DNA of 64,000 bases. Origin: Asticcacaulis machinosus. Its GTDB lineage: Bacteria; Pseudomonadota; Alphaproteobacteria; Caulobacterales; Caulobacteraceae. Positions within the stretch are counted from its first letter, which is position 1; every line of letters starts with the position of its first letter. The position numbers and the translations under genes were made by a program. The notes under the pieces are model-generated. The model was given only the letters and a program-made list of their open reading frames with translations, was not told the origin of the DNA and searched no databases. Below, in pieces: positions 1-64,000 of this stretch. Location: the NCBI RefSeq assembly GCF_028550435.1, contig NZ_JAQQKV010000002.1:124001-188000 (forward strand), read 5' to 3'.

Positions 1-260
1 TCGTCCTCAGTGAGGACCGAATAGGACACGTTGGCCTTCTTCGCCTTGGTATTGGCCAGAACACCGGTCACGATCACGGTTTCAGTGCCATCATCACCCT
101 CATCCGGTGCCGTCTGTGCCTGAGCCTGAACCGCGGCCTGTGCCGGTTCTTGTGCCAACGCCTGGGTGGACATAAGCCCGACGCCCAAGGCCACCAGCAT
201 CGCCGGATACGAAATCTGCGCAGTGGCGCAACGCCCGTTACGGGCCTTATCCTTTTCCAT
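1..260 (-). CDS. TonB-dependent receptor, N-terminal part (cut by window edge)
   Basis: Only the first 86 or so codons are inside the window. From ATG at 260 the product has a hydrophobic signal segment ending near STQALAQ, an Ala/Gln-rich linker, and then a TonB-box-like stretch (TETVIVTGV) followed by the start of a plug domain. This is the usual opening of an outer-membrane TonB-dependent receptor for siderophores or oligosaccharides. A GGGAG ribosome site lies 7 bases before the ATG. Two copies of the locus palindrome (339-350 and 381-394) lie upstream, so it probably belongs to the same LacI-controlled glycan regulon as its neighbour. The signal-peptide region carries an unusual long charged start (MEKDKARNGR). 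Substrate cannot be told from this fragment. Confidence 0.8.
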   Translation of the reverse strand, partial: MEKDKARNGRCATAQISYPAMLVALGVGLMSTQALAQEPAQAAVQAQAQTAPDEGDDGTETVIVTGVLANTKAKKANVSYSVLTED

Positions 261-338
261 CTGTTTCTCCCGCCGGCTCTGTAACCCGGCCTGTTGTTTT
301 AATTGCCTGACCGCCACCCCTTAGAGGCCACCATAAAA

Positions 339-350
339 GTTATCGATAAC
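339..350. promoter_or_regulatory. Operator-like palindrome GTTATCGATAAC
   Basis: A perfect 12-base palindrome sharing the TATCGATA core with the TGATATCGATATCA sites of this locus. It lies 79 bases before the start of the left receptor gene, next to a second copy at 381. Binding by the LacI-family protein encoded at 4684-5736 is inferred. Confidence 0.55.
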
Positions 351-380
351 AAAAAATGGCGTAAAAGGATTTCGATGTTT

Positions 381-394
381 TGATATCGTTATCA
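381..394. promoter_or_regulatory. Operator-like palindrome TGATATCGTTATCA
   Basis: One mismatch from the perfect 14-base palindrome TGATATCGATATCA found at four places in the locus. It is identical to the copy at 3610-3623 in front of the second receptor gene. Likely operator for the left receptor. Confidence 0.6.
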
Positions 395-504
395 GAAAAT
401 TTTCCAAACTGTCAAGCCAAACCCGCCCGCACAATCACAACGCCAACCACCGTTTCCAAATTACCACAGCAAGACAGAACTACGCCAATCAATTGAAATC
501 ATTA

Positions 505-538
505 AATAAAAAAGGCTGCGACATATGATGCCGCAGCC
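505..538 (-). terminator. Intrinsic terminator of the 570-3515 receptor gene
   Basis: Read on the minus strand, a perfect 7-base-pair GGCTGCG/CGCAGCC stem with an 11-base loop is followed by TTTTTTATTT. It lies about 30 bases after the receptor stop codon. Confidence 0.8.
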
Positions 539-569
539 CCTGCTCTCAATAAACTAAAACCGCTCGACA

Positions 570-3515
570 CTACCCGCCAAACTTATAGCGCACCCCAAGC
601 GAGAAGTTGCGGCCATTGGCAAAGTGTTGACGCTCAATATTAGTTTCATAACCGAAGGGCTCGCCGACATTGCGGTTAAGCGCCTGATCGGTCAGGTTCA
701 TAGCATTGAAGCTGACCGCCACCTGATCCGTCAGATTGTAGTTGAGCGACAGATCGAGAATCCCGTACTCACGGATATAACGGCCATCGATCGGATTAAC
801 CGACGCACCAAACAGAATGGCATCCGAGCGATAGGTGTAGACCAGTCGCGCCGAGAATTTTTCATCCTCATACATGCCGGTCAGGCTGTAATTATGCTTT
901 GACTGCATCGGCTGAGGCATGATGACAAAGCGCGGTGCAGCGGCGGTACCAAAATTGATCGGCAGGGCCGTATCCACAAAGGTGTAAGACCCGGCAACGC
1001 CGAAATGGCTCCAGATACCTGGCAAGGCATCAAAGAAATACTGGCCTGACAGCTCCACACCCTCAACCCAGCCCGGCTCGGCATTCACCGTGCGCGTCAC
1101 CAGATATTGCGGCGATGCACATCCGGTTGGCGTTACAACGCCGCTGGGTGCCGGAGCGCCCGCAATGGTTTCACAGCCTGCGATGCCGAAGAAAAAGCTG
1201 TCAATTTCCTTACGGAATACGGCCACCGAAGCATAGTTGGTGCTGGAGAAGTATTTTTCCAGCGACAGGTCATAGCTGTCGGCCACCTGCGGCTTCAGAT
1301 CAGGATTGCCTGCACTCCCCGTCCCCAGAGATGAGCTATAGGACAGGGTCGGATTTAGCTGCCCCAGATCCGGACGGGTCAGGCCACGGCCATAACCAAA
1401 CCGCACAAGCAGATCATTGTCGCCCGTCAGATCATAGGTCACATTCAACGAAGGCAGGGTGTTCTTGTAGGACGACGACGCCTCAATGGCAGACGCCCCC
1501 GCACCGGAGCGGAAGAAGCCTTCCGTCTTCACCCAACGCACACCGACATTGCCCTTCAGACGATCACTGAAGAACCCGAACTCACCCATGAGAAAGGCGG
1601 CGGTGGTATCTTCTTCGCTGTAGCGGCGGTTCGCAGTTACCTCAGGCAGTGAAGCCTCTGCCGCAATACCCGCATTGGGGAAACGGTTGCGGACATTATC
1701 GCCTAGCAAGGCGTCGGAATCGAACACCAAGAAGCCGCCGGAATAGCCTGTCTCACCGCGCATGAAATTGCGCGGGGCATTGACCAGCAAGTCCGCCATC
1801 GCCGATCCGTAAATCATATTGGCAGTCGTGCGCACCCCGCCATCCGTCGTCAGGCGTCGGCCGGAGAAGTTATAGGTGCGGTAATCATCCTGCTGATGCG
1901 CAAAGCGAACGCCGAACTTGACGGCTGAGAACGGCCCGGCTTCCGGCATATATTTACCAGAGAAAGCCGCCGCCCAGGCACTGTCGTCCCACTTCTGGTT
2001 CGTGCCGTTATTGTAGTCGCGGAAAATCCAGTTGGCCGCGTCATCCAGCCGGGGGCCCGAAATATCAAAAGTATGCGGCTCACCGGTTGTGGTGCGCACA
2101 ATATTCCAGGTCAGGCCGGGCGCGGAATCCATATTCACCGACCGGTTATCCTGAGAACGCGTGGTCTCCAGATACATCAGGTCAGCCCTGAACTCCAACT
2201 GAGCCGTCGGTTTCCATTCCACACCGCCGGCCAGAGACGCCGTGTCATATTCGTGATGCTCATCACCACCGACCGTGGTCAGCGTTGAATTGAGGAAGGT
2301 CGCCCCCGCCAGACGTTGATCAACAACTACATCATCTGAGCCGCCATTGCTGTTACGGTTGGCCAGTCCTTCGGTGTAGTCGAACGGCGTCGTCGTCAGA
2401 TTTTGAACTGTGCCGCCATCAACGGCGTTCAGACCGCGATAGTTCTGATGGTACAGATAGTAGTTATAATTATATTCGGCATAGAAACGCAGGCTGTCAT
2501 TTACCCGGTAATCGCTGGCAAGGCTTAAGCCCTTACGGGTGCGGTAAATGCTTTCCTGGAACAGATTATTGGTCAGCGCAGGCGCCACCATAATATTGTC
2601 CCGTTGCGCACTGGTCAGGGGCGCACCTGTGAACGAGGTCAGATTAGCATTCGGGACGTTGGCCGTGTTCGGTACACTGGCCAAAAACCAGGTATCGTTA
2701 CGTCCGGCATAGGCCTGATTGGCGCCCGCCGCAATCGCACCGGCACTGGTATATTCAGCATCATCGGCACGGATAGCACGCTTGAAATTGGCCCCGCCAT
2801 TGGCCGGATTATTATCAGAACGCCCGCTGCTTTCGCTGAAGGTACCCGCCGCCATTACACCGATGCGCCCGCCATTGGCCAGATCCCAGCGGTTTGCTAC
2901 CAGACCGAAGATTTCAGGATCAGCCTTTTTGATCAGGTCATTGTAACGGGCCGTCGCGCCCAGAGAGACCGTAGGCCCTTTGAAGTCGCTCGGGTTACGG
3001 GTGCGAATATTCACCAGACCGCCAATACCGCCTTCGATATGCTCCGCCGAAGGGTTCTTATAAACATCGATACCGGCAACCATGCCTGGAATAGCGCTTT
3101 CGACATTGAACTCACGCGTCCCGGCGGTGAAAAATACCCGACTATTGAGCTGAGAGGCCGTCTGTCCCGACAGACCGCGGATAGTCACACCGGAACCGGA
3201 GCCCGCAGGGGACGCCCCTTCACCGCCATAGCGATAGCCCTGCACACCGGGAATGCGGGTCAGGGTTTCCGAGACGTTGGTGTCCGGCAGCTTACCAATG
3301 TCTTCGGCGGTAATGGAATCGACGACCTCAAGCGTATTCTTCTTGATCGAGACCGATGAGCGCGCCGAAGCGCGAATACCGGTGACCACCACCGTGGTTG
3401 TGTCGGCATCTTCCGCAGGGGCGGCGTCTTGTGCATTAGCCGCAGTCGCCACGCCCAAGGCCAACAGCAACGCGGCCCCCGACACGCACGCGCGCATCCG
3501 TGTGTATCTTTTCAT
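570..3515 (-). CDS. TonB-dependent receptor (outer-membrane oligosaccharide uptake)
   Basis: A 981-aa outer-membrane receptor. Residues 1-29 form a signal peptide ending ATAANAQ. A TonB-box-like stretch (TTVVVTGIRAS) lies near residues 38-48, then the plug domain (SETLTRIPGVQ, TIRGLSGQ) and a long 22-strand-type barrel with the typical late motif (LSLNYNLTDQVAVSFNAMNLTD). The size and the NVSETLTRIPGVQ plug are usual for the large carbohydrate receptors of Caulobacterales and Xanthomonadales. The ATG at 3515 was chosen because GGAGG stands 7 bases before it; an upstream in-frame start lacks a ribosome site. Unusually the chain ends F-G-G, so the aromatic barrel-end residue is two positions from the terminus. 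Two operator palindromes (3610, 3640) precede it. Neighbouring enzymes suggest uptake of acidic arabinogalactan-type oligosaccharides, which is inference. Confidence 0.93.
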   Translation of the reverse strand: MKRYTRMRACVSGAALLLALGVATAANAQDAAPAEDADTTTVVVTGIRASARSSVSIKKNTLEVVDSITAEDIGKLPDTNVSETLTRIPGVQGYRYGGEGASPAGSGSGVTIRGLSGQTASQLNSRVFFTAGTREFNVESAIPGMVAGIDVYKNPSAEHIEGGIGGLVNIRTRNPSDFKGPTVSLGATARYNDLIKKADPEIFGLVANRWDLANGGRIGVMAAGTFSESSGRSDNNPANGGANFKRAIRADDAEYTSAGAIAAGANQAYAGRNDTWFLASVPNTANVPNANLTSFTGAPLTSAQRDNIMVAPALTNNLFQESIYRTRKGLSLASDYRVNDSLRFYAEYNYNYYLYHQNYRGLNAVDGGTVQNLTTTPFDYTEGLANRNSNGGSDDVVVDQRLAGATFLNSTLTTVGGDEHHEYDTASLAGGVEWKPTAQLEFRADLMYLETTRSQDNRSVNMDSAPGLTWNIVRTTTGEPHTFDISGPRLDDAANWIFRDYNNGTNQKWDDSAWAAAFSGKYMPEAGPFSAVKFGVRFAHQQDDYRTYNFSGRRLTTDGGVRTTANMIYGSAMADLLVNAPRNFMRGETGYSGGFLVFDSDALLGDNVRNRFPNAGIAAEASLPEVTANRRYSEEDTTAAFLMGEFGFFSDRLKGNVGVRWVKTEGFFRSGAGASAIEASSSYKNTLPSLNVTYDLTGDNDLLVRFGYGRGLTRPDLGQLNPTLSYSSSLGTGSAGNPDLKPQVADSYDLSLEKYFSSTNYASVAVFRKEIDSFFFGIAGCETIAGAPAPSGVVTPTGCASPQYLVTRTVNAEPGWVEGVELSGQYFFDALPGIWSHFGVAGSYTFVDTALPINFGTAAAPRFVIMPQPMQSKHNYSLTGMYEDEKFSARLVYTYRSDAILFGASVNPIDGRYIREYGILDLSLNYNLTDQVAVSFNAMNLTDQALNRNVGEPFGYETNIERQHFANGRNFSLGVRYKFGG

Positions 3516-3609
3516 TTTGTTTCCTCCGGCGCTTAACGTGCATGTCGTCATTATATTGGCCCCTGCATATCTCTATGCCGCACCGGACAACTTTGCCGTC
3601 AACCTTTTT

Positions 3610-3623
3610 TGATATCGTTATCA
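3610..3623. promoter_or_regulatory. Operator palindrome TGATATCGTTATCA
   Basis: One mismatch from the locus consensus TGATATCGATATCA. It lies 95 bases before the receptor start at 3515, paired with a second copy 30 bases further upstream (exactly about three helical turns, centre to centre), which suits cooperative or looped LacI-family binding. Confidence 0.65.
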
Positions 3624-3639
3624 GAAAGCGGCATCAATT

Positions 3640-3653
3640 TGATATCGATACCA
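3640..3653. promoter_or_regulatory. Operator palindrome TGATATCGATACCA
   Basis: Second copy in front of the receptor gene, one mismatch from the consensus and spaced 30 bases from the first copy. Confidence 0.6.
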
Positions 3654-3755
3654 CAAATAAGTCTTACGCTTGTATGACAAATGCGTCAATATATATTCAG
3701 CTCATAGCGGCTAACCTGACGCCTTTATGCCACATATTTTGACACAACCGTCGAA

Positions 3756-4595
3756 TTACAGCGCTGTCATAACCCGGCCGATCCAACGCGCTGCCAAAAA
3801 CGGCCATTGATCATGCGTTCCGGCGAGGTCACGTAACGCGAATCCGTGGGGTGCCTGCGGAAAAATATGGGCCTCGACATCACCCCCATTCCGGTGCATG
3901 GCCCTGACAAAATTCAGTGCATGATCGACTGGCACCGGCTGATCATGAAGCGCATAGACCAGAAAGACCGGCACCTTGGGCAGGCCATGCGGTTCTTCGG
4001 CAATCCCAATGGGCCAGGCGTCATAAAAGTCCTGCTTCTCAACCGGCGGATAATCAGGCTTTCCCGCCGGCGCCTTATATTGACGGTGATTGGCATTGAC
4101 CGGCGCATAGCCGATCATAAGGCCTGCCGCACCAACCGTATGCTCCTGACAGGCCATGACACCGGCCAGATGGCCACCGGACGACAGGCCAAAATGCAGG
4201 AGGGGCAAATCATCGCGGGCCTGCAGAAAATCCAGACACAAAAGACCGTCGGTCAGAGCGATGTCAAACGGCCAGACCTCACCAGTCTCACCCCGCGCCG
4301 CGCCGGGCAGCCGATGCACCACCACATAGGCATCAATACCCAGCCCCGACAGCCATACGGCGATTTCAATGCCTTCTTTGTCATGAACCAGATCAAGGTA
4401 ACCACCGCCCGGATACACCAGCGCTCGCGCGCGTGGCTTTGAAGTCGCCCTGTAGAGATGCAGTTCCAGACGATTGACAGCGTAGTACCGGCGATCAGGC
4501 CATACCCCCTCAAGGACATTAGGCGCACCATCCGAAAGGACAAACACTTCATCCGGCAGGATGGGAGTCTCAGCGTTTAAAAGTGCTTGCGGCAT
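3756..4595 (-). CDS. Alpha/beta-hydrolase, acetyl-esterase-like
   Basis: A 279-aa alpha/beta-hydrolase of the esterase/lipase (acetylxylan-esterase-like) type. The oxyanion-hole loop reads PGGGYLDL, the nucleophile elbow is GLSSGGH, and the acid and base are probably the Asp of HDQPVP and the His of APHGF. No signal peptide is seen, so it likely acts in the cytoplasm on imported, acetylated oligosaccharides. The ATG at 4595 has AGAGGAG six bases upstream. A longer in-frame start exists, but it would run through the perfect operator at 4632-4645, which argues against it. The gene lies between the receptor and the LacI regulator and is probably in the same regulon. The exact ester substrate cannot be read from sequence. 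Confidence 0.8.
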   Translation of the reverse strand: MPQALLNAETPILPDEVFVLSDGAPNVLEGVWPDRRYYAVNRLELHLYRATSKPRARALVYPGGGYLDLVHDKEGIEIAVWLSGLGIDAYVVVHRLPGAARGETGEVWPFDIALTDGLLCLDFLQARDDLPLLHFGLSSGGHLAGVMACQEHTVGAAGLMIGYAPVNANHRQYKAPAGKPDYPPVEKQDFYDAWPIGIAEEPHGLPKVPVFLVYALHDQPVPVDHALNFVRAMHRNGGDVEAHIFPQAPHGFALRDLAGTHDQWPFLAARWIGRVMTAL

Positions 4596-4631
4596 AACGG
4601 CTCCTCTAACTTCAGCCCATAAACGACAAAA

Positions 4632-4645
4632 TGATATCGATATCA
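4632..4645. promoter_or_regulatory. Perfect operator palindrome TGATATCGATATCA
   Basis: A 14-base perfect palindrome 37 bases before the esterase start, overlapping a possible TTGATA -35 box read leftward. It also lies just beyond the 3' end of the LacI gene. Confidence 0.7.
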
Positions 4646-4683
4646 AAAATGCAAGATATTAAAGCCCTGACTGGCCGCCCGGA

Positions 4684-5736
4684 TTATTCCGGCGCAGGCC
4701 CCGTCGAGTCGCGATCCATCAGGGTGAATTTCATCAGTTGATGGGCAGGCCGTGATGGTTCACCCGATTTCAGCTCTTTGATGCGCTCGAAAATTGTACT
4801 GACCGAACTGCGCCCCATAGCCACAATCGGCTGATGCACCGTAGTCAGTTGCGGCCAGATAGTTGATGCCACCGGCGTGTCGTCAAATCCGCACACACTC
4901 AGTTGCTCGGGGATTGAGATCTTTAGCCCGTGCGCGACCGCCATGACCCCGGCGGCCATATCGTCATTTGAGGCAAATATAGCTGTGGGAGGGTCTTTGC
5001 GATCCAAAAGCTCGCGCCCGGTCTCAAGCCCTGATTTGTAGGTAAACTGCCCCTGCACGACCAGCGCCTCATCCAGAGCAATGCCAGCCTCCGACAGCCC
5101 TTTTAGAAAGCCCTCATAACGGACTTCGGTCGGCGTGTGGGTCGGATTACCCTTGATGAATCCAATGCGCTTATGCCCCAGCTTGATCAGATGGCGGGTA
5201 AGGGCCAGAGCCCCCTGAAAGTCATCAATACGCACTGCTGAAACTTCAGGCAAAGGCCGCGCCGTGGCCAGCGCCAGAACCGGAATCCCCACGCGGGTCA
5301 GCATCTGCACGGTCGGCGCGGAATCACACAGAGGCGGCGGCAAAATCACCCCGTCCACGCCCGCTTCGACCAGGCGATTGACGGCATTTTTCTGCGATTG
5401 CAACCCACCGCATTTTTCCAGCAACAACTGCGCGCCCAGACGCGCCGCCTGATCCAGTCCGCCCAGCATGATTTCATTCAGATATGACGCTGACGGGTGA
5501 GAATAAAGAACACCGATCCGCACCCCCCCCATGCCGGCGCGGGTCGAGCGCGCCGCCATGTTCATGGTATATTTCAGGGCCTTGATTGAGGCCATGACCT
5601 TTTCACGCAAAGGCTCACGCACATTAACGTTCTTATTGATAACACGCGATACGGTCATAGAAGAGACACCGGCGTGTCTGGCTACGTCGTGGATCGTTAC
5701 CGTGCCGCCCTGATCGTTCATACGCTGACGTTTCAT
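4684..5736 (-). CDS. LacI-family transcriptional regulator
   Basis: A 350-aa LacI/GalR-family repressor. The N-terminal helix-turn-helix and hinge helix are clear (TIHDVARHAGVSSMTVSRVI at residues 13-32, then a KALKY hinge region), followed by the two-lobed periplasmic-binding-protein-like effector domain with GVRIGVLYSHPSASYLNE and GFIKGNPTHTPTEVRYEGF. Family members bind palindromes as dimers and release them on binding a sugar. It sits in the middle of the glycan locus, and copies of TGATATCGATATCA stand before the surrounding transcription units, so it is the natural owner of those operators. The start at 5736 has AGGGA upstream; an ATG five codons later is possible. Its own leader lacks that palindrome but holds two different inverted repeats (5790-5822, 5853-5876). 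Confidence 0.93.
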   Translation of the reverse strand: MKRQRMNDQGGTVTIHDVARHAGVSSMTVSRVINKNVNVREPLREKVMASIKALKYTMNMAARSTRAGMGGVRIGVLYSHPSASYLNEIMLGGLDQAARLGAQLLLEKCGGLQSQKNAVNRLVEAGVDGVILPPPLCDSAPTVQMLTRVGIPVLALATARPLPEVSAVRIDDFQGALALTRHLIKLGHKRIGFIKGNPTHTPTEVRYEGFLKGLSEAGIALDEALVVQGQFTYKSGLETGRELLDRKDPPTAIFASNDDMAAGVMAVAHGLKISIPEQLSVCGFDDTPVASTIWPQLTTVHQPIVAMGRSSVSTIFERIKELKSGEPSRPAHQLMKFTLMDRDSTGPAPE

Positions 5737-5789
5737 TTCAAATCCCTGGCGATTCAGCTAACGCAAAAGTAGACCAGCTATTTACTAAA

Positions 5790-5822
5790 GCAAATTTCGA
5801 TCATATTGCATCGTAAATTTGC
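5790..5822. promoter_or_regulatory. Inverted repeat in the LacI gene leader
   Basis: Arms GCAAATTTCGAT and ATCGTAAATTTGC (one extra base in the right arm) flank an 8-base centre, about 54 bases before the LacI start. It differs from the TGATATCGATATCA sites, so it may bind another regulator. Function is a guess. Confidence 0.4.
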
Positions 5823-5852
5823 TCTAATTTTTTAGTGGTCGCTCTCATCTAT

Positions 5853-5876
5853 CCATCAAGTGATTCCACTTGATGG
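5853..5876. promoter_or_regulatory. Perfect 10-bp inverted repeat between GH43 and lacI-type gene
   Basis: CCATCAAGTG-ATTC-CACTTGATGG. It lies 29 bases after the GH43 stop and upstream of the regulator. There is no T-tract on either side, so a classical terminator is doubtful; an operator or an mRNA-end hairpin is possible. Confidence 0.4.
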
Positions 5877-5904
5877 GAAAAACGCTCTGGCTGCGCAATA
5901 AGGC

Positions 5905-7647
5905 TCAAGGCGTCACGCTGAAACTATCAAATTGCGCATATCCTACGCGAGTCGCAACAAACGCCGATGTACCTGAGGCGCTCTGCGCAAACAAGCCGAT
6001 CTGAGTCCCGACCCAACGCCCCGGCTGCGTCATCATGCCGGGCCCAACCGGCGTAAAGACGACCCCATCCAGACTGTAGCTGAACGACACCTTCGCGTGG
6101 GTTGAACGCAGCATGGACGGCCAGTAATGGGGAAACTGCGGCACGGGGTCAGCCACGGTTACCGGCTCAAAGCGCGCACGCACCCATACCGGCCCGTCAA
6201 CACGCACCGGTGCCGTTAAAGAGGTCTCGCTCCCGCCGGCATTGGCCCGCAAACGTGTGACCTGCACCAGCTTTACACCATCGGCAGTGCTTTCCAGTCC
6301 AATCCAGCCATAATCATAGCCAAGCACCAAAAGTCCCGCGCGCTCCCCTGCCAGATTGGGCGTCAGGCTCAGTTTCATCGTCGCGCTGAAACTCATGCCC
6401 GGCAGTTTCTGAGTCAGCAGATTGCCCGCCTCCCATAGATTGACCGATGACGACACGGATTTCAGACGCAGCGCGCCTTTGACAGATGGATCGACCCAGT
6501 CTTCGGACGGATTGGCGCTCCATTGCCAGCCCAAATGATAGCCGTCAGCAAAATCGTCATCCACAGGCAGTCGGGCAATCGGTTGCGACGGTAAATTCGG
6601 CTTTTTGTGACGCCACACCGGCTGGCCGTAGACCTGCCCTTTTTGACGCTCGCCAATAAGGGGCCAGCCATCTTTTTGCCACTGCATCGGTTGCAGCATG
6701 ACGCGTCGGCCATAGGAATCCGTGTCCTGAAAATGCAGGAACCAGTCTTCACCAGAGGCTGTATCAACCCACGCGCCCTGATGGGGGCCGTTCATGGTGG
6801 TATTGCCCTGATCGATAACACTTCGCCCCTCATAGGGGCCATAGATCGATTTCGAGCGAAATACCCCCTGCCAGCCGCCCTTAACAGAACCCGACGGCGC
6901 AAAGATATAATACCACTCACCGCGTTTATAGAGCTTGGGCCCTTCGGTCGTGAACCACGGCATCAACCCTTGCGAGGTTTTGACCTTGGGCAGTTTATCG
7001 CCTTCGATGATACGCACACCCTCATCGACCGTTTTTGTGCCGTCGGCATTGAGCTTTTTAAGCGTAATGATGTTCTTTATGCCCGCCCGTGATCCGGCAA
7101 AACCTATCACCAGATAGCCCTGCCCGTCCGTATCCCAGAACGGAGCTGGATCAATGGCGCCTTTGGTACTGTCGACCAGTACCGGCGCACTCCACGGCCC
7201 CTTTGGGTCTTCGGCGGTCACCAGAAATATCCCGAAATCCGGATCGGGATAATAGATCATGAACTTGCCATTATGGTGGCGAATGGCAGGCGCCCAGACA
7301 CCGCCCCCACGACGGGGCACCGAATGGTGTGCGTCCGGCACATTGCGCGTCAATGCGTGCCCGATCAGAGTCCAGTTGACCAGATCTTTGGAATGCAGAA
7401 CGGGCAGGCCTGGCACATTGGTGAAACTGGACGCCGTCAGATAATAGTCATCCCCAACCCGCACCACGTCAGGATCGGAATAATCGCCCTGAAGCACCGG
7501 ATTGATATAGGTGCCATCGCCCTGATCCGACACCCAGATACCGGCCGGCATTTGTGTATCCGGCACGACCCGCGGCGGCTCGGCAGCCTGAGCCATGACA
7601 GGTAAAACCAGCCCCGCCAACCATAACACTACTGTTGCCTTCATCAT
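5905..7647 (-). CDS. Glycoside hydrolase family 43 (beta-xylosidase/alpha-L-arabinofuranosidase type)
   Basis: A 580-aa secreted enzyme: signal peptide to about residue 22 (LVLPVMAQAA), a five-bladed GH43 propeller, then a concanavalin-like C-terminal domain of about 200 residues. The three GH43 acids are in place: general base D58 (YSDPDVV), pKa modulator D166 (AIDPAPF) and general acid E235 (TTEGPKL). GH43 enzymes with this C-terminal domain mostly remove terminal arabinofuranose or xylose. It is the last gene of a leftward operon; its ATG overlaps the TGA of the GH97 gene by four bases, which suggests translational coupling. Within the locus it would trim side-chain arabinose, which is inference; activity on xylose cannot be excluded. 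Confidence 0.9.
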   Translation of the reverse strand: MMKATVVLWLAGLVLPVMAQAAEPPRVVPDTQMPAGIWVSDQGDGTYINPVLQGDYSDPDVVRVGDDYYLTASSFTNVPGLPVLHSKDLVNWTLIGHALTRNVPDAHHSVPRRGGGVWAPAIRHHNGKFMIYYPDPDFGIFLVTAEDPKGPWSAPVLVDSTKGAIDPAPFWDTDGQGYLVIGFAGSRAGIKNIITLKKLNADGTKTVDEGVRIIEGDKLPKVKTSQGLMPWFTTEGPKLYKRGEWYYIFAPSGSVKGGWQGVFRSKSIYGPYEGRSVIDQGNTTMNGPHQGAWVDTASGEDWFLHFQDTDSYGRRVMLQPMQWQKDGWPLIGERQKGQVYGQPVWRHKKPNLPSQPIARLPVDDDFADGYHLGWQWSANPSEDWVDPSVKGALRLKSVSSSVNLWEAGNLLTQKLPGMSFSATMKLSLTPNLAGERAGLLVLGYDYGWIGLESTADGVKLVQVTRLRANAGGSETSLTAPVRVDGPVWVRARFEPVTVADPVPQFPHYWPSMLRSTHAKVSFSYSLDGVVFTPVGPGMMTQPGRWVGTQIGLFAQSASGTSAFVATRVGYAQFDSFSVTP

Positions 7648-9602
7648 ATTGTCCCTGTTCCTGTGCGCACGAACCGGATCGCCTGACCGCCTGCGGCATT
7701 AAGCTGCAACTTAAGCCGCGTTGTGGCCTCAACCTCCGCCGTTTCAATTTTTACCGCCGTCTTATAGGCCGGACGGCTCAGGGCACCATCCATATACCGC
7801 GTCGCCGTCCATCGTCCATCACCAAGGAAGGACAGATCCAGCTCCAGACGCCGCTCCATCTCATTGGTAATGACCCCCAGATACCAGTCCTCACCCTTGC
7901 GACGGGCAATGACGACATATTCGCCGATCTCTCCGGCAAGGGCACGCGTTTCATCCCAGGTTGTCGGACAGTCATCGAACCACTTCAACTCCGGCCAGGA
8001 CTTTGCCGCATACTTCTCCGGCTTGTCGTACCAGTAGAGCAGGGTCAGTGGGCTGTAGCAGGTGACCGCCAGCGCCAGTTGGTGGGCATTAGTCGTCTGA
8101 TTGCGTTCCTGAGCATAGCAGATGGTGTAGTCGATCGGCCCGGCAATCGGACGGGTATAGGCCAGATTAACGTGATGGCGAGCAGCCGGAAACTGCTCAT
8201 TGCCCTTAACGCCTTCCAGCGTCAGGTAGTTCGGTAAGGTGCGCTCCAACCCCGCAGGCCGCAGATTATCATGCAGATTGACCACCATCCTGTGCTCGCC
8301 GAACGCCTTGACGACCTTATGGATGAAATCAACATCGGATTGGCGACCTTCCCACATGAAGCCCAGTTTAACACCGGCCACGCCCCATTTCCGATAAAGC
8401 TTACACATGGCATCCAGCGCCCGCGTCACCGCTACGCGGTCGATATAGAGCATGACGCCAATCTTTTTCGTTTTGGCATAATCTATGACCCGTTGAAGAT
8501 CCAGGGCCTTGATCGGATAGGTCGGCTCAGACGCATCCGTGCCATCGCCATACCAATGGGCATCGAACAGAACATATTCGATTTTATGCTGATCGGCGAA
8601 ATCGACCGCCTTTAATGAGGCCTCGGTCGAATAGGGCTTCATGATGCGAAACGCCCGGCCCGGCCTGACCCAGGATACGTCTTTCAACTGGCTAGGTGTG
8701 GCCAGTGTCGGTACGATATGGTGCTGCTCAATCAGGCCTTTGGCGCTGTCGGACACCAGCAGCACCCGCCACGGGGTCTTCTGGCCCACCTCAATATCGA
8801 ATTCAGCCTCTTCCGGCGTTTCATCCTCACCACCCCAGCCGGTCGCCCGTCCCGGATAGCGCATAAGATAGGTCACCAACCCGCCCTTATCGTGGGGCTT
8901 TACCATGCAGCGCGGATAGTGCAGGCGATCCGATTCCGCCACATAGGCAAAGGCGCCATTGCCGACATCCACCGTCAAGGGCAGATCAGCATAGGCCCCG
9001 CGATCTGATGAGATCGTCAGATCAGGGTGCTCCAGCGGTGTCAGACGGCTCTGGGTAGAGACATGGATATCCCCCTCATCACGGCTGGAATAAAGGCGTG
9101 CGCGGTCCGGAAAGCGGAACTGGGTGCGCTCCCCCATCAGCCTAAGGCGCTTTCCTTTTGGCAGGCTGACCAGTTGATAGCGCAGGGCCGCCGCGCCGTT
9201 AAAGACCCGGATGATGATATTGAACCGGATAGAGGATTTGGGATCGGTAAGCTCAAGCGTCACTTCCTGAGAGGTCGTGTCATAGGTGCTGGATTGCCCA
9301 AACACCGGCGCCCAGGTTCCGGAATGCGATTTTGGGGTCATGCCTATAAACTGCGCCCCCTCCCCCAACAACCGACCTTCAGCCAGCCATAGGCCCAGAT
9401 CCGACGGCAGCAGAATATCGCGGCCATCAAATCGAGCGCTCCAGTTCGGCACGGCTCCCGACGCATCGATGACCACCTGCAATCGCTTATCCGGCGACTC
9501 CACAATCGTTTGCTCATAGGTTTGCGACTTGGCGGCAGTTGTACTCAATGAAGCCACACCGGCGGCGGTCAGGCTCATAATCTGGCGTCGGTTCGGGGTC
9601 AT
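7644..9602 (-). CDS. Glycoside hydrolase family 97
   Basis: A 652-aa GH97 enzyme (known activities: alpha-glucosidase, alpha-galactosidase). It begins with a Tat-like signal (NRRQIMSLTAAG), then the N-terminal beta-sandwich (LQVVIDASG onward), the (beta/alpha)8 barrel (KYVLFDAHWYG-like segment near 344-351, GVAGVKLGFM at 407-416, TLEGVKGNE at 461-469) and a C-terminal beta domain. In retaining GH97 members an Asp serves as nucleophile in the VKxDF segment; here that place is Gly414, while Glu463 and Glu469 are present, which is the pattern expected for the inverting subgroup. It is joined by four-base overlaps to the genes on both sides. The natural substrate is uncertain; an alpha-linked galactose or glucose cap is the family-based guess. 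Confidence 0.88.
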   Translation of the reverse strand: MTPNRRQIMSLTAAGVASLSTTAAKSQTYEQTIVESPDKRLQVVIDASGAVPNWSARFDGRDILLPSDLGLWLAEGRLLGEGAQFIGMTPKSHSGTWAPVFGQSSTYDTTSQEVTLELTDPKSSIRFNIIIRVFNGAAALRYQLVSLPKGKRLRLMGERTQFRFPDRARLYSSRDEGDIHVSTQSRLTPLEHPDLTISSDRGAYADLPLTVDVGNGAFAYVAESDRLHYPRCMVKPHDKGGLVTYLMRYPGRATGWGGEDETPEEAEFDIEVGQKTPWRVLLVSDSAKGLIEQHHIVPTLATPSQLKDVSWVRPGRAFRIMKPYSTEASLKAVDFADQHKIEYVLFDAHWYGDGTDASEPTYPIKALDLQRVIDYAKTKKIGVMLYIDRVAVTRALDAMCKLYRKWGVAGVKLGFMWEGRQSDVDFIHKVVKAFGEHRMVVNLHDNLRPAGLERTLPNYLTLEGVKGNEQFPAARHHVNLAYTRPIAGPIDYTICYAQERNQTTNAHQLALAVTCYSPLTLLYWYDKPEKYAAKSWPELKWFDDCPTTWDETRALAGEIGEYVVIARRKGEDWYLGVITNEMERRLELDLSFLGDGRWTATRYMDGALSRPAYKTAVKIETAEVEATTRLKLQLNAAGGQAIRFVRTGTGTI

Positions 9603-10681
9603 TGAGGCGTCTCCAATGTTTTTAAATTCCAGGTGTCATACCAACGGATCACCGGCTTATCGTTTTCCCATTCAATCGGCAGCCACAGGTAACGGCCATC
9701 GATGGCATCCTTCGGCCGCCAGATGTCGCCCATAAAGATATGGCCATCACCATAGGGCAGCACGAAGGTCGATTGCCCGCCAAAGGTCACAGCCTGCTGC
9801 TCAGGCGTTCCGCGCACCGGATTGCCTAGCGCCGTCCACGGGCCGAAAATATGATCGGCCACATAGGACTTTGCCGGGTTCGGTGCCCATCCGGTCAGGC
9901 CGGACGTGATCAGATAATACCGGCCCTTGCGCTTGAAAATGGCCGGCGCTTCGTCATCGCCCATCGGCAACATTCGCGCATAGTCACCCGCCGGACGCAG
10001 ATAATCATCCGTCAGCCGGGAGATATGAAGCGTATGGTTTTCTTCTGAGGCATAGAGGTGATAGGCGGCACCATCATCATCGACAAACAGCGTCATATCG
10101 CGCGCCATCTGCCCGGTCTCAAAGTCACGCGCCACAACGGTACGGGCAGGGTCTTTATCTCTGTCTGGCAAATTTACAGGCCATACACCGGCATTCGGAC
10201 GGAATGATCCAGTATATCGGTAAGGCCCCGTCACGGTGTCGGCCACCGCCACCGCTGAGCGAGCGGCCTTATAGCCCAGTCCCTTCAGTTCCAGATGGAA
10301 CCACATCACGAACTTTCGGGTTTTGGCGTTATAGATCACCTTGGGCCGCTCAATGACCGATCCGCGCACAATGTCGCTCATCGGATCATCAACCACCTTA
10401 AGCGCTACACCTTCGTCCTTCCAGTCAGTGAGATTACGGGAACTATAGACATGCACACCAACATGGGCGCGATTGCCAGCATCACCGGCGATCTTGTGCT
10501 CACCGAACCAATAATAGACGCCGTCATGCTGTAAAATGCCGCCGCCATGCGCGTTGATATGCACGCCTTTATCGTCCGGCCAAAGCGCCCCCGGCGCAAT
10601 CGCATCAGACCGGATCGGCGTTTGCGCCACCGCAACCGGCGCCATCAGCAGACACAGGACAGAAAGACATAAGGATTTCAT
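9599..10681 (-). CDS. GH43 subfamily-24-like protein, probable exo-beta-1,3-galactanase
   Basis: A 360-aa secreted protein (signal peptide ending APVAVAQ, residue 20). The opening INAHGGGILQHDGVYYWFGE and the RDMTLFVDDDG segment are typical of the GH43_24/GH43_34 branch rather than of xylosidases. Candidate catalytic residues are E112 (ERPKVIYN), E244 (DEAPAIF) and Q303 (GGQSTFVLP). Exo-beta-1,3-galactanases of this branch lack the usual Asp base and use a Glu/Glu/Gln set, which matches. Such enzymes strip the beta-1,3-galactan backbone of type II arabinogalactan and can bypass branches. ATG 10681 was chosen because GGGAG precedes it; a TTG two codons upstream is possible. It follows the FGE-like gene at once and overlaps GH97 by four bases. 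Confidence 0.8.
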   Translation of the reverse strand: MKSLCLSVLCLLMAPVAVAQTPIRSDAIAPGALWPDDKGVHINAHGGGILQHDGVYYWFGEHKIAGDAGNRAHVGVHVYSSRNLTDWKDEGVALKVVDDPMSDIVRGSVIERPKVIYNAKTRKFVMWFHLELKGLGYKAARSAVAVADTVTGPYRYTGSFRPNAGVWPVNLPDRDKDPARTVVARDFETGQMARDMTLFVDDDGAAYHLYASEENHTLHISRLTDDYLRPAGDYARMLPMGDDEAPAIFKRKGRYYLITSGLTGWAPNPAKSYVADHIFGPWTALGNPVRGTPEQQAVTFGGQSTFVLPYGDGHIFMGDIWRPKDAIDGRYLWLPIEWENDKPVIRWYDTWNLKTLETPQ

Positions 10682-10683
10682 AT

Positions 10684-11454
10684 TCAAGGCTCCCGTGCGA
10701 TACGCAAGCCCACACCGGGACCGCCAAACTGAGCGCGGAACCGGTAAGCACTTCTTAGCTGTTCCGGCCGCGTATCAAAGGCGCCGCCACGCAATACACG
10801 CATGTGGCAATCGGGCTCCGTCACCGCACTGCCATCGGTCGGTGCCTGATAATAGCCGGATTCCCGATAACAGTCGGCCACCCACTCCCAGACATTACCG
10901 TGCATGTCATAGAGGCCAAAGCCGTTGGGCCTATATTGCCCGACTTGCCCAACGCGCCCCAGACCGGATGCGGCATAGTTGGCCTCAGCCGGTGAGATCC
11001 TATTGCCCGTATGATAGAGCGTATCGGTACCGGCACGCGCCGCATATTCCCACTCGGCTTCGGTCAGAAAGCGGTACTTCAGACCGGTCGTTTCAGACAA
11101 CCAGACCACATAAGCTTGCGCCTCTTTCCAGCGCAGATCCCAGACCGGATAATCCGGCCCGGCCGACTGACGCAGAGATTTACACACTCCGGCCACCACA
11201 CAGGCGCTCCACTGGGCCTCCGTGACCTCATATTTTGAGACATAAAACCCCTTGAGAACCACCCGGTGACGCGGCGCCTCATCGCCCTCACGACCAGGCT
11301 CTGCGGCTTTGGAGCCCATGTCAAAGGCGCCGCCCGGCACCAGCACCATTTGCGGCAGATGGCCTGAAGCCTCTGAGCGTGGCGCCGCCCAGCCCGCACC
11401 CGCCATCGCGACGCCCAGCAGGCCCGCACTCAGGGTTATCGTTCGGATACCCAT
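10684..11454 (-). CDS. FGE/sulfatase-modifying-factor-fold secreted protein
   Basis: A 256-aa exported protein with the formylglycine-generating-enzyme fold: signal peptide to about residue 24, then MVLVPGGAFDMGS, VSKYEVTEAQWSACV, RFLTEAEWEYAARAG, LYDMHGNVWEWVADC and MRVLRGGAF. True FGEs use a Cys pair in the segment after RGG; here that segment reads TRPEQLRSAYRFRAQ and has no Cys, and no sulfatase gene is nearby. It is therefore unlikely to make formylglycine and may be a ligand- or glycan-binding relative. It is the first gene of the leftward operon, 49 bases after a perfect operator palindrome (11503), with GAGG about 10 bases before the ATG. Confidence 0.82.
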   Translation of the reverse strand: MGIRTITLSAGLLGVAMAGAGWAAPRSEASGHLPQMVLVPGGAFDMGSKAAEPGREGDEAPRHRVVLKGFYVSKYEVTEAQWSACVVAGVCKSLRQSAGPDYPVWDLRWKEAQAYVVWLSETTGLKYRFLTEAEWEYAARAGTDTLYHTGNRISPAEANYAASGLGRVGQVGQYRPNGFGLYDMHGNVWEWVADCYRESGYYQAPTDGSAVTEPDCHMRVLRGGAFDTRPEQLRSAYRFRAQFGGPGVGLRIAREP

Positions 11455-11502
11455 CTCAGCATTTCCTCTGTTTTATTTTTTATCGGCCCAGACTACACAT
11501 TA

Positions 11503-11516
11503 TGATATCGATATCA
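11503..11516. promoter_or_regulatory. Perfect operator palindrome TGATATCGATATCA
   Basis: Lies 49 bases before the FGE-like gene, at the same distance and sequence as the sites before the esterase and the 795-aa protein gene. Confidence 0.72.
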
Positions 11517-11518
11517 AA

Positions 11519-11558
11519 TAAAAAAAAGCGGCTGAACCACATATGGGTCACAGCCGCT
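11519..11558 (-). terminator. Orphan intrinsic terminator, leftward
   Basis: On the minus strand an 8-bp AGCGGCTG/CAGCCGCT stem is followed by eight T. It lies upstream of the leftward operon and after no recognised gene, so it must end a short leftward transcript, or be left over from a lost gene. Its loop shares CATATGT with the receptor terminator at 505-538. Confidence 0.65.
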
Positions 11559-11649
11559 GAAAGGTCCCAGGGAAGGATGCTTCAGGAGGGAGGCCTGAAG
11601 GCTCCGGCGAAAAGAGGGACATTCCGCCGGGATGCGCAGACATAAACAT
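11548..11649 (-). CDS. Possible 33-aa small protein or part of a small RNA
   Basis: An ATG-started leftward frame whose TGA lies inside the terminator hairpin at 11519-11558. The peptide is Pro/Ser/Gly-rich (starts MFMSAHPGGM, ends TFQRL). No clear ribosome site precedes it. It lies between an operator palindrome (11710) and a terminator, so a short transcript of about 150-190 nt is likely; whether it is translated is open. The same stretch folds into hairpins (arms CTTCAGG/CCTGAAG and CGGCG/CGCCG), so a structured RNA is an equal alternative. Confidence 0.25.
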   Translation of the reverse strand: MFMSAHPGGMSLFSPEPSGLPPEASFPGTFQRL

Positions 11650-11709
11650 ATTGGCCGCGCGCACGTAAGACTTAAGGACAACGCCTCACACGCTCACCCT
11701 ATACCAAAC

Positions 11710-11723
11710 TGTTATCGATATCA
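11710..11723. promoter_or_regulatory. Operator-like palindrome TGTTATCGATATCA
   Basis: One mismatch from consensus, midway in the divergent region and 61 bases beyond the start of the small leftward frame. It may serve that transcript, or be an auxiliary operator for looping between the sites at 11503 and 11848. Confidence 0.6.
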
Positions 11724-11818
11724 ATGATTATTTTCAGGCCAAGCCTAGAACCTAAGCCGCATAAGGGATACGCCTCATCAAAAGCCTTCACCACCACCAA
11801 AGCTACCGACATACAGAC

Positions 11819-11848
11819 TTGACAGTTGCAAAAATTCAGCCCCTTTAT
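11819..11848 (+). promoter_or_regulatory. Candidate sigma-70 promoter of the rightward operon
   Basis: A perfect TTGACA -35 at 11819-11824 with a weak CTTTAT -10 18 bases on. The perfect operator begins at its last base, so bound repressor would cover the start of transcription. Confidence 0.5.
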
Positions 11849-11861
11849 GATATCGATATCA
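11848..11861. promoter_or_regulatory. Perfect operator palindrome TGATATCGATATCA
   Basis: Lies 46 bases before the ATG of the 795-aa protein gene, immediately after the candidate -10 box. Confidence 0.72.
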
Positions 11862-11906
11862 GAAAATCATCCATGCCCATCCGGGTTAAATGGAGAGGAA
11901 ACACAG

Positions 11907-14294
11907 ATGCACACTTCAAAAACACCTGCGCACAGGAAAGGTTCCGTGCTGGCTGCAGCATTGCTGTTGGGAGCCTCTCCCCTGCCCGTTCTGGCGGCGG
12001 GCCATACCGATACGTTGATTTTCGGCGACACAAACTCAGAGGCCGAACATAAACTGACCGCCGAAAACAGCGACATCATTACGGGCGGCCTCGGGCAGTC
12101 CGCGCGGCGCCTGCTGCCGTTAAAAGCCGGCGCCACAAATACTGATGAATGGCGCGGCGGCACAGCCGCGTTTCAGCTTAAGGTTAAGGGGGATGAGCAA
12201 AATTACCTGACGGTTCGCCTGTGGGGCTCAGACATCTCAACCAACCGTACGACTCTTTATTGCGATGGCAAGCAGGTCGGCTACCGCCAGCTCAGCGATA
12301 TCGATATTCTGGATCAGGGCACCCACGGCCAGATAAAGCCGGGGCAATTTCACTACGTCACCCATCCCCTGCCGACAGCTTTGACCCAGGGCAAGTCCCT
12401 GATAAATTGCCAAATGCGCGCTACCGGCCCGATCTGGCGTTACGGCGGTGAGCTTGCCAAATTTCAAAAACCGATGACGGAACCATCCCGCGGTTTTTAT
12501 GCGCTTATCGTCCATTCCGATAAGATGATCGAGTTTACGGGCAATGACGGAGCCCCTGTGAATTTTCCGGTTAATCCGGACAAGGGTGGTGACGTCTTGA
12601 ACCGGGTCAAGGCCCGCGTAAATGATCAGGTCGTTAAGTCCTTGTCGCTTAAGGGTCGCGCCCCGCATCAGATGGAAATCTCCTTTCTGGCCCGGACTTT
12701 TGAGACAAAATGGACGGCCGGTTACCATAATCGCGATAGCCTGACAGCCATTATCAAAGGCGCCGACGCCTATTATGAGCAGTTTAAAACCAATCCCGAT
12801 ATTGCCATAAATGATGTCAACACGCCCAATCCGGGATGGTTTGGCCTCGGCCTTCTGGGGGAGGCGTTAAAAATCACCGCCCCCTTTATTCAAGAGGATC
12901 TGGACGGGCTTCTCATGGGGCCGGACGGCAAAAACATCAGCCGGCGTCAGGCCTATGAGGCCATGTTCGTCTATAGCCGCGAGTGGAACAAGAAGAACCG
13001 CAGGCTGTACACCAACCAGTCGATGATCAAGGATCTTTATGGCATCTGGAATAATAACGAAGGCCTGATTGCCATAGGCAGTCCAAAGGCCGAGCCACGC
13101 GCGAGACTGCTGCCGTTTTTCTATGAATCTGTGGGCCTTATTCCCTGGACCGGCAGCCTGAATGACAAGGGTGAGCCCACCTATGCGGCTTCGGAATCAG
13201 ACGCAAAATTCTCCGTTCCGAAAAACTACTTTGAAACGACCACCACAGGGCTGACCAAGGAACTGGGCTATGTCGGCGGATATGGCGAAGTCCTTGATTG
13301 GGTTGCGGCCCTTTATGAGGCCACCCGCCCCGCCAAAGGCCAACCGGGCGATGTCAAAATCCGCGATCAACTGGTGAAAATCGCGCAGGCCCGCGGATAT
13401 TTCCGCGTCCCGCAGGCCGACGCGAAGGGCTATAAATCCATGCGTCTGGAGACTGGCATCGGCTGGCGCGACATGTATTATCCCGGTGACGTCATGTACG
13501 GACAAAAACCGTCCTGGGAATCCTCCCCGCTTCAGGTCGCCGTGGCGACACAAGACCCCAGACTGATATCCTACGCCCAGCAGCAGATCGCTGAAAACCA
13601 GTTTTTCTCCAGCGTCGAACACATGATGACGGCCAAGACGCTGCGTGCCACGATCGGGTTGATCGACGTAATAGACGAATTTGAAACCCTTTCCAAACTA
13701 CCACCACAACCCTATAAGTTGCCCATGTCAGAGGGTGAGCCCGACTTCGTCTTTAGCGACGAAGAAAATGGCGTCGTCGCCGTCAAACACGGCAAGGATA
13801 TCTTTTATGCGTCCCTGTACTGGCGTGCCAACTATGGCATCAGCGGTGTCGGTCGTGTTCACTACATTACCCCGCAAACCGATCGGCTGGCGACCGTAGC
13901 TCTGGACCGGCAGGCATATGCACCCAGCGGCCTATACTATACCCGCCCCAATAACCCTCATATCAATGGCACACGATTTACGGTCAAATATCCTGATGAC
14001 GCCGATGTCTGGACGGCCGGTGAAAAAGACCCTGTCGCCAAACTGCCGGAGGGTTCGAAATATGTGCCGGGCGAAGACAACCCCTATGCCGGACGGGCAG
14101 ATTATTATCAGTTGACCTACGGCCCCTATCTTGTGGCCATTAACGGATCGACGCAAAAAAGCTTTGAGCTTAAATTACCGACGCGCACGGCGCCCGTTAA
14201 AGACCTCGTATCCGGCGCTCTTGTGGCCACAGACAAAGCCACGCTCACTGTACCGCCCAGTACAACCACCGTCATCTATCTTGGCAAAAACTGA
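11907..14294 (+). CDS. Secreted 795-aa protein of unrecognised family, candidate polysaccharide lyase or hydrolase
   Basis: I do not recognise a named family. The protein has a signal peptide (VLAAALLLGASPLPVLAAG, residues 14-32), an N-terminal beta-rich part with carbohydrate-module-like features (FQLKVKGDEQNYLTVRLWGS, TLYCDGKQVG), a central helical part rich in Trp/Tyr/Asn (GWFGLGLLGEALKI, YGIWNNNEGLIAIGS, ELGYVGGYGEVLDWVAALYEATR, YYPGDVMYGQKPSWESSPLQVAVA) that resembles an alpha/alpha-toroid, and a C-terminal beta part ending TTVIYLGK. Helical toroid plus beta-sheet is common in polysaccharide lyases and some hydrolases. It heads the operon that contains GH88, an enzyme that consumes lyase products, so it is the best candidate for the missing lyase. 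The ATG at 11907 has GAGAGG eight bases upstream; a longer frame would contain the operator and is rejected. Confidence 0.72.
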   Translation: MHTSKTPAHRKGSVLAAALLLGASPLPVLAAGHTDTLIFGDTNSEAEHKLTAENSDIITGGLGQSARRLLPLKAGATNTDEWRGGTAAFQLKVKGDEQNYLTVRLWGSDISTNRTTLYCDGKQVGYRQLSDIDILDQGTHGQIKPGQFHYVTHPLPTALTQGKSLINCQMRATGPIWRYGGELAKFQKPMTEPSRGFYALIVHSDKMIEFTGNDGAPVNFPVNPDKGGDVLNRVKARVNDQVVKSLSLKGRAPHQMEISFLARTFETKWTAGYHNRDSLTAIIKGADAYYEQFKTNPDIAINDVNTPNPGWFGLGLLGEALKITAPFIQEDLDGLLMGPDGKNISRRQAYEAMFVYSREWNKKNRRLYTNQSMIKDLYGIWNNNEGLIAIGSPKAEPRARLLPFFYESVGLIPWTGSLNDKGEPTYAASESDAKFSVPKNYFETTTTGLTKELGYVGGYGEVLDWVAALYEATRPAKGQPGDVKIRDQLVKIAQARGYFRVPQADAKGYKSMRLETGIGWRDMYYPGDVMYGQKPSWESSPLQVAVATQDPRLISYAQQQIAENQFFSSVEHMMTAKTLRATIGLIDVIDEFETLSKLPPQPYKLPMSEGEPDFVFSDEENGVVAVKHGKDIFYASLYWRANYGISGVGRVHYITPQTDRLATVALDRQAYAPSGLYYTRPNNPHINGTRFTVKYPDDADVWTAGEKDPVAKLPEGSKYVPGEDNPYAGRADYYQLTYGPYLVAINGSTQKSFELKLPTRTAPVKDLVSGALVATDKATLTVPPSTTTVIYLGKN

Positions 14295-14310
14295 GGCGCG
14301 GAGATAAAAG

Positions 14311-15765
14311 ATGAAACTGAATATTGCCTCCCTCACCTGCCTTAGCCTTATAGCGCTGGCCCCATATACATATGCCGACAGTTTAAGGGCCTATCCCGCA
14401 CCGCCCGTGCCTATGGTCTATGCCGCGCACAACGACACCTACACCGTGCGCGTCAGGACACCCGGCGGCGAATGGCAGGACCTGTACGAATATAATATCC
14501 GCGTGGACTGGGACGAGCCTCAGGACGCATCGATGGTCTATTTTGATTTCACAGGTACGGTCGAAGTTGAGGTGCAGAAAAACAACGGCAATTTTCAAAC
14601 CGTTGACGTGTTGCCCCGCACGCCTGCAACCAAACTGACCCGAAAGGGCAAGATCATCAGCTTTACTCTGGATCGGCCTCAGCGGTTCTCACTGCAATTC
14701 GATGATGACCGTCTGCACAACCTGCATATTCTGGCCGGCGCACCACCACCGCCCCGACCGGAGGGCGAAAATGTCCGTTATTACGGCCCCGGCATTCACG
14801 CCCCGGATGATGGCGGCAAGATTTTCAGGCCGCGCTCCGGTGAGACAATCTATCTGGACGGCGGCGCCATACTGAGCGGCAATTTCGATCTCAGAGGCGT
14901 TCAGGATGTCCGCATCATGGGGCGCGGCCTGATTTACAACTCCGGACGCGCCATTGAAATCGACGGCTCAAAAAACATCACGATTGAAGATCTGATTGTC
15001 GTCAATGACGATAAGGAGGCCGCTGCGCGCATCTCCAATATCCGCCATTCCGTCAATGTAAAAGTCAACGGACTGACCGGCTTTACCTCAGGCAAATGGT
15101 CCGATGGCTTCGGCATTTCCACATCCCAGCACATTGCCGTCGACCGGGCTTATCTGAGAACCTCAGACGACGCCGTCGTGGTGTATGCTGTCAATGACTG
15201 CCCCATATGTGCGACGAAAACCGATACGGCGCCTTCGTCAGAGTCGTTTGACACCTATGATATCAAAGTAACGAATTCGACCTTCTGGAATGATGTCGCC
15301 CACGCCATGTATGTCGGCCATTTCGGCGACAATTCAAATCCGCGCACCATACGCAATGTCACCTTTGACAATATCGACGTTCTCAACCTCGACGAAGATG
15401 ACGAGCCCTGGGAAGGGGCTATGGCCATTTTTTCCGGAGATTCCACCCTTATCCGTGACATCTCGTTCTCCAATATCCGCGTAGAGCGCATCGAAGAGGG
15501 CAAGTTAATCCATATTGTTGCCGGCAACAGCTCCCGTTACAACAAAGCGCCGGGCCGGGGCGTGGAAAATGTTACCCTGCGCAACATCACCTTCACCGGA
15601 GAGGGGATGCCCAGCGCTTCCGTTATTTCCGGCCTGTCGCCTGATACGGCCGTCAAGAACATCCGCATCGAAAACCTGGCTATCGGCGGGCGCAAAATCC
15701 GCACACCGGCAGATGGCGATATTAAGGTCGGATCATATGTTGAGGGCTTTGAAATCGCTAAGTAA
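14311..15765 (+). CDS. Right-handed beta-helix glycosidase (GH28/GH49-like)
   Basis: A 484-aa secreted protein: signal peptide to about residue 22, an N-terminal beta-sandwich (YTVRVRTPGGEWQDLYEY at 44-61 through residue about 145), then a parallel beta-helix from GGAILSGNFDLRGVQDV onward. The probable active-site strands are WSDGFGIS (D265) and RTSDDAVVVY (D286, D287), the acidic layout of GH28 and related GH49 enzymes. GH28 members hydrolyse galacturonan or rhamnogalacturonan, GH49 dextran; the extra N-terminal sandwich resembles the second group in layout. It follows the 795-aa gene by 16 bases with GGAGA before the ATG, so they are one operon. Substrate remains open; an acidic pectic or arabinogalactan-linked chain fits the neighbours. 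Confidence 0.75.
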   Translation: MKLNIASLTCLSLIALAPYTYADSLRAYPAPPVPMVYAAHNDTYTVRVRTPGGEWQDLYEYNIRVDWDEPQDASMVYFDFTGTVEVEVQKNNGNFQTVDVLPRTPATKLTRKGKIISFTLDRPQRFSLQFDDDRLHNLHILAGAPPPPRPEGENVRYYGPGIHAPDDGGKIFRPRSGETIYLDGGAILSGNFDLRGVQDVRIMGRGLIYNSGRAIEIDGSKNITIEDLIVVNDDKEAAARISNIRHSVNVKVNGLTGFTSGKWSDGFGISTSQHIAVDRAYLRTSDDAVVVYAVNDCPICATKTDTAPSSESFDTYDIKVTNSTFWNDVAHAMYVGHFGDNSNPRTIRNVTFDNIDVLNLDEDDEPWEGAMAIFSGDSTLIRDISFSNIRVERIEEGKLIHIVAGNSSRYNKAPGRGVENVTLRNITFTGEGMPSASVISGLSPDTAVKNIRIENLAIGGRKIRTPADGDIKVGSYVEGFEIAK

Positions 15766-15779
15766 CCTCACTTAACAAT

Positions 15780-15804
15780 ACTGGGGGCAGACAGTGCCCT
15801 CAGT
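15780..15804 (+). terminator. Possible terminator hairpin after the beta-helix gene
   Basis: A 10-bp stem (ACTGGGGGCA/TGCCCTCAGT, one G-T pair) with a 5-base loop, 15 bases after the stop. The following T-tract is weak (CTGTTT), so termination may be partial. Confidence 0.5.
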
Positions 15805-15947
15805 CTGTTTAAGAAAGGTTAGAGCCGCCGCATCGCACAGCGCATCCCGCACCATAGGCTTGCCGTCCTGTGCTCCGGACATAGCGTCAAAATTTCAGAA
15901 CCCAACACATCTGACAGATATTTTGCCTGTACAGGCTCATTTAATTT

Positions 15948-15961
15948 TGATATCGATATCA
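15948..15961. promoter_or_regulatory. Perfect operator palindrome TGATATCGATATCA
   Basis: Fourth perfect copy, 114 bases before the symporter ATG. It gives the transporter-GH88-kinase genes their own regulated promoter. Confidence 0.72.
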
Positions 15962-16074
15962 GCAAAGCAACGTATGATCGATAGTTTTTGATCTGAAATA
16001 TAAATCAAAATACGCAATTGCTCAAAAAAGCGCCGGCGTTGACCCACGACGGTGACAGAAACAGGGTAGAAAAC

Positions 16075-17397
16075 ATGGCTTTAGTATCATCAGGCAATAG
16101 TGCACCTGTCATCGACCGGCCGGGCAGGCTGAAAGTTCAGATCGCCTTAAGCGCTTTCGTCTTTGCCTATTTCGCCTCGCAGGCCATGAGCATTTCCCTG
16201 CTCTCCAACTGGCTGAAATCGACCCTGTCCCTGACCGGAGAGCAGACCGGAACCGTCCTTGGGGCCAATTTTGTCGCCGCCCTTTTGTTTCAGCCGCTGT
16301 ACGGTTTTATCTCCGATAAGATCGGCTTTAAGAAACACGTCCTGTGGTTTCTGGCGATCATGGTCGCCTGCTGCGGGCCGTTCTTCTATTTTGTTTATGA
16401 GCCCCTGCTAAGATCCAGTCTGTTGTTGGGGGCAGCCGTAGGCGGCGCCTATCTGTCGCTGACCTTTATGGCCGGGTCTTTTGCGCTGGAGTCCTATGTG
16501 GACCGCATGGGTCGGCACTACGGCTTTGAGTATAGCCGTGTGCGCATGTTCGGTGCCTTGGGCTTTGCCTGCGCCGCGTTCTTCTCCGGCAACCTGTTCA
16601 ACATCAATCCGCACATCAACTTTTCGATTGCCTCGGTACTGGCCATTGTCCTGATTTCCGTTCTGTTTCTGTTTAAGAACGAAACTGTGGCCGAAGAGGC
16701 AAGCTCAGCCAGCCGCGTCACCCTGAAGGACTCGCTTGCCGTTTTGAAACTGCCGAAGTTCTGGGGGTTCATGGTGCTTATTCTGGGTGTGACCAACCTC
16801 TATCTCGTTTTTGATCAGCAGTTTCCGGTCTATTACGCCTCGCAGTTTGAAACCGAAGCGATCGGTCGCGTCATGTTTGGCCGCCTGAATTTCGCACAGA
16901 TCTTCCTCGAAGCCGGGATGCTGTTTATTGCGCCGTTTATTGTCAACTATACGGGCATCAAACGCGGCCTGTTGCTGGCGGCGGGTATAATGATCATCCG
17001 TATCACCGGCTCAGGTCTGGTCGAAGGCCCGATCGCTATTTCGGCCATGAAAATGCTCCACTCCATCGAACTGCCGATTCTGGCCGTATCCATTTTCCGC
17101 TATATCGCCGCGCATTTTGAGGCGCGCTTCGCATCGACACTTTACATGGTCGGCGTTAGCTTTGGTCACAGTCTGGGGCTGGCTATTTTGTCCAATCCGG
17201 TTGGCCGCCTTTATGACCTGTTCGGTTTTCAGCATACCTATCTGATCATTGGTCTGGGCGCATTGATCTGCTGGATAGCCTCTATCTGGACACTTGCACC
17301 GGACCCTCAGCGCACCTCGATGAACAGCACGGTCGCCTCTCCGGATGCGCCACTTGTCGACCCCGTTCTTAATTCCGTTCCCGATGTAAAGTCATGA
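16075..17397 (+). CDS. LacY-type oligosaccharide:H+ symporter (MFS, OHS family)
   Basis: A 440-aa inner-membrane transporter with about 12 membrane segments. It aligns by eye with E. coli LacY at the functional residues: E139 (LacY Glu126), R157 in SRVRMFG (Arg144), FDQQF at 246-250, R309 (Arg302), and H329/E332 in LHSIELP (His322/Glu325). These carry sugar binding and proton coupling, so active uptake of a di- or oligosaccharide is very likely. The place of LacY Glu269 is Ile276 here, with Glu279 one helical turn on, which may reflect a different sugar. The ATG at 16075 follows AGGG; a TTG further up has no ribosome site. The TGA overlaps the GH88 start by four bases, so the imported product is probably the GH88 substrate. 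Confidence 0.9.
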   Translation: MALVSSGNSAPVIDRPGRLKVQIALSAFVFAYFASQAMSISLLSNWLKSTLSLTGEQTGTVLGANFVAALLFQPLYGFISDKIGFKKHVLWFLAIMVACCGPFFYFVYEPLLRSSLLLGAAVGGAYLSLTFMAGSFALESYVDRMGRHYGFEYSRVRMFGALGFACAAFFSGNLFNINPHINFSIASVLAIVLISVLFLFKNETVAEEASSASRVTLKDSLAVLKLPKFWGFMVLILGVTNLYLVFDQQFPVYYASQFETEAIGRVMFGRLNFAQIFLEAGMLFIAPFIVNYTGIKRGLLLAAGIMIIRITGSGLVEGPIAISAMKMLHSIELPILAVSIFRYIAAHFEARFASTLYMVGVSFGHSLGLAILSNPVGRLYDLFGFQHTYLIIGLGALICWIASIWTLAPDPQRTSMNSTVASPDAPLVDPVLNSVPDVKS

Positions 17398-18614
17398 CGA
17401 CCAACCTTATGACACCCAGACAAAGCCATTCACCGTCTACCGCCCCCGCGCGGGAGCCGCTCCCCAGGCGTAATCTTCCGACCGGCCCCAACAAAGACCT
17501 CATAGACCAAGCGATTGGTACGGCGCTCGCCCGTATTGATAAGGGTCTGGCTGTCTATGGCGATCAGTTCCCGGAACCGTCTTCCGTGGGCAATGTCTAT
17601 CGCACTATGGGCAATACCGAATGGACAAACGGCTTCTGGACCGGGCAACTTTGGCTGGCTTATGAACTTTCGGGCGATGAGAAATACCGCACGGCGGCTG
17701 AACGTCACGTCGAGAGCTTCCATGCGCGCATTTTTGATCAGGTCAATGTCGATCACCATGATCTCGGGTTTCTCTATTCACTATCGTGCGTCGCCGCCAG
17801 CAAGCTGACCGATTCAACACTGGCCCGTGAGGCCGGACTGGAAGCCGCCCGTCTGCTCCTGACACGCTACCTGCCCAAGGCTGGCATCATTCAGGCCTGG
17901 GGCAACCTTTCCGATCCCGCCGAAGCCGGCCGCATGATCATCGACTGCAATCTGAATCTGCCGCTGCTGTACTGGGCGACGGAACAGACCGGCGACCTGA
18001 CCTTTGCCGATGCCGCCGACACCCACATCCAGCAGGCGCTGAAATATATTGTCCGGCCGGATGCCTCGACTTTCCATACCTTTTACATGGACCCCGTAAC
18101 CGGCGCACCGCGCCACGGCACCACCCATCAGGGCTATGCTGACGATTCCTGCTGGGCGCGTGGTCAGGCCTGGGGCATTGCCGGTTTCCCGCTGGTTTAT
18201 CGTTACTTCCGCAAACCGGCCCTTATTGAAACCTCGGCGCGGCTGGCTAACTATTTCCTGAACCGCCTGCCGCAGGACCTCATCTGCTGCTGGGATCTGG
18301 TGTTCACTGATGCGCCCCATGAACGGGACTCATCTGCCGCCGCCATCGCCGCCTGCGGGCTTCTGGAACTGGGCAAATCACTGCCCCTGTCCGACACGGA
18401 TAGCCCCGCCTACCGCGGAACGGCCATTGCCATGGTTGAAAGCCTTATCCGGCTCTATGCCGCCACCCCTGACGATGAGGGCGCAGGCCTGCTCAAGCAC
18501 GGCGTCTACCACATGCCCAAGGGCATTGGCGTGGATGAGTATTGCCTGTGGGGAGACTATTTTTATCTGGAGGCCCTGACCCGCCTCACGCGTATTTGGG
18601 AGCCCTACTGGTAA
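17394..18614 (+). CDS. GH88 unsaturated glucuronyl hydrolase
   Basis: A 406-aa cytoplasmic alpha/alpha-barrel enzyme of family GH88. Family landmarks are clear: TEWTNGFWTGQLWLAYELSGDEKY, DHHDLGFLYSLS, MIIDCNLNLPLLYWA, THQGYADDSCWARGQAW and WGDYFYLEAL. The two essential Asp residues are D123 and D184, 61 residues apart as in the Bacillus enzyme (Asp88 and Asp149). GH88 hydrates the 4,5-double bond of the unsaturated uronic acid that a polysaccharide lyase leaves on the non-reducing end, and so releases it. No signal peptide is present. It is coupled by overlap to the symporter before it and the kinase after it. The first 28 residues are Pro/Arg-rich and not part of the fold. Confidence 0.93.
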   Translation: MTTNLMTPRQSHSPSTAPAREPLPRRNLPTGPNKDLIDQAIGTALARIDKGLAVYGDQFPEPSSVGNVYRTMGNTEWTNGFWTGQLWLAYELSGDEKYRTAAERHVESFHARIFDQVNVDHHDLGFLYSLSCVAASKLTDSTLAREAGLEAARLLLTRYLPKAGIIQAWGNLSDPAEAGRMIIDCNLNLPLLYWATEQTGDLTFADAADTHIQQALKYIVRPDASTFHTFYMDPVTGAPRHGTTHQGYADDSCWARGQAWGIAGFPLVYRYFRKPALIETSARLANYFLNRLPQDLICCWDLVFTDAPHERDSSAAAIAACGLLELGKSLPLSDTDSPAYRGTAIAMVESLIRLYAATPDDEGAGLLKHGVYHMPKGIGVDEYCLWGDYFYLEALTRLTRIWEPYW

Positions 18615-19546
18615 TGCAGATTGGTCTTGATTTCGGAGGCACAAAGATCGAAGCCGCCGCCCTTGATGAGGCGGGTAATTATCTGCTGCGTATCCGCAAA
18701 CCGAACCCCGGCAACTATGATGATGCCTTAGAGGCCGTCTGTGATCTGGTGGCCTATGTCGAACGTGAAACCGGCCAGACCGGCACGGTGGGCATCGGCA
18801 CACCGGGGTCGATTTCGCCCACGACCGGCCTGATGCGCAATTCAAACTCCCTGTACCTGAATGGCCGGCCTTTCCGCGAAGACCTGACAACCGCCATGGG
18901 CCGCGAGGTGCGTCTGGCCAATGATGCCAATTGCTTTGCGCTATCCGAAGCCGTCGATGGCGCCGGTGCCGGCGCCACTGTCTGCTTCGGCGTCATACTG
19001 GGCACAGGATGCGGCGGGGGCGTTGTTATTGACGGGAAACTGGTCGAAGGGGCCAATGGCATTGCCGGTGAATGGGGGCATAACCCCCTTCCCTGGCCGG
19101 AAGCGTCTGAAACTCCCGGCCCGAAATGCTACTGCGGCAAACGTAACTGCCTTGAACAATGGATATCAGGCACAGGGCTGCAACGTGACTACCAAGCTCA
19201 GACCGGAACCGTACTTTCGGCTGAAGAGATCATCAACCGGGCCCGTCTCGGCGAAGCTGTGGCCAATGACGCCTTCAACCGGCTGATCAACAGGATTGGG
19301 CGCGCCATTGCCACGGTCTGCAATATGATTGACCCTGACGCCATTGTCATTGGCGGCGGCCTGTCCAATGTGCCGGAAATCTTTGAGCGCATCCCGACAA
19401 TCATTTCCGAGAATGTGTTTGCCGATTCCTGGTCGGCTAAGATTGTGCAGGCCAAGTGGGGAGATGCCTCTGGGGTAAGAGGCGCTGCACGTCTGTGGGC
19501 TGTGGGCGAAGTTCCGCGCGCCTTGCCCCAGACACGGATCGCCTGA
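18614..19546 (+). CDS. ROK-family sugar kinase (fructokinase/glucokinase type)
   Basis: A 310-aa ROK kinase. The ATP loop is DFGGTK (residues 6-11), the catalytic Asp is D104 (ANDANCF), and the ROK zinc site is complete: H156 of GEWGHNPLPW with C172, C174 and C179 of CYCGKRNCLEQW. These enzymes phosphorylate free fructose, glucose, mannose or similar sugars in the cytoplasm. Its ATG overlaps the GH88 stop by one base (TAATG), so it is last in the symporter-GH88-kinase operon and probably primes a sugar set free by GH88 or other enzymes. The exact sugar is not decided by sequence. Confidence 0.88.
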   Translation: MQIGLDFGGTKIEAAALDEAGNYLLRIRKPNPGNYDDALEAVCDLVAYVERETGQTGTVGIGTPGSISPTTGLMRNSNSLYLNGRPFREDLTTAMGREVRLANDANCFALSEAVDGAGAGATVCFGVILGTGCGGGVVIDGKLVEGANGIAGEWGHNPLPWPEASETPGPKCYCGKRNCLEQWISGTGLQRDYQAQTGTVLSAEEIINRARLGEAVANDAFNRLINRIGRAIATVCNMIDPDAIVIGGGLSNVPEIFERIPTIISENVFADSWSAKIVQAKWGDASGVRGAARLWAVGEVPRALPQTRIA

Positions 19547-19681
19547 TTTCCGGCATGGCAAAGTCCAGTTTCGCCAACGTCACAAAGGCCAGGCACCCAT
19601 AGGGTTTGTCCATCGGGCATTTGCCAGCCGGGCCGGCGCAGCACGACACGCACAGACCACATAACAAAGCCCCTTGACTTT

Positions 19682-19698
19682 AAGTTTTAATTAAACTT
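19682..19698. promoter_or_regulatory. AT-rich palindrome before the DUF2975 genes
   Basis: AAGTTT-TAATT-AAACTT, 36 bases before the first DUF2975 start. Likely an operator or promoter part; directly followed by a second palindrome. Confidence 0.45.
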
Positions 19699-19702
19699 AT
19701 AT

Positions 19703-19729
19703 GCACCTAACATAAATAAATATAGGTGC
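19703..19729. promoter_or_regulatory. Inverted repeat covering the ribosome site
   Basis: GCACCTA and TAGGTGC arms 13 bases apart. The right arm contains the AGGTG ribosome site of the gene starting at 19734, so it could be an operator for the small XRE protein of this operon or an RNA hairpin that hides the ribosome site. Confidence 0.5.
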
Positions 19730-19733
19730 GATT

Positions 19734-20216
19734 ATGGGAAATATTCGTATTCCGCACGGCCCGCTGAGTCTGGTGATCAAGGTCGTGGTGGTCGTTCTCG
19801 CTCTGGCCCTCATCAGGGAGGTTGCCGTTCATCTTGGTGAGTTGCCGGTAATTGATCGCACCAACTGGCGTGAGATGATCCTGATTCCCGCCTTCTGGCT
19901 TGGCCTGTTGGCGCCCGGATTTTACCTGCGCGCGGCCTGGGCGGCATCCGATGTCTTTGCCCGCATGGATAAGGGTGATCCGTTTGGCCCGGCCATGATC
20001 AGGGGCCTGAAAAGCATGGGCTCAAACCTGATGCTGGGGGCCGCCTGCGCCATTGTGATCGCCCCCACCCTGTCCCCGCTGTTTGACGACCGGTTTCGCG
20101 GCGTGCGCTACGATGCCGAGATCGAAAGCGTGACCATTGGCCTTTTGGGGCTGGTGCTGTTCCTGATGGCGCAGCAGGGTCAGGCGCTGAAATCGGAAAT
20201 GGACAGCTTTGTCTGA
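19734..20216 (+). CDS. DUF2975-family membrane protein
   Basis: A 160-aa inner-membrane protein with four predicted membrane segments (LVIKVVVVVLALALI, MILIPAFWLGLLAPGFYL, NLMLGAACAIVIA, TIGLLGLVLFLMA) and the FARMDKGDPFGPAMIRGLKSMG loop typical of DUF2975, a family often encoded beside a YozG-like XRE regulator. Here the regulator is third in the same operon. Function in the family is unknown; the constant pairing suggests a membrane protein that senses or controls the regulator. The start follows AGGTG inside a palindrome. GC-content and style match the neighbours. Confidence 0.78.
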   Translation: MGNIRIPHGPLSLVIKVVVVVLALALIREVAVHLGELPVIDRTNWREMILIPAFWLGLLAPGFYLRAAWAASDVFARMDKGDPFGPAMIRGLKSMGSNLMLGAACAIVIAPTLSPLFDDRFRGVRYDAEIESVTIGLLGLVLFLMAQQGQALKSEMDSFV

Positions 20217-20243
20217 CCTCCCCCAAAGTCACTGGAGAACGCC

Positions 20244-20753
20244 ATGAAAAAAATAATGAATTTTACTTACTGGCCGCTGAAACTGATAGTCGGTGTGCCG
20301 CTGGCGCTTTATGCTATAGTAACCGCGGTTCAATTGCCCAAGCTCTGGCGCCTGCTGGAAGGTGATCCATACCGGCTTGGCTTGGCGGCACTTCAGGGCG
20401 GGCTACCGGTGCTGCCGTTTGTGTTTTATGCGCTGGCGATCTGGTTCGGGGCGGATATGATTGCGCGGGTAAGGCCCGATACCGTGCTGGAACCCCTATT
20501 AATCAAAGGGCTAAAACGCAGCGGACTATGCCTTGGGGCCGGCTCGATAGCACTTTATGTTGAATCAAGCCTGTGGGCCTGGCAGACGATTTATGGTAAC
20601 GACACGCCCCTGCCGCAGGGCCATTCCATCGACTTTTTCCACGCGACCACAACCTTGTTTATCGGCCTCATTCTTTATGGTTTGGCGCAGCGTATCCGCC
20701 TGATGCAGGTCAAACGTGAAACCCTTGCCATAGAACTGAGTAATTTTGTCTGA
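20244..20753 (+). CDS. DUF2975-like membrane protein, second copy
   Basis: A 169-aa membrane protein with the same layout as its upstream neighbour: four membrane segments (LIVGVPLALYAIVTAV, GLPVLPFVFYALAIWFG, SGLCLGAGSIALYV, TTLFIGLILYGLA), the loop with a conserved basic stretch (LLIKGLKRSG) and the same ending (ESFV/LSNFV against MDSFV). It is probably a diverged tandem duplicate. It lies 27 bases after the first copy with GGAGAACGCC before the ATG, and its stop overlaps the XRE start by one base. No function can be given beyond the family pairing. Confidence 0.7.
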   Translation: MKKIMNFTYWPLKLIVGVPLALYAIVTAVQLPKLWRLLEGDPYRLGLAALQGGLPVLPFVFYALAIWFGADMIARVRPDTVLEPLLIKGLKRSGLCLGAGSIALYVESSLWAWQTIYGNDTPLPQGHSIDFFHATTTLFIGLILYGLAQRIRLMQVKRETLAIELSNFV

Positions 20754-20989
20754 TGCCTGTACGCGTAACGCTTGATGTCATGCTGGCGCGCCGAAAGATG
20801 CGCGCCAAAGACCTGGCCGCACAGGTCGGCATATCTGAAACCCAGATGTCCCTGCTGCGCACCGGTAAGGTCAAGGGCATGCGCTTTGATACCCTGTCGA
20901 AAATCTGTCTGCTGCTGGAGTGCCAGCCCGGCGATATTCTGGAATATGATGCCGATAAACTGGATTTGAACACCACCGATCCGGACTAG
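20753..20989 (+). CDS. Small XRE/Cro-CI-type regulator (YozG-like)
   Basis: A 78-aa protein consisting almost only of a helix-turn-helix: MLARRKMRAKDLAAQVGISE, TQMSLLRTGKVKGMRFDTL, SKICLLLECQPGDILEY. The last motif is characteristic of the short YozG-type XRE proteins that accompany DUF2975. It is translationally coupled to the membrane protein before it. It probably controls this operon through the palindromes at 19682-19729, which is inference. Confidence 0.88.
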   Translation: MPVRVTLDVMLARRKMRAKDLAAQVGISETQMSLLRTGKVKGMRFDTLSKICLLLECQPGDILEYDADKLDLNTTDPD

Positions 20990-21028
20990 CCCTATTCCGG
21001 TCACGGTTTTAGCGACTATATTTGGGCC

Positions 21029-21985
21029 ATGACCAAAGCCATCCTCATCGCTGCTACCCTTATGACCTTGCCGCTCACCGTGTCCGCGCAGGAAACCGTG
21101 TCCGAAAGGGAGTTTGTCAATGACGGCGCTGAATGGATTACCGAGGTCACGGTCACCGCCAACCTGCCCGGCCCCGCGATCTGGCGCGTCAAAAAAGGCA
21201 GCTCCGAGGTTTATATTCTGGGAGCCATGCCGGTGATGGTTAAGCGCATCCCGTGGGACGATGCCCGTATCCGGCGCGTGCTGAAGCAATCCAATGTCCT
21301 GCTGACTGCCCCCGAAGCCGAGGTCGGGCTGATCGGCCTGACCAAGCTTCAGATGAACAAACGCCTGCCGCTAGGTAAAAAGCTCGACGAAGTATTACCC
21401 GCCGATGTATCGCAGCGGTTCTATGCTCTGGCCGATGCTCACGGCCTTGACCGCGACAAGTATAAAAAGGCCGCGCCCCTGTGGGCCGTAGCCGCTCTGC
21501 GCGCGGACATCTATGAAAAGGCGCAGATCGCCACGCTTGATCCTGAGAAAACCCTGAAACGGTTTGCCAAGGAAGACCGGCTGAAAACCCGCCCTGTGGG
21601 TTCATATAGTGCGGCCAAAATTATTTCCCGCGTCGGCCAGTTCTCAAAGGCACAGGAAATGTCCTGCGTGCGCGCCACGCTTGATGAGATCGAATTTTCT
21701 ACGAAAAATGCCCGCACTGCCACCGAGGCATGGGGGCGCGGTGATCTAAGAACCGTGCAAAAACTATCACCGGACTCGGCCCTTCTGGCCTGCCTTGAAG
21801 GCGCGCCTTCGACCTCAGCCATGCTTGGTCGTACCATCGATCAGACGGTAGCATCGATCAATAAGGCCCTTGAGACACCGGGAAAATCCGTCATTGTCCT
21901 GCCGCTCAGCGCCCTTCTCAGTCAGGGCGGCGCGCTGCAAAAGCTGAAATCTCAAGGACTTGAGATATCTGAGCCCGCTTTATAA
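21029..21985 (+). CDS. TraB/GumN-like exported protein, motif degenerate
   Basis: A 318-aa protein with a signal peptide (residues 1-20, ending TVSAQ) and the TraB/GumN/TIKI opening AIWRVKKGSSEVYILGAMP. In active TIKI-type metalloproteases and most GumN proteins this strand reads LGTxH; here the His is absent (LGAMPV), so metal binding at that site is doubtful. The rest (VLLTAPEAEVGL, MNKRLPLGKKLDEVLP, YKKAAPLWAVAAL, and the C-terminal strand GKSVIVLPLSALLSQGGALQKLKSQGLEI) follows the family, where the last part normally holds GxxHxxG. That is also altered (PLSALLSQGG). It is probably a non-catalytic relative. It stands alone between the XRE operon and groESL. Confidence 0.7.
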   Translation: MTKAILIAATLMTLPLTVSAQETVSEREFVNDGAEWITEVTVTANLPGPAIWRVKKGSSEVYILGAMPVMVKRIPWDDARIRRVLKQSNVLLTAPEAEVGLIGLTKLQMNKRLPLGKKLDEVLPADVSQRFYALADAHGLDRDKYKKAAPLWAVAALRADIYEKAQIATLDPEKTLKRFAKEDRLKTRPVGSYSAAKIISRVGQFSKAQEMSCVRATLDEIEFSTKNARTATEAWGRGDLRTVQKLSPDSALLACLEGAPSTSAMLGRTIDQTVASINKALETPGKSVIVLPLSALLSQGGALQKLKSQGLEISEPAL

Positions 21986-22055
21986 AAATTTCACACACAA
22001 AATCCCAATATCGCGCCTTGACTCTACGCCAGCGCGATCCTAACTCAAAGGCGCA

Positions 22056-22082
22056 TTAGCACTCACACACATCGAGTGCTAA
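22056..22082. promoter_or_regulatory. CIRCE element (HrcA operator)
   Basis: TTAGCACTC-N9-GAGTGCTAA, a perfect match to the CIRCE consensus, 34 bases before the groES ATG. HrcA repressor bound here gives heat-shock control of groESL. The hrcA gene is not in the window. Confidence 0.95.
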
Positions 22083-22115
22083 CAGACCTTTTTATAATTG
22101 AATCGGAGACATCTC

Positions 22116-22406
22116 ATGAGCTTTCGTCCGCTGGGCGACCGCGTTGTGGTCAAGAGAGTAGAAGAAGAAGCCAAGACCAAGGGTGGGATCATCATCCCCG
22201 ATACTGCCAAGGAAAAGCCACAAGAAGGCGAAGTCGTCTCCGTAGGCCCCGGTGCCCGTAACGACAAGGGCGACATCGTTGCTCTGGAAGTCAAGGCGGG
22301 CGACCGCGTCCTGTTTGGTAAGTGGGGCGGCACCGAAGTCAAGATCGACGGCGAAGACCTGCTGATCCTGAAAGAATCCGACATCCTGGGTATTGTGAAC
22401 CGCTAG
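22116..22406 (+). CDS. groES: Co-chaperonin GroES
   Basis: A 96-aa, full-length GroES ([22 protein letters not shown] start; the mobile loop [16 protein letters not shown]; ending [14 protein letters not shown]). It forms the heptameric lid of the GroEL folding chamber in the cytoplasm. The ATG at 22116 is preceded by CGGAGA at good distance; an upstream in-frame TTG would add six residues foreign to the family. Transcribed with groEL and controlled by the CIRCE element. Confidence 0.98.
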
Positions 22407-22430
22407 TCTTAGCGAACGACTGCCCCCTCC

Positions 22431-22471
22431 GGCGGGACTTCGCCCGCCACCTCCCCCGTAAACAGGGGAGG
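22431..22471 (+). repeat. Two hairpins between groES and groEL
   Basis: GGCGGG-ACTTCG-CCCGCC (22431-22448) and CCTCCCC/GGGGAGG with an 8-base loop (22450-22471). In other alphaproteobacteria (Agrobacterium) groESL mRNA is cleaved at an intercistronic hairpin; these are candidates for the same role. The second hairpin also matches the CCTCCCC/GGGGAGG motif repeated at 31950-32049 and 45139-45281. Confidence 0.65.
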
Positions 22472-22499
22472 AGATAATTCACGCAACCAAATAGGATAA

Positions 22500-24152
<1,653 letters not shown>

Positions 24153-24182
24153 TCCACACCTTCGATACTCTGCTGAAAATAG

Positions 24183-24213
24183 AAAGAGCGGGTCGCAAGG
24201 CCCGCTCTTTTTG
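24183..24213 (+). terminator. Terminator of groESL
   Basis: A 10-bp stem AAAGAGCGGG/CCCGCTCTTT with loop TCGCAAGG and a following T-run, 30 bases after the groEL stop. The stem's own A/T ends make it usable from both sides, so it may also serve the convergent gene ending at 24217. Confidence 0.9.
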
Positions 24214-24216
24214 CAT

Positions 24217-25155
24217 TTAGGGTTGGGGCGCGGGCTTACCGAACAGTAACTGCACATCATCGAAATAGCGGTTGGGCTTCACATAGATGCCATCTGCGGC
24301 AAACACATGGTTGAAGCGCCCGATAGCGCCCATGCCGACAATGCCATCGACACCGCCAAAACTGCTGTCCACCTTCGGATCATAGAGTGTCAACGGCGCG
24401 CCCTTAATCGGGAAATCCCCGATCGTGACGGTTTCGGCGTGGACGTAGCGGGTCTTGACCTGATCGCCATGAATGCCGCGCGCCATACGATCCTGATAGG
24501 GTTTATAGCGATCCCAAAGCTTATGTTTGCGAACGAAACCGGAAGCCAGATTGACCGCGGCCCCGGCGCCGGTATCCAGAAGACAGTTGGCCTTAAGGCC
24601 GTCGACCATAACATCAACATAGATTTTCTCACCCGCCCCGGCCTGCTCGCGGCGACTGGGCCACAGATGATAGCCGCTGAGGTCAAGTCCGCGCCCACCG
24701 GGATAAAAGGTCAGTTGCATAGTGTCGAGATCCAGCCGGCTTGGTACACCGGTCAGGAACCCCGCCGCCAGAAGTCCGTCGAATTCAAAGGCTTCAAAAA
24801 TATCAAACCCGGCCATAGCCATCGCTTTGACCCGGAAAGCTTCTCCGAAGACGACATCATTGGCCTGATAAATCGCCGTATGGTCTGATCCGCCGATGCC
24901 ATAGATTTTTTCATATTCGACCAGCCGCATATTGAGCTGTCGCGCCAGACTGGGCTTGATGCCACTAACGGACGCGCCGGTATCCAGAATGAAATAATAA
25001 GGCCCCTTGCCCCCTATTGTCAGGCTGGTGACAATCCGCCGCGGTGGCGCCAGCGCAATGGGCACGGCCACCGTTTCGTCGTCTGCCGCAAATGCCTGTG
25101 CCGACCACAGGCCCCCGGATGCAGCCGCAGCTTGCAGCCATTGGCGTCTGTTCAT
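24217..25155 (-). CDS. Tat-exported retropepsin-like aspartic protease with two DTG motifs
   Basis: A 312-aa protein with a Tat-type signal (NRRQWLQAAAAS to AQAFA, residues 2-23). It carries two retropepsin-like halves: YFILDTGASVSGI near residues 53-65 and CLLDTGAGAAVNL near 196-208. Each is followed by the usual hydrophobic strand (FDGLLAAGFL and GVDGIVGMGAI). Bacterial members of this family usually have one such domain and dimerise, so the tandem arrangement may give an intramolecular active site like pepsin. It is probably periplasmic; substrate is unknown. Tat export suggests folding before export. It is convergent with groESL and divergent from the PhoX gene. Confidence 0.82.
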   Translation of the reverse strand: MNRRQWLQAAAASGGLWSAQAFAADDETVAVPIALAPPRRIVTSLTIGGKGPYYFILDTGASVSGIKPSLARQLNMRLVEYEKIYGIGGSDHTAIYQANDVVFGEAFRVKAMAMAGFDIFEAFEFDGLLAAGFLTGVPSRLDLDTMQLTFYPGGRGLDLSGYHLWPSRREQAGAGEKIYVDVMVDGLKANCLLDTGAGAAVNLASGFVRKHKLWDRYKPYQDRMARGIHGDQVKTRYVHAETVTIGDFPIKGAPLTLYDPKVDSSFGGVDGIVGMGAIGRFNHVFAADGIYVKPNRYFDDVQLLFGKPAPQP

Positions 25156-25325
25156 ATTCCCCTCCTCTTAAAATTGCTTCAGATACCGGTGTCATCCCGT
25201 TTGATAACTGTCAATCTTGCGGTGCAACACCCATAGCTTTCATAAATCCGATACACAGATCGCAAAAGACCTACACACAACAGGGTCATTAGTGACCGTC
25301 CACATCATTTGGAGGGAGCGGCGCT

Positions 25326-27779
25326 GTGTCCGATATCAAACTTACCGGTCGTCACGATGACGGCAATTTTCAGTTAAATACATCGAACAACCCAAGCCTG
25401 AGCGATGTTATCGAACAGCGTAATTCCCGCCGTCAGATTCTGGGCGGGATGGCGTCAGTGGCGGCCCTGTTCGGCATGAGCGCCTGCGGCAGCGATAATG
25501 ACGACAAGGCTCCGCTGGCCGTCGTATCGGCGGGCAGTGCCGGTGCCACCACCTCGGGCCGTATGGTCACCCTAACCGGCACAGCATCCGGCTCCTCCAG
25601 CGTTGCCTGGACACAAGTGTCCGGCCCGACGGTTGCACTATCTGGTGCTGATACCGCCACCGCCACCTTCATGGCCCCCAGCGTCACAGCCGCCACCCCG
25701 CTGGTATTCAGCTTTACGGGTAAGAACGCGGCGGGCTTCCCGTCGTCGGCTAATGCTACAGTGACCGTTAGCCCCGCCGTTCTGGGCTTCACGGCTGTCG
25801 CCAGAAATAAGAATGACATCGTCACCGTGCCCGAAGGCTATACGGTGTCGGTTCTCTACCGTCTGGGCGACCCGATCCTTTCAGGCGTTTCGGCCTATGC
25901 CAATGACGGCTCCGACACCAACTTTGCCGGCCGCGCCGGCGATCACCATGACGGCATGGCCTATTTCGGTCTGGCCGCTACGGGCACTGCCCGCGATGAC
26001 AACAGCTCGACCCGCGGGCTTTTGGTGATGAACCACGAAAACATCACCGCCCCTTACCTGCACGTGAACGGCGTTACCGCCGGGTCCACACGACTGGAAT
26101 CCGAAGCCGTCAAGGAAATCGAATGTCACGGTGTCGCCGTGGTCGAAGTCACTCGCGCGGCAAACGGCGGCTGGAGCTACGTTCAGGGCGGGGCGCTCAA
26201 TCGCCGCATCACGCCGAATACACCCATGACCCTGCATGGCCCGGTACGCGGCGACGATCAGGTCAAGACTGTCTATTCGACGGCTGGTACGGCTGGTCGC
26301 GGCACGATCAACAACTGCGCCAACGGCGTCAATGCGTGGGGCACCTATCTGACCTGCGAAGAAAACTGGGCCGGTTACTTCCGCCGCGCCGCCGGTGACA
26401 ATGCCAACCGCAGCGCTAAGCAAGTGACCGCGCTGAACCGCTATGGCATGTCGCAAGGGGCTGCCGGGGCCAATAACTGGGCCAGCGTCACCGCCGCCAA
26501 TGCCGCCGATCAGGCCAATTTCTCCAAGTGGAATGTCACGGTCGACACCACCAAGGCCGCTGATGGCACCGGCGATTACCGCAATGAAGCCAACCAGTAC
26601 GGCTGGGTGGTCGAAATCGATCCGTATAATGCCAGCGCCACACCACGCAAGCGTACCGCCCTTGGCCGCATGGGCCACGAAGGCGCCTGGCCTGCCAACT
26701 TCGTCGCGGGCCGTAAGCCGGTGTTCTACATGGGCGACGATTCGCGCGGCGAGTATTTCTATAAGTTCGTCTCGGCAACCCCTTGGAGTGCCGCCGATGC
26801 CACCGCCACCGATCGTCTGGCGATCGGTGATAAGTACCTCGATAACGGCACACTCTATGTGGCCCGCTTTGATGCCACGGGTCAGGGCGTTTGGTTGCCG
26901 CTGGTCTTCGGCACCGGCGTGCTGACTGCCGCCAATCCGACATACGCCTTCGCCAATCAGGCCGATGTGCTGATCAACACCCGTCTGGCCGCCGATGTTT
27001 TGGGCGCCACCAAGATGGACCGTCCGGAATGGGCGGCCGTCAACCCCGCCAATGGCGAGGTTTACCTGACGCTGACCAACAACAATGCCTCGAACCGTCC
27101 GCTGGCGGGCACCAACGCTGCCAACCCGCGTCACTATAATGATCCGGTAGGTGCCACAAACAACTTTGGTAACCCGAACGGCCACATCATCCGCCTCAAG
27201 GAAGCCGCCAATAACCCCGAAGCCACCACCTTCCAGTGGGATATCTACCTGTTCGGAGCCGGGGCTGATCTGGATGCCACCAACATCAATATCTCCGGCC
27301 TTGATGCTACCAACGATTTCTCCAGCCCCGACGGTCTGTGGTTCTCGCGCCCCAGCAATGCCGCCGGTCTGGTCAATCCGCTGCTGTGGCTTCAAACTGA
27401 CGACGGCGCCTATACGGACGTGACCAACAACCAGATGCTGGCCGCTATGCCCGGCACGGTCGGCGATGGCGCTGCGCGCACCATCACCAATACCGGCACG
27501 GGCGGGGCTACCGCCACGCAGGCCACCTTTGTGGGTAAGGCACCGGGGATGCAGCTTCGCCGCTTCCTGGTGGGGCCAAAGGAATGTGAGATCACCGGTA
27601 TCGACTCGACGCCGGATGGCCGCACCCTGTTCGTCAATATCCAGCATCCGGGCGAGAATGGCTCACCGGCCACGCCGACCTCCAACTGGCCCGCCAGTCA
27701 GGCTGGCACCGCTGCGGGTCGTCCGCGCTCAGCCACAGTCGTCATCACCAAAAATGACGGTGGTGTGGTGGCGCTTTAG
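25326..27779 (+). CDS. PhoX-family (DUF839) alkaline phosphatase-like protein
   Basis: An 817-aa exported protein of the PhoX/DUF839 family, calcium- and iron-dependent phosphatases. The N-terminus has a Tat motif (NSRRQILGGMASVAA, residues 33-47) and a lipobox-like GMSAC (C54), so it may be a Tat lipoprotein. Residues about 62-150 form an Ig/PKD-like domain not usual in PhoX, then the propeller follows with FAGRAGDHHDGMAYF, GLLVMNHENITAPY, GTYLTCEENWAGYF, GRMGHEGAWP and YMGDDSRGEYFYKFV. The C-terminus has FLVGPKECEITGIDSTPDGRTLFVNIQHPGE, split here by family motifs. The start is GTG 25326 with GGAGGGAG seven bases before it. No convincing Pho box was found upstream. Confidence 0.88.
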   Translation: MSDIKLTGRHDDGNFQLNTSNNPSLSDVIEQRNSRRQILGGMASVAALFGMSACGSDNDDKAPLAVVSAGSAGATTSGRMVTLTGTASGSSSVAWTQVSGPTVALSGADTATATFMAPSVTAATPLVFSFTGKNAAGFPSSANATVTVSPAVLGFTAVARNKNDIVTVPEGYTVSVLYRLGDPILSGVSAYANDGSDTNFAGRAGDHHDGMAYFGLAATGTARDDNSSTRGLLVMNHENITAPYLHVNGVTAGSTRLESEAVKEIECHGVAVVEVTRAANGGWSYVQGGALNRRITPNTPMTLHGPVRGDDQVKTVYSTAGTAGRGTINNCANGVNAWGTYLTCEENWAGYFRRAAGDNANRSAKQVTALNRYGMSQGAAGANNWASVTAANAADQANFSKWNVTVDTTKAADGTGDYRNEANQYGWVVEIDPYNASATPRKRTALGRMGHEGAWPANFVAGRKPVFYMGDDSRGEYFYKFVSATPWSAADATATDRLAIGDKYLDNGTLYVARFDATGQGVWLPLVFGTGVLTAANPTYAFANQADVLINTRLAADVLGATKMDRPEWAAVNPANGEVYLTLTNNNASNRPLAGTNAANPRHYNDPVGATNNFGNPNGHIIRLKEAANNPEATTFQWDIYLFGAGADLDATNINISGLDATNDFSSPDGLWFSRPSNAAGLVNPLLWLQTDDGAYTDVTNNQMLAAMPGTVGDGAARTITNTGTGGATATQATFVGKAPGMQLRRFLVGPKECEITGIDSTPDGRTLFVNIQHPGENGSPATPTSNWPASQAGTAAGRPRSATVVITKNDGGVVAL

Positions 27780-27843
27780 GGTAATCGCTCGAAAGTCCTT
27801 CGGCCTTGCGGCCTCAGTGTACTTTCTTGCGGAACAGATACGG

Positions 27844-27873
27844 AAAGAGCGGGTCGAAAGGCCCGCTTTTTTT
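27844..27873 (+). terminator. Terminator after the PhoX gene
   Basis: AGAGCGGG/CCCGCTTT stem with loop TCGAAAGG followed by seven T. It closely resembles the groESL terminator (24183-24213). Confidence 0.88.
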
Positions 27874-28008
27874 CATTCCGTCATTTTCTTTAAAATTTGG
27901 CTCATTACGCAAAATGATCACCCTATTGCCGCCTCGGCCTTTCGAGACAATAATTCAGTACTACATTGCCACAATGATCGCACGTAGTTGGAATATGGAG
28001 TGGTGAAA

Positions 28009-28992
28009 GTGACGGCTGAGTTTACAAGGAGAGTGGTTGAAATCTTGTCCAAGCGCGCTGGAAACCATTGTTCTGCTCCAGATTGCTTCGCGCTAACAAT
28101 GGGGCCGGCCAGCAATGATAGGCAGTTCAGCACAGTCGGAGAGGCGGCTCACATTTACGGAGCCAACGAAGGTTCGGCACGCTATTCTCAGAGAATGACC
28201 GACGCCGAACGGAGTCAAGAAGCCAATGGAATATGGCTTTGCCGGACTTGTCACAAGAAAGTCGATGATGATCCTAATTCTTTTTCGGCCGAATTGCTCT
28301 TCGAGTGGAAGCAATCCCATACTAGGAAGATTGCGGATGGCCTCGGAAAAACTGACGCAGGTTTTCGAGAACGGGCAGATAGAGAACGGCTGAAAGGCTT
28401 TGAGGCGAGTTCATCGCTTGCCCGCCAGATCGTTTTGGATAAGCCGCTGTTTTGGGAATATAACCTCACCGCAGAGCTTTTGCGGAGCGGCTTTGCCCAC
28501 ATTAAATTCAAATACGAGGCATTGAAACAAGGTTTTTACGCCCTCCCTGTCGCCCGAATTGACAGCGATGATTTTGCCGATTGGGCTGATGTACAAATGC
28601 GCAATATTGTCAACCAGATTGAAGCGATCAAACTTGCGGGCACGGTCGGCCTTCTCGAGGCTTGGGGGCCACCCGGCCAACCAGGCCAAGAAAGAGACAT
28701 CTTACAGATAACGCAATTTATCATCGATGCCGCCGAGCATCTCCTAAAGACCGAAGAGGTCGTTAGATTCTTGAAACCCCCTTCCCATTTCGAAAAGGTT
28801 CAAGAGCTTTACATCGGCATAGCGGGGCGTCAACTAGAGGAACTGTTCAAGATTCCAGATTGGATCATATCGAAAACAAGTGATGAGAATTTGGCGCCAG
28901 GAGATCATATTCTTAAGCTCGTGTTCGACATGCCGGACGGGTGGGTAGAACAAGTGATCAAAGCCTATAACGAGGCTGTCGATAGCGCGTAA
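28009..28992 (+). CDS. HNH-nuclease-domain protein, possible defence gene
   Basis: A 327-aa protein. Residues 10-110 or so form an HNH-type zinc-bound nuclease domain: GNHCSAPDC, GEAAHIYGANEGSARYSQRM, NGIWLCRTCHKKVDDD and the closing LFEWKQSHTRKI. The HI of the first strand and the CRTCHKKVD knuckle match the HNH layout seen in many restriction and anti-phage proteins. The remaining 220 residues are mainly helical and unrecognised. The GTG at 28009 was chosen because GGAG lies 8 bases upstream; a TTG at 27988 is an alternative. The gene is alone and visibly poorer in GC than its neighbours. It sits between the PhoX terminator and the 3' end of a tRNA gene, a classic place for acquired DNA. 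A defence role is inference. Confidence 0.75.
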   Translation: MTAEFTRRVVEILSKRAGNHCSAPDCFALTMGPASNDRQFSTVGEAAHIYGANEGSARYSQRMTDAERSQEANGIWLCRTCHKKVDDDPNSFSAELLFEWKQSHTRKIADGLGKTDAGFRERADRERLKGFEASSSLARQIVLDKPLFWEYNLTAELLRSGFAHIKFKYEALKQGFYALPVARIDSDDFADWADVQMRNIVNQIEAIKLAGTVGLLEAWGPPGQPGQERDILQITQFIIDAAEHLLKTEEVVRFLKPPSHFEKVQELYIGIAGRQLEELFKIPDWIISKTSDENLAPGDHILKLVFDMPDGWVEQVIKAYNEAVDSA

Positions 28993-29244
28993 GCGCACTC
29001 TAGAATTCTGATAATGATCATTATGCGAAATCAGCATAGGCCACTCAAAGAAGGCCTAATAAAGAGCCGCAGACTCCTTTTCAAAGAGCCTCAGACTACC
29101 AATAATCTGGAAAAATTCATATAAAACAGAAACATAACAAATTCACTATGTTTGAATTTGTAACACATAGGGTTCAAAACTGTAAAAAGTGTAACACACT
29201 TCATACATCGAAATTGATTATGTTATTGATTTTATAGGAAGAAA

Positions 29245-29321
29245 TGGCGCACTCGAAGAGATTCGAACTCCTGACCCTCAGATTCGTAGTCTGATGCTCT
29301 ATCCAGCTGAGCTACGAGTGC
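29245..29321 (-). tRNA. tRNA-Arg (anticodon ACG)
   Basis: A 77-base cloverleaf: acceptor arms GCACTCG and CGAGTGC, D-stem GCTC/GAGC, anticodon stem TCAGA/TCTGA around loop CTACGAA (anticodon ACG), T-arm AGGAG/CTCTT with TTCGAAT loop, discriminator G and encoded CCA. The ACG anticodon (read as inosine) decodes CGU/CGC/CGA. Confidence 0.97.
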
Positions 29322-29502
29322 GCACTTTTCATGTCGCGTAACAGGCTTACCCGTCAGCGAGGGCGGACAATTAGTCGCTTAGACGCGCAAAGGCAAGATC
29401 AAAATGACTGCGAATGCGCTATTTTTTTGGTTTTCCTGTTGATCAAACAGGTAGCGCAGATTTGGGTTTGTCTTTTAGCACCCGCGTCCTTAAGTTTAGC
29501 CC

Positions 29503-31239
29503 ATGCAAAGTCATCTGTCCCGCCGTACCGCCCTCACCTGCGTTGTTGCCCTAAGCCTTCTGACCGGCGCTTGCGCCCACAGGCCCGCTACGGACGCCGC
29601 AAAAGCCACCCCGATCGTGGTGGCGGCCAACCCTCTGGCCTCAAAGGCCGGGATGGATATTCTTAAATCCGGAGGCACCGCCATTGACGCAGCGGTTGCC
29701 GTGCAGGCGACGCTGGGACTGGTTGAACCGCAAAGCTCCGGCCTGGGTGGCGGGGCATTCATGACCTATTATGACGCGGCCACCGGCAGGGTTATCGCCT
29801 ATGATGGTCGCGAAGTCGCACCGGCTTCAGCCAAAGGCGACCTGTTCCTGCGCGACGGCCAGCCGCTATCCTATGCCGAGGCGGTCACATCCGGTCGTGC
29901 CACCGGTGTGCCGGGGGCGGTTCTGATGTTGGCGGCTGCTCATAAAGATCACGGAAAACTGCCCTGGCATGACCTGTTCGGATCATCGATAACGCTGGCG
30001 GAAACCGGCTTTACGATTTCGCCGCGTCTGGGCAATTACCTGAAAAGCGAGCGCTTCCCACAATCCAAGACCGAGGATTACCGCACCTATTGGGGCAATG
30101 GTCAGGGCGGGCTGAAAACCACCGGCGATATTCAGACCAATCCGGCCTATGCCGAGACTTTGAAAACCCTCGCCGAAGACGGAGCCGCGATTTTCCAGTC
30201 CGGCCCTCTGGTTGATCAGATCATTGCCCGCACCCATCAGGGGCCCCTGCCCGGTGATTTACAGCCCTCGGATTTTGCCAATTACCGCCCCCTAGAACAG
30301 GCACCGGTGTGCGGGCCGTACCGCGTCTATATAGTGTGCGCACCACCGCCCCCCTCCAGCGGGGTGTCACTGATTCAGGGCCTGCAACTGCTGGAGCGCT
30401 TCCCTATGGCTGCGTGGGGCAAGGATGATGCCCGCGGCTGGTCGGCCCTGATCGAAGCGGAAAAGCTGATGTATGCCGACCGTGATCAGTATGTCGCCGA
30501 TCCGGCGTTTGTGCGCGTGCCGACCGAGGGGCTGATTGATCCTGCCTATGTGGCAGAGCGTGCGGCCATGATCACGCCCGGAACGCCATCGCCGGCACCT
30601 AAGGCCGGAACGCCGCCTTTGAAGGATGAAGACGTAATAGTGGTGATGGCCCCCGACAATACTCATGAACCCGCCGGCACCTCGCATTTTGTAATCATGG
30701 ACGCCTATGGCAATGCGGTCAGTATGACCACCACGGTTGAAAGTGTTTTCGGTACCGGCCGGATGGTCGGCGGTTTTTTCCTGAACAACCAACTGACTGA
30801 TTTTTCGTTCTCGCCCGTCATGGCGGACGGTCAGAAAGCCGCCAATGCGGTGGAGGGCGGTAAGCGTCCGCGCTCATCCATGTCGCCGGTGATTGTGCTG
30901 GATAAGGATCGCAAAGTCGTGGCCCTGATTGGCTCCCCCGGCGGATCGAATATTCTGGGTTATAATTTAAAGACTCTTGTGGCGACCCTCGACTGGGGGA
31001 TGACGGTTCAGGACGCCGCCGCCCTGCCCAATGTGATTGCCCGTGGCGACAGCCTGCGTATTGAAACCGGTCGGATGAACCCGGAGGTGGTCACCGCCCT
31101 GACCAATATGGGTTACACAATCACGCCGTCTGCGGGTGAGGAATCCGGCATCCACGGCATTATGCGCGCACCCGATGGCACCTTCGACGGTGGTGCGGAT
31201 CCACGCAGGGAAGGTGTTGTGCTGAAAGGTCAGCCATGA
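29503..31239 (+). CDS. ggt: Gamma-glutamyltransferase
   Basis: A 578-aa gamma-glutamyltranspeptidase precursor, which self-cleaves before a Thr nucleophile. That residue is T393 in [11 protein letters not shown]; the small-subunit start and the later [12 protein letters not shown] and [12 protein letters not shown] motifs are typical. Large-subunit motifs include [21 protein letters not shown] and [10 protein letters not shown]. The N-terminus has a lipobox (LLTGAC, C24), so this one is probably a lipoprotein. The enzyme transfers or hydrolyses the gamma-glutamyl group of glutathione in the periplasm. Its stop overlaps the sirtuin gene start by four bases. The divergent tRNA stands upstream. 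Confidence 0.95.
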
Positions 31240-31946
31240 AAATTGTCATCCTGACCGGCGCGGGAATTTCGGCGGAATCGGGTGTGCCGACATTTCGCGC
31301 CTCAGACGGGCTATGGTGCGGCCATCGTGTTGAGGCGGTCGCCACCCCCGAAGGTTATGCGGCCAATCCGGCGCTGGTACAGGATTTCTACAATCAGCGC
31401 CGCCGCCAACTGGCTGAGGTTGCCCCCAATGCCGCCCATGAGGCTCTGGCGCGACTGGCCGCTGTGTGGGACGACGATATCCTGCTGGTGACCCAGAATG
31501 TCGATGATCTGCATGATCGCGCCCATGCGGCCCTGCCTGCCAAGGCCGGTTTCCGGCTGATCCACATGCACGGCGAACTGCGCAAAGCGCGCTGCACCGT
31601 GACGGAACGGGTGACTGACTGGGCCGGCGATATCGACCCGAACGCACCCTCGCCGTTTGATGATCGCGGATTTTTAAGGCCGCATATTGTCTGGTTCGGG
31701 GAGATGCCGCTTGAGATGGAGGCGATCTATGATGCGCTCTCGGCCTGCGATCTGTTTATCTCGATCGGCACCTCCGGCAATGTCTATCCGGCGGCCGGTT
31801 TTGTGCAGGAAGCGCGGGCAGCCGGTGCTCATACGGTTGAGTTAAATCTGGAACCGTCGCAGGGACATAGCCTGTTTGACGAGAAAATCCTGGGGCCCGC
31901 GACAGAGGTTGTGCCGGCATTTGTGGCGCGGTTGCTGAGAGAGTAA
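31236..31946 (+). CDS. cobB: NAD-dependent protein deacylase, sirtuin (CobB-like), zinc site lost
   Basis: A 236-aa class III sirtuin. The NAD site is intact ([23 protein letters not shown]), the catalytic His is H112 ([11 protein letters not shown]), and Y52/R55 in FYNQRRR are the Tyr-x-x-Arg pair that lets SIRT5/CobB accept succinyl- and malonyl-lysine. The structural zinc site normally has four Cys; here only C120 remains. The stretch where the second pair belongs ([12 protein letters not shown]) has none, so the zinc is probably not bound. [15 protein letters not shown] follows as normal. The gene is coupled to ggt by a four-base overlap. Confidence 0.93.
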
Positions 31947-31949
31947 TTA

Positions 31950-32049
31950 CCCCACCTTCCGGTTTGATAAATCAAACCTCCCCATGACTTACAAACGATT
32001 CACCGGATCGTTTGTTAGCGTCAAACCCCTGCAACAGGGGAGGTTCTTA
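31950..32049. repeat. GGGGAGG-type palindromic intergenic element, copy 1
   Basis: Starts CCCCACC, holds GGTTTGAT/ATCAAACC and AACGATTCACCGG/CCGGATCGTT arms, and ends with CCCCTGCAACAGGGGAGGTT. The right end (AGGGGAGGTTCTTAA) is shared with 45271-45284, and in both cases it abuts the stop codon of a minus-strand gene, where it could act as a 3'-end hairpin. Confidence 0.6.
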
Positions 32050-32052
32050 AGA

Positions 32053-32583
32053 TTAAGACACCGTGGCCGCCTTAATACCGGCTTCTTCGATCAGGACAAA
32101 CAGGTCAACCAGAGCCTCAACCGGCGCCGTGCCGAAATCGACATGGATATCGTGTCCATCGAGCAGCAGTGAGTGGACGTGGCTGGAAAATTTCGAGTCC
32201 CAGTCAGTATTGACGTCTTCCGGGTCGAACCAGGTTTCAAACCACTCAGCAAACGCATCGGGCGGCAAGGCTGCCCCCTCCACAGTCAAGGTCACATCAT
32301 GCCAGCTCAGGCGCTGAACCGTCATTTCCAACTCACCCAGCGACACCGAAATCGGGTCAAAACTGACCTCTTCGTCGGGTGTCATTTCGACAATCTGCCC
32401 GCCTTCGCCACCGGAGGCATAATCAGCACAATACAGGCGGCGATAAAGGCCGCTTTGATCGGAGAGTTGAAATTTGACCTCGGCAGAGCCTTTGTCATGC
32501 AAGGCCTGCTGCTTTTCAACAAAGCTGGCAAACTGCGAGACATAAGAATCCCGCGACAATTCCATTAGATCTTCAAAATCCAA
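32053..32583 (-). CDS. Acidic cytoplasmic protein of unknown function
   Basis: A 176-aa protein I do not recognise. It is strongly acidic, has no signal peptide or membrane segment, and starts MDFEDLMELSRDSYVSQFA. Regular hydrophobic/polar alternation (SVSLGELEMTVQRLSWHDVTL) suggests a beta-sheet core, and a helix ends the chain. Coding bias matches its neighbours. It lies 11 bases downstream of the histidine-kinase gene on the same strand, so they are probably co-transcribed, which might mean a role linked to the kinase. Confidence 0.7.
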   Translation of the reverse strand: MDFEDLMELSRDSYVSQFASFVEKQQALHDKGSAEVKFQLSDQSGLYRRLYCADYASGGEGGQIVEMTPDEEVSFDPISVSLGELEMTVQRLSWHDVTLTVEGAALPPDAFAEWFETWFDPEDVNTDWDSKFSSHVHSLLLDGHDIHVDFGTAPVEALVDLFVLIEEAGIKAATVS

Positions 32584-32594
32584 AACAGATACCT

Positions 32595-34265
32595 TTAACT
32601 TTTGAGCGGCAGCCTGATCTCAAATGCGGTGCCGTCCGGGCCGGTTTGCCCCAGATGCACATCGCCGCCATGAGTTTGCGCCAGTTCACGCGCGATCGCC
32701 AGCCCAAGCCCGGTGCCATCGGACTGAGCCGTGGCCGAAAACGGCCGGAAAAGCTGCTCGCGGATTTTCTCAGGTATGCCGGGCCCATCGTCAGATATGG
32801 TCAGGATCACCTCATCGACGGTCTTTGTGGCCGTCAGGGTCACTCTTCCCAGCGGGCCTTTGCGGGCTGCGGAATCATAGACCTGCCGGTTCGGCTGGCG
32901 CTCAATGGCCTGACGGGCATTACGCATCAGATTGACCAGCAGGCGGTGCATGTGTTCAGGATCGGCCTCGAAGTAAAAGCCCTTGGGGGCTTTGAGCGCA
33001 AACCGCACCGGCTCCGGCGATTTGGGCGTCAGGCCAAGGCCGGCATCTTCGGCCGCCGCATAGGCCATATCGCGCAGTTTCAGGATCTGGAACCGAGGGG
33101 CCACTTCGTCGGATTTACCGTAGTTGAGCACGTTTTGCGCCAGATTAAGCGCCCGGTCGAGCGACCGCTCCAACCGCGGCAGGGCCTTGGCCACCATCGG
33201 ATCAGGTGATGCCGCCAGACGGTCAGACGCCATCTGGGCCGAGGTCAGCATATTGCGCAAATCATGATTGATCTTGGAGACCGCCTGCCCCAAGGCGGCC
33301 AATCGCGCCCGTGAGGTCAGGGCGTGACGCACCTCCGACTGCATGGCGGCCAGTTCTTCTTCGATATGGCCAATCTCATCACGCCGCCCGGATAGTTTTG
33401 GCGCATTGGTCATGTCTTCAGGGTTGGCCTTGAAGGTGGCGATCACACGGGTGAGGTTCTGAATGGGGCGGACAATAAATATAGACAGGCCCACAAACAC
33501 CAGAAGACCCGCGGCCAGAGAGATCGTCATGGACATACGCAGCATCGACCCCAGATAGGTCTTCAGTTCCTGTTTGAGCGGCTCCGCCGGGACGATGATT
33601 TCGATCAGTTCACCGCCCTTGCGCACCTTAGGGACGGCTTCGGTATGTATCAGCCGGTCAGGCTTACCCATCAGCGTGCGCCACGGCCCCCACAGATAGG
33701 CGATGTCACTGCGAATATCTGTGCGGCTGGTGCGCTGATCAATCACGTCAGGGATGACGCTGATATTAAAGTCCGACAGCACATAATCGCGCGTGCCCCT
33801 GCTGTTCTGAATGGCCAGATATTTCGCCCCGGCACTGGTCAAAAGCTGACGCGACAAATCCTCAGTTACGGTCTTTTCGCTGGAGGCATCCAGAGCCAGC
33901 GACGCGATTTCGGCCTGGCGGATGCGGTCGATCAGCCAGCGTTCCTGAAACGACGCCAATGACGGAATAAGAATAAGGACTTCGACGACCACCACGAAAA
34001 TGGCGCTGATGATCAAAAGCCGGCCCGACAATCCGGTAAAAAATGTCCGCAGACGTTTGAGTATTCTGGCGCTCCAGTATCCGGCAACGGTCAGCATCTT
34101 ATAAAGCCGCTGCGCCCACTGGCGGCTGGCATAGGATGTATCCCGCGCGCGTAAGGCCCAGCCATCGGGTTTCAACGCCGACGGCAAAGGTGATGAGCTG
34201 CCCCTGCGGTCAGTGATGCGCCCGGTTTTCGTTTCCGGTTTTTTGGGACCTGCGAGATCGAACAC
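32595..34265 (-). CDS. Membrane sensor histidine kinase, orphan
   Basis: A 556-aa sensor kinase. A membrane segment (LLIISAIFVVVVEVLILIPSL) near residues 84-104, a periplasmic sensor region to about residue 245, a second segment (SLAAGLLVFVGLSIFIV), a HAMP domain (RPIQNLTRVIATF), the phosphoacceptor His in SKINHDLRNML, and a full ATPase domain (N box LLVNLMRNARQAI, G1 DDGPGIPE, F box FRPFSAT, G2 GTGLGLAI). No response regulator lies beside it. The start at 34265 is GTG with only a distant AAAGG, and the first 56 residues are basic and Pro-rich; an ATG at 34097 would remove them. Upstream lie rpmH and rnpA on the other strand. Confidence 0.9.
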   Translation of the reverse strand: MFDLAGPKKPETKTGRITDRRGSSSPLPSALKPDGWALRARDTSYASRQWAQRLYKMLTVAGYWSARILKRLRTFFTGLSGRLLIISAIFVVVVEVLILIPSLASFQERWLIDRIRQAEIASLALDASSEKTVTEDLSRQLLTSAGAKYLAIQNSRGTRDYVLSDFNISVIPDVIDQRTSRTDIRSDIAYLWGPWRTLMGKPDRLIHTEAVPKVRKGGELIEIIVPAEPLKQELKTYLGSMLRMSMTISLAAGLLVFVGLSIFIVRPIQNLTRVIATFKANPEDMTNAPKLSGRRDEIGHIEEELAAMQSEVRHALTSRARLAALGQAVSKINHDLRNMLTSAQMASDRLAASPDPMVAKALPRLERSLDRALNLAQNVLNYGKSDEVAPRFQILKLRDMAYAAAEDAGLGLTPKSPEPVRFALKAPKGFYFEADPEHMHRLLVNLMRNARQAIERQPNRQVYDSAARKGPLGRVTLTATKTVDEVILTISDDGPGIPEKIREQLFRPFSATAQSDGTGLGLAIARELAQTHGGDVHLGQTGPDGTAFEIRLPLKS

Positions 34266-34469
34266 CCGATATAAGACCTTTGGGTTGCGCCCTGCCGGAC
34301 TTTTGGCGGTGAGGCTTTGAATCCGTTTGAATTTTCATAATACATCATAGATTCTTATGGCGTAAGGGCTAAATGGCGTTGACAATCTCAGTCCGTTGTC
34401 ATATCCACGCGCCTCTTTACTCAGGTAGCTCGTTTTATTAGGGGCTATCGTCCTTAATCGGAGCAGACC

Positions 34470-34604
34470 ATGAAACGCACCTACCAGCCGAGCCGACTCG
34501 TGCGCAAGCGCCGTCACGGCTTTCGCGCGCGCATGGCCACCAAGAACGGCCAAAAAGTTGTCGCGCGTCGCCGCGCCAAGGGTCGTAAGCGCCTGACTGC
34601 CTAA
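34470..34604 (+). CDS. rpmH: Ribosomal protein bL34
   Basis: A 44-aa protein, [18 protein letters not shown] at the start and [13 protein letters not shown] at the end, the invariant bL34 sequence. It is part of the large ribosomal subunit. A CGGAG ribosome site precedes the ATG. It is followed by rnpA, as in most bacteria. Confidence 0.98.
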
Positions 34605-34610
34605 GTTTGA

Positions 34611-34654
34611 GCGCATCCCGAAAAGTGTATAGCGGTTTTCGGATTAAGATGCGC
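34611..34654. repeat. GCGCATC palindromic element, copy 1
   Basis: A 44-base element GCGCATC...GATGCGC with inner CCGAAAA/TTTTCGG arms around an AGCGG core. It matches 52752-52794 and 54046-54088 in reverse orientation. It lies right after rpmH and resembles the palindromic intergenic elements common in Rhizobiales and relatives. Confidence 0.75.
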
Positions 34655-34753
34655 GTTCTAAAGACTTAAAGCATCTTCGCTTTATACCTCGCATAATATT
34701 CAAAGAGCCCTTGGTTTAACGACTTTGGGCTCTTTGTGCATCTGGGCCTTATC

Positions 34754-35146
34754 ATGATTAAGCGTTTGACCGATCGCGCCGATTTCCTTGCCGCCGCCAA
34801 GGCTCCTTACCGGGCGCAAGGCTGCGTGGTGGTGCAGATGCGCGCCCGTGAGGATGGATCGGATGACATAAGGGTGGGTTTCACCGCCACCAAAAAGGTC
34901 GGCGGGGCCGTGGTGCGCAACCGGGCCAAGCGTCGACTGAGAGCCGCCGCACAACAGCTTATTCCCGAATTTGGGATATCCGGTCATGACTATGTGCTGA
35001 TCGCGCGCGCCGATACGCCCGCCAAAGATACTAAAAGCCCAGATGCTCCGCCTAAGCCCGGCACCTGTTCGCGTGATTGGCAAGGTTTGCTTGACGATAT
35101 AAGACGCGCCCTGATAAGGCTGTCGCCCAAACAAAGCCCGCGCTGA
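34754..35146 (+). CDS. rnpA: Ribonuclease P protein component
   Basis: A 130-aa RnpA that helps the RNase P RNA cut tRNA 5' leaders. The signature RNR motif region is RVGFTATKKVGGAVVRNRAKRRLRAA, written here in family order, and the N-terminus MIKRLTDRADFLAA is typical. ATG 34754 was chosen; a GTG six codons earlier would add MHLGLI, which is atypical. The tail (RDWQGLLDDIRRAL) is family-like with a Pro/Lys-rich insert before it. It follows rpmH and precedes yidC with no yidD between them. Confidence 0.95.
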   Translation: MIKRLTDRADFLAAAKAPYRAQGCVVVQMRAREDGSDDIRVGFTATKKVGGAVVRNRAKRRLRAAAQQLIPEFGISGHDYVLIARADTPAKDTKSPDAPPKPGTCSRDWQGLLDDIRRALIRLSPKQSPR

Positions 35147-35201
35147 TGGCGGGCCGCTCCACCGGACAATTTGTACCTTAACCTTGTGAAAAAGACTGTC
35201 G

Positions 35202-37127
35202 ATGACGCCCAACAAGACCGCCGACAACCGCAATATGTTCCTCTTTATCGCCCTGTCGATGGTGATATTGTTTGGCTATCAGTTCTTTGTCCTGAACCCG
35301 CAGATGGAAAAGGAACAGGTGGCCCGCGAGAAAGCCGCTGCCGTCGCCAAGGCCAACACGCCTGTGGCCGGTGCAGCCCCCGCGCCGGTAACGCTGGCCG
35401 CCCCCGTGGCGCGCGAAAAGGCGGTAGGTTTGACTGAGCGGGTACAGATCAATACGCCGTCTCTAAAAGGGTCATTGTCGCTGACAGGCGCGCGCTTTGA
35501 TGATCTGTTCCTGACCAAGTATAAGGAAACGATCGACAAAAACTCTCCAGCCGTTGAACTGTTCCGCCCGGAAGGGGCCAAGCACGCCTTTTTTGCCGAC
35601 TCCGGTTGGTTGGGTCAGAATATCAATGGTCTGCCGAATGCCTCAACCCAATGGACACTGCAATCCGGCACGGTTTTGAGCGTCGGTAAGAATATCGTTT
35701 TGGGTTACGACAATGGTGCGGGTTTGCGCTTTGAGCGCACCTATGCCGTTGACGAAAACTACATGATCACCATTACCGAAAAGGTCATTAATACCTCCGG
35801 TGTGGCGGTGACCGTTGCCCCTTATGCCAGCGTGACCCGTCAGGGCGTGCCTGATCAGCTCGGCACCAACATGATCCTGCACGAAGGCGGGGTCGGTGTG
35901 TTTGATAACAAGCTGAAAGAGTTCAAGTACAAAGACTGGCAGAAGAAAAAGACTTTTGAAGCGGAATCAACCGGCGGCTGGCTCGGCATCACCGATAAAT
36001 ACTGGATGGCCAGCGTTATTCCGGCCCAGAACGAAAAGGTGAAGGCCGCCTTCCGTGCGTCGGAAGTTGAAGGCGTTCAGGTCCTGCAGGCCGGTTATGT
36101 CGCCGCTCCCGTGACCATTGCCCCCGGCACGCAGATCACCGAAACCCACCACCTGTTTGCCGGTGCCAAGGTCGCCACGATCCTTACCACCTATCAGGAA
36201 AACTTAGGCCTGCCATCGTTCGATAAGGCCATCGACTGGGGTAATTTCTGGTTCCTGACCCGTCCGATGTTCTGGGTTCTGGATCAGCTTTATCAGTTCA
36301 TGGGTAATTTCGGTCTGGCCATTCTGGGCCTGACGGTTGTGGTCAAGCTGATCTTCTATCCGCTGGCGCACAAGTCATACGAATCCATGACCAAGATGAA
36401 GATGCTTCAGCCCAAGGTCGAGGAACTGAAGAAAAAATACGAGGGCGACGCCCAAAAGATGCAGATCGAAATGATGAACATGTATCAGAAGGAAAAGGTC
36501 AATCCGATGACCGGCTGCCTTCCGATGCTGCTGCAAATTCCGGTCTTTTATGCGCTTTATAAGGTGCTGTTCGTCACCATCGAAATGCGTCATGCGCCGT
36601 TCTTTGGTTATATCAACGATCTGTCGGCCCGCGATCCGTCGACCATTTTCAACCTGTTTGGCCTGATCCCCTACGATCCGGCCGCCGTGCCGCTGATTGG
36701 CTCGATCCTGGGCGGGCCGCTGCATATCGGCATTGTGGCCATTCTGTACGGCTTCACCATGTGGCTGACCCAGGGCATGAATCCGCCGGCGCCCGACCCC
36801 ATTCAGCGCAAGATCTTTGCCTTTATGCCGCTGATGTTCACCTTCATCATGGCCCCGTTTGCGGTTGGCCTGCTGATCTACTGGACCTGGTCGAACGTGC
36901 TGACCATTGCTCAGCAATATTCGATCATGCACCGCCTTAAGGTCGAGAACCCGATCGATACCTTTATCGGTAAGTTCAGAAAACCGACAGCTGAGACGAC
37001 GCAAACCGCGGCCGTTACGGCCATCGCAGGTGACGATGACGGTAAGGTCATCAAGGGCGAAGTCATCTCAGGCGGCACCTCCGCAAGCGGCACCAAGCGT
37101 TCGCGTAAAACCAAGAAAGATATCTAG
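35202..37127 (+). CDS. yidC: Membrane protein insertase YidC
   Basis: A 641-aa YidC (Oxa1 family). First membrane segment at residues 12-28 (MFLFIALSMVILFGYQFFV), then the large periplasmic domain, then the conserved insertase core: WGNFWFLTRPMFWVLDQLYQF, GLAILGLTVVVKLIFYPL, the cytoplasmic coiled-coil KMKMLQPKVEELKKKY, NPMTGCLPMLLQIPVFYALY and FTMWLTQGMNPP with IFAFMPLMFTF. It inserts inner-membrane proteins with or without SecYEG. The C-terminal tail is long and basic (SGTKRSRKTKKD). Its stop is followed at once by engB. Confidence 0.98.
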   Translation: MTPNKTADNRNMFLFIALSMVILFGYQFFVLNPQMEKEQVAREKAAAVAKANTPVAGAAPAPVTLAAPVAREKAVGLTERVQINTPSLKGSLSLTGARFDDLFLTKYKETIDKNSPAVELFRPEGAKHAFFADSGWLGQNINGLPNASTQWTLQSGTVLSVGKNIVLGYDNGAGLRFERTYAVDENYMITITEKVINTSGVAVTVAPYASVTRQGVPDQLGTNMILHEGGVGVFDNKLKEFKYKDWQKKKTFEAESTGGWLGITDKYWMASVIPAQNEKVKAAFRASEVEGVQVLQAGYVAAPVTIAPGTQITETHHLFAGAKVATILTTYQENLGLPSFDKAIDWGNFWFLTRPMFWVLDQLYQFMGNFGLAILGLTVVVKLIFYPLAHKSYESMTKMKMLQPKVEELKKKYEGDAQKMQIEMMNMYQKEKVNPMTGCLPMLLQIPVFYALYKVLFVTIEMRHAPFFGYINDLSARDPSTIFNLFGLIPYDPAAVPLIGSILGGPLHIGIVAILYGFTMWLTQGMNPPAPDPIQRKIFAFMPLMFTFIMAPFAVGLLIYWTWSNVLTIAQQYSIMHRLKVENPIDTFIGKFRKPTAETTQTAAVTAIAGDDDGKVIKGEVISGGTSASGTKRSRKTKKDI

Positions 37128-37775
37128 TTGACCGAACCACTCTATAGCGAAGACGTTCTGGAGGCCGCGCGGATACAGTTCGCGCGGCCTGTCCGCTTTC
37201 TCATGGGGGCGGCCCAGATTGAACAGTTGCCGCCCGATGACCTGCCCGAAGTCGCTTTTGCCGGACGATCCAATGTCGGCAAATCCAGCCTGATCAATGC
37301 GCTGGTGGGGCAAAACCATCTGGCACGAGCCTCCAATGAGCCCGGCCGGACACGCGAGGTCAATTTCTTCGTGCTTGAGGAAAAACTGCGTCTGGTCGAC
37401 CTGCCCGGCTATGGCTGGGCGCGCGCGTCCAAGACCACGGTTAAGAAGTTCCAGAATCTGGGCCGTGATTACCTGCGCGGTCGCCCTAGCCTCAAGCGCG
37501 CCTACCTTTTGATTGACGCCCGCCACGGCCTGAAAAGCGTGGATAATGAGCCGATGGATGCGCTCGATCTGGCCGCCGTCAGCTATCAGATCATCCTGAC
37601 CAAGGCCGATAAGATCAAGCCCGCCGAACTGGAAAAGGTCGTGGCCGCAAGCCAGAACGCCATCAAAAAGCGCCCCGCCGCCCACCCGCTCGTGATCGCC
37701 ACATCCTCTGAAAAAGGCTTGGGCATTCCCGAACTGCGCGCCGAGATCATGCAGGTGTGCGGCGTTACGCTTTAA
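37128..37775 (+). CDS. engB: Ribosome-biogenesis GTPase EngB (YsxC/YihA)
   Basis: A 215-aa GTPase for large-subunit assembly. P-loop GRSNVGKS (residues 46-53), switch region [12 protein letters not shown]3 DLPGYGWA, G4 TKADKI and G5-like [10 protein letters not shown]. The start appears to be a TTG at 37128 that follows the yidC stop directly, so translation is probably coupled; the next Met is at residue 26, after conserved residues. No separate ribosome site stands out beyond AAGAAAGA upstream. Confidence 0.95.
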
Positions 37776-37776
37776 A

Positions 37777-37863
37777 AGTGGCGTGATTTTGAGGAAATCA
37801 CCCCACTCAAGCCGCCATTGAGGCGGCGGCCAAGGTGGCGTAGCCACCGCCCGGCGAGGGACT
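37777..37863. repeat. Composite hairpin repeat element, copy 1
   Basis: A 31-base hairpin (AGTGGCGTGATTT/AAATCACCCCACT, 37777-37807) runs into a 58-base conserved element (37806-37863) with GCCGCC/GGCGGC and GGTGGC/GCCACC stems. The same layout occurs at 50553-50639 and, inverted, at 42848-42926. The right end touches the stop codon of the GH43 gene at 37862. Confidence 0.8.
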
Positions 37864-38842
37864 AAGGCAATGCCGATACGCCGGCCTTGGTCTGTTCAAT
37901 CGGCTTAATCGTACCATCAGCATTATAATAGAGCAGCTCAACCCTGACCGCACGGCGATAGCTGCCGCCCTTTTGATCGCCAATCGACCATGCACCGTCG
38001 TGGTAGAAGAAATAGGACTGGCCCTTAAAGTCGATGATCGCCGGATGAATGGTGGTGCTGTTCTCGGCCATGCCGGTCAGCTTGCCGCGATAGGTCCACG
38101 GCCCCTGAACCGATGGCGCGGTGGCATAGGAGATGTACTCACCACGATCGCCCTTATCCCACGACGCATAGGACACATAGTATATATCGCCGTGCTTATG
38201 CAGCCACGGCCCTTCGGTGTAGTGGGGCAGGCTAACCTCTGTGATCGGGCCGTCCAGTTCAATCATGTTGGGTTTCAGCTTGACCAGATAGGCCTTTTCA
38301 TTGCCCCACATCAGCCATGAGGTGCCGTCGTCATCGGTAAAGACGGTCGGGTCGATATCGCTCCAGTCATGCTTGGCGTCCGGCGTCATGGCGTTGGTAA
38401 TCAGGGCCGTGCCGCGGGCATCAATGAACGGGCCGGTCGGGCTGTCCGATACGGCCACCCCGATGGCCATAGCCGTGTCCGGCTTATTGTGCTTGGCGGT
38501 GGCGTAGAAATAGAACTTGCCGTCCTTTTCGACCACCTGAGACGCATAGGCGTCGCTGCGCGCCCACTTGAAATCAGTCGGTTTCAGCACCGGGCCGTGC
38601 GACGTCCACGTCTTCATATTCGTGGTCGAATAGGCCAGCCAGTCGGGCATATTGTAGCGGTCATTGGTCGAGATATCGCGCCCGACATAGAGATAGACCT
38701 TATCGCCCACGACCAGCGCCGCCGGGTCAGCCGAAAATATGTCGCGGATAATGGGGTTTGAACCCGGCATATCGGTTTCGGCAAGCGTAGGGTGCGCAAC
38801 GGCAAGCGCAAGGATTAAGGTAGATGCGCGCAACGTGATCAT
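37862..38842 (-). CDS. Glycoside hydrolase family 43 (arabinofuranosidase/xylosidase type)
   Basis: A 326-aa secreted single-domain GH43 enzyme, signal peptide to about residue 21 (LAVAHPTLA). Catalytic residues: base D39 (FSADPAALVV), modulator D164 (WSDIDPTVF) and acid E210 (HYTEGPWLHK). The sequence resembles the XynD/arabinoxylan arabinofuranohydrolase branch (YAYAS-like YASQVVEKDGKFYFYATAK), but has no attached carbohydrate-binding module. It is inserted alone between engB and argB and has no copy of the TGATATCGATATCA operator, so it is probably not in the regulon at 1-19546. Likely role: removing arabinose or xylose side groups in the periplasm. Confidence 0.88.
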   Translation of the reverse strand: MITLRASTLILALAVAHPTLAETDMPGSNPIIRDIFSADPAALVVGDKVYLYVGRDISTNDRYNMPDWLAYSTTNMKTWTSHGPVLKPTDFKWARSDAYASQVVEKDGKFYFYATAKHNKPDTAMAIGVAVSDSPTGPFIDARGTALITNAMTPDAKHDWSDIDPTVFTDDDGTSWLMWGNEKAYLVKLKPNMIELDGPITEVSLPHYTEGPWLHKHGDIYYVSYASWDKGDRGEYISYATAPSVQGPWTYRGKLTGMAENSTTIHPAIIDFKGQSYFFYHDGAWSIGDQKGGSYRRAVRVELLYYNADGTIKPIEQTKAGVSALP

Positions 38843-39034
38843 ATCGAACTCCCGTGTCTGTTTTTATTTGTCTGACTTATTAAGCCAAATAGGTCAAGCC
38901 ACATTGCGCCCGTATAAATCGCCGCCCGGCTCAATCAAATAATGACACGCACCTCTATATATTGTATGCGCCGCCGTAATCTCAGTGTTGCCGTCAGGGC
39001 AGCACGCTCCGGTAAGGCTCACATACAAAGTCTG

Positions 39035-39982
39035 ATGATCAAGCAAACCCAATCCGACACCGAACTCGAAGAAAAAGGCTGGGCGACGGCAAAGACCCTG
39101 GCCGAAGCCCTGCCCTATATCCAGATCTATGACCGTGAGATCGTGACCATTAAATACGGCGGTCACGCTATGGGCGATGAGGCGGTAGCCAAGCTGTTCG
39201 CGGGCGATATTGTGTTGCTGAAATTGCTCGGTATTTCGCCGGTTGTGGTCCACGGCGGCGGGCCGCAGATTTCGGCCATGCTTAATCGGGCGGGCGTCAA
39301 GTCGACCTTTGTTGACGGTCTGCGCGTCACCGACGATGCGACCATGGAAATCGCTGAAATGGTGCTGTCCGGCGCGGTTAATAAGGAAATCGCCAACTGG
39401 ATCACCCGTGCCGGCCGCGAAGCCGATGTGCGCGGCGTCGGCCTGTCGGGTAAGGACGCCGGTTTGCTGATGGTCGAAAAGGCCACGCGGATCAAAAAAG
39501 ACCCGGATTCGATGATCGAGCAGGTGGTTGATCTGGGCTATGTCGGTGAACCCAAGGTGGTGGACGATAAATTGCTCCGCACACTGATCAATGACCCTGA
39601 ACATGACTATGTGCCGGTGATCGCCCCCATTGGCGTGGCCGAAGACGGCCTGACCTATAACATCAATGCCGATACGGTCGCAGGCGCTGTGGCCGGTAAG
39701 CTCAATGCCAAGCGCATGTTGCTGCTGACGGATATTGCCGGTGTTCTGGATGCTGACAAAGACCTGATCCGTCAGATGACGGTGTCTGAAGCCCGCCAAC
39801 TGATCGAAGACGGCGTCGCTGTTGGCGGCATGATCCCCAAGCTTGAGACCGCCATCGGCGCGATCGAAGCCGGGGTTGAGGCTGTGGTTATTCTTGATGG
39901 CCGCCGCCCACACGCCATGCTGGTCGAGTTGTTCACCGAACATGGGGCGGGTACGCTGATTACGCGCGATCCGGTACAATGA
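39035..39982 (+). CDS. argB: Acetylglutamate kinase
   Basis: A 315-aa ArgB, second step of arginine synthesis (N-acetylglutamate to its 5-phosphate). Motifs: [68 protein letters not shown] and [13 protein letters not shown] 39035 gives the usual length including the N-terminal helix ([16 protein letters not shown]) seen in arginine-inhibited hexameric enzymes; a start at 38942 would add 31 atypical residues. The stop overlaps the next gene by four bases. Confidence 0.95.
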
Positions 39983-40626
39983 GCCTGAGCGCAGTCAAAC
40001 ACGCCGATATCTGGCTGTTTGACCTCGATAATACGCTATATCCGCCCGAAGCCGAGGTCATGGCGCTGGTCGAAGGCAAGATGACCGCCTTTGTAATGCG
40101 CCAGACCAGTCTGTCGTTTGATGAGGCTTATCAGCTTCAGAAAAAATACCTCTATGAGCACGGCACGACTCTGGCCGGGTTGATGGCCTATCATCAGATC
40201 GACCCTTACGCCTTTCTGAACGAAGTGCACGATGTCAGTCTGGACGGCCTGCTGCCGGATGAGGCGCTGAACGCCGCGATTGCGGGGCTTGAGGGCCGCA
40301 AGCTGGTCTTCACCAATGGTGATGCGCCTCACGCCTATCGGATACTGGATAAATTGGGCATGACGCATCTGTTCGAAGATGTGTTTCATTTGGGCCATGC
40401 CGACCTGATCCCGAAGCCTAATCTGGCCACCTTTCACCGCATGATGCAAAAGCACGCCGTGGTGGCCGAGCAGACCGTGTTTTTTGAGGACAGCCCGAAA
40501 AACCTCAAACCCGCCGCGGAACTGGGCATGACCACGGTTCTGGTCGGGCCCCATGCGGCGGACAATGTCGATGAGTTTGTTCATCATCGCAGCCCGTCGC
40601 TAAAAAGTTTCCTGCACACAGCCTAA
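39979..40626 (+). CDS. HAD-family pyrimidine 5'-nucleotidase-like hydrolase
   Basis: A 215-aa HAD phosphatase. Motif I is [11 protein letters not shown] (nucleophile Asp), motif II LVFTNGD, motif III lysine in DLIPKPN, and motif [11 protein letters not shown]. This pattern with FDLDNTLYP matches the Sdt1/Phm8-type pyrimidine 5'-nucleotidases. It probably dephosphorylates UMP/CMP or related phosphates in the cytoplasm. It is translationally coupled to argB. Confidence 0.88.
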
Positions 40627-40629
40627 AAA

Positions 40630-40644
40630 TTGAACGGCGTTCAA
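40630..40644. promoter_or_regulatory. Palindrome TTGAACGGCGTTCAA, TetR-type operator
   Basis: Perfect 15-base palindrome (odd centre) upstream of the small exported pair. A relaxed second copy lies 40 bases on, with a TTGACT -35-like box between them. Confidence 0.55.
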
Positions 40645-40669
40645 AATATGAATTGACTCCGCGAATAAA

Positions 40670-40683
40670 TTGAACAATGTTCA
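40670..40683. promoter_or_regulatory. Palindrome TTGAACAATGTTCA, TetR-type operator
   Basis: TGAAC-N3-GTTCA like the site at 40630, 32 bases before the ATG at 40715 and about where the -10 box should be. The TGAACnnnGTTCA pattern is common for TetR/AcrR-family operators; no such regulator is in the window. Confidence 0.5.
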
Positions 40684-40714
40684 CATTACGATATGACATC
40701 GCACGGAGATCATT

Positions 40715-41065
40715 ATGTTCAAAGCCCTTACCCCCGCTTTCATTGTTAGCGCCGCCCTGCTGACCAGTCAGGCGCAGGCTGCCGACAGCCTCGATAACAC
40801 CTCAAAAGCCGCCGGTGAGTCCGTTATTGCCACCGCCAAACTGGCCGCGTCCGGTGTTCAGGTCGTCGCCGGTGTTGCCGCCATTCCGGTGATGGGCGTG
40901 GGTTCTGCCGCCCAAAGCACCGGCGAAATATTACAGGACTCCGGCGAAGCGGTCTGGACCGCCGCCAACACGCCGCTTGAGGTGTCAGATGAGACCGTGG
41001 TCGCCCAACCGGCACCAACGGTGCCCTATGATGCGCAAGCCACGAATAAGGCAAAACCGCAATGA
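40715..41065 (+). CDS. Small exported protein of unknown function
   Basis: A 116-aa protein with a clear signal peptide (residues 1-22, ending TSQAQA). The mature part is Ala/Val/Gly-rich (SGVQVVAGVAAIPVMGVGSAAQSTGE) and may form an amphipathic helix or membrane-associated segment, followed by an acidic, Pro-containing tail. I do not recognise a family. A CGGAGAT ribosome site precedes the ATG. Its stop overlaps the DUF2145 gene by four bases, so the two probably act together. The two palindromes upstream suggest regulation by a TetR-type repressor. Confidence 0.8.
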   Translation: MFKALTPAFIVSAALLTSQAQAADSLDNTSKAAGESVIATAKLAASGVQVVAGVAAIPVMGVGSAAQSTGEILQDSGEAVWTAANTPLEVSDETVVAQPAPTVPYDAQATNKAKPQ

Positions 41066-41874
41066 GACGGATCGCGTTTTGCCTTGCACTGACGGGAGCA
41101 GCGATAACCGCGCCCGTTCAGGCCGCAGATTCCGGATTCAGCGCTCAAGGCACCGCAGGGCGGTTCGCCCCCGTTGAAGTTGCCGATTTTGCCAAGCAGA
41201 TCGAACGCGATCTGGCCTCAAAACATGCTCGTCTGGCTATCGTCTATCGGGCGGGGCGCCCGCGCGATAAACTGCCAGACGGGATTTCATACACCCACGG
41301 CGCGTTCTGGATTTACGGCGATACCCAAACGGCGGATGGCCGCACAATTAAGGGCTATGCCGTCCATAACCTGTATCATAGCGACGGCAAGACCCTGCCT
41401 ATGGATCAGTCCCTGCTGAAACAGGACTTCCCGTTCGACTTTATTTCCGGCTCGACCGCCGATGATGTGGCGGTCATCATCCCAAGCCCTGAAATGCAGC
41501 AGCGCCTGATCGCCACCATCATGTCGCCGACCTATATGAAGATGCACATCCCGCGCTATTCGACCGTCTCCAATCCGCACGATGCCAGATACCAGAACTG
41601 CAATGAGTTCATGCTGGATGTGATCGCATCGGCGGCCTGGCAGACCGATAATTACACCCAGATCAAAGCCAACCTTAGTGCCCATTATCAGCCGACCCTA
41701 GTGAAAACCAACGCCGTCATGCGCCTGTTCGCGCCGGTGGTGGACTCACGCCTGCCGATGGATGATCACAAGGGCCAGATCCGTACCGCCACCTATGAAA
41801 GCATGGCGACGTTTATGCAGGATCAGGGGCTGATGCAGGAAACCTATGTGATCAACCGAAAGGATGCAAAATAG
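41062..41874 (+). CDS. DUF2145-family exported protein
   Basis: A 270-aa protein with a signal peptide (residues 1-21, ending APVQA) and the DUF2145 motifs RAGRPRDKLPDG followed by YTHGAFWIY. A candidate Cys in RYQNCNEFMLDVIA together with the His of YTHGAFW resembles the Cys/His pair of NlpC/P60-like papain-fold hydrolases, which is my inference from spacing and context. It is probably periplasmic. It is coupled to the preceding small exported gene. No enzymatic function is established that I can name. Confidence 0.75.
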   Translation: MRRIAFCLALTGAAITAPVQAADSGFSAQGTAGRFAPVEVADFAKQIERDLASKHARLAIVYRAGRPRDKLPDGISYTHGAFWIYGDTQTADGRTIKGYAVHNLYHSDGKTLPMDQSLLKQDFPFDFISGSTADDVAVIIPSPEMQQRLIATIMSPTYMKMHIPRYSTVSNPHDARYQNCNEFMLDVIASAAWQTDNYTQIKANLSAHYQPTLVKTNAVMRLFAPVVDSRLPMDDHKGQIRTATYESMATFMQDQGLMQETYVINRKDAK

Positions 41875-41951
41875 CTTGATCAGCGGGGCCTATACCCTTA
41901 AGTCGGGGCAACGTTTTTGACGCGCGTCTGCGCCCGCCTAAGGATACCGCC

Positions 41952-42800
41952 ATGTCTGATCTTGCCGCCTTTCACGACGATATCGAAGCCGCCTGGGCGG
42001 TTCGCGATACGCTGACGCCTGCCTATCACGGCCCTTATCGTGAAGCGGTCGAAAAGGCGCTCGGCCTGCTCGATAATGGCCGTTTCCGCGTGGCTGAAAA
42101 GATCGACGGCGTTTGGGTCACCCACGAATGGCTGAAGAAAGCCGTCCTGCTGTCGTTCCGCCTTAGCGCCAATCACCTGATGCACACGGGCCGCGGCCTG
42201 TTTGAGCAAGCCCCGATCGGCCCGTTCTGGGATAAGGTGCCCAACAAATTCGCCAAGTGGAAGGCCGACGACTTCACCGATGCCGGTTTCCGTGCCGTGC
42301 CGGGTGCCATTGTCCGCCACGGTGCCTTTATCTCCAAGAACGTCGTCCTGATGCCGTCGTTTGTAAACATCGGCGCCTATGTCGGCGAAGGCTCGATGGT
42401 CGATGGCTGGTCAACGGTCGGTTCCTGCGCCCAGATCGGCAAGAACGTCCACCTGTCGGGCGGCGTCGGCATTGGTGGGGTCTTAGAGCCCTTGCAAGCC
42501 ACCCCGACCATTATCGAAGATGACTGCTTCATCGGCGCGCGCTCCGAAGTGGCTGAAGGCGTGATCGTGGAGCAGGGCTCGGTGCTGGCAATGGGAGTTT
42601 ACCTGTCGGGCTCAACCAAGATCGTCAACCGTGAGACCGGCGAAATCCATCGTGGCCGTGTGCCCGCCTATTCGGTGGTGGTCCCCGGTACCTTGCCTGA
42701 CCCCAAGGGTGGCCCGTCGCTGTACTGTGCCGTGATCGTTAAGACCGTCGATGCCCAGACCCGCTCCAAGACCGGCATAAACGAACTTCTGCGCGACTAG
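41952..42800 (+). CDS. dapD: 2,3,4,5-tetrahydropyridine-2,6-dicarboxylate N-succinyltransferase
   Basis: A 282-aa DapD, which transfers succinyl from succinyl-CoA in the lysine/diaminopimelate pathway. The N-terminal helical domain ([24 protein letters not shown]) is followed by the left-handed beta-helix ([36 protein letters not shown], read in family blocks; [29 protein letters not shown]-like [14 protein letters not shown]). Length is normal. Its stop codon lies inside the stem of its own terminator. Confidence 0.97.
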
Positions 42801-42846
42801 ATCATTTATGTTTTAAAGTAAAAACATAATGATCTAGTTTTATTTT
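42797..42846 (+). terminator. Terminator of dapD
   Basis: A 17-bp stem with one bulge, arms beginning CTAGATCATT and ending ATGATCTAG, followed by TTTTATTTT. It includes the TAG stop codon of dapD. Confidence 0.88.
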
Positions 42847-42847
42847 C

Positions 42848-42926
42848 AGTCCCTCGCCGGGCGGTGGCTTCGCCACCTTGGCCGCCGCCTCAGTGGCGGC
42901 TTGAGCGGAATAGTATCATTCCGCTC
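42848..42926. repeat. Composite hairpin repeat element, copy 2 (inverted)
   Basis: The 58-base conserved element (42848-42905), in the opposite orientation to the copies at 37806 and 50582, followed by its variable hairpin GAGCGGAAT/ATTCCGCTC (42903-42926). Lies between the dapD terminator and the aminotransferase gene. Confidence 0.8.
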
Positions 42927-43045
42927 TAATCTTTTGCTATTCGCATAAATTATGCCCGCCGCGCCCCCGTGGCGGGCATTTTCGCATTTGAATAAAGGTT
43001 TCAAATGCGCCTATGCTCATCATCTGGGATTCACCGGAGGTGGGC

Positions 43046-44155
43046 ATGGCTGACGATATTCACGAACCTTCGCGCAGAGCGGTCGCGACCATTCTGGCGC
43101 TGGGGGCCAGTGCCGCACAGTTTATAAGGCCAGCTTTGGCCCAGCCGGTAACGGTTAAGGCCGATGTGCGCATTGACGCCAATGAACATCCCGAAGGGCC
43201 GATCGCGCAGGCCGTCACTGCTGCCACGGCTGCCCTGTCGAAATCCAACCGCTATGCACCGGGGACTGAGCGCGAAGACCTGATTAAAGCCATCGCCGCC
43301 ATAGATGGCGTAGAACCGGATATGGTCGTGCCCTGGCCCGGATCGTCCGACCCGCTGTACCGCCTTGTGCGCGCCTATAGCTCACCTACGCGCGGGCTGG
43401 TGGTGGCCGCGCCGGTGTTTGAAATGGCCGCAGGTATTGCTTCTGATGCCGGTTACAAAGTTACCCATGTGCCGGTGCGACCGTCAGATCACGCCCACGA
43501 TGTCAGGGCCATGCTGGCCGCCGACCCCGATGCCGGGCTATATTATATCTGCAATCCCAACAATCCGGTCGGCACCTTAACGCCGGTAGCCGACATCGAA
43601 TGGCTGGCCGCCCATATCAAACCCGATGCCATATTGCTGATCGATGAGGCCTATATCGACTATACGCCGACGCAGAAATCGACGGCCCTGCTGGCCAAGC
43701 ACCCCAATGTCGTGATCCTGCGCACCTTCTCAAAGGTCTATGGCATGGCCGGGATGCGCATGGGCTATACTCTGGCCCGACCCGACCTGATTAAGCCGCT
43801 GATGGATTGGGGCAGCCCCTCGCCCTACATGTTGCCGGTGCCCGCGATCGCAGCGGCCACGGCCTCGCTGAAAAATTACGGAGAGATCACCAAACGGGTC
43901 GAGGCGATCACCATCACCCGCGACTGGACCATCGCCCGTCTGGAGGCACTCGGTTACAAATCCACCAAGGGCCTGTGCAACTGCTTTATGGTCGACTGGC
44001 GCACTCCCGCCAAGCCGGTGCAGCAGGCCATACTGGCCAAAGGCGTGGCTATCGGCCGGAACTGGCCGGTCTGGCCAACCCAGAGTCGGATCACGGTTGG
44101 CACACCTGCTGAAATGAAGGCCTTTATCGCCGCAGTCGAGGCGGTGAAGCCATAA
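43046..44155 (+). CDS. Tat-exported HisC-like (class I/II) aminotransferase
   Basis: A 369-aa PLP-dependent aminotransferase of the histidinol-phosphate type: ICNPNNPVGT, LLIDEAYIDY, the PLP lysine in RTFSKVYGMAGMRMGY, and a late Arg in QSRITVGTP. The N-terminus carries a Tat-type signal (EPSRRAVATILALGASAAQ, residues 8-26, ending RPALAQ), so this enzyme seems to act outside the cytoplasm. Tat export suits a protein that binds its cofactor before export. GGAGG lies five bases before the ATG at 43046. Biosynthetic histidine formation is unlikely in that place; a role in periplasmic amino-acid or cofactor chemistry is a guess. The gene is alone and ends at a strong terminator. Confidence 0.85.
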   Translation: MADDIHEPSRRAVATILALGASAAQFIRPALAQPVTVKADVRIDANEHPEGPIAQAVTAATAALSKSNRYAPGTEREDLIKAIAAIDGVEPDMVVPWPGSSDPLYRLVRAYSSPTRGLVVAAPVFEMAAGIASDAGYKVTHVPVRPSDHAHDVRAMLAADPDAGLYYICNPNNPVGTLTPVADIEWLAAHIKPDAILLIDEAYIDYTPTQKSTALLAKHPNVVILRTFSKVYGMAGMRMGYTLARPDLIKPLMDWGSPSPYMLPVPAIAAATASLKNYGEITKRVEAITITRDWTIARLEALGYKSTKGLCNCFMVDWRTPAKPVQQAILAKGVAIGRNWPVWPTQSRITVGTPAEMKAFIAAVEAVKP

Positions 44156-44160
44156 AAAAA

Positions 44161-44192
44161 AGCCTCCGAAGATCACTTCGGAGGCTTTGTTT
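44161..44192. terminator. Bidirectional terminator
   Basis: AGCCTCCGAA/TTCGGAGGCT stem with a 6-base loop, T-rich after it (TTGTTT) and A-run before it, between the convergent aminotransferase and SapC genes. Confidence 0.85.
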
Positions 44193-44210
44193 ATATAATA
44201 ACCGAACCTG

Positions 44211-45002
44211 TTAAGAGTTCAGGTTGGCCGGGGCATTGCCGCGCTCGATGGTCAGGGCAATCAGCTTGTCCCAGGCCAGCAGCGAGATCAGGTGCGCATA
44301 GATATGCGTCAGGGCACCATTGTCACGCAGGGCGACCAGTTTATCGGCCGGCAACGCGTTGAGCTTTTCTTCGTCGACGCCGAAATATTCAGCGATCTTT
44401 TGCGGCTCACCCGGTGTGCCATCCGGATTTTGCGGACGGTAAACGGTTTCGCGCGGCGACAGCAGGTCATATTCCTTCAGCAGGTTGACGAAGGATTCCG
44501 TGCGGCGACGCTCGGTTTCAAAGTCCGTGCAGAACTTCATGGCGTTTTCAACGAACGGCGATGCGGCGCCGTTCTCAAAGAACGGCACGTCGGGATTGTT
44601 GGTGGTGACCATAGAGGCGCCGGTGTCAACGCACAGGATCATGCGCTCCTGACCTTCGTCATTGGCAAACACGAACGGATAGCGGCGGGCAAAGGCCGGA
44701 AGATATGCGTCCGAACGGAACACGCCAGCGTCGGACACGAACACGTTCTGGCCTTGTGTCAGGCCCATAGCGGCGACCGGCATGCGGCTTTCGCCGATGA
44801 AGACGATCGGGTAGCTCAGAGCAGCCGCCGGAAATTCGGCCACGGTCAGCGGCACGACATTGGTTTCGGCCACGAAGGCGTGGGGGGTCGATGAGGCGCT
44901 GATACCGAGGTTGGCATGCAACTCAGGGCTCAGGGGCTCAGGGGTTTTGTAAAACAGGACGCTTCCGGTCAGTTGGGCATCTGCTAATGGAGTTTGTTCC
45001 AT
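44211..45002 (-). CDS. SapC family protein
   Basis: A 263-aa cytoplasmic protein of the SapC family: ALSYPIVFIGESRMPVAAMGL, YLPAFARRYPFVFAND, FCTDFETERRRTESFVNLLKEYDLLSPRE. The name comes from a Campylobacter S-layer locus; in Caulobacterales these genes usually accompany TonB receptors or carbohydrate genes, with unknown biochemical role. There is no signal peptide. The next receptor gene (45282-47363) lies downstream of no shared promoter, separated by 279 bases of repeat DNA. Confidence 0.85.
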   Translation of the reverse strand: MEQTPLADAQLTGSVLFYKTPEPLSPELHANLGISASSTPHAFVAETNVVPLTVAEFPAAALSYPIVFIGESRMPVAAMGLTQGQNVFVSDAGVFRSDAYLPAFARRYPFVFANDEGQERMILCVDTGASMVTTNNPDVPFFENGAASPFVENAMKFCTDFETERRRTESFVNLLKEYDLLSPRETVYRPQNPDGTPGEPQKIAEYFGVDEEKLNALPADKLVALRDNGALTHIYAHLISLLAWDKLIALTIERGNAPANLNS

Positions 45003-45138
45003 AGTCGCTCTTTATCTGGGCTTAAGGTAAAAACAGTAGGAAACCGCTTCTAGCGCATGGCAGGGCTGTGGGCAAGCCGGGTAACAGCCAAGTTGAGTGC
45101 CGTGGCGCGAAAACCCCAAAAGGCACCTGCGCAATCAA

Positions 45139-45281
45139 AACCCCTCCCCTGATTTCAGGGGAGGATGTCACGGAGTGACAGGTGGGGTTAATTTCGCTTG
45201 AGTTTAACCCCACCACCATCGTCGCTACGCTTGATGGTCCCCGGCACCGGCCGCCCGGCTCCCCTCCCTGAGGGGAGGTTC
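45139..45281. repeat. GGGGAGG-type palindromic intergenic element, copy 2
   Basis: Contains CCCCTCCCCTGATTTCAGGGGAGG, AGTGACAGGTGGGGTTAA/TTAACCCCACC arms and CTCCCCTCCCTGAGGGGAGG, given here as separate hairpins. The right end joins the stop codon of the zinc-receptor gene by AGGGGAGGTTCTTAA, as at 32036-32050. Confidence 0.6.
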
Positions 45282-47363
45282 TTAAAACCGGTAACTTATA
45301 CCCGCGCGCAGGTTGCGGCCCGGCTGAACCAGCACGTCCTTATTAACCGAAGCGTGTTCGCGCGCCTCTTCGTCAAAGACATTGCGCACTTCGGCAAACA
45401 CAGACACACCGTCAAAGCGCGCCACCTTATAGGCCGCAAACAGATTGACCAGAGTATAGCTGTCGGTCGGCAGTTCCTGTTCGGTTAGGCGATCCTGCTC
45501 ACCGGCGTAGCGGGCCTCAATGTGGGTAGTCCAGCGCGGGTCGGTATAGGACACCTTGCCCGTCACGCTATAGGGCGGGATGCGCGCCACCGACCCCAGA
45601 TCGCTGTCGCCATGCACATAGTCGTAGGTCGCATCAAAGCGAATGGTCTTATCGCCGCGCGCCCACAGATTGATGCCGCCCTCAAGCTCGAAACCATAGA
45701 AATCGGCATCGGTCTGGACATACTGATAGACCGGCAGTTCGTCCTGCTCTGCCCCTGTCGGGCGCAGATCGATAAACCCGTCGAACTTTGAGGTGTAGAC
45801 ATGGGCATCGAAGGTGAAGTCGGAATGTTCATCCATCAGCCAGTGGCCGGTCAGTTCCAGGCTGTAACCCACCTCACTGCCAAAATCGGCATTCCCAATT
45901 TCATAAGATCCTGTACCCGCATGAGGGCCATCGGCCAGCAGTTCGACATCGGACGGTGCGCGCTCAGAGCGTGTCAGGCTGGCGCCAAAGAAGCTGTGAT
46001 CGGAGGGTTTATAGAACGCACCCAGTGACGCCGAGGTGTTGGTGAAATCGCGATTATAGCCCTCAGAGCTGATCTTTTTCTGATCGAGACGCAAGCCCCC
46101 TTCGACGCCCCATGTGCCCTTATCGAGGCGAGCCTGAGAGAACACACCCAGTTCCTTAGTGGTGCTGGACGGGACAAAGGCCTCAGCGCCGATGGCTTCA
46201 AAATCGCGGGTCAGGCCGTTGATGCCCAGCACGCCGGAGACTTCGCCCATACCCTGACGGACCAGATTGGCGCGGAACTCCTTACCGTCCGACAGGAAGC
46301 GGGTGCCAATCTCATCGCCTTCCAGTTCGGTGTGCTCATAGTCGGTATAGCCCGCCGCAAATTGCAGGCTGTTGAACGGGCCGGAATCGATATTCAGGTG
46401 TGAGCGGAAATCATAGCGGGTTTGTTTCAGGTCGATGCGGACGGGGCCTTCCTCCTCGTGTTCGTGGTCTTCTTCGGCCTCGCCTTCCTCATGTTCGTGT
46501 TCATGTTCGTGTTCGTGGCTGTGGCCCGGCACGCCGTACAGCGAATTGGTCTGCTTGGCGCTGAAACCGATAAAGCCGAAGTCACCAACATAGCTCAGGC
46601 CCGCGCCGTAAGATTCGAGATCAGTGGCCGAGTTGACCTGAGTGTCGCCCGTATCAGGTTCTTCACCTTCAGAGTCAGTCAGACGACGCGATTCCGGTCC
46701 GACCGGGGTTTTATAATCCTCAGTCTTGCGCTTAAGGCCATCAAGCGTCAGCACCCACGGGCCGTTACCGGCTTTGAGGTTAAACGCGCCCTGATAGCCC
46801 TCATCGACTGATGAGGCCTGCGCCGTCACCCGCCCGTCAAGGCCGTCCTTCGCCGGCGCCCCGGCAATTCGGTCATCGATAATATTGACGATCCCGCCGA
46901 TGGCATTGCCGCCATAGGTCAAGGCCGACGGCCCGCGCAGCACTTCGATGCGCTGAGCTTCCAGCGGGTCGGTGGCCGAAGCATGGTCCGGCGATACGGC
47001 CGAGGCATCGACCTGCCCCATGCCGTTATTGAGCACCAGAACGCGAAAGCCATCCAGGCCGCGGATAATCGGGCGCGAGGCCCCCGGCGCAAAACCGGAC
47101 GACCGCACCCCCGGCAAATCGGACAGCATGTCCCCCAAACCGCGCGCCGGCATTTCATCGATCTGTGCCTGTTTCAGCACATCGACATTGGACATCAGCG
47201 CATCTTTGGAGACCGCATAGGCCGAGCCGGTTACCACGACTTCCTTTACCTGATCATCCGCGGCTGGGGCTTCCTGAGCCTGCGATTGGGCTTGGGCCAT
47301 GCCCGACAAAGCCAATAGCGAAATACCCGCACTCAAAGCGATTTTAAAAGACGATCCGGTCAC
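45282..47363 (-). CDS. znuD: TonB-dependent receptor, probable zinc receptor (ZnuD-like)
   Basis: A 693-aa outer-membrane receptor, signal peptide ending SGMAQAQ (about residue 26), TonB box VKEVVVTGSAYAV, plug motifs (LGDMLSDLPGVRSSGFAPGAS, PIIRGLDGFRVLVLNNGMG) and a C-terminal Phe (GISYRF). An extracellular loop holds alternating His/Glu (GHSHEHEHEHEHEE, then HEHEEE), a typical zinc-capturing feature of ZnuD. The start is GTG 47363 with GAGGA about 8 bases upstream. Two Zur-box palindromes (47374 and 47399) lie in the divergent promoter shared with the zur gene. Role: zinc uptake across the outer membrane when zinc is short. Confidence 0.9.
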   Translation of the reverse strand: MTGSSFKIALSAGISLLALSGMAQAQSQAQEAPAADDQVKEVVVTGSAYAVSKDALMSNVDVLKQAQIDEMPARGLGDMLSDLPGVRSSGFAPGASRPIIRGLDGFRVLVLNNGMGQVDASAVSPDHASATDPLEAQRIEVLRGPSALTYGGNAIGGIVNIIDDRIAGAPAKDGLDGRVTAQASSVDEGYQGAFNLKAGNGPWVLTLDGLKRKTEDYKTPVGPESRRLTDSEGEEPDTGDTQVNSATDLESYGAGLSYVGDFGFIGFSAKQTNSLYGVPGHSHEHEHEHEHEEGEAEEDHEHEEEGPVRIDLKQTRYDFRSHLNIDSGPFNSLQFAAGYTDYEHTELEGDEIGTRFLSDGKEFRANLVRQGMGEVSGVLGINGLTRDFEAIGAEAFVPSSTTKELGVFSQARLDKGTWGVEGGLRLDQKKISSEGYNRDFTNTSASLGAFYKPSDHSFFGASLTRSERAPSDVELLADGPHAGTGSYEIGNADFGSEVGYSLELTGHWLMDEHSDFTFDAHVYTSKFDGFIDLRPTGAEQDELPVYQYVQTDADFYGFELEGGINLWARGDKTIRFDATYDYVHGDSDLGSVARIPPYSVTGKVSYTDPRWTTHIEARYAGEQDRLTEQELPTDSYTLVNLFAAYKVARFDGVSVFAEVRNVFDEEAREHASVNKDVLVQPGRNLRAGISYRF

Positions 47364-47373
47364 AACAAATCCT

Positions 47374-47388
47374 CGTTACAATATAACA
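47374..47388. promoter_or_regulatory. Zur box CGTTACAATATAACA
   Basis: Near-palindrome fitting the alphaproteobacterial Zur pattern TGTTATA-n-TATAACA, just upstream of the receptor ribosome site. Confidence 0.7.
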
Positions 47389-47398
47389 TTAACTCATC

Positions 47399-47413
47399 TG
47401 TTATTTAATAACA
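47399..47413. promoter_or_regulatory. Zur box TGTTATTTAATAACA
   Basis: Perfect odd-centred palindrome, 25 bases from the first box. Together they probably allow zinc-dependent repression of the receptor and perhaps of zur. Confidence 0.75.
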
Positions 47414-47496
47414 TAACCACTGTCAAGCCGTACCGTCAAGTTTCATGCTGCAACTGCACAATTGCGCGACTCTTCGGGAATGATTACATTGCAGAC

Positions 47497-47985
47497 ATGA
47501 GCCAGCACCTTTGCGACCACGACCATAGCCACGACACCACAACCATCAATGTCGATGCGCGCCTGAAAGCCGCCGAAGCCCTGTGCGCGGCGTCGGGTGA
47601 GCGCCTGACCGCGCCACGCCTGCGCACCTATGAACTGATCCTTGGCAATAACGGGCCGATGAAGGCCTATGATGTCATCGACCGCTTTCACCCTGAGGGG
47701 GCCGCCAAACCACCGACCGTGTACCGGGCCTTAAGCTTTCTTGAACAGATGGGTCTGATCCACCGGATCGAGAGCCTCAATGCCTTTGTGGCCTGCGCCA
47801 CCCCCGCCAATGCCGATCACCACCATCCGCACACGGCGGCGTTCCTGCTGTGCGACTGCTGCGGCCAGAGCGAGGAAATCGCGACCTTAAGCCTGGCCGA
47901 CATCGAGCATCAGGCCCAGCATCTGGGCTTTGAGGTCAAGCACATCACGGTTGAAGCCAAGGGTCGCTGCAAGGCCTGCCGGTAA
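47497..47985 (+). CDS. zur: Zinc uptake regulator Zur (Fur family)
   Basis: A 162-aa Fur-family regulator. Winged-helix part: LTAPRLRTYELIL, GPMKAYDVIDRF, KPPTVYRALSFLEQMGLIHRI. Metal sites: HHHPHTAAFLLCDCCGQSEEI, and a second pair CKAC at the end (structural zinc). The His-rich start (HLCDHDHSHD) is unusual and may add metal binding. ATG 47497 was chosen as the only start giving a family-like N-terminus; no strong ribosome site precedes it. Divergent from the ZnuD-like gene with two Zur boxes between. Confidence 0.92.
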   Translation: MSQHLCDHDHSHDTTTINVDARLKAAEALCAASGERLTAPRLRTYELILGNNGPMKAYDVIDRFHPEGAAKPPTVYRALSFLEQMGLIHRIESLNAFVACATPANADHHHPHTAAFLLCDCCGQSEEIATLSLADIEHQAQHLGFEVKHITVEAKGRCKACR

Positions 47986-48116
47986 TTCATCCGTACAAGC
48001 ATTACAGTCTCAACCCAAGGTTGCTTGTTGGTGATTTTTCTTGGTGTCTATATCTGAGATGGAGGCTGTGATCACTTGGGTCGCGGCCAGCCGCTCACCT
48101 CTCCAAGAAGGCGTCC

Positions 48117-49319
48117 ATGCCCTCTGCTGTTACCCTGCAAACTGTTGACCCCGCCTCTTTGCGGCACATGCTGGATCTGCACCGGCGCTACAAAGCCTGT
48201 CAGGCCGGTGGGCAGATTGCCAATCTCAGCTATATTGACCTGACCGGCATGAATCTCGAAGGCGTCGACCTGTCCGATGCCAATCTGACGGGCGCGTGCC
48301 TTTATGAGGCGGTGCTGCGCGATGTGAATTTCATGCGCGCCAATCTGTACGGCGCGGATCTGCGCAATGCCGATCTGCGCTTTGCCAATCTGGATCGCTC
48401 AGACCTGCGCGGCGCGTGCCTGCGCGGAGCCAACCTGACCGGAGCCAGCCTGATACGCTGTGACCTGCGCGAAGGCCAGATCGCCTTTAAGGATGACAAA
48501 GCGGGCCTGCGCCTGATGAAGCATCAGGTGCGTCCGGGTGAGCTTGATTACGCGATCCTGAGCGGTGCCGACCTGACCGGTGCGCGCATGAATGGGGCGC
48601 TGGCGGTCTCGACTGACTTCCGCGACGCCAACCTGTCGGGCGCGATCCTGTCCCATGCCAAACTGCGTAAGGCTTCGCTTGATGGTGCCAATCTGTCCGG
48701 CGCCAATCTGTCGGCGGCAGACCTGACCGGCGCGTCCCTGCGCAATGCCGTTATGACCGATGCCAATATCGCCGGTTATAATATTTCCGATGCCGATATG
48801 AGCGGCGTTTTGAATACACCGGTCAGTGTCTATGTCGATAATGAACCGCTGGATGCCCTGATCAGCGAGCACGAACTGTGGTGCGTCACCAGTGGCGCGC
48901 AAGGTTCGACCACCCGCTTTGCCGGACTGGATTTCCGCGCCGTAGCCGATATGAAAAAGCGCAATCTGACGGCGGTGGATGCGCAAGGGGCAGTGTTTTA
49001 CGGCCTTGACATGACCGGTGCCCAGCTTCAAGGGGCGAACCTGTCTGGTGCTGATCTACGCCGCTGCGACCTCAGTCATGCCGACCTGCGCGGGGCGAGG
49101 CTGATGCGGGCGCGCCTTCAGCACTGCAACCTGACCGCTGCCAAATTGGGACCGCTGATGCTGGGGGTCGATAAGATGTTGCGTACCGACCTTACGGCTG
49201 CAAACCTCAGCCATGCCGACTTAAGCTATGCCGATTTCACCCGCGCCCGCATGATGGAAACCGTGCTCGATCATGTCCGTGATGAGGGCTGTAATTTCTC
49301 CCTGGCTGAACGCGAGTAA
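48117..49319 (+). CDS. Pentapeptide-repeat protein
   Basis: A 400-aa protein made mainly of A(D/N)LxG pentapeptides that form a right-handed square beta-helix. The first block runs from about residue 35 to 120 (DLTGMNLEGVDLSDANLTGA and onward), then a spacer (KDDKAGLRLMKHQVRPGELDY), a second block to about 225, a non-repeat insertion of about 75 residues (VYVDNEPLDALISEHELWCV...), and a last block. No signal peptide. Members range from gyrase-protecting DNA mimics to scaffolds; the large insert is not typical of gyrase inhibitors. Function unknown. A non-coding stretch of 131 bases precedes it. Confidence 0.88.
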   Translation: MPSAVTLQTVDPASLRHMLDLHRRYKACQAGGQIANLSYIDLTGMNLEGVDLSDANLTGACLYEAVLRDVNFMRANLYGADLRNADLRFANLDRSDLRGACLRGANLTGASLIRCDLREGQIAFKDDKAGLRLMKHQVRPGELDYAILSGADLTGARMNGALAVSTDFRDANLSGAILSHAKLRKASLDGANLSGANLSAADLTGASLRNAVMTDANIAGYNISDADMSGVLNTPVSVYVDNEPLDALISEHELWCVTSGAQGSTTRFAGLDFRAVADMKKRNLTAVDAQGAVFYGLDMTGAQLQGANLSGADLRRCDLSHADLRGARLMRARLQHCNLTAAKLGPLMLGVDKMLRTDLTAANLSHADLSYADFTRARMMETVLDHVRDEGCNFSLAERE

Positions 49320-49520
49320 TAGCCGAACGGGAGTAGTTGCATCCGCATCTAAAACAGTGCTATGGCATGACCTGCATCAAGAGTTGGGCCGACGCCTGAC
49401 ACCAACCTGCTTATCCGGCAAGGTGGTGCCCTAGACCTGAGGGGATGTGGCCTGACCGGCAACTAACGGAGTCAAAGCCACACGTCGTTTCGCTCTTTTA
49501 GACTTAGAAAGGGCGTCCCC

Positions 49521-50552
49521 GTGGTCATTACCTCCCAACAATTCGCCAGCGACAACTATGCCGGCATCTGCCCCGAAGCCTGGGCTGCCATGCAGGCGGC
49601 CAATGACGGCTCGGCCGTGGCTTACGGTAATGACGAATGGACCGCCCGCGCCGCCGATGCTTTGCGCGCCCTGTTTGCCTGCGACGCCCAGGTCTTTTTC
49701 GCCTTTAACGGCACCGCCTCCAATTCTCTGGCTCTGGCGTCATTGTGCCAGTCCTACCACAGCGTCATCTGCTCCTCGTCGGCCCACGTCGAGACCGACG
49801 AATGTGGTGCGCCGGAGTTTTTCTCCAACGGTTCAAAGCTGCTGGTCGCCCCTACCCCGGACGGCAAGCTGACGCCGGAGGCCATCCGCGCCCTTGCCGT
49901 CAGCCGCTCCGATATCCACTTCCCCAAGCCGCGCGTGGTCACCGTCACCCAGCCGACTGAGACCGGCCTTGTCTACACACCTGATGAATTGAAGGCCATA
50001 TCGGCAACCTGCCGCGAACTGGGGCTGAAGCTGCACATGGACGGGGCGCGCTTTGCTCATGCCTGCGCGACGCTGAACTGCGCCCCTGCCGATATCACCT
50101 GGAAGGTCGGGGTCGATGTCCTGTGTTTCGGCGGCACCAAGAATGGCATGGCGGTCGGTGATGCCGTGCTGTTTTTCGACACCGCCCTGTCTGAAGATTT
50201 CGGCTATCGCTGCAAGCAGGCCGGACAACTGGCCTCCAAGATGCGCTTTCTGGCCGCCCCGTGGGTCGGGATGCTGGACAGCGGCGCGTGGCTGAGGAAT
50301 GCGCAGCATGGCAATGCCTGCGCAAGGCGGCTGGCGGCGCAGATTGAACCACTAAACGGCGTCGGGCTGATGTTTCCGGTTGAGGCTAATGCCGTGTTCC
50401 TGAGCGCGCCGGAGCTTGTGTTGCAAGGTCTGCGCGACCGCGGTTGGCTGTTCTACACCTTCATCGGCGGGGGTGCGCGCTTCATGTTTTCGTGGGATGC
50501 CAAACCGGAGCGCATTGATGAACTGGCGGCGGATATCCGGTCTTTAGTTTAG
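49521..50552 (+). CDS. ltaE: Low-specificity L-threonine aldolase
   Basis: A 343-aa PLP enzyme of the threonine-aldolase family, cleaving L-threonine or allo-threonine to glycine and acetaldehyde. Motifs: FASDNYAGICPEAW, FNGTASNSLAL, SSAHVETDECGAPE, LKLHMDGARFAHA and the PLP lysine in CFGGTKNGM. The start is a GTG at 49521 with AAAGGG upstream. A composite hairpin repeat begins directly after the stop. Confidence 0.92.
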   Translation: MVITSQQFASDNYAGICPEAWAAMQAANDGSAVAYGNDEWTARAADALRALFACDAQVFFAFNGTASNSLALASLCQSYHSVICSSSAHVETDECGAPEFFSNGSKLLVAPTPDGKLTPEAIRALAVSRSDIHFPKPRVVTVTQPTETGLVYTPDELKAISATCRELGLKLHMDGARFAHACATLNCAPADITWKVGVDVLCFGGTKNGMAVGDAVLFFDTALSEDFGYRCKQAGQLASKMRFLAAPWVGMLDSGAWLRNAQHGNACARRLAAQIEPLNGVGLMFPVEANAVFLSAPELVLQGLRDRGWLFYTFIGGGARFMFSWDAKPERIDELAADIRSLV

Positions 50553-50639
50553 AGTTGAATGATTTTGACGAAATCATTCAACTCAAGCCGCCACCCGCGG
50601 CGCGGCCAAGGTGGCGGAGCCACCGCCCGGCGAGGGACT
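50553..50639. repeat. Composite hairpin repeat element, copy 3
   Basis: A perfect 13-bp hairpin (AGTTGAATGATTT/AAATCATTCAACT, loop TGACG) at 50553-50583 followed by the 58-base element (50582-50639). It occupies the whole gap between convergent ltaE and corA and begins at the base after the ltaE stop. Confidence 0.82.
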
Positions 50640-50645
50640 AAAAAC

Positions 50646-51728
50646 TTACAACCACCCTTTATACTTAAACCACACCATCGGCAGTACAGCCGATAGCACC
50701 ATAGCCCCAATCGCCAGCGGATAGGCCACGGCCACATGCAGTTCCGGCATGTGCTCAAAGTTCATGCCATAGATGCTGGCGATCAGGGTCGGCGGCAAAA
50801 AGGCCGCGGACGCCACCGACACAATCTTGATGATCGAGTTCTGTTCGATGTTTATCAGCCCCATCGCCGCTTCCTGCAGATAGGTGATATTGCCGGTCAC
50901 ATAGCCGGCATGGTCAGTCAGGGACTGGGCGTCTTCGTGCAGGGATCGCAGGCGGGCGCGAAAGACCTCAAGTTCGGCCACATCACCGCTGACCTGATCA
51001 TCGGTGAGCGCCAGCGCATAGGAAAACAGGCGCTGAAACGATAGCAAACTGTCGCGCAGCTTGGCGATATCGTTCTGATGCCGCCCCATCTGCCTCAGCA
51101 GTTTGTCCAGTCCGCGATTGGCCTTGGTGGCGAAAATCTGCGTCGAGATGTCATCGACTCCGGCTGAGATTTTTTCAACCAGATCCGCCGTGCGGTCAAT
51201 CAGCACATCCAGCAGATTGGTCAGGGTCATGGCCGCACTGTCGCACAAGGCCGGAGACCGGCTGATTTTATCGGAGAAAATACTGAACGATTGCGGATCG
51301 ATATAGCGCACCGTCACCAACCGCTCCCGCAGCAGGGCAAAGGTCACCGGCCCGCTTTGCAGATGGGGGCGGCCACCAAAATAAGCGACCTGAGCGGTCA
51401 TGAACACCGCCCCGTCTTCGGTATAGAGCCGCGATGAGGTCTCAATCTCGTTCATGTCCTCACGGGTCGGAATACCGACACCGAGCGCACCTTCGACAAA
51501 CAGTTCTTCATCGCGGGTCGGATTATAGAGGTCAAGCCAGGTCATGGCGTCATCAATATCGCACCAGGCCGAACCCGCCCCCTGCTGTGGCTCTAAGGCG
51601 ATCATCTCCTCGACCTCATGGCCATATTCGATGGCGGCGCGCCGGTCTTCGGCGGGCACATCGCCAAAGGATTTGACGACCGAATGACCGTCTTCAGAAT
51701 CGTGGGCGCGGCTATAGATTTTCAGCAT
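50646..51728 (-). CDS. corA: CorA-family magnesium/cobalt transporter
   Basis: A 360-aa CorA protein. The long cytoplasmic N-terminal domain and stalk helix lead to two C-terminal membrane segments; the selectivity motif is YGMN followed by FEHMPEL, and the last segment (GAMVLSAVLPMVWFKYKGWL) ends with the basic tail. It moves Mg2+ (or Co2+/Ni2+/Zn2+ in some relatives) across the inner membrane as a pentamer. It is transcribed alone. Confidence 0.93.
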   Translation of the reverse strand: MLKIYSRAHDSEDGHSVVKSFGDVPAEDRRAAIEYGHEVEEMIALEPQQGAGSAWCDIDDAMTWLDLYNPTRDEELFVEGALGVGIPTREDMNEIETSSRLYTEDGAVFMTAQVAYFGGRPHLQSGPVTFALLRERLVTVRYIDPQSFSIFSDKISRSPALCDSAAMTLTNLLDVLIDRTADLVEKISAGVDDISTQIFATKANRGLDKLLRQMGRHQNDIAKLRDSLLSFQRLFSYALALTDDQVSGDVAELEVFRARLRSLHEDAQSLTDHAGYVTGNITYLQEAAMGLINIEQNSIIKIVSVASAAFLPPTLIASIYGMNFEHMPELHVAVAYPLAIGAMVLSAVLPMVWFKYKGWL

Positions 51729-51792
51729 GTCAGTACCTCAATAGTGCGGAGGTAAACATGATTTGCGCACAATTTGGAGAGGGGCTACCGCT

Positions 51793-52722
51793 TTAAGCGG
51801 CTTTTTTCGCCTCAGGCTTGGAAGCCTTGGCCGTGGCGACCTTTTTATCGGTCTTGGCTTTATCCGTAGCCTTATCCGCCGTCTTAGCGGTGCTTTTGTC
51901 GGCCAGTTTTTTGGACGACGACTTAGCGTCGGCCTTTTTGGCATCCGTCTTCTTAGATGAAGCGTCCGCCTTAACCACGGCCTTGGTTTTCATGGCCGCA
52001 GGTTTATCGGATTTCTTGACCGGAATGGTCGGCGCATCGATCAGATTGGCGGCCAGCAGCTTGGCCTCAATGGCGCGGGTATCGACACTATCGATCGCTT
52101 TCTTTTCGGCAATTTTGGCGTCATTGGCCTTCATGACCGTATAGGGCACGGGGGCGGCATTTTCGGCCTTATCGCCTGAGAACGTCTCCGCAATCGAGGC
52201 CGTCAGGCTCTGGCCGATATTCTGGCCTTTTTGGGCGGCGGCGTAGATAAAGCCATAGGTCGGATAGACCGAGGTGCCCAGATCGTTGATCGGCCCGTAC
52301 CAGACCTTGACCTTGGACCAGTCGCCCTTATCGGAAACATCGACCACGGTGACGTCTTTTTCGACCTGACCGCGACGGCCATTGATCGGCGACCAGTTGG
52401 CGTGGGTGATCTGAATGATGCGGTCAGTGACAACTTGGGATACAACGGCGACGTGGCCGACCCGCATCTTACCCGTAGGTTGAAACACCAGAACGGCGCC
52501 CGCCTGCGGGGCCTGCCCCTTATCATATTTGCCGGAAGCTTTTTCCCACCAGGTCCAGGCATCGCCGAAGATCTGCATACCGGTGATCGAACGGGCGAAG
52601 GTGACGCACTGCCAGTAAGGCGATTTCTCAGCCGCCTGAGCCATAGGGGCGGCAGCCATTACGCCTGCGCACACCATAGCCAAACCGGCTTTAATTACTC
52701 GCGATACCTTAAATGCCTGCAA
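51793..52722 (-). CDS. Exported CHAP-domain amidase-like protein with Lys/Ala-rich tail
   Basis: A 309-aa protein with a signal peptide (residues 1-31, ending MAQAA) and a CHAP domain whose Cys is C39 (SPYWQCVTFAR) and His is H90 (VGHVAVV), with WSPINGRRGQV following. CHAP enzymes cut peptidoglycan peptides or amide links. Residues from about 230 on are made almost only of Lys, Ala, Asp, Ser and Thr, a histone-H1-like tail that could bind anionic polymers such as DNA or teichoic/lipid phosphates. The GCGATTGAGG-type leader carries palindromic repeat copy 2 upstream. Confidence 0.85.
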   Translation of the reverse strand: MQAFKVSRVIKAGLAMVCAGVMAAAPMAQAAEKSPYWQCVTFARSITGMQIFGDAWTWWEKASGKYDKGQAPQAGAVLVFQPTGKMRVGHVAVVSQVVTDRIIQITHANWSPINGRRGQVEKDVTVVDVSDKGDWSKVKVWYGPINDLGTSVYPTYGFIYAAAQKGQNIGQSLTASIAETFSGDKAENAAPVPYTVMKANDAKIAEKKAIDSVDTRAIEAKLLAANLIDAPTIPVKKSDKPAAMKTKAVVKADASSKKTDAKKADAKSSSKKLADKSTAKTADKATDKAKTDKKVATAKASKPEAKKAA

Positions 52723-52751
52723 CGCCTCACTCCACGGTTGTTAATCCGATC

Positions 52752-52794
52752 GCGCATCTTATCCGAAAACCGCTACACACTTTTCGGGACGCGC
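52752..52794. repeat. GCGCATC palindromic element, copy 2
   Basis: 43 bases, reverse orientation to the copy at 34611. Inner arms CCGAAAA/TTTTCGG around CCGCTACACAC. Lies upstream of the CHAP gene. Confidence 0.8.
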
Positions 52795-52919
52795 TTAACA
52801 CTCTGTGTCTTTGATACATCACATAAAATATTTTACAAATACTTTATGACTATCAAATGGGGAAAAGGTTAATTTTTATGAATAAACCCTTAACCAGACA
52901 CCGCTCTAAGCCACAAAGC

Positions 52920-54020
52920 TTATTTCGACGTGCCTTGCAGGCGGTAGTTGAGGCGATAGCGCACCCCGTCACCGATATGGCGCACGACATTGCGCATCGG
53001 GTTTTCGACCACATGGTGGGCCAGCATGGCGATCGGGATAATCGCCACAAATCCCCCCAGCCACCACATCAGCGGCAATGAGTCTTCGCTGCCCAAAATC
53101 ATGCCCGCGGCCTTAGTGAAGATCCACTTCCACGGCACATAGACCATGTACATGGCAAAGCTGGCATTGCCGAGATAGACCAGAACGCGGTTAGACATAA
53201 TCCCTTTGCCGTCCGCCGTCGCCAGCCCGCCGACCGACAGGATTAGGCCACCAAGTGCCAGCACGACCAGCGCATCCGAGGTCATCAGCGCCGACGCCCC
53301 CGCAATTACGGCCAATGATACCGCAACCCCACCAAGGGCTATGGGCTTTGAGGTCACCGCCCCGGCCCGCCACGCCAGATAGACGGCGCAACCCAGCGCA
53401 AAGCACGGCACGATGCGCAGCGCTCCCCACATGAAGGTCGCATTGGTCAGCTTAAACCCGGCAAAGGCTTCAAACGCCCAATAGAGAATCGTCAAAAACC
53501 CTGCCGCCAGACCCAGCGCCACCGCTGGTCTCGATCTCAGCGCCCAGGTCAGGCTGGCAAAAACCGGAAACAGCAGATAGGCAAACCATTCCGCCGATAT
53601 CGACCATGACGGGTGATTCCATGACGCTTCGGGGGCCAGCCCCCAGGCATGGACCATAAAAATCTGTGCGGGTAATGACGCCCACGACGCCACATGGCTG
53701 TCGAGCGTCAGGCCCTTGACCGCCGCAGCCATCACCAGCGCTAGCGTAAACAACAGGGTGGCGATATGCAGCGGATAGATCCGCGCTAAGCGGTTGACGA
53801 TAAACTGCCCGTACTGGAATTTACTGGCTCCAAAACTTTCCAGATAGACGTGACACAGGATAAAGCCCGACAGGATGAAGAACAGGTCGACCCCCAGATA
53901 GCCGCGCTCAATGATCCACAGCGGAGCCGCCCCTTGCAGCAGCGGCCAGTAGCTGAACAGGATCACCCAGACGGCGGCAAAAAAACGCAGGCTGGTCAGG
54001 GGCTTGAGATAATCGGACAC
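52920..54020 (-). CDS. Acyltransferase-3-family membrane protein
   Basis: A 366-aa membrane protein of the acyltransferase 3 family with about 10 membrane segments. Family motifs: LTSLRFFAAVWVILFSYWP, GYLGVDLFFILSGFILCHVY, RLARIYPLH, WSISAEWFAYLLFP, and the late LVYLGNASFAMYMVY. These enzymes add acetyl or other acyl groups to surface glycans. The first motif normally contains a His (VxxFH); here it is ILFSYW, so the proposed catalytic His of that helix is missing. That may mean altered activity. The C-terminal helix HHVVENPMR is normal. Confidence 0.88.
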   Translation of the reverse strand: MSDYLKPLTSLRFFAAVWVILFSYWPLLQGAAPLWIIERGYLGVDLFFILSGFILCHVYLESFGASKFQYGQFIVNRLARIYPLHIATLLFTLALVMAAAVKGLTLDSHVASWASLPAQIFMVHAWGLAPEASWNHPSWSISAEWFAYLLFPVFASLTWALRSRPAVALGLAAGFLTILYWAFEAFAGFKLTNATFMWGALRIVPCFALGCAVYLAWRAGAVTSKPIALGGVAVSLAVIAGASALMTSDALVVLALGGLILSVGGLATADGKGIMSNRVLVYLGNASFAMYMVYVPWKWIFTKAAGMILGSEDSLPLMWWLGGFVAIIPIAMLAHHVVENPMRNVVRHIGDGVRYRLNYRLQGTSK

Positions 54021-54045
54021 GGCATTCTACCTGTTTATTTAAGAC

Positions 54046-54088
54046 GCGCATCTGATCCAAAAACCGCTACACACTTTTTGGGATGCGC
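54046..54088. repeat. GCGCATC palindromic element, copy 3
   Basis: Same 43-base layout as copy 2, but with CCAAAAA/TTTTTGG inner arms: the G-to-A change on the left is matched by a C-to-T change on the right, which keeps the stem. Confidence 0.8.
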
Positions 54089-54110
54089 TTACACACTATC
54101 CCAAAGCCAT

Positions 54111-54143
54111 GAAAAAACCCTGAAGCCGGAAAGCTTCAGGGTT
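54111..54143 (-). terminator. Terminator of the ynbE-ydbL operon
   Basis: An 11-bp stem AACCCTGAAGC/GCTTCAGGGTT with a 6-base loop followed on the minus strand by TTTTTTC, 25 bases after the ydbL stop. Confidence 0.9.
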
Positions 54144-54167
54144 AAATCATTGTGTTATCAGCCGAAT

Positions 54168-54554
54168 TTACTTCTGCTTCCAGGCACCGGAGGTGTCCTT
54201 ATAGTATTCACCGGCCTTCAGCTTGGGCTGAATGACGCTGGAAAAGGTCGCCGCACCGGCGGCGGCCACCGGCACATTATTCTTGGCGGCAGCTTCGGCA
54301 TAGACCTTGGCGCGACCGGCATTGATTTCCTCGACCGCAGCCTTGGTGGCCGCGTCACCGGACTTCACAAAACCGAGGTAGCCATCGGCCTGTTCACCAA
54401 CCACACCGGCGGCCTTGGCGGCATCGACGGTGGCCTTGGCGGCGGCCTGGGCAAATACAGGTGCTGGCGACGCCATATTGATCGCCACACCTGCGGCCAT
54501 CATACCGGTGGCGGCCATCATCGCCGCCGTTACAGAAAAGACTGTTTTTTTCAT
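54168..54554 (-). CDS. ydbL: YdbL family (DUF1318) periplasmic protein
   Basis: A 128-aa exported protein: signal peptide to about residue 36 (ending PAPVFAQ), then the DUF1318 pattern AAKAAGVVGEQADGYLGFV, EINAGRAKVYAEAAAKNNV and the end GEYYKDTSGAWKQK. In E. coli YdbL works with YdbH and YnbE in outer-membrane lipid homeostasis, probably as a chaperone that controls YnbE assembly. The three genes lie together here, with ynbE 25 bases upstream. ATG 54554 has GTGAGA upstream; the longer in-frame start has no signal peptide. Confidence 0.88.
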   Translation of the reverse strand: MKKTVFSVTAAMMAATGMMAAGVAINMASPAPVFAQAAAKATVDAAKAAGVVGEQADGYLGFVKSGDAATKAAVEEINAGRAKVYAEAAAKNNVPVAAAGAATFSSVIQPKLKAGEYYKDTSGAWKQK

Positions 54555-54579
54555 AATCGGTCTCACTTTCACAGGCGAA

Positions 54580-54765
54580 TTAGAAAAGGTTCGGGTTTTG
54601 CTGCACCAGCGCCTTGGCGTCTTCGTCAAGGCGAATGCGTACATCGTGGTCCAGCTTGGCATAGATCGAAATCGGGGCCACCTCGACGCGGACGGTCGGG
54701 GTGCAGGCGGCAAATACCGGCGCGCTCAGCACCAGTGCCGCAAATAACAGACCTTTGTGGGTCAT
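54580..54765 (-). CDS. ynbE: YnbE family outer-membrane lipoprotein
   Basis: A 61-aa lipoprotein: signal peptide with lipobox VFAAC (C21), then VRVEVAPISIYAKLDHDVRIR and the family end LDEDAKALVQQNPNLF. YnbE multimers cap the periplasmic bridge made by YdbH and let phospholipid cross to the outer membrane in E. coli. AAGGAG precedes the ATG at good distance. The order ydbH-ynbE-ydbL is conserved, but here ydbH is 312 bases upstream, separated by repeat DNA. Confidence 0.9.
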   Translation of the reverse strand: MTHKGLLFAALVLSAPVFAACTPTVRVEVAPISIYAKLDHDVRIRLDEDAKALVQQNPNLF

Positions 54766-54854
54766 GGTAGTACTCCTTAGTCAAAGGCCCAAAGACTTAA
54801 GCGCCTTGTCGTGAATGTCTTATATGATTTGCAGTCTGAACCCAAGCTGAACAA

Positions 54855-54912
54855 AAAGTGCTCAAGGAGCGGAGCGTTAGCACAAATAGAAAGTGCTCAA
54901 GGAGCGAAGCGT
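54855..54912. repeat. Direct repeat, two 23-bp copies
   Basis: AAAGTGCTCAAGGAGCGGAG... at 54855-54877 recurs with one change at 54890-54912 (35-base period). It lies between ydbH and ynbE beside the long palindromic element. Confidence 0.7.
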
Positions 54913-54921
54913 ATACACCTT

Positions 54922-55045
54922 CTCCTCCCTACGCAGTGGGGAGGTGCCGAGCTTGTCGAGGCGGAGGGGTACTTTACTACGGTCTGCAATACCCCTCCGT
55001 CTGCTCACTGTGTTCGCATCCACCTCCCCACTGCGTAGGGAGGAG
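54922..55045. repeat. 124-bp palindromic element with perfect 25-bp terminal inverted repeats
   Basis: Ends 54922-54946 and 55021-55045 are exact reverse complements, starting CTCCTCCCTACGCAG. An inner pair (GGAGGGGTA/TACCCCTCC) makes a second stem. A related element in inverted orientation lies at 60742-60860. It carries no gene and looks like a non-autonomous MITE- or REP-like element. It sits between ydbH and ynbE. Confidence 0.85.
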
Positions 55046-55077
55046 AAAATGAGATAAGCGGCAAAGCGCTCTGCCGA

Positions 55078-58000
55078 TTACTTCAACCCGGCCTTCTGAG
55101 CCTCAAACGCCATCAGGTCATCCAGCACCTGATCGAGATTAAGCGTCATATCGAGATTGAGATCTACCCCGGTATCGGACGGCAGATCGATCGGCTTATC
55201 AAACAGGCGTCCGCGAATGACATCGACATAGCTGACACGGGCCTCCTGTTTCTTTGGCGGATCGTAGCGGCCCTTGATTTTGAAATTAAAGCCCAGACGA
55301 CCGTTTTCAAGGCTGTTGATCGTGGCCGACATATCGCTATAGGCCATGTTTTCCATCGCCTGATAGGCCATATCCTCAACCACTTTTGAGGCATCGGCCG
55401 GAGCCTGAGCCGGCACATCAGGCCCTTCCGCCGTCACCGCCCCTGATGAGGCCACCCCTTGCAGGGCCGCCCGCTGGATCGACAGGCGCCCCGGCCCGTC
55501 GCCATGCAGTTCACCCTGCGCGAAATTGATCCGGCTGCCATTGACTTCAAACGGCATACGACCGGTGACCGTGCCCTCGAATTTCATATCGCGGCCTAGA
55601 TCGGTCGCGGCGATGATCTTGCCGAAATCAAGCTGGCTAAAGGTCAGCGCGCCCTTGATCGGCACGTTTTCCGCCAAAGGCACATCCATAGGCTCAAGGC
55701 CGAACTGCCCGCCCGGCGACATAGCGGTTGCCGCCGCCAGCGCCAGATGATCGCCGCGGAACTGCACGGAGGTATTAATGTCGGTCAACGGCACGGCGGT
55801 CGTCAGCGAGGCCACACTGATGATCTGCCCCGGCGGGGTCATCAGCGGTGACAGGCTGGTGAATTCGATATCGCCGCGCAGATCCTGTGCCTTGCCCACC
55901 GGCCCTTCAAAATCGATGTCGTTCAGGCGCAGGCGGCCCTGAGAGGTGGGCGTTCCCGTGCGTGACCAGTCAAACCGGCCATCAAAGGTGGCCGCCCCCG
56001 TGACGTTCTTGGTGGCCACCGTGGCCACCTGAGGCGTCAGGTCGATTGGTTGCAGGCCGTCGGGCGAAAACACCATATCGCCGGTGCTGATCAGGGCATA
56101 ACCCGCATCGCTGCGGGCATCCTGCACGATATCGATGCGCGCCAGATCGCCGGTCACACGTTCGCGCACCGCCGGATTGAGCGGCTTTACGCCTAACCTG
56201 CCGGTCATGCGGGTGGCGTCCTGATCGAGCTTTCCGGCCACCGTCACCGGATTGAAGCGAGTCTTGTCCGCCGTGTCATGGGCCTCAGCGGAAGCGACCG
56301 TTATGCGGAAACCAGCACCGTTCGGCGCGCCGGATCGTGTCGAAAAGGCATTGAATCGGCCCTTGGCATTGCTCAGCCGCGCCTCATAGTCCGGCGCATT
56401 GAGCTTCAGATCCTCAAAAGCACCCGCCGACTGCCACTGACCACGTTCCATAGTGAGGATCGGCGCTTCGGTGGCACAAATATTCGCCGTCAGCCCTTCC
56501 AGCCGCCCGCCGATGTCCGCGCGCGCCGCGCTAAACGGCATGCAGTCATCCAGCACAAAGGCCGTCCGCCCGCCCGCCACCGTAAAGCGGCCACGGGCTT
56601 TGGTCACCGCCGCCGTCACCGGCGCAAAGTTGAATTTGGCATCCACATCCAGCTTACCGCCTAGCTGGCCATTTTGACCAAACCCCATATCGCTCAGGAA
56701 TGCGCTCACTTCGGGCAGGTTCTCGCCCTCAAGCTTCAGCCCGAAGGCCGCGCGGGTTGCACTGGCCGCACTGGCAATCAGGGGCCGCGTCCCGTCCGGC
56801 GTCAGGGTCAGCTTGCCGCCCGTTTCCGGGATGACCGTAATCGGGGTTTTGGTGCGGACATCAAAGGCCACAGGCTTGCCCGCCGCGCCGTCCAGCTTGA
56901 TATTAATGTCATTGGCGTCAAGGCTGAAGGCTCTGGCCGCATCCTGTAGCGCGATCACCGCATCCGCCTTGATCGGTGCCACCGGCACAGGCGGCGTATC
57001 GGTACCCACCGGCTCAGGATAGACGACCGCCTGAAGATCCTTACGGCGTGTGGCCGCCATCTCATCCAGCCCCTTATAGCTGCCGTGGCGGCTGCTTAGG
57101 TTGGTCTTGATCGCTGCGGTCCAGGCCGACGCCCCATTTTCAGCGGCACCATTCAGGCCGGCTTCGGCTTTGGCGTTGCCGCTCACCGTCATATTGACCC
57201 GGTCCAGCGACAGATCAGCCGCCGACATGCGCCCGGCATAGGCACTGCCCTTAAAGCTGATGTCGGATTCGGCCCCCGCTATGTGCAGGGCTACTTTTTC
57301 AAGGTCGGCGCGGGCATTACTGACCTCAACACCGTCCTGACGGTAAAGGCCGATGCGCGCCTGCAACGGTCCGTCGACCCAGATATGGCTGCCGCCCGCA
57401 TCCGGAGCCTGCGGCGTTGGCTTTTTACTGGAGTGGGCAAAACTGAGATTGAGGCTTGAGGCATCGAGATAAACATCGCGCCCTAACATCGCCCCCTGGG
57501 TGACCGACTGAGCCCGCCCCTGAAAACGCGACTGCCCTTCAAGCCGGGTTTCATCGCGCTCAAAACTCAGAGCGGCCAAAATGGAGGCATCGGCCTTAAC
57601 CCCTTTCAGGGCCGTCATGCCGGTAGTCAGTTCATCCGCCGCCACTTTCATATGCGCTTCCAGCGGGCCCGAAAACTCGGCCAGCGGCGACGCCTTGAGG
57701 TTGGCCGCCTGCTCAAGCTGGCGGTACGGCAGGTTGGAGGTCAGATCGAGTTGCACGCCTTTAAGGCGGGTCACGTCACCGGCCTTACCCGGCTTCATTT
57801 CCCAATCCCCAACAGCAAACTTGCCTTCAATCTTCAGCCCCTCACCGACCGAACGGGCATGAATAGAGCCGTCACGCAAACTGCCTTCGCCCAGCGGCCC
57901 GCTCAGACGGGTCGAGGGAATATTGAGATTAAGCTGCTGCAACCGTCCGGCCTGCATCTGGACACGGCCCGTAGCATTGATCGTGCCGTAGTCAGTCTTC

Positions 58001-58587
58001 AGGCGCACAACGGCATTTTCGATCAGGACTTCGTGGGGAGCCTCACCCTTATTGGACGGCGACGACATAATGCTCTGGATCAGCGGATCAAGCGTGCCGA
58101 AGTTAAGCCCCTTGGAGGTCAGCGACAGGGCGATCTCAGGCTTCGTCAGATGTATGCGCTTAAAGCGCGCCATCGGCTTACCCTGACCGGCAAACAGGTT
58201 CAGGTCGTAATCGATGCGAAAATCATTGAGGATCACATCCGGCGACGTCGCCTTACCCAGACGGATCGAGCCTTCGGCATGATCAAGCCCCAGACGCCCG
58301 ATCTTAAGCTCAGAATCGATCTGCTGTGACCGCAGCCAGCCTTGCGCGATTTCGCGGGCAATTTCCTTACGCGCCACAACTGCCGCCACACCGATCACCG
58401 CCACGCCGCACAGGGTCAGGCCGATGATCTGACCGGCTTTGCCGGCACCGGACTTTGGCGGGCGACCGTTGCCGCCTCCCTTTTTGGTCTTCTTTCCGGG
58501 GCGCCCCTTTTCGCCGCCGCCCGCCTTGGCATCGCCACTGATGACGCGCGAAAACGTACCCAGCGTCGACGTGCGCACCGGGAACAT
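55078..58587 (-). CDS. ydbH: YdbH family AsmA-like intermembrane lipid transporter
   Basis: A protein of about 1169 aa: a basic, Gly/Lys-rich cytoplasmic N-terminus, one membrane anchor (IIGLTLCGVAVIGVAAVVA near residues 54-72), then a very long repeat-beta periplasmic region of AsmA/YdbH type, ending with the family tail DVIRGRLFDKPIDLPSDTGVDLNLDMTLNLDQVLDDLM, split here by context. In E. coli YdbH, TamB and YhdP form hydrophobic grooves that carry phospholipid to the outer membrane. The downstream ynbE and ydbL support this call. ATG 58587 was taken; a TTG at 58629 would add 14 acidic residues, and neither start has a clear ribosome site. Confidence 0.88.
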   Translation of the reverse strand: MFPVRTSTLGTFSRVISGDAKAGGGEKGRPGKKTKKGGGNGRPPKSGAGKAGQIIGLTLCGVAVIGVAAVVARKEIAREIAQGWLRSQQIDSELKIGRLGLDHAEGSIRLGKATSPDVILNDFRIDYDLNLFAGQGKPMARFKRIHLTKPEIALSLTSKGLNFGTLDPLIQSIMSSPSNKGEAPHEVLIENAVVRLKTDYGTINATGRVQMQAGRLQQLNLNIPSTRLSGPLGEGSLRDGSIHARSVGEGLKIEGKFAVGDWEMKPGKAGDVTRLKGVQLDLTSNLPYRQLEQAANLKASPLAEFSGPLEAHMKVAADELTTGMTALKGVKADASILAALSFERDETRLEGQSRFQGRAQSVTQGAMLGRDVYLDASSLNLSFAHSSKKPTPQAPDAGGSHIWVDGPLQARIGLYRQDGVEVSNARADLEKVALHIAGAESDISFKGSAYAGRMSAADLSLDRVNMTVSGNAKAEAGLNGAAENGASAWTAAIKTNLSSRHGSYKGLDEMAATRRKDLQAVVYPEPVGTDTPPVPVAPIKADAVIALQDAARAFSLDANDINIKLDGAAGKPVAFDVRTKTPITVIPETGGKLTLTPDGTRPLIASAASATRAAFGLKLEGENLPEVSAFLSDMGFGQNGQLGGKLDVDAKFNFAPVTAAVTKARGRFTVAGGRTAFVLDDCMPFSAARADIGGRLEGLTANICATEAPILTMERGQWQSAGAFEDLKLNAPDYEARLSNAKGRFNAFSTRSGAPNGAGFRITVASAEAHDTADKTRFNPVTVAGKLDQDATRMTGRLGVKPLNPAVRERVTGDLARIDIVQDARSDAGYALISTGDMVFSPDGLQPIDLTPQVATVATKNVTGAATFDGRFDWSRTGTPTSQGRLRLNDIDFEGPVGKAQDLRGDIEFTSLSPLMTPPGQIISVASLTTAVPLTDINTSVQFRGDHLALAAATAMSPGGQFGLEPMDVPLAENVPIKGALTFSQLDFGKIIAATDLGRDMKFEGTVTGRMPFEVNGSRINFAQGELHGDGPGRLSIQRAALQGVASSGAVTAEGPDVPAQAPADASKVVEDMAYQAMENMAYSDMSATINSLENGRLGFNFKIKGRYDPPKKQEARVSYVDVIRGRLFDKPIDLPSDTGVDLNLDMTLNLDQVLDDLMAFEAQKAGLK

Positions 58588-59243
58588 CAATTCATCGTTT
58601 TGATCAGCAGTCGGATCAGTGGGCGTCAAGAGGCGGGCTCAAACTAAAGGGGAATGCAATGCGGTCGAAAAAATTGTGCCGACGAACCAAAAAATTTTCA
58701 TCATCATCGGCAGGTCATTATGGCACATATATTGGTAAAAATTATGGACACATCACCGCATTTCGCACAAGAGGCGCGATTTCCCTTTAAAACAAGCCAA
58801 GGAACAATCGCCATTGGCGAATTCTTTGCCGTTTCGTTATAAATTTTAAATGCTTAAAGCATCATTTATCAACAGATCGATGCTCATCACCCAAAGCCCC
58901 CGCATTATGCGTATACCATTTTTTAACAAAATTTAAGGGCGATCTTAATCTTAATCGGCTAAAAAGCGCCCTTCGTTGTTGCCTTCGCGACTGCGGTATG
59001 CTTGATCTTAACCCAAGTTTTTGGGCCTCACTTTGGCCCTATTTCGGCGTAAACAGGATGGCACGGAATTTGTAGCTGAGTTTTCAAGCTTCACGACTCA
59101 GGCTTTTTCGCTCATAAAGAGCGTCTGTAATGAGACAGATCCGTAATATCCGCACGACTATAACCCTAAAGACTACCGGCCCTTTATGGGTTCATCTGTA
59201 AGTTTTAGTATCGTTTGTCTTTTTTAGTGTTTGACGGGGACTG
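58588..59243. other. Non-coding region between ydbH and the M23 peptidase gene
   Basis: About 650 bases without a supported gene, AT-rich in the middle (58650-58960). It holds a TTAA-N6-TTAA stretch near 58922-58938, close to but not equal to the CtrA consensus TTAA-N7-TTAA, and a palindrome AATGCTTAAAGCAT near 58849-58864. A long leader of the peptidase gene is likely. Confidence 0.5.
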
Positions 59244-60710
59244 ATGGCTCAACTCGATCCACGCCGACAGCCAGTACGCTTAACGCCCATGGTCTTTGCG
59301 ACTGTGGCGGCCCTCACGGTGGGCACCTTGATCTGGCGTGTTTTTCAGCCGACACCGGGCATCTTGCCGGGTATGGCGCTTGATCCGGGTGCCGTTATGG
59401 CGCTGGAGACTCAAGCCTTCGCTGCCGCGTCTGCCCGCCCCGGCTTTAACCAGCCTGAGCAGATCGCCATTCTGGTGCGCTCCGGTGAAACCCTCTCACA
59501 AGCGATTGCCCGTACCGGCGTGTCGAGTGCTGATGCACAGGCAGCGGTCAATCTGCTGTCGCAAGCCTTTGATGTCGTCAATGTCCGCGCCGGCATGTCC
59601 ATTCAGGCCGCGATTGCCAAACCGGCTCCCGGTTCAAGCCAGCCTGCCCAGCTTCTGGGACTTACGACCCGCACCGGCCCCGCCAAGCAACTGACCCTGA
59701 CCACCAGCCATGACGGCGCCATGCGCCTGCGGGTATTAGAAGAAAACGTGCGCGATGAACGCCGCGTAGCCATTGGCACCATCGACGGCTCTTTATTTAC
59801 CTCCGCGGCAGCCCTTGGGGCGACACCGGCGGTCACCAACAATGTCATGAAGCTGTTCGCGCACAAACTCGATTTCGAGCGCGACATTAAGGCCGGTGAC
59901 ACGTTTAAGCTCATTTTCGACCGCAAGGTGACCGAAAGCGGCCGCACCGTTGAAACGGGCAAGCTGTTATACGCTGAAATCGAAGCCAAGGGCGGCATTA
60001 ACCGCTTCTACAGCTTCCAGCGCGCCGGTGAAAAAGACGCCCAGTATTTTGACGAGACGGGTAAGAATATTCGCGGCTTCCTGCTGGCTACGCCGGTTGA
60101 CGGGGCGCGCACCTCATCGGGCTTTGGCGTGCGCCGCCACCCGGTTCTGGGCTTTATGAAGATGCACACCGGCATTGATTTTGCCGCCGGTTCCGGCACC
60201 CCGATCGTTGCTGCCGGTGACGGTGTGGTTCAGGATGCCAAATGGTGGGGCGGTTATGGCCGCTGGGTGCGTGTGCGCCATACCGGCGACTGGCAAACCG
60301 GCTATGCCCACATGTCGCGCATTGCCGTACAACCCGGTCAGCGCGTCAAGCAGGGGCAGGTCATCGGCTATGTCGGCTCGACCGGCCGTTCCACCGGCCC
60401 GCACCTGCATTTTGAAGTGTGGTATAAGAATCGTCCTATCAACCCCAAGGACGCCAAGGTGCCGCAGGGCACCATTCTGGGCGGCAAAGAGCTTCAGGCC
60501 TTCATGGCCCGTAAGCGTGAAATCGACACCATGATCGCTATGGCCGATATCAAGCGCGGCGACGAAAAGCAGGCTTTGGCCATGAACAGCCCGGCCAAGT
60601 CCGCGCCTGTGGCCACAGCGCCTGCGCCGGTCACTCTGGTCAGTCACGAGCGCACCAAAACCTATGCCGCGCTCAAACCGGCCCTGTCGTCGACGCGCGG
60701 CATGAATTAG
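59244..60710 (+). CDS. M23-family peptidoglycan endopeptidase
   Basis: A 488-aa protein anchored by one N-terminal membrane segment (PMVFATVAALTVGTLIW, residues 15-31), with a LysM/OapA-like middle part (ILVRSGETLSQAIARTGVSS) and a C-terminal LytM/M23 domain. The zinc ligands are the His and Asp of MHTGIDFAAG and the first His of GPHLHFEVW, with the second His of HLH as catalytic partner. It resembles the MepM/YebA-type crosslink-cutting endopeptidases used in cell growth. The tail is Ala/Pro/Lys-rich. ATG follows GACGGGGACTG. No partner gene is adjacent. Confidence 0.92.
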   Translation: MAQLDPRRQPVRLTPMVFATVAALTVGTLIWRVFQPTPGILPGMALDPGAVMALETQAFAAASARPGFNQPEQIAILVRSGETLSQAIARTGVSSADAQAAVNLLSQAFDVVNVRAGMSIQAAIAKPAPGSSQPAQLLGLTTRTGPAKQLTLTTSHDGAMRLRVLEENVRDERRVAIGTIDGSLFTSAAALGATPAVTNNVMKLFAHKLDFERDIKAGDTFKLIFDRKVTESGRTVETGKLLYAEIEAKGGINRFYSFQRAGEKDAQYFDETGKNIRGFLLATPVDGARTSSGFGVRRHPVLGFMKMHTGIDFAAGSGTPIVAAGDGVVQDAKWWGGYGRWVRVRHTGDWQTGYAHMSRIAVQPGQRVKQGQVIGYVGSTGRSTGPHLHFEVWYKNRPINPKDAKVPQGTILGGKELQAFMARKREIDTMIAMADIKRGDEKQALAMNSPAKSAPVATAPAPVTLVSHERTKTYAALKPALSSTRGMN

Positions 60711-60741
60711 AGCAGATTTCCAAAAGCGATGGCGATTGCTC

Positions 60742-60860
60742 CTCCTCCCTACGCAGTGGGGAGGTGGCAGCCCGACAGGGCTGACGGAGGGGTATAATCG
60801 ACAGTAAAGATACCCCTCCGCCTCGACAGGCTCGGCACCTCCCCATAAAATGGGGAGGAG
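60742..60860. repeat. 119-bp palindromic element, second copy (inverted orientation)
   Basis: Left end is identical to the 25-bp end of the element at 54922-55045; the right end is worn and forms its own small hairpin (CCTCCCCATAAAATGGGGAGG, read in halves). The inner GGAGGGGTA/TACCCCTCC stem is kept. The flanking inner sequence matches the other copy in reverse, so the two lie in opposite orientations. Confidence 0.82.
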
Positions 60861-61004
60861 ATGAGGGAATGCAATGTAAATCTCAAAATGGTCACTACAG
60901 TTGAAAACCGTGATCAAAACTATAACTGAGTAATAGGATTTTTAGTTCCTTTGGTTTTAGTCTAAGGCATCATATGTCTGGCTATTAACCAAGGGAGCTG
61001 CGCG

Positions 61005-61505
61005 GTGTTTAATTTCTCCGAGAAAATCAGCGAATTAAAATCCTCGATCCTCTATGTGGTCTTTCTGGCAGGCAGTTTGCTGATCGGGCTGACCTGGCTG
61101 AGCATCGGCCTTTATAACGCCCTTAAGCTCTGGGTCGGGACACCGTGGAGCTCGTTTATTCTGGCGCTGATCATGCTGCTACCGGTGGCGATCCATCTTT
61201 TGGTCAAGGCCTTTACCGCCGATCAGCCCGCCAAAGCCAATACCTTAAGCAGCCAGCCTCGCCCTGCCGTCGATCCGTCGGGCGCGTTATTGTCGCAGAT
61301 CATGGGGGCCGTCGCGGGTCAATCCACGCTGATCGTCACGGTGGTGACCTTGCTGGCCAGCTTTATCGCCGTGCGTTTTCCGTCGTTTCTGGGGATGTTC
61401 GCGCAGGTGGTCACGGCCTTTGTCGACGATATGAAACTGCGCCCGGCGGCAGCGGCCACACCCCGCAAACCCCGGCGCAAGGCGACCGCTGACGTTGATG
61501 AGTAA
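61005..61505 (+). CDS. Small membrane protein of unknown function
   Basis: A 166-aa protein with three likely membrane segments (SILYVVFLAGSLLIGLTWLSIGLY, FILALIMLLPVAIHLLV and STLIVTVVTLLASFIAV) and a short basic C-terminal tail ending ATADVDE. It starts at GTG 61005 after GGGAG. The layout (two N-terminal helices, a linker, a third helix and a positively charged tail) resembles phage-holin-superfamily-like or Fis1-like small membrane proteins, but I cannot assign a family. It ends at a strong bidirectional terminator. Confidence 0.75.
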   Translation: MFNFSEKISELKSSILYVVFLAGSLLIGLTWLSIGLYNALKLWVGTPWSSFILALIMLLPVAIHLLVKAFTADQPAKANTLSSQPRPAVDPSGALLSQIMGAVAGQSTLIVTVVTLLASFIAVRFPSFLGMFAQVVTAFVDDMKLRPAAAATPRKPRRKATADVDE

Positions 61506-61579
61506 ACGCTCCGAATTGTAAATCGTGAGATTTGCGAGTTTCACCGCAAAAGCCTGAATTTCGGATGCAGTATTAGGCA

Positions 61580-61617
61580 TTAAAACGGGGCTGTATATGA
61601 ATACAGTCCCGTTTTAA
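61580..61617. terminator. Bidirectional terminator
   Basis: A 17-bp stem with a 4-base loop (ATGA), with AAAAC and GTTTT at its base. It serves the convergent genes at 61005-61505 and 61650-62675. Confidence 0.93.
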
Positions 61618-61649
61618 TAACGACATAATGCGCCAAAAGGCAGGACTTT

Positions 61650-62675
61650 TTACCAGGGGCGGAAGTGTTTGGAGAGTTTTAGTCCTTGCCCTTGGTAATG
61701 GGAACCGCTCTGCCCATAAAGTTGCGACGGCCGTTCAATAAGCGGCTCATAGACCAGCCGCGCCACGGTCTGGTCATCTTCCAGCAGGAACGGCGTCTCG
61801 TGACAGCGCACCTCCAGCACCCCGCGTGAGCCCGCAGCTCCCGCCTCTTCGGTGCCAAAACCTGGATCGAAGAAACCGGCATAGTGGACGCGGAATTCAC
61901 CGACGCTGGGGTCAATCGGCAGCATTTCGGCGGCTTCCATGACCGGGATCACGACCGCAGTTTTCGACGCCAGAATATAGAACTCACCCGGATCAAGCAG
62001 AAGCTGGCCCTTATTCTGGTACAGCGGCTCCCAGAAATCGCGCGGGTCGTGGCCATCGACATTATCAAGGTCGATCACCCCAGCATGTCTGCGGGCGCGG
62101 TAGCCGACGAGGTCACCGGTCAGGTCAACGCCGCAATCGGACGTATAAAGCTTGGGCGCCGTCCCGCGCTTGACCCGAAGCTGGTTAAGGCGCGTGCCGG
62201 TGCGGGCCAGAACGGAAAAGGTCTGGGGGGCGATTTCGACATAGATCGGCCCGCTATAGCCTTCGCGCACGTCATCAAAAGCATCGGAATAGTCCGACAG
62301 AAGACGCACAAACACGTCACAACGGCCTGTCGAGGATTTCGGATTGGCCCGCGCACTTAAGCCCTGCGGCAGGCTCAGGCTTTCCTGAAGCTCGGCAATA
62401 TAGACGCAGCCGGCCTCGAACACCGCCCCTTTGGACAGATCCATTTCGTGCATGACCACATCACGGAGGCGCTCAACAACCGTGCGCTTACGCGGCAGGT
62501 AGGACGCCCTCACCCGCCAGGCGCGCGCGCCCAGACGCAAGTCAATACTGGCGGGCTGAATCTGGTCGGCATCAAGGGCCGATGTGCTCAGGACAACGCC
62601 CTGATCCACCAGTTCCGACAGGGTTTGCAGGGGCAGGATGCCGTGACCGGCAGGCGTATCCTCAACAGGCGTCAT
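61650..62675 (-). CDS. dcd: 2'-deoxycytidine 5'-triphosphate deaminase (duplicated Dcd type)
   Basis: A 341-aa member of the dCTP deaminase/dUTPase family with two domains in tandem. The first has LDADQIQPASIDLRLGARAWRV and ANPKSSTGRCDVFVR, the second has LLLDPGEFYILASKTAV, FRVHYAGFFDPGFG and LEVRCHETPFLLEDDQTVARLVYE. The long duplicated form is the usual alphaproteobacterial version, replacing the 190-aa E. coli Dcd. It converts dCTP to dUTP for thymidylate supply. ATG 62675 has AGAGAT upstream; a TTG 18 codons earlier is less likely. Confidence 0.9.
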   Translation of the reverse strand: MTPVEDTPAGHGILPLQTLSELVDQGVVLSTSALDADQIQPASIDLRLGARAWRVRASYLPRKRTVVERLRDVVMHEMDLSKGAVFEAGCVYIAELQESLSLPQGLSARANPKSSTGRCDVFVRLLSDYSDAFDDVREGYSGPIYVEIAPQTFSVLARTGTRLNQLRVKRGTAPKLYTSDCGVDLTGDLVGYRARRHAGVIDLDNVDGHDPRDFWEPLYQNKGQLLLDPGEFYILASKTAVVIPVMEAAEMLPIDPSVGEFRVHYAGFFDPGFGTEEAGAAGSRGVLEVRCHETPFLLEDDQTVARLVYEPLIERPSQLYGQSGSHYQGQGLKLSKHFRPW

Positions 62676-62800
62676 ACGTATCTCTAAACTTATGGGGGCT
62701 TTGTTTACGACATTTTTCAAAGCGCGCAAACTTAAGTTTTATGGCGAATGACCCTAATGACGGACTTTAAATCATCTGCGAAGCTGTTTAGATTGAAGCC

Positions 62801-63211
62801 ATGATCTATGAAGCCGTAAGTCAGGGCATCCGCATCAGCGTTGAGGTGGAATATATCCCGCCAGATGATGATCTTCCCGCCACCTCGCGGCGGCAGCGCG
62901 CCTATGTATGGGCCTATCACATCACCATCGATAATGAGCGCGGCGATCAGGTGCAACTCATGACCCGCCACTGGACGATCATGGATGGCCTCGGCCGGAT
63001 CGAAATCGTCGAAGGCGATGGCGTGGTTGGCCAGCAGCCGATACTGGAACCGCAGGAAAGCTATAGCTATTCGTCCGGCTGCCCGCTGCCAACGCCGTCA
63101 GGTTCGATGAGCGGCTATTACATGTTTGAGGACGAAGACGGAAAACCGTTCAAAGCCACCATCCCGACCTTCTCGCTCGACCTGCCCGAAGCCCGCCGAA
63201 TACTTAACTAA
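62801..63211 (+). CDS. apaG: ApaG protein
   Basis: A 136-aa ApaG, a small immunoglobulin-like beta-sandwich protein. Family motifs: YVWAYHITIDNE, QVQLMTRHWTIMDGLG, VEGDGVVGQQPILEP, SYSYSSGCPLPTPSGSM and the end FSLDLPE. Its molecular role in bacteria is unsettled, with links to Co2+/Mg2+ resistance in Salmonella. Single gene with a terminator right after it. Confidence 0.95.
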   Translation: MIYEAVSQGIRISVEVEYIPPDDDLPATSRRQRAYVWAYHITIDNERGDQVQLMTRHWTIMDGLGRIEIVEGDGVVGQQPILEPQESYSYSSGCPLPTPSGSMSGYYMFEDEDGKPFKATIPTFSLDLPEARRILN

Positions 63212-63231
63212 ATTGCATCCTGAATGAAAAA

Positions 63232-63257
63232 CCCCGCCGTTTCCGGCAGGGTGTTTT
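63232..63257 (+). terminator. Terminator of apaG
   Basis: CCCCGCCG/CGGCAGGG stem with one mismatch and a TTTC loop, followed by TGTTTTG, 20 bases after the stop. Confidence 0.75.
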
Positions 63258-63275
63258 GATCAACATCCACGATAC

Positions 63276-63297
63276 GTAAAATCGTGAGATTTGTGAG
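63276..63297. repeat. Short repeat with AAATC-GTGA-GATTT core
   Basis: GTAAAATCGTGAGATTTGTGAG here and nearly the same at 61518-61538. Both lie just after a gene on the plus strand. Small palindromic core; role unknown. Confidence 0.4.
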
Positions 63298-63396
63298 AGA
63301 TAATAGCCGGCAAGGGAAGCGGGTACATTTGAGTACCCGCAAACCGTAGACTGCGTATTAGCTCTCGGCACGGGCCGCCCCGCAAAGACCGCGATT

Positions 63397-63936
63397 TTAC
63401 AAGTAGCGGCGGAGTGAACGGGACAGGTCTACCCCGTCCTTTTTCTTCTTTTGCTGCGGCTGATAGGCGACGCGCGAATGTTCGACACAGTACGGAATAC
63501 CGTCATCGGCCCTGCGGCCGCAGAAGGTGAATTCATCGGATGACGGATCGCCGATGGGCCATTTGCACATCTTGGCGCCAAGCGTCAGGACGGTAGCCGT
63601 GCCCGGCCCTTCGATCACCGGAACGGCGGGCAGGCCATTTGAGGCCGAACCGGTGGTCTGACGGGCCACGACCGGCTCAACGCGGCGTACAGGCACGGAT
63701 GCGGTTTGCGGACGCGGCGCAGCCTCGGATGCGGCCTGACGCGCGGGCTTGGCGGGTTTATAAACCGGACGGGCAGGTTGCGACGGGGCGGCACGGCCTG
63801 AAAGGCCGAGACGATGCACCTTGCCGATAACGGCATTACGGGTGACTCCGCCCAGTTGTTTGGCGATCTGGCTGGCGGAATGACCTTCCTGCCAGAGCTT
63901 CTTGAGTGTTTCCACGCGTTCGTCTGTCCAGCTCAT
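63397..63936 (-). CDS. gcrA: GcrA cell-cycle regulator
   Basis: A 179-aa GcrA. The N-terminal helix-turn-helix (MSWTDERVETLKKLWQEGHS, ASQIAKQLGGVTRNAVIGKV, HRLGLSGR) binds CcrM-methylated GANTC DNA, and the C-terminal part (MCKWPIGDPSSDEFTFCGRR, YCVEHSRVAYQP) binds the sigma-70 region 2. It activates S-phase genes in Caulobacter and relatives. The middle Pro/Ala linker is longer than the minimum. GGGAGG lies nine bases before the ATG. This gene is the main taxonomic marker in the window. Confidence 0.97.
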   Translation of the reverse strand: MSWTDERVETLKKLWQEGHSASQIAKQLGGVTRNAVIGKVHRLGLSGRAAPSQPARPVYKPAKPARQAASEAAPRPQTASVPVRRVEPVVARQTTGSASNGLPAVPVIEGPGTATVLTLGAKMCKWPIGDPSSDEFTFCGRRADDGIPYCVEHSRVAYQPQQKKKKDGVDLSRSLRRYL

Positions 63937-64000
63937 ATTCTAGCCTCCCATTCCCCGTGCAACACGGGACACCAACCACAAGATATAGACTGAGACCTTG

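Follow-up and report, generated by a model that had tools for sequence, protein, structure and literature searches.

Genes and operators at the locus

The window analysed here is a 64,000-nt stretch of the Asticcacaulis machinosus genome (C2:124001-188000), and coordinates refer to it unless another stretch is named. At 11907-14294 on the forward strand it carries the coding sequence of a 795-aa putative secreted protein, which we call X. A ribosome-binding site, GGAGAGGA, lies at 11892-11899 (+), 7 bases 5' of the ATG. The first 30 codons (11907-11996, +) encode a signal peptide with probable cleavage after residue 30, a hydrophobic segment ending in VLA/A that we read by eye rather than with a predictor. 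The list of open reading frames places the start at a TTG at 11826; because that codon falls upstream of an operator (11847-11861), ATG 11907 is the likely start. Aligned to its relative in A. endophyticus (locus L003), X shows 82.6% nucleotide identity over 2385 aligned bases, with 71, 42 and 303 differences at codon positions 1, 2 and 3; for these 87% identical proteins dN is 0.071, dS 0.866 and dN/dS about 0.08. With homologues, a ribosome-binding site, a signal peptide and synonymous-dominated divergence, X is a real gene, and the open reading frame and signal peptide of the preliminary description of this DNA hold up.

X is directly followed by a GH28-type protein (14311-15765, +; PF00295, E 7.7e-12) and, on the same strand, by a LacY-type sugar transporter (16018-17397, with an ATG at 16075; Pfam and NCBIfam), a GH88 unsaturated glucuronyl hydrolase (17394-18614; Pfam), closely related to enzymes of this activity with solved structures (2zzr, E 3.5e-112), and a ROK sugar kinase (18542-19546; Pfam and NCBIfam). 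The reverse strand carries the 5' end of a second TonB-dependent receptor that continues left of the window (TonB2, 1-317), a complete TonB-dependent receptor (570-3551; Pfam and NCBIfam), an esterase-like alpha/beta hydrolase (3756-4646; Pfam and NCBIfam), a LacI-family regulator (4684-5736; Pfam and NCBIfam), an arabinofuranosidase-like GH43 protein (5905-7647; Pfam), a GH97 protein (7644-9602) whose nearest NCBIfam model is a retaining alpha-galactosidase (298 bits, against a cut-off of 800), another GH43 protein (9599-10687) and an FGE-sulfatase-domain protein (10684-11454). The GH43 protein at 9599-10687 is closest to exo-beta-1,3-galactanases. It matches 6eug (titled beta-glucanase, which we take to be a GH43_24 galactanase) at E 1.1e-108 and 7bys (titled galactan 1,3-beta-galactosidase) at E 3.6e-54, and we give it the GH43_24 label provisionally. 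The FGE-sulfatase-domain protein is in the regulon described below, yet there is no sulfatase among the cluster proteins scanned. Further right, a PhoX-type alkaline phosphatase with a PKD-like domain match lies at 25326-27779 (+).

The genes of the cluster, from TonB2 to ROK, share an operator, presumably read by the LacI-family regulator. With up to 3 mismatches it has 21 matches in the window against 1.06 expected. At 1 mismatch or fewer it occurs at nine places within 23.3 kb (C2:116655-139961) and once more on C1; the backward-read control gives 1 match at that threshold. The operator earlier placed at X is thus real. Upstream of X we find ATGATATCGATATCA at 11502-11516, a copy with 2 mismatches at 11709-11723, and ATGATATCGATATCA again directly 5' of X at 11847-11861. 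X had been described as the head of the GH88 operon and as standing behind the strongest promoter; the first claim does not hold and the second finds no support. X precedes GH28, and LacY-GH88-ROK has a separate operator of its own (15947-15962); in A. endophyticus the X-GH28 unit and the LacY-GH88-ROK unit are kept apart by a gene on the other strand. A sigma-70 scan of 11400-16100 gave 6 sites in all, against 4.0 expected, and no site upstream of 11907.

The regulon continues left of the window (stretch L023) with a GH28 protein, a 2OG-Fe protein, a 794-aa protein with a Hepar_II_III_C domain (E 3.9e-19) and TonB2, whose whole gene is at L023:15378-18317. Operators stand there at L023 10654 (GH28) and L023 18380, the latter before TonB2 with the lyase gene after it. 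This Heparinase II/III-type lyase gene, 2.7-5.1 kb left of the window, is next to TonB2 on the same strand, and we infer that the two form one operon.

Our best guess for the target of the regulon in this organism is type II arabinogalactan, or else a comparable plant glycan that bears glucuronate, because of the exo-beta-1,3-galactanase relative, which also lends support to the arabinogalactan setting proposed earlier. The carbohydrate role proposed for X is supported too. X has homologues in one further genus (see below), hereafter the second genus. The parts common to it are X, TonB2, the lyase, GH28, GH43, LacY, GH88 and LacI, with GH97 seen in one locus (L039); the operator is present there at LacY-GH88-ROK, ahead of TonB2-X and in the gap that separates the lyase from its neighbour. 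The second-genus stretches examined have no homologue of the galactanase, which counts against arabinogalactan, and for that reason the common parts could be aimed at a broader target, or at another one, in that genus. Near X in A. endophyticus (L003:13880-15766, -) and Sphingobium (L019:14307-16274, +) there is a fused beta-lactamase-like and alpha/beta-hydrolase protein, identified by a Pfam run on the Sphingobium copy and by homology for the other; in the window, the gap from GH28 to LacY spans only 250 bases.

Homologues of X and library searches

X has no match in Pfam at E<=1 and none in NCBIfam at E<=0.1. Against the PDB sequences, phmmer at E<=10 reports five sequences, unrelated by name, the best at E 0.042. 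A family profile (A1) has no PDB match at E<=10, a more diverse one (A5) has two unrelated matches (E 0.11 and 0.39), and a 41-residue piece around Y459 has none at E<=10. The family members scanned behave as X does, with no above-cut-off match in Pfam, NCBIfam or the PDB. We also ran ten open reading frames from relatives against Pfam; nine lack a match, but some may be in the wrong frame in these GC-rich genomes, and we do not use them as evidence. The earlier statement that X matches no known family is therefore borne out for Pfam, NCBIfam and PDB sequences, and X is a probable enzyme of a family absent from these three. Among the titles and abstract openings listed in literature searches, none describes a new family of lyases or toroid enzymes from Asticcacaulis, Caulobacter or Halocatena. 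X could still be a toroid member of a lyase or hydrolase family already in CAZy and beyond the libraries searched: PMC12088678 counts 44 PL families. Some of these may be without a Pfam model or solved structure. Given the lack of above-cut-off matches for X and for the members scanned, we consider this unlikely.

Among named organisms, A. endophyticus and Asticcacaulis sp. UBA2476 have the nearest relatives, both at 87% identity. Homologues occur in 13 of 298 genomes, the source genome included, and in 2 of 48 genera (five genomes in the same genus, eight in the second). A search of 72,556 plasmid records adds a Sphingobium plasmid at 41% identity and four Halocatena (archaea) plasmid records at 24-25%. 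Samples of the class (337 genomes) and phylum (349 genomes), with at most three first-look candidates per genome scored in the rows shown, return in each case the source genome itself and no other. One large alphaproteobacterial family has no homologue in 248 genomes, viral contigs have none confirmed among 27 pattern stretches, and phages give no match. This patchy spread, reaching archaea, suggests lateral transfer of the family.

One Halocatena cluster (L020) has two further, larger members of the family, at L020:14707-17988 (1094 aa) and L020:19584-23249 (1222 aa). Both are extended at the C-terminus and match nothing in Pfam or NCBIfam. The X-family members of that cluster adjoin annotated sulfatases, an alpha-L-fucosidase and a GH172 protein. 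In another Halocatena locus (L021), two mannonate dehydratases lie near the X-family member; therefore uronate catabolism is also close there.

A Heparinase II/III-type lyase accompanies X

The preliminary description reasoned that GH88 needs a lyase product, that no polysaccharide lyase is visible in 1-19546, and that X must therefore be the lyase. The observation stands as far as it goes, in that the 12 proteins of 570-19546 scanned include no Pfam lyase, but the cluster extends beyond the window, and a gene of a lyase superfamily lies just left of it. The reasoning does not hold: X has a lyase-type partner under the same operator, and the two are co-inherited. The same description named, as what would speak against it, a lyase just left of the window together with an inactive X, and the first half of this is what we find in the Hepar_II_III_C protein.

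The lyase neighbour is present in 15 of 298 genomes, which include all 13 with X; the other two (G023 and G105) lack X. Since the 13 genomes belong to related species, they do not count as independent cases. The circular Sphingobium plasmid has a PF07940 place at 4619-5077, some 15 kb from X when measured over the origin, and the two Halocatena plasmid records tested have no PF07940. The 1.25-Mb Sphingobium "plasmid" NZ_CP081002.1 looks like a second chromosome, because it has two 16S rRNA genes (549537-551025 and 799098-800586). In the A. machinosus genome PF07940 has two places at E<=0.01, neither of which is X. A second Hepar_II_III_C protein of this genome lies at G000:C2:743679-744419. 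As a candidate for toroid homology between X and its lyase neighbour we considered a collinear profile match over 212 columns, and rejected it: its P is 0.13-0.14, and an unrelated esterase used as control gives 0.11.

TonB2 also keeps company with X. It adjoins X in all five second-genus loci fetched with flanks (of eight found) and in Sphingobium. Such an arrangement would suit a non-catalytic glycan-binding or surface protein passing substrate to the TonB2 receptor, and so would the CBM35-like N-terminus of X described next. We regard this role as improbable, since helical-domain polar residues that stay invariant down to 20-25% identity better suit an active site than a scaffold.

Predicted fold of X

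The AlphaFold model of whole X, built on 12 alignment rows, has a pLDDT of 59 and shows strands to about residue 205, helices at 227-597 and strands from 614. The crop 205-612 reaches pLDDT 72 and pTM 0.77, with roughly twelve main helices by manual count. We delimit an N-terminal beta domain (residues 33-205; 12003-12521, +), a helical toroid domain (residues 227-600; 12585-13706, +; whole and crop models) and a C-terminal beta domain (residues 614-795; 13746-14291, +; whole model). The models support the layout of beta, alpha/alpha-toroid and beta parts that had been read from the letters alone.

The N-terminal domain is weakly like DUF6805 and CBM35. Its profile match to DUF6805 (PF20620) has E 0.018 and 15.8 bits, below the curated cut-off of 27. 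In the fold search with the whole model, rank 1 is 5opj (GH146-type) over 171 columns, and several CBM35 modules are listed, among them structures bound to glucuronate and to unsaturated galacturonate. Three matches reach E<=0.001, namely 5opj, a CBM35 and a dextran dextrinase at 21 A rmsd. We rejected the whole model as a basis for naming the fold: it is too poor (pLDDT 59), and these three matches are N-terminal or apparently spurious.

For the toroid crop, none of 482 fold matches (E<=10) reaches E<=0.001. The 50 matches listed include seven PL8/PL17 structures (8fnx, 2wda, 4ojz, 8g0o, 8fyg, 2x03 and 8bdd; TMq 0.20-0.41) and three of GH88, GH105 or GH154; the rest are mostly designed or unrelated helical proteins. 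The best PL8 match has E 1.2e-3 with the whole model and 0.068 with the crop, and PL8 TMq values are 0.24-0.41. The structure prediction and fold search that the preliminary description proposed thus yield a toroid model of medium confidence and no significant match of the toroid to a known family. Neither fold nor profile searches give the toroid a significant match, so we cannot assign X to a known family.

Several of these results bear on whether X is a toroid glycoside hydrolase that works on the products of the Heparinase II/III-type lyase, for instance a beta-glucuronidase or an exo-acting enzyme on side chains capped by rhamnosyl or glucuronyl residues. Hydrolases, GH78, GH95 and GH65 among them, commonly have a beta-toroid-beta layout. 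The DUF6805-like N-terminus points the same way, this domain being found beside a GH127-type domain in another protein of the same genome (L002), as do the GH88, GH105 and GH154 structures among the crop matches listed and the presence of a lyase already in 13 of 13 genomes with X. A sub-threshold match to the GH42 C-terminal domain appears in 3 of 15 family members (best E 0.0042), though not in X, and the dextran dextrinase takes ranks 3 and 6 in the fold search with the whole model, albeit with an rmsd of 20-21 A. Against this, GH15, GH65, GH78, GH94 and GH95 titles are absent among the 50 crop matches listed. The candidate catalytic residues, to which we turn now, do not favour a hydrolase, and we hold it to be a possible reading that falls well short of even odds.

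Conserved residues and a candidate active site

We compared 15 family members, and also used an alignment of eight, in which X is joined by seven others at 20-45% identity, the 1094- and 1222-aa archaeal paralogues among them. Nine polar residues of the helical domain are invariant in the eight-member alignment: D287, R346, R366, N370, Q371, N384, E452, Y459 and R521. A further five, E407, E461, R496, R500 and D505, hold throughout the 15 members but lose their invariance in the eight-member alignment. The distance from E452 to Y459 is 7 in 15 of 15 members and that from Y459 to R521 is 57-62; N370 to Y459 varies from 79 to 103, with a variable, poorly modelled stretch between. Neither alignment has an invariant histidine in the toroid or the C-terminal domain. 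The only invariant histidines of the family are H48 and H203, of which H203 alone persists in the eight-member alignment.

N370 (codon 13014-13016, +), in the motif RRxYTNQ, is a candidate carboxylate neutraliser, and Y459 (codon 13281-13283, +), in GYVGxYGE, a candidate catalytic tyrosine. In the crop model they stand at the starts of helices 371-389 and 459-472. E452 and R521 fall in stretches with pLDDT below 50 in both models. A hydrolase would need an acid/base pair, which could be E452 with D287, or be drawn from E407, E461 and D505 in the closer members. As D287 and E452 are the sole invariant acids of the helical domain in the eight members, and D287 is inside helix 276-295 of the whole model, we doubt that X has a two-acid site.

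The conserved arginines suggest an acidic substrate. The invariant residues would suit a uronate site and loosely resemble those of toroid lyases. In the 12 rows of Table 4 of PMC12088678, the neutralising residue is Asn in 9, Tyr follows it by 51-63 residues in all 12 (positions subtracted by us), and His is present in all 12. X matches the Asn-Tyr order loosely, but its distance of 79-103 is outside the range tabulated there, and its toroid is without the invariant His of those rows.

Comparison with known families

The closest candidates are PL8, the Heparinase II/III superfamily, PL27 and the DUF6805-bearing hydrolases. PL8 (hyaluronate and chondroitin AC lyases) shares with the modelled X a toroid followed by a beta domain and the order Asn to Tyr, may have a similar Tyr-Gly motif, and provides the best-placed lyase matches in both fold searches, among the matches listed. 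However, there is no significant toroid fold match and no sequence match, whole X, its pieces and its relatives have no Pfam match to PF08124/Lyase_8, and X has an extra N-terminal beta domain. Of the catalytic Asn-His-Tyr of PL8, X has the invariant Asn370 and Tyr459 and no invariant toroid His. In the PL8 enzyme HylB the residues given are Asn222, His272 and Tyr281 (PMC10697930); the His is 9 before the Tyr, whereas X has a Glu 7 before it. Our search with PF08124 for PL8 comparison sequences found none in 150 genomes and none in 14 control genomes, and is uninformative on X.

The Heparinase II/III superfamily (PF07940; relatives PL12, PL15 and PL21) likewise has a toroid and a beta domain, but X lacks a PF07940 match and a significant profile match to its neighbour. 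We cannot place X in PL8 or in the Heparinase II/III superfamily, because the defining features tested are not found in it. Nor can we place it in PL27, since no similarity is detected: no PL27 chain is recognised in the searches of PDB sequences, a set that presumably includes the solved PL27 chains, or among the 50 matches listed for each fold search. PL27 L-rhamnose-alpha-1,4-D-glucuronate lyases have an N-terminal beta-sandwich and an (alpha/alpha)6 barrel (PMC8377490), which resembles the N-terminal beta and toroid layout of X, as does the arabinogalactan-cap context; the C-terminal beta domain is additional in X. DUF6805, an accessory domain of GH127/GH146-type enzymes, is like the N-terminus of X by the weak profile match and the 5opj fold match. 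That profile match is below the curated cut-off, and X has no match to PF07944, the GH127/GH146 catalytic domain; only the accessory-like N-terminus is similar.

Discussion

Our main reading is that X is a secreted (alpha/alpha)-toroid CAZyme that may act on uronate-bearing glycans by beta-elimination, within a LacI-type polysaccharide utilisation regulon, and we give it a probability of about 0.4. The analysis establishes the gene, its common operator, its co-occurrence with the lyase, the conserved residues and, in a model of medium confidence, a toroid; that X is catalytic, its lyase chemistry and its substrate are inferences from these. Lyase chemistry on a uronate-bearing glycan is slightly favoured over hydrolysis. 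Points in its favour are the toroid between beta parts, the invariant polar residues, the common operator, GH88 and the galactanase relative. Counting against it, GH88 already has a lyase partner and does not need X as one, and X has no significant toroid match in fold or profile searches, no toroid His, and an Asn-Tyr distance unlike that of the lyases compared. If X is a lyase, R346, R366, N370, Q371 and R521 would hold and neutralise the substrate carboxylate, Y459 would act as both base and acid with the help of E452, and GH88 would clear the unsaturated products of both X and the Heparinase II/III-type lyase.

A bolder version has X founding a new toroid PL family of Alphaproteobacteria and haloarchaea, in which a tyrosine assisted by Arg, Asn and Glu replaces the His, and which forms with the Heparinase II/III-type enzyme a fixed lyase pair on glucuronate-capped arabinogalactan. 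Taken as a whole, we find this version doubtful.

If X is catalytic, it would add a family to the tools with which arabinogalactan-proteins and plant gums can be trimmed, a task with few known cap-removing enzymes, and would show that a toroid active site can lack the histidine usual there. With a recognisable lyase as close partner, a common operator and a range that extends from Alphaproteobacteria to archaea, X lends itself to functional tests.
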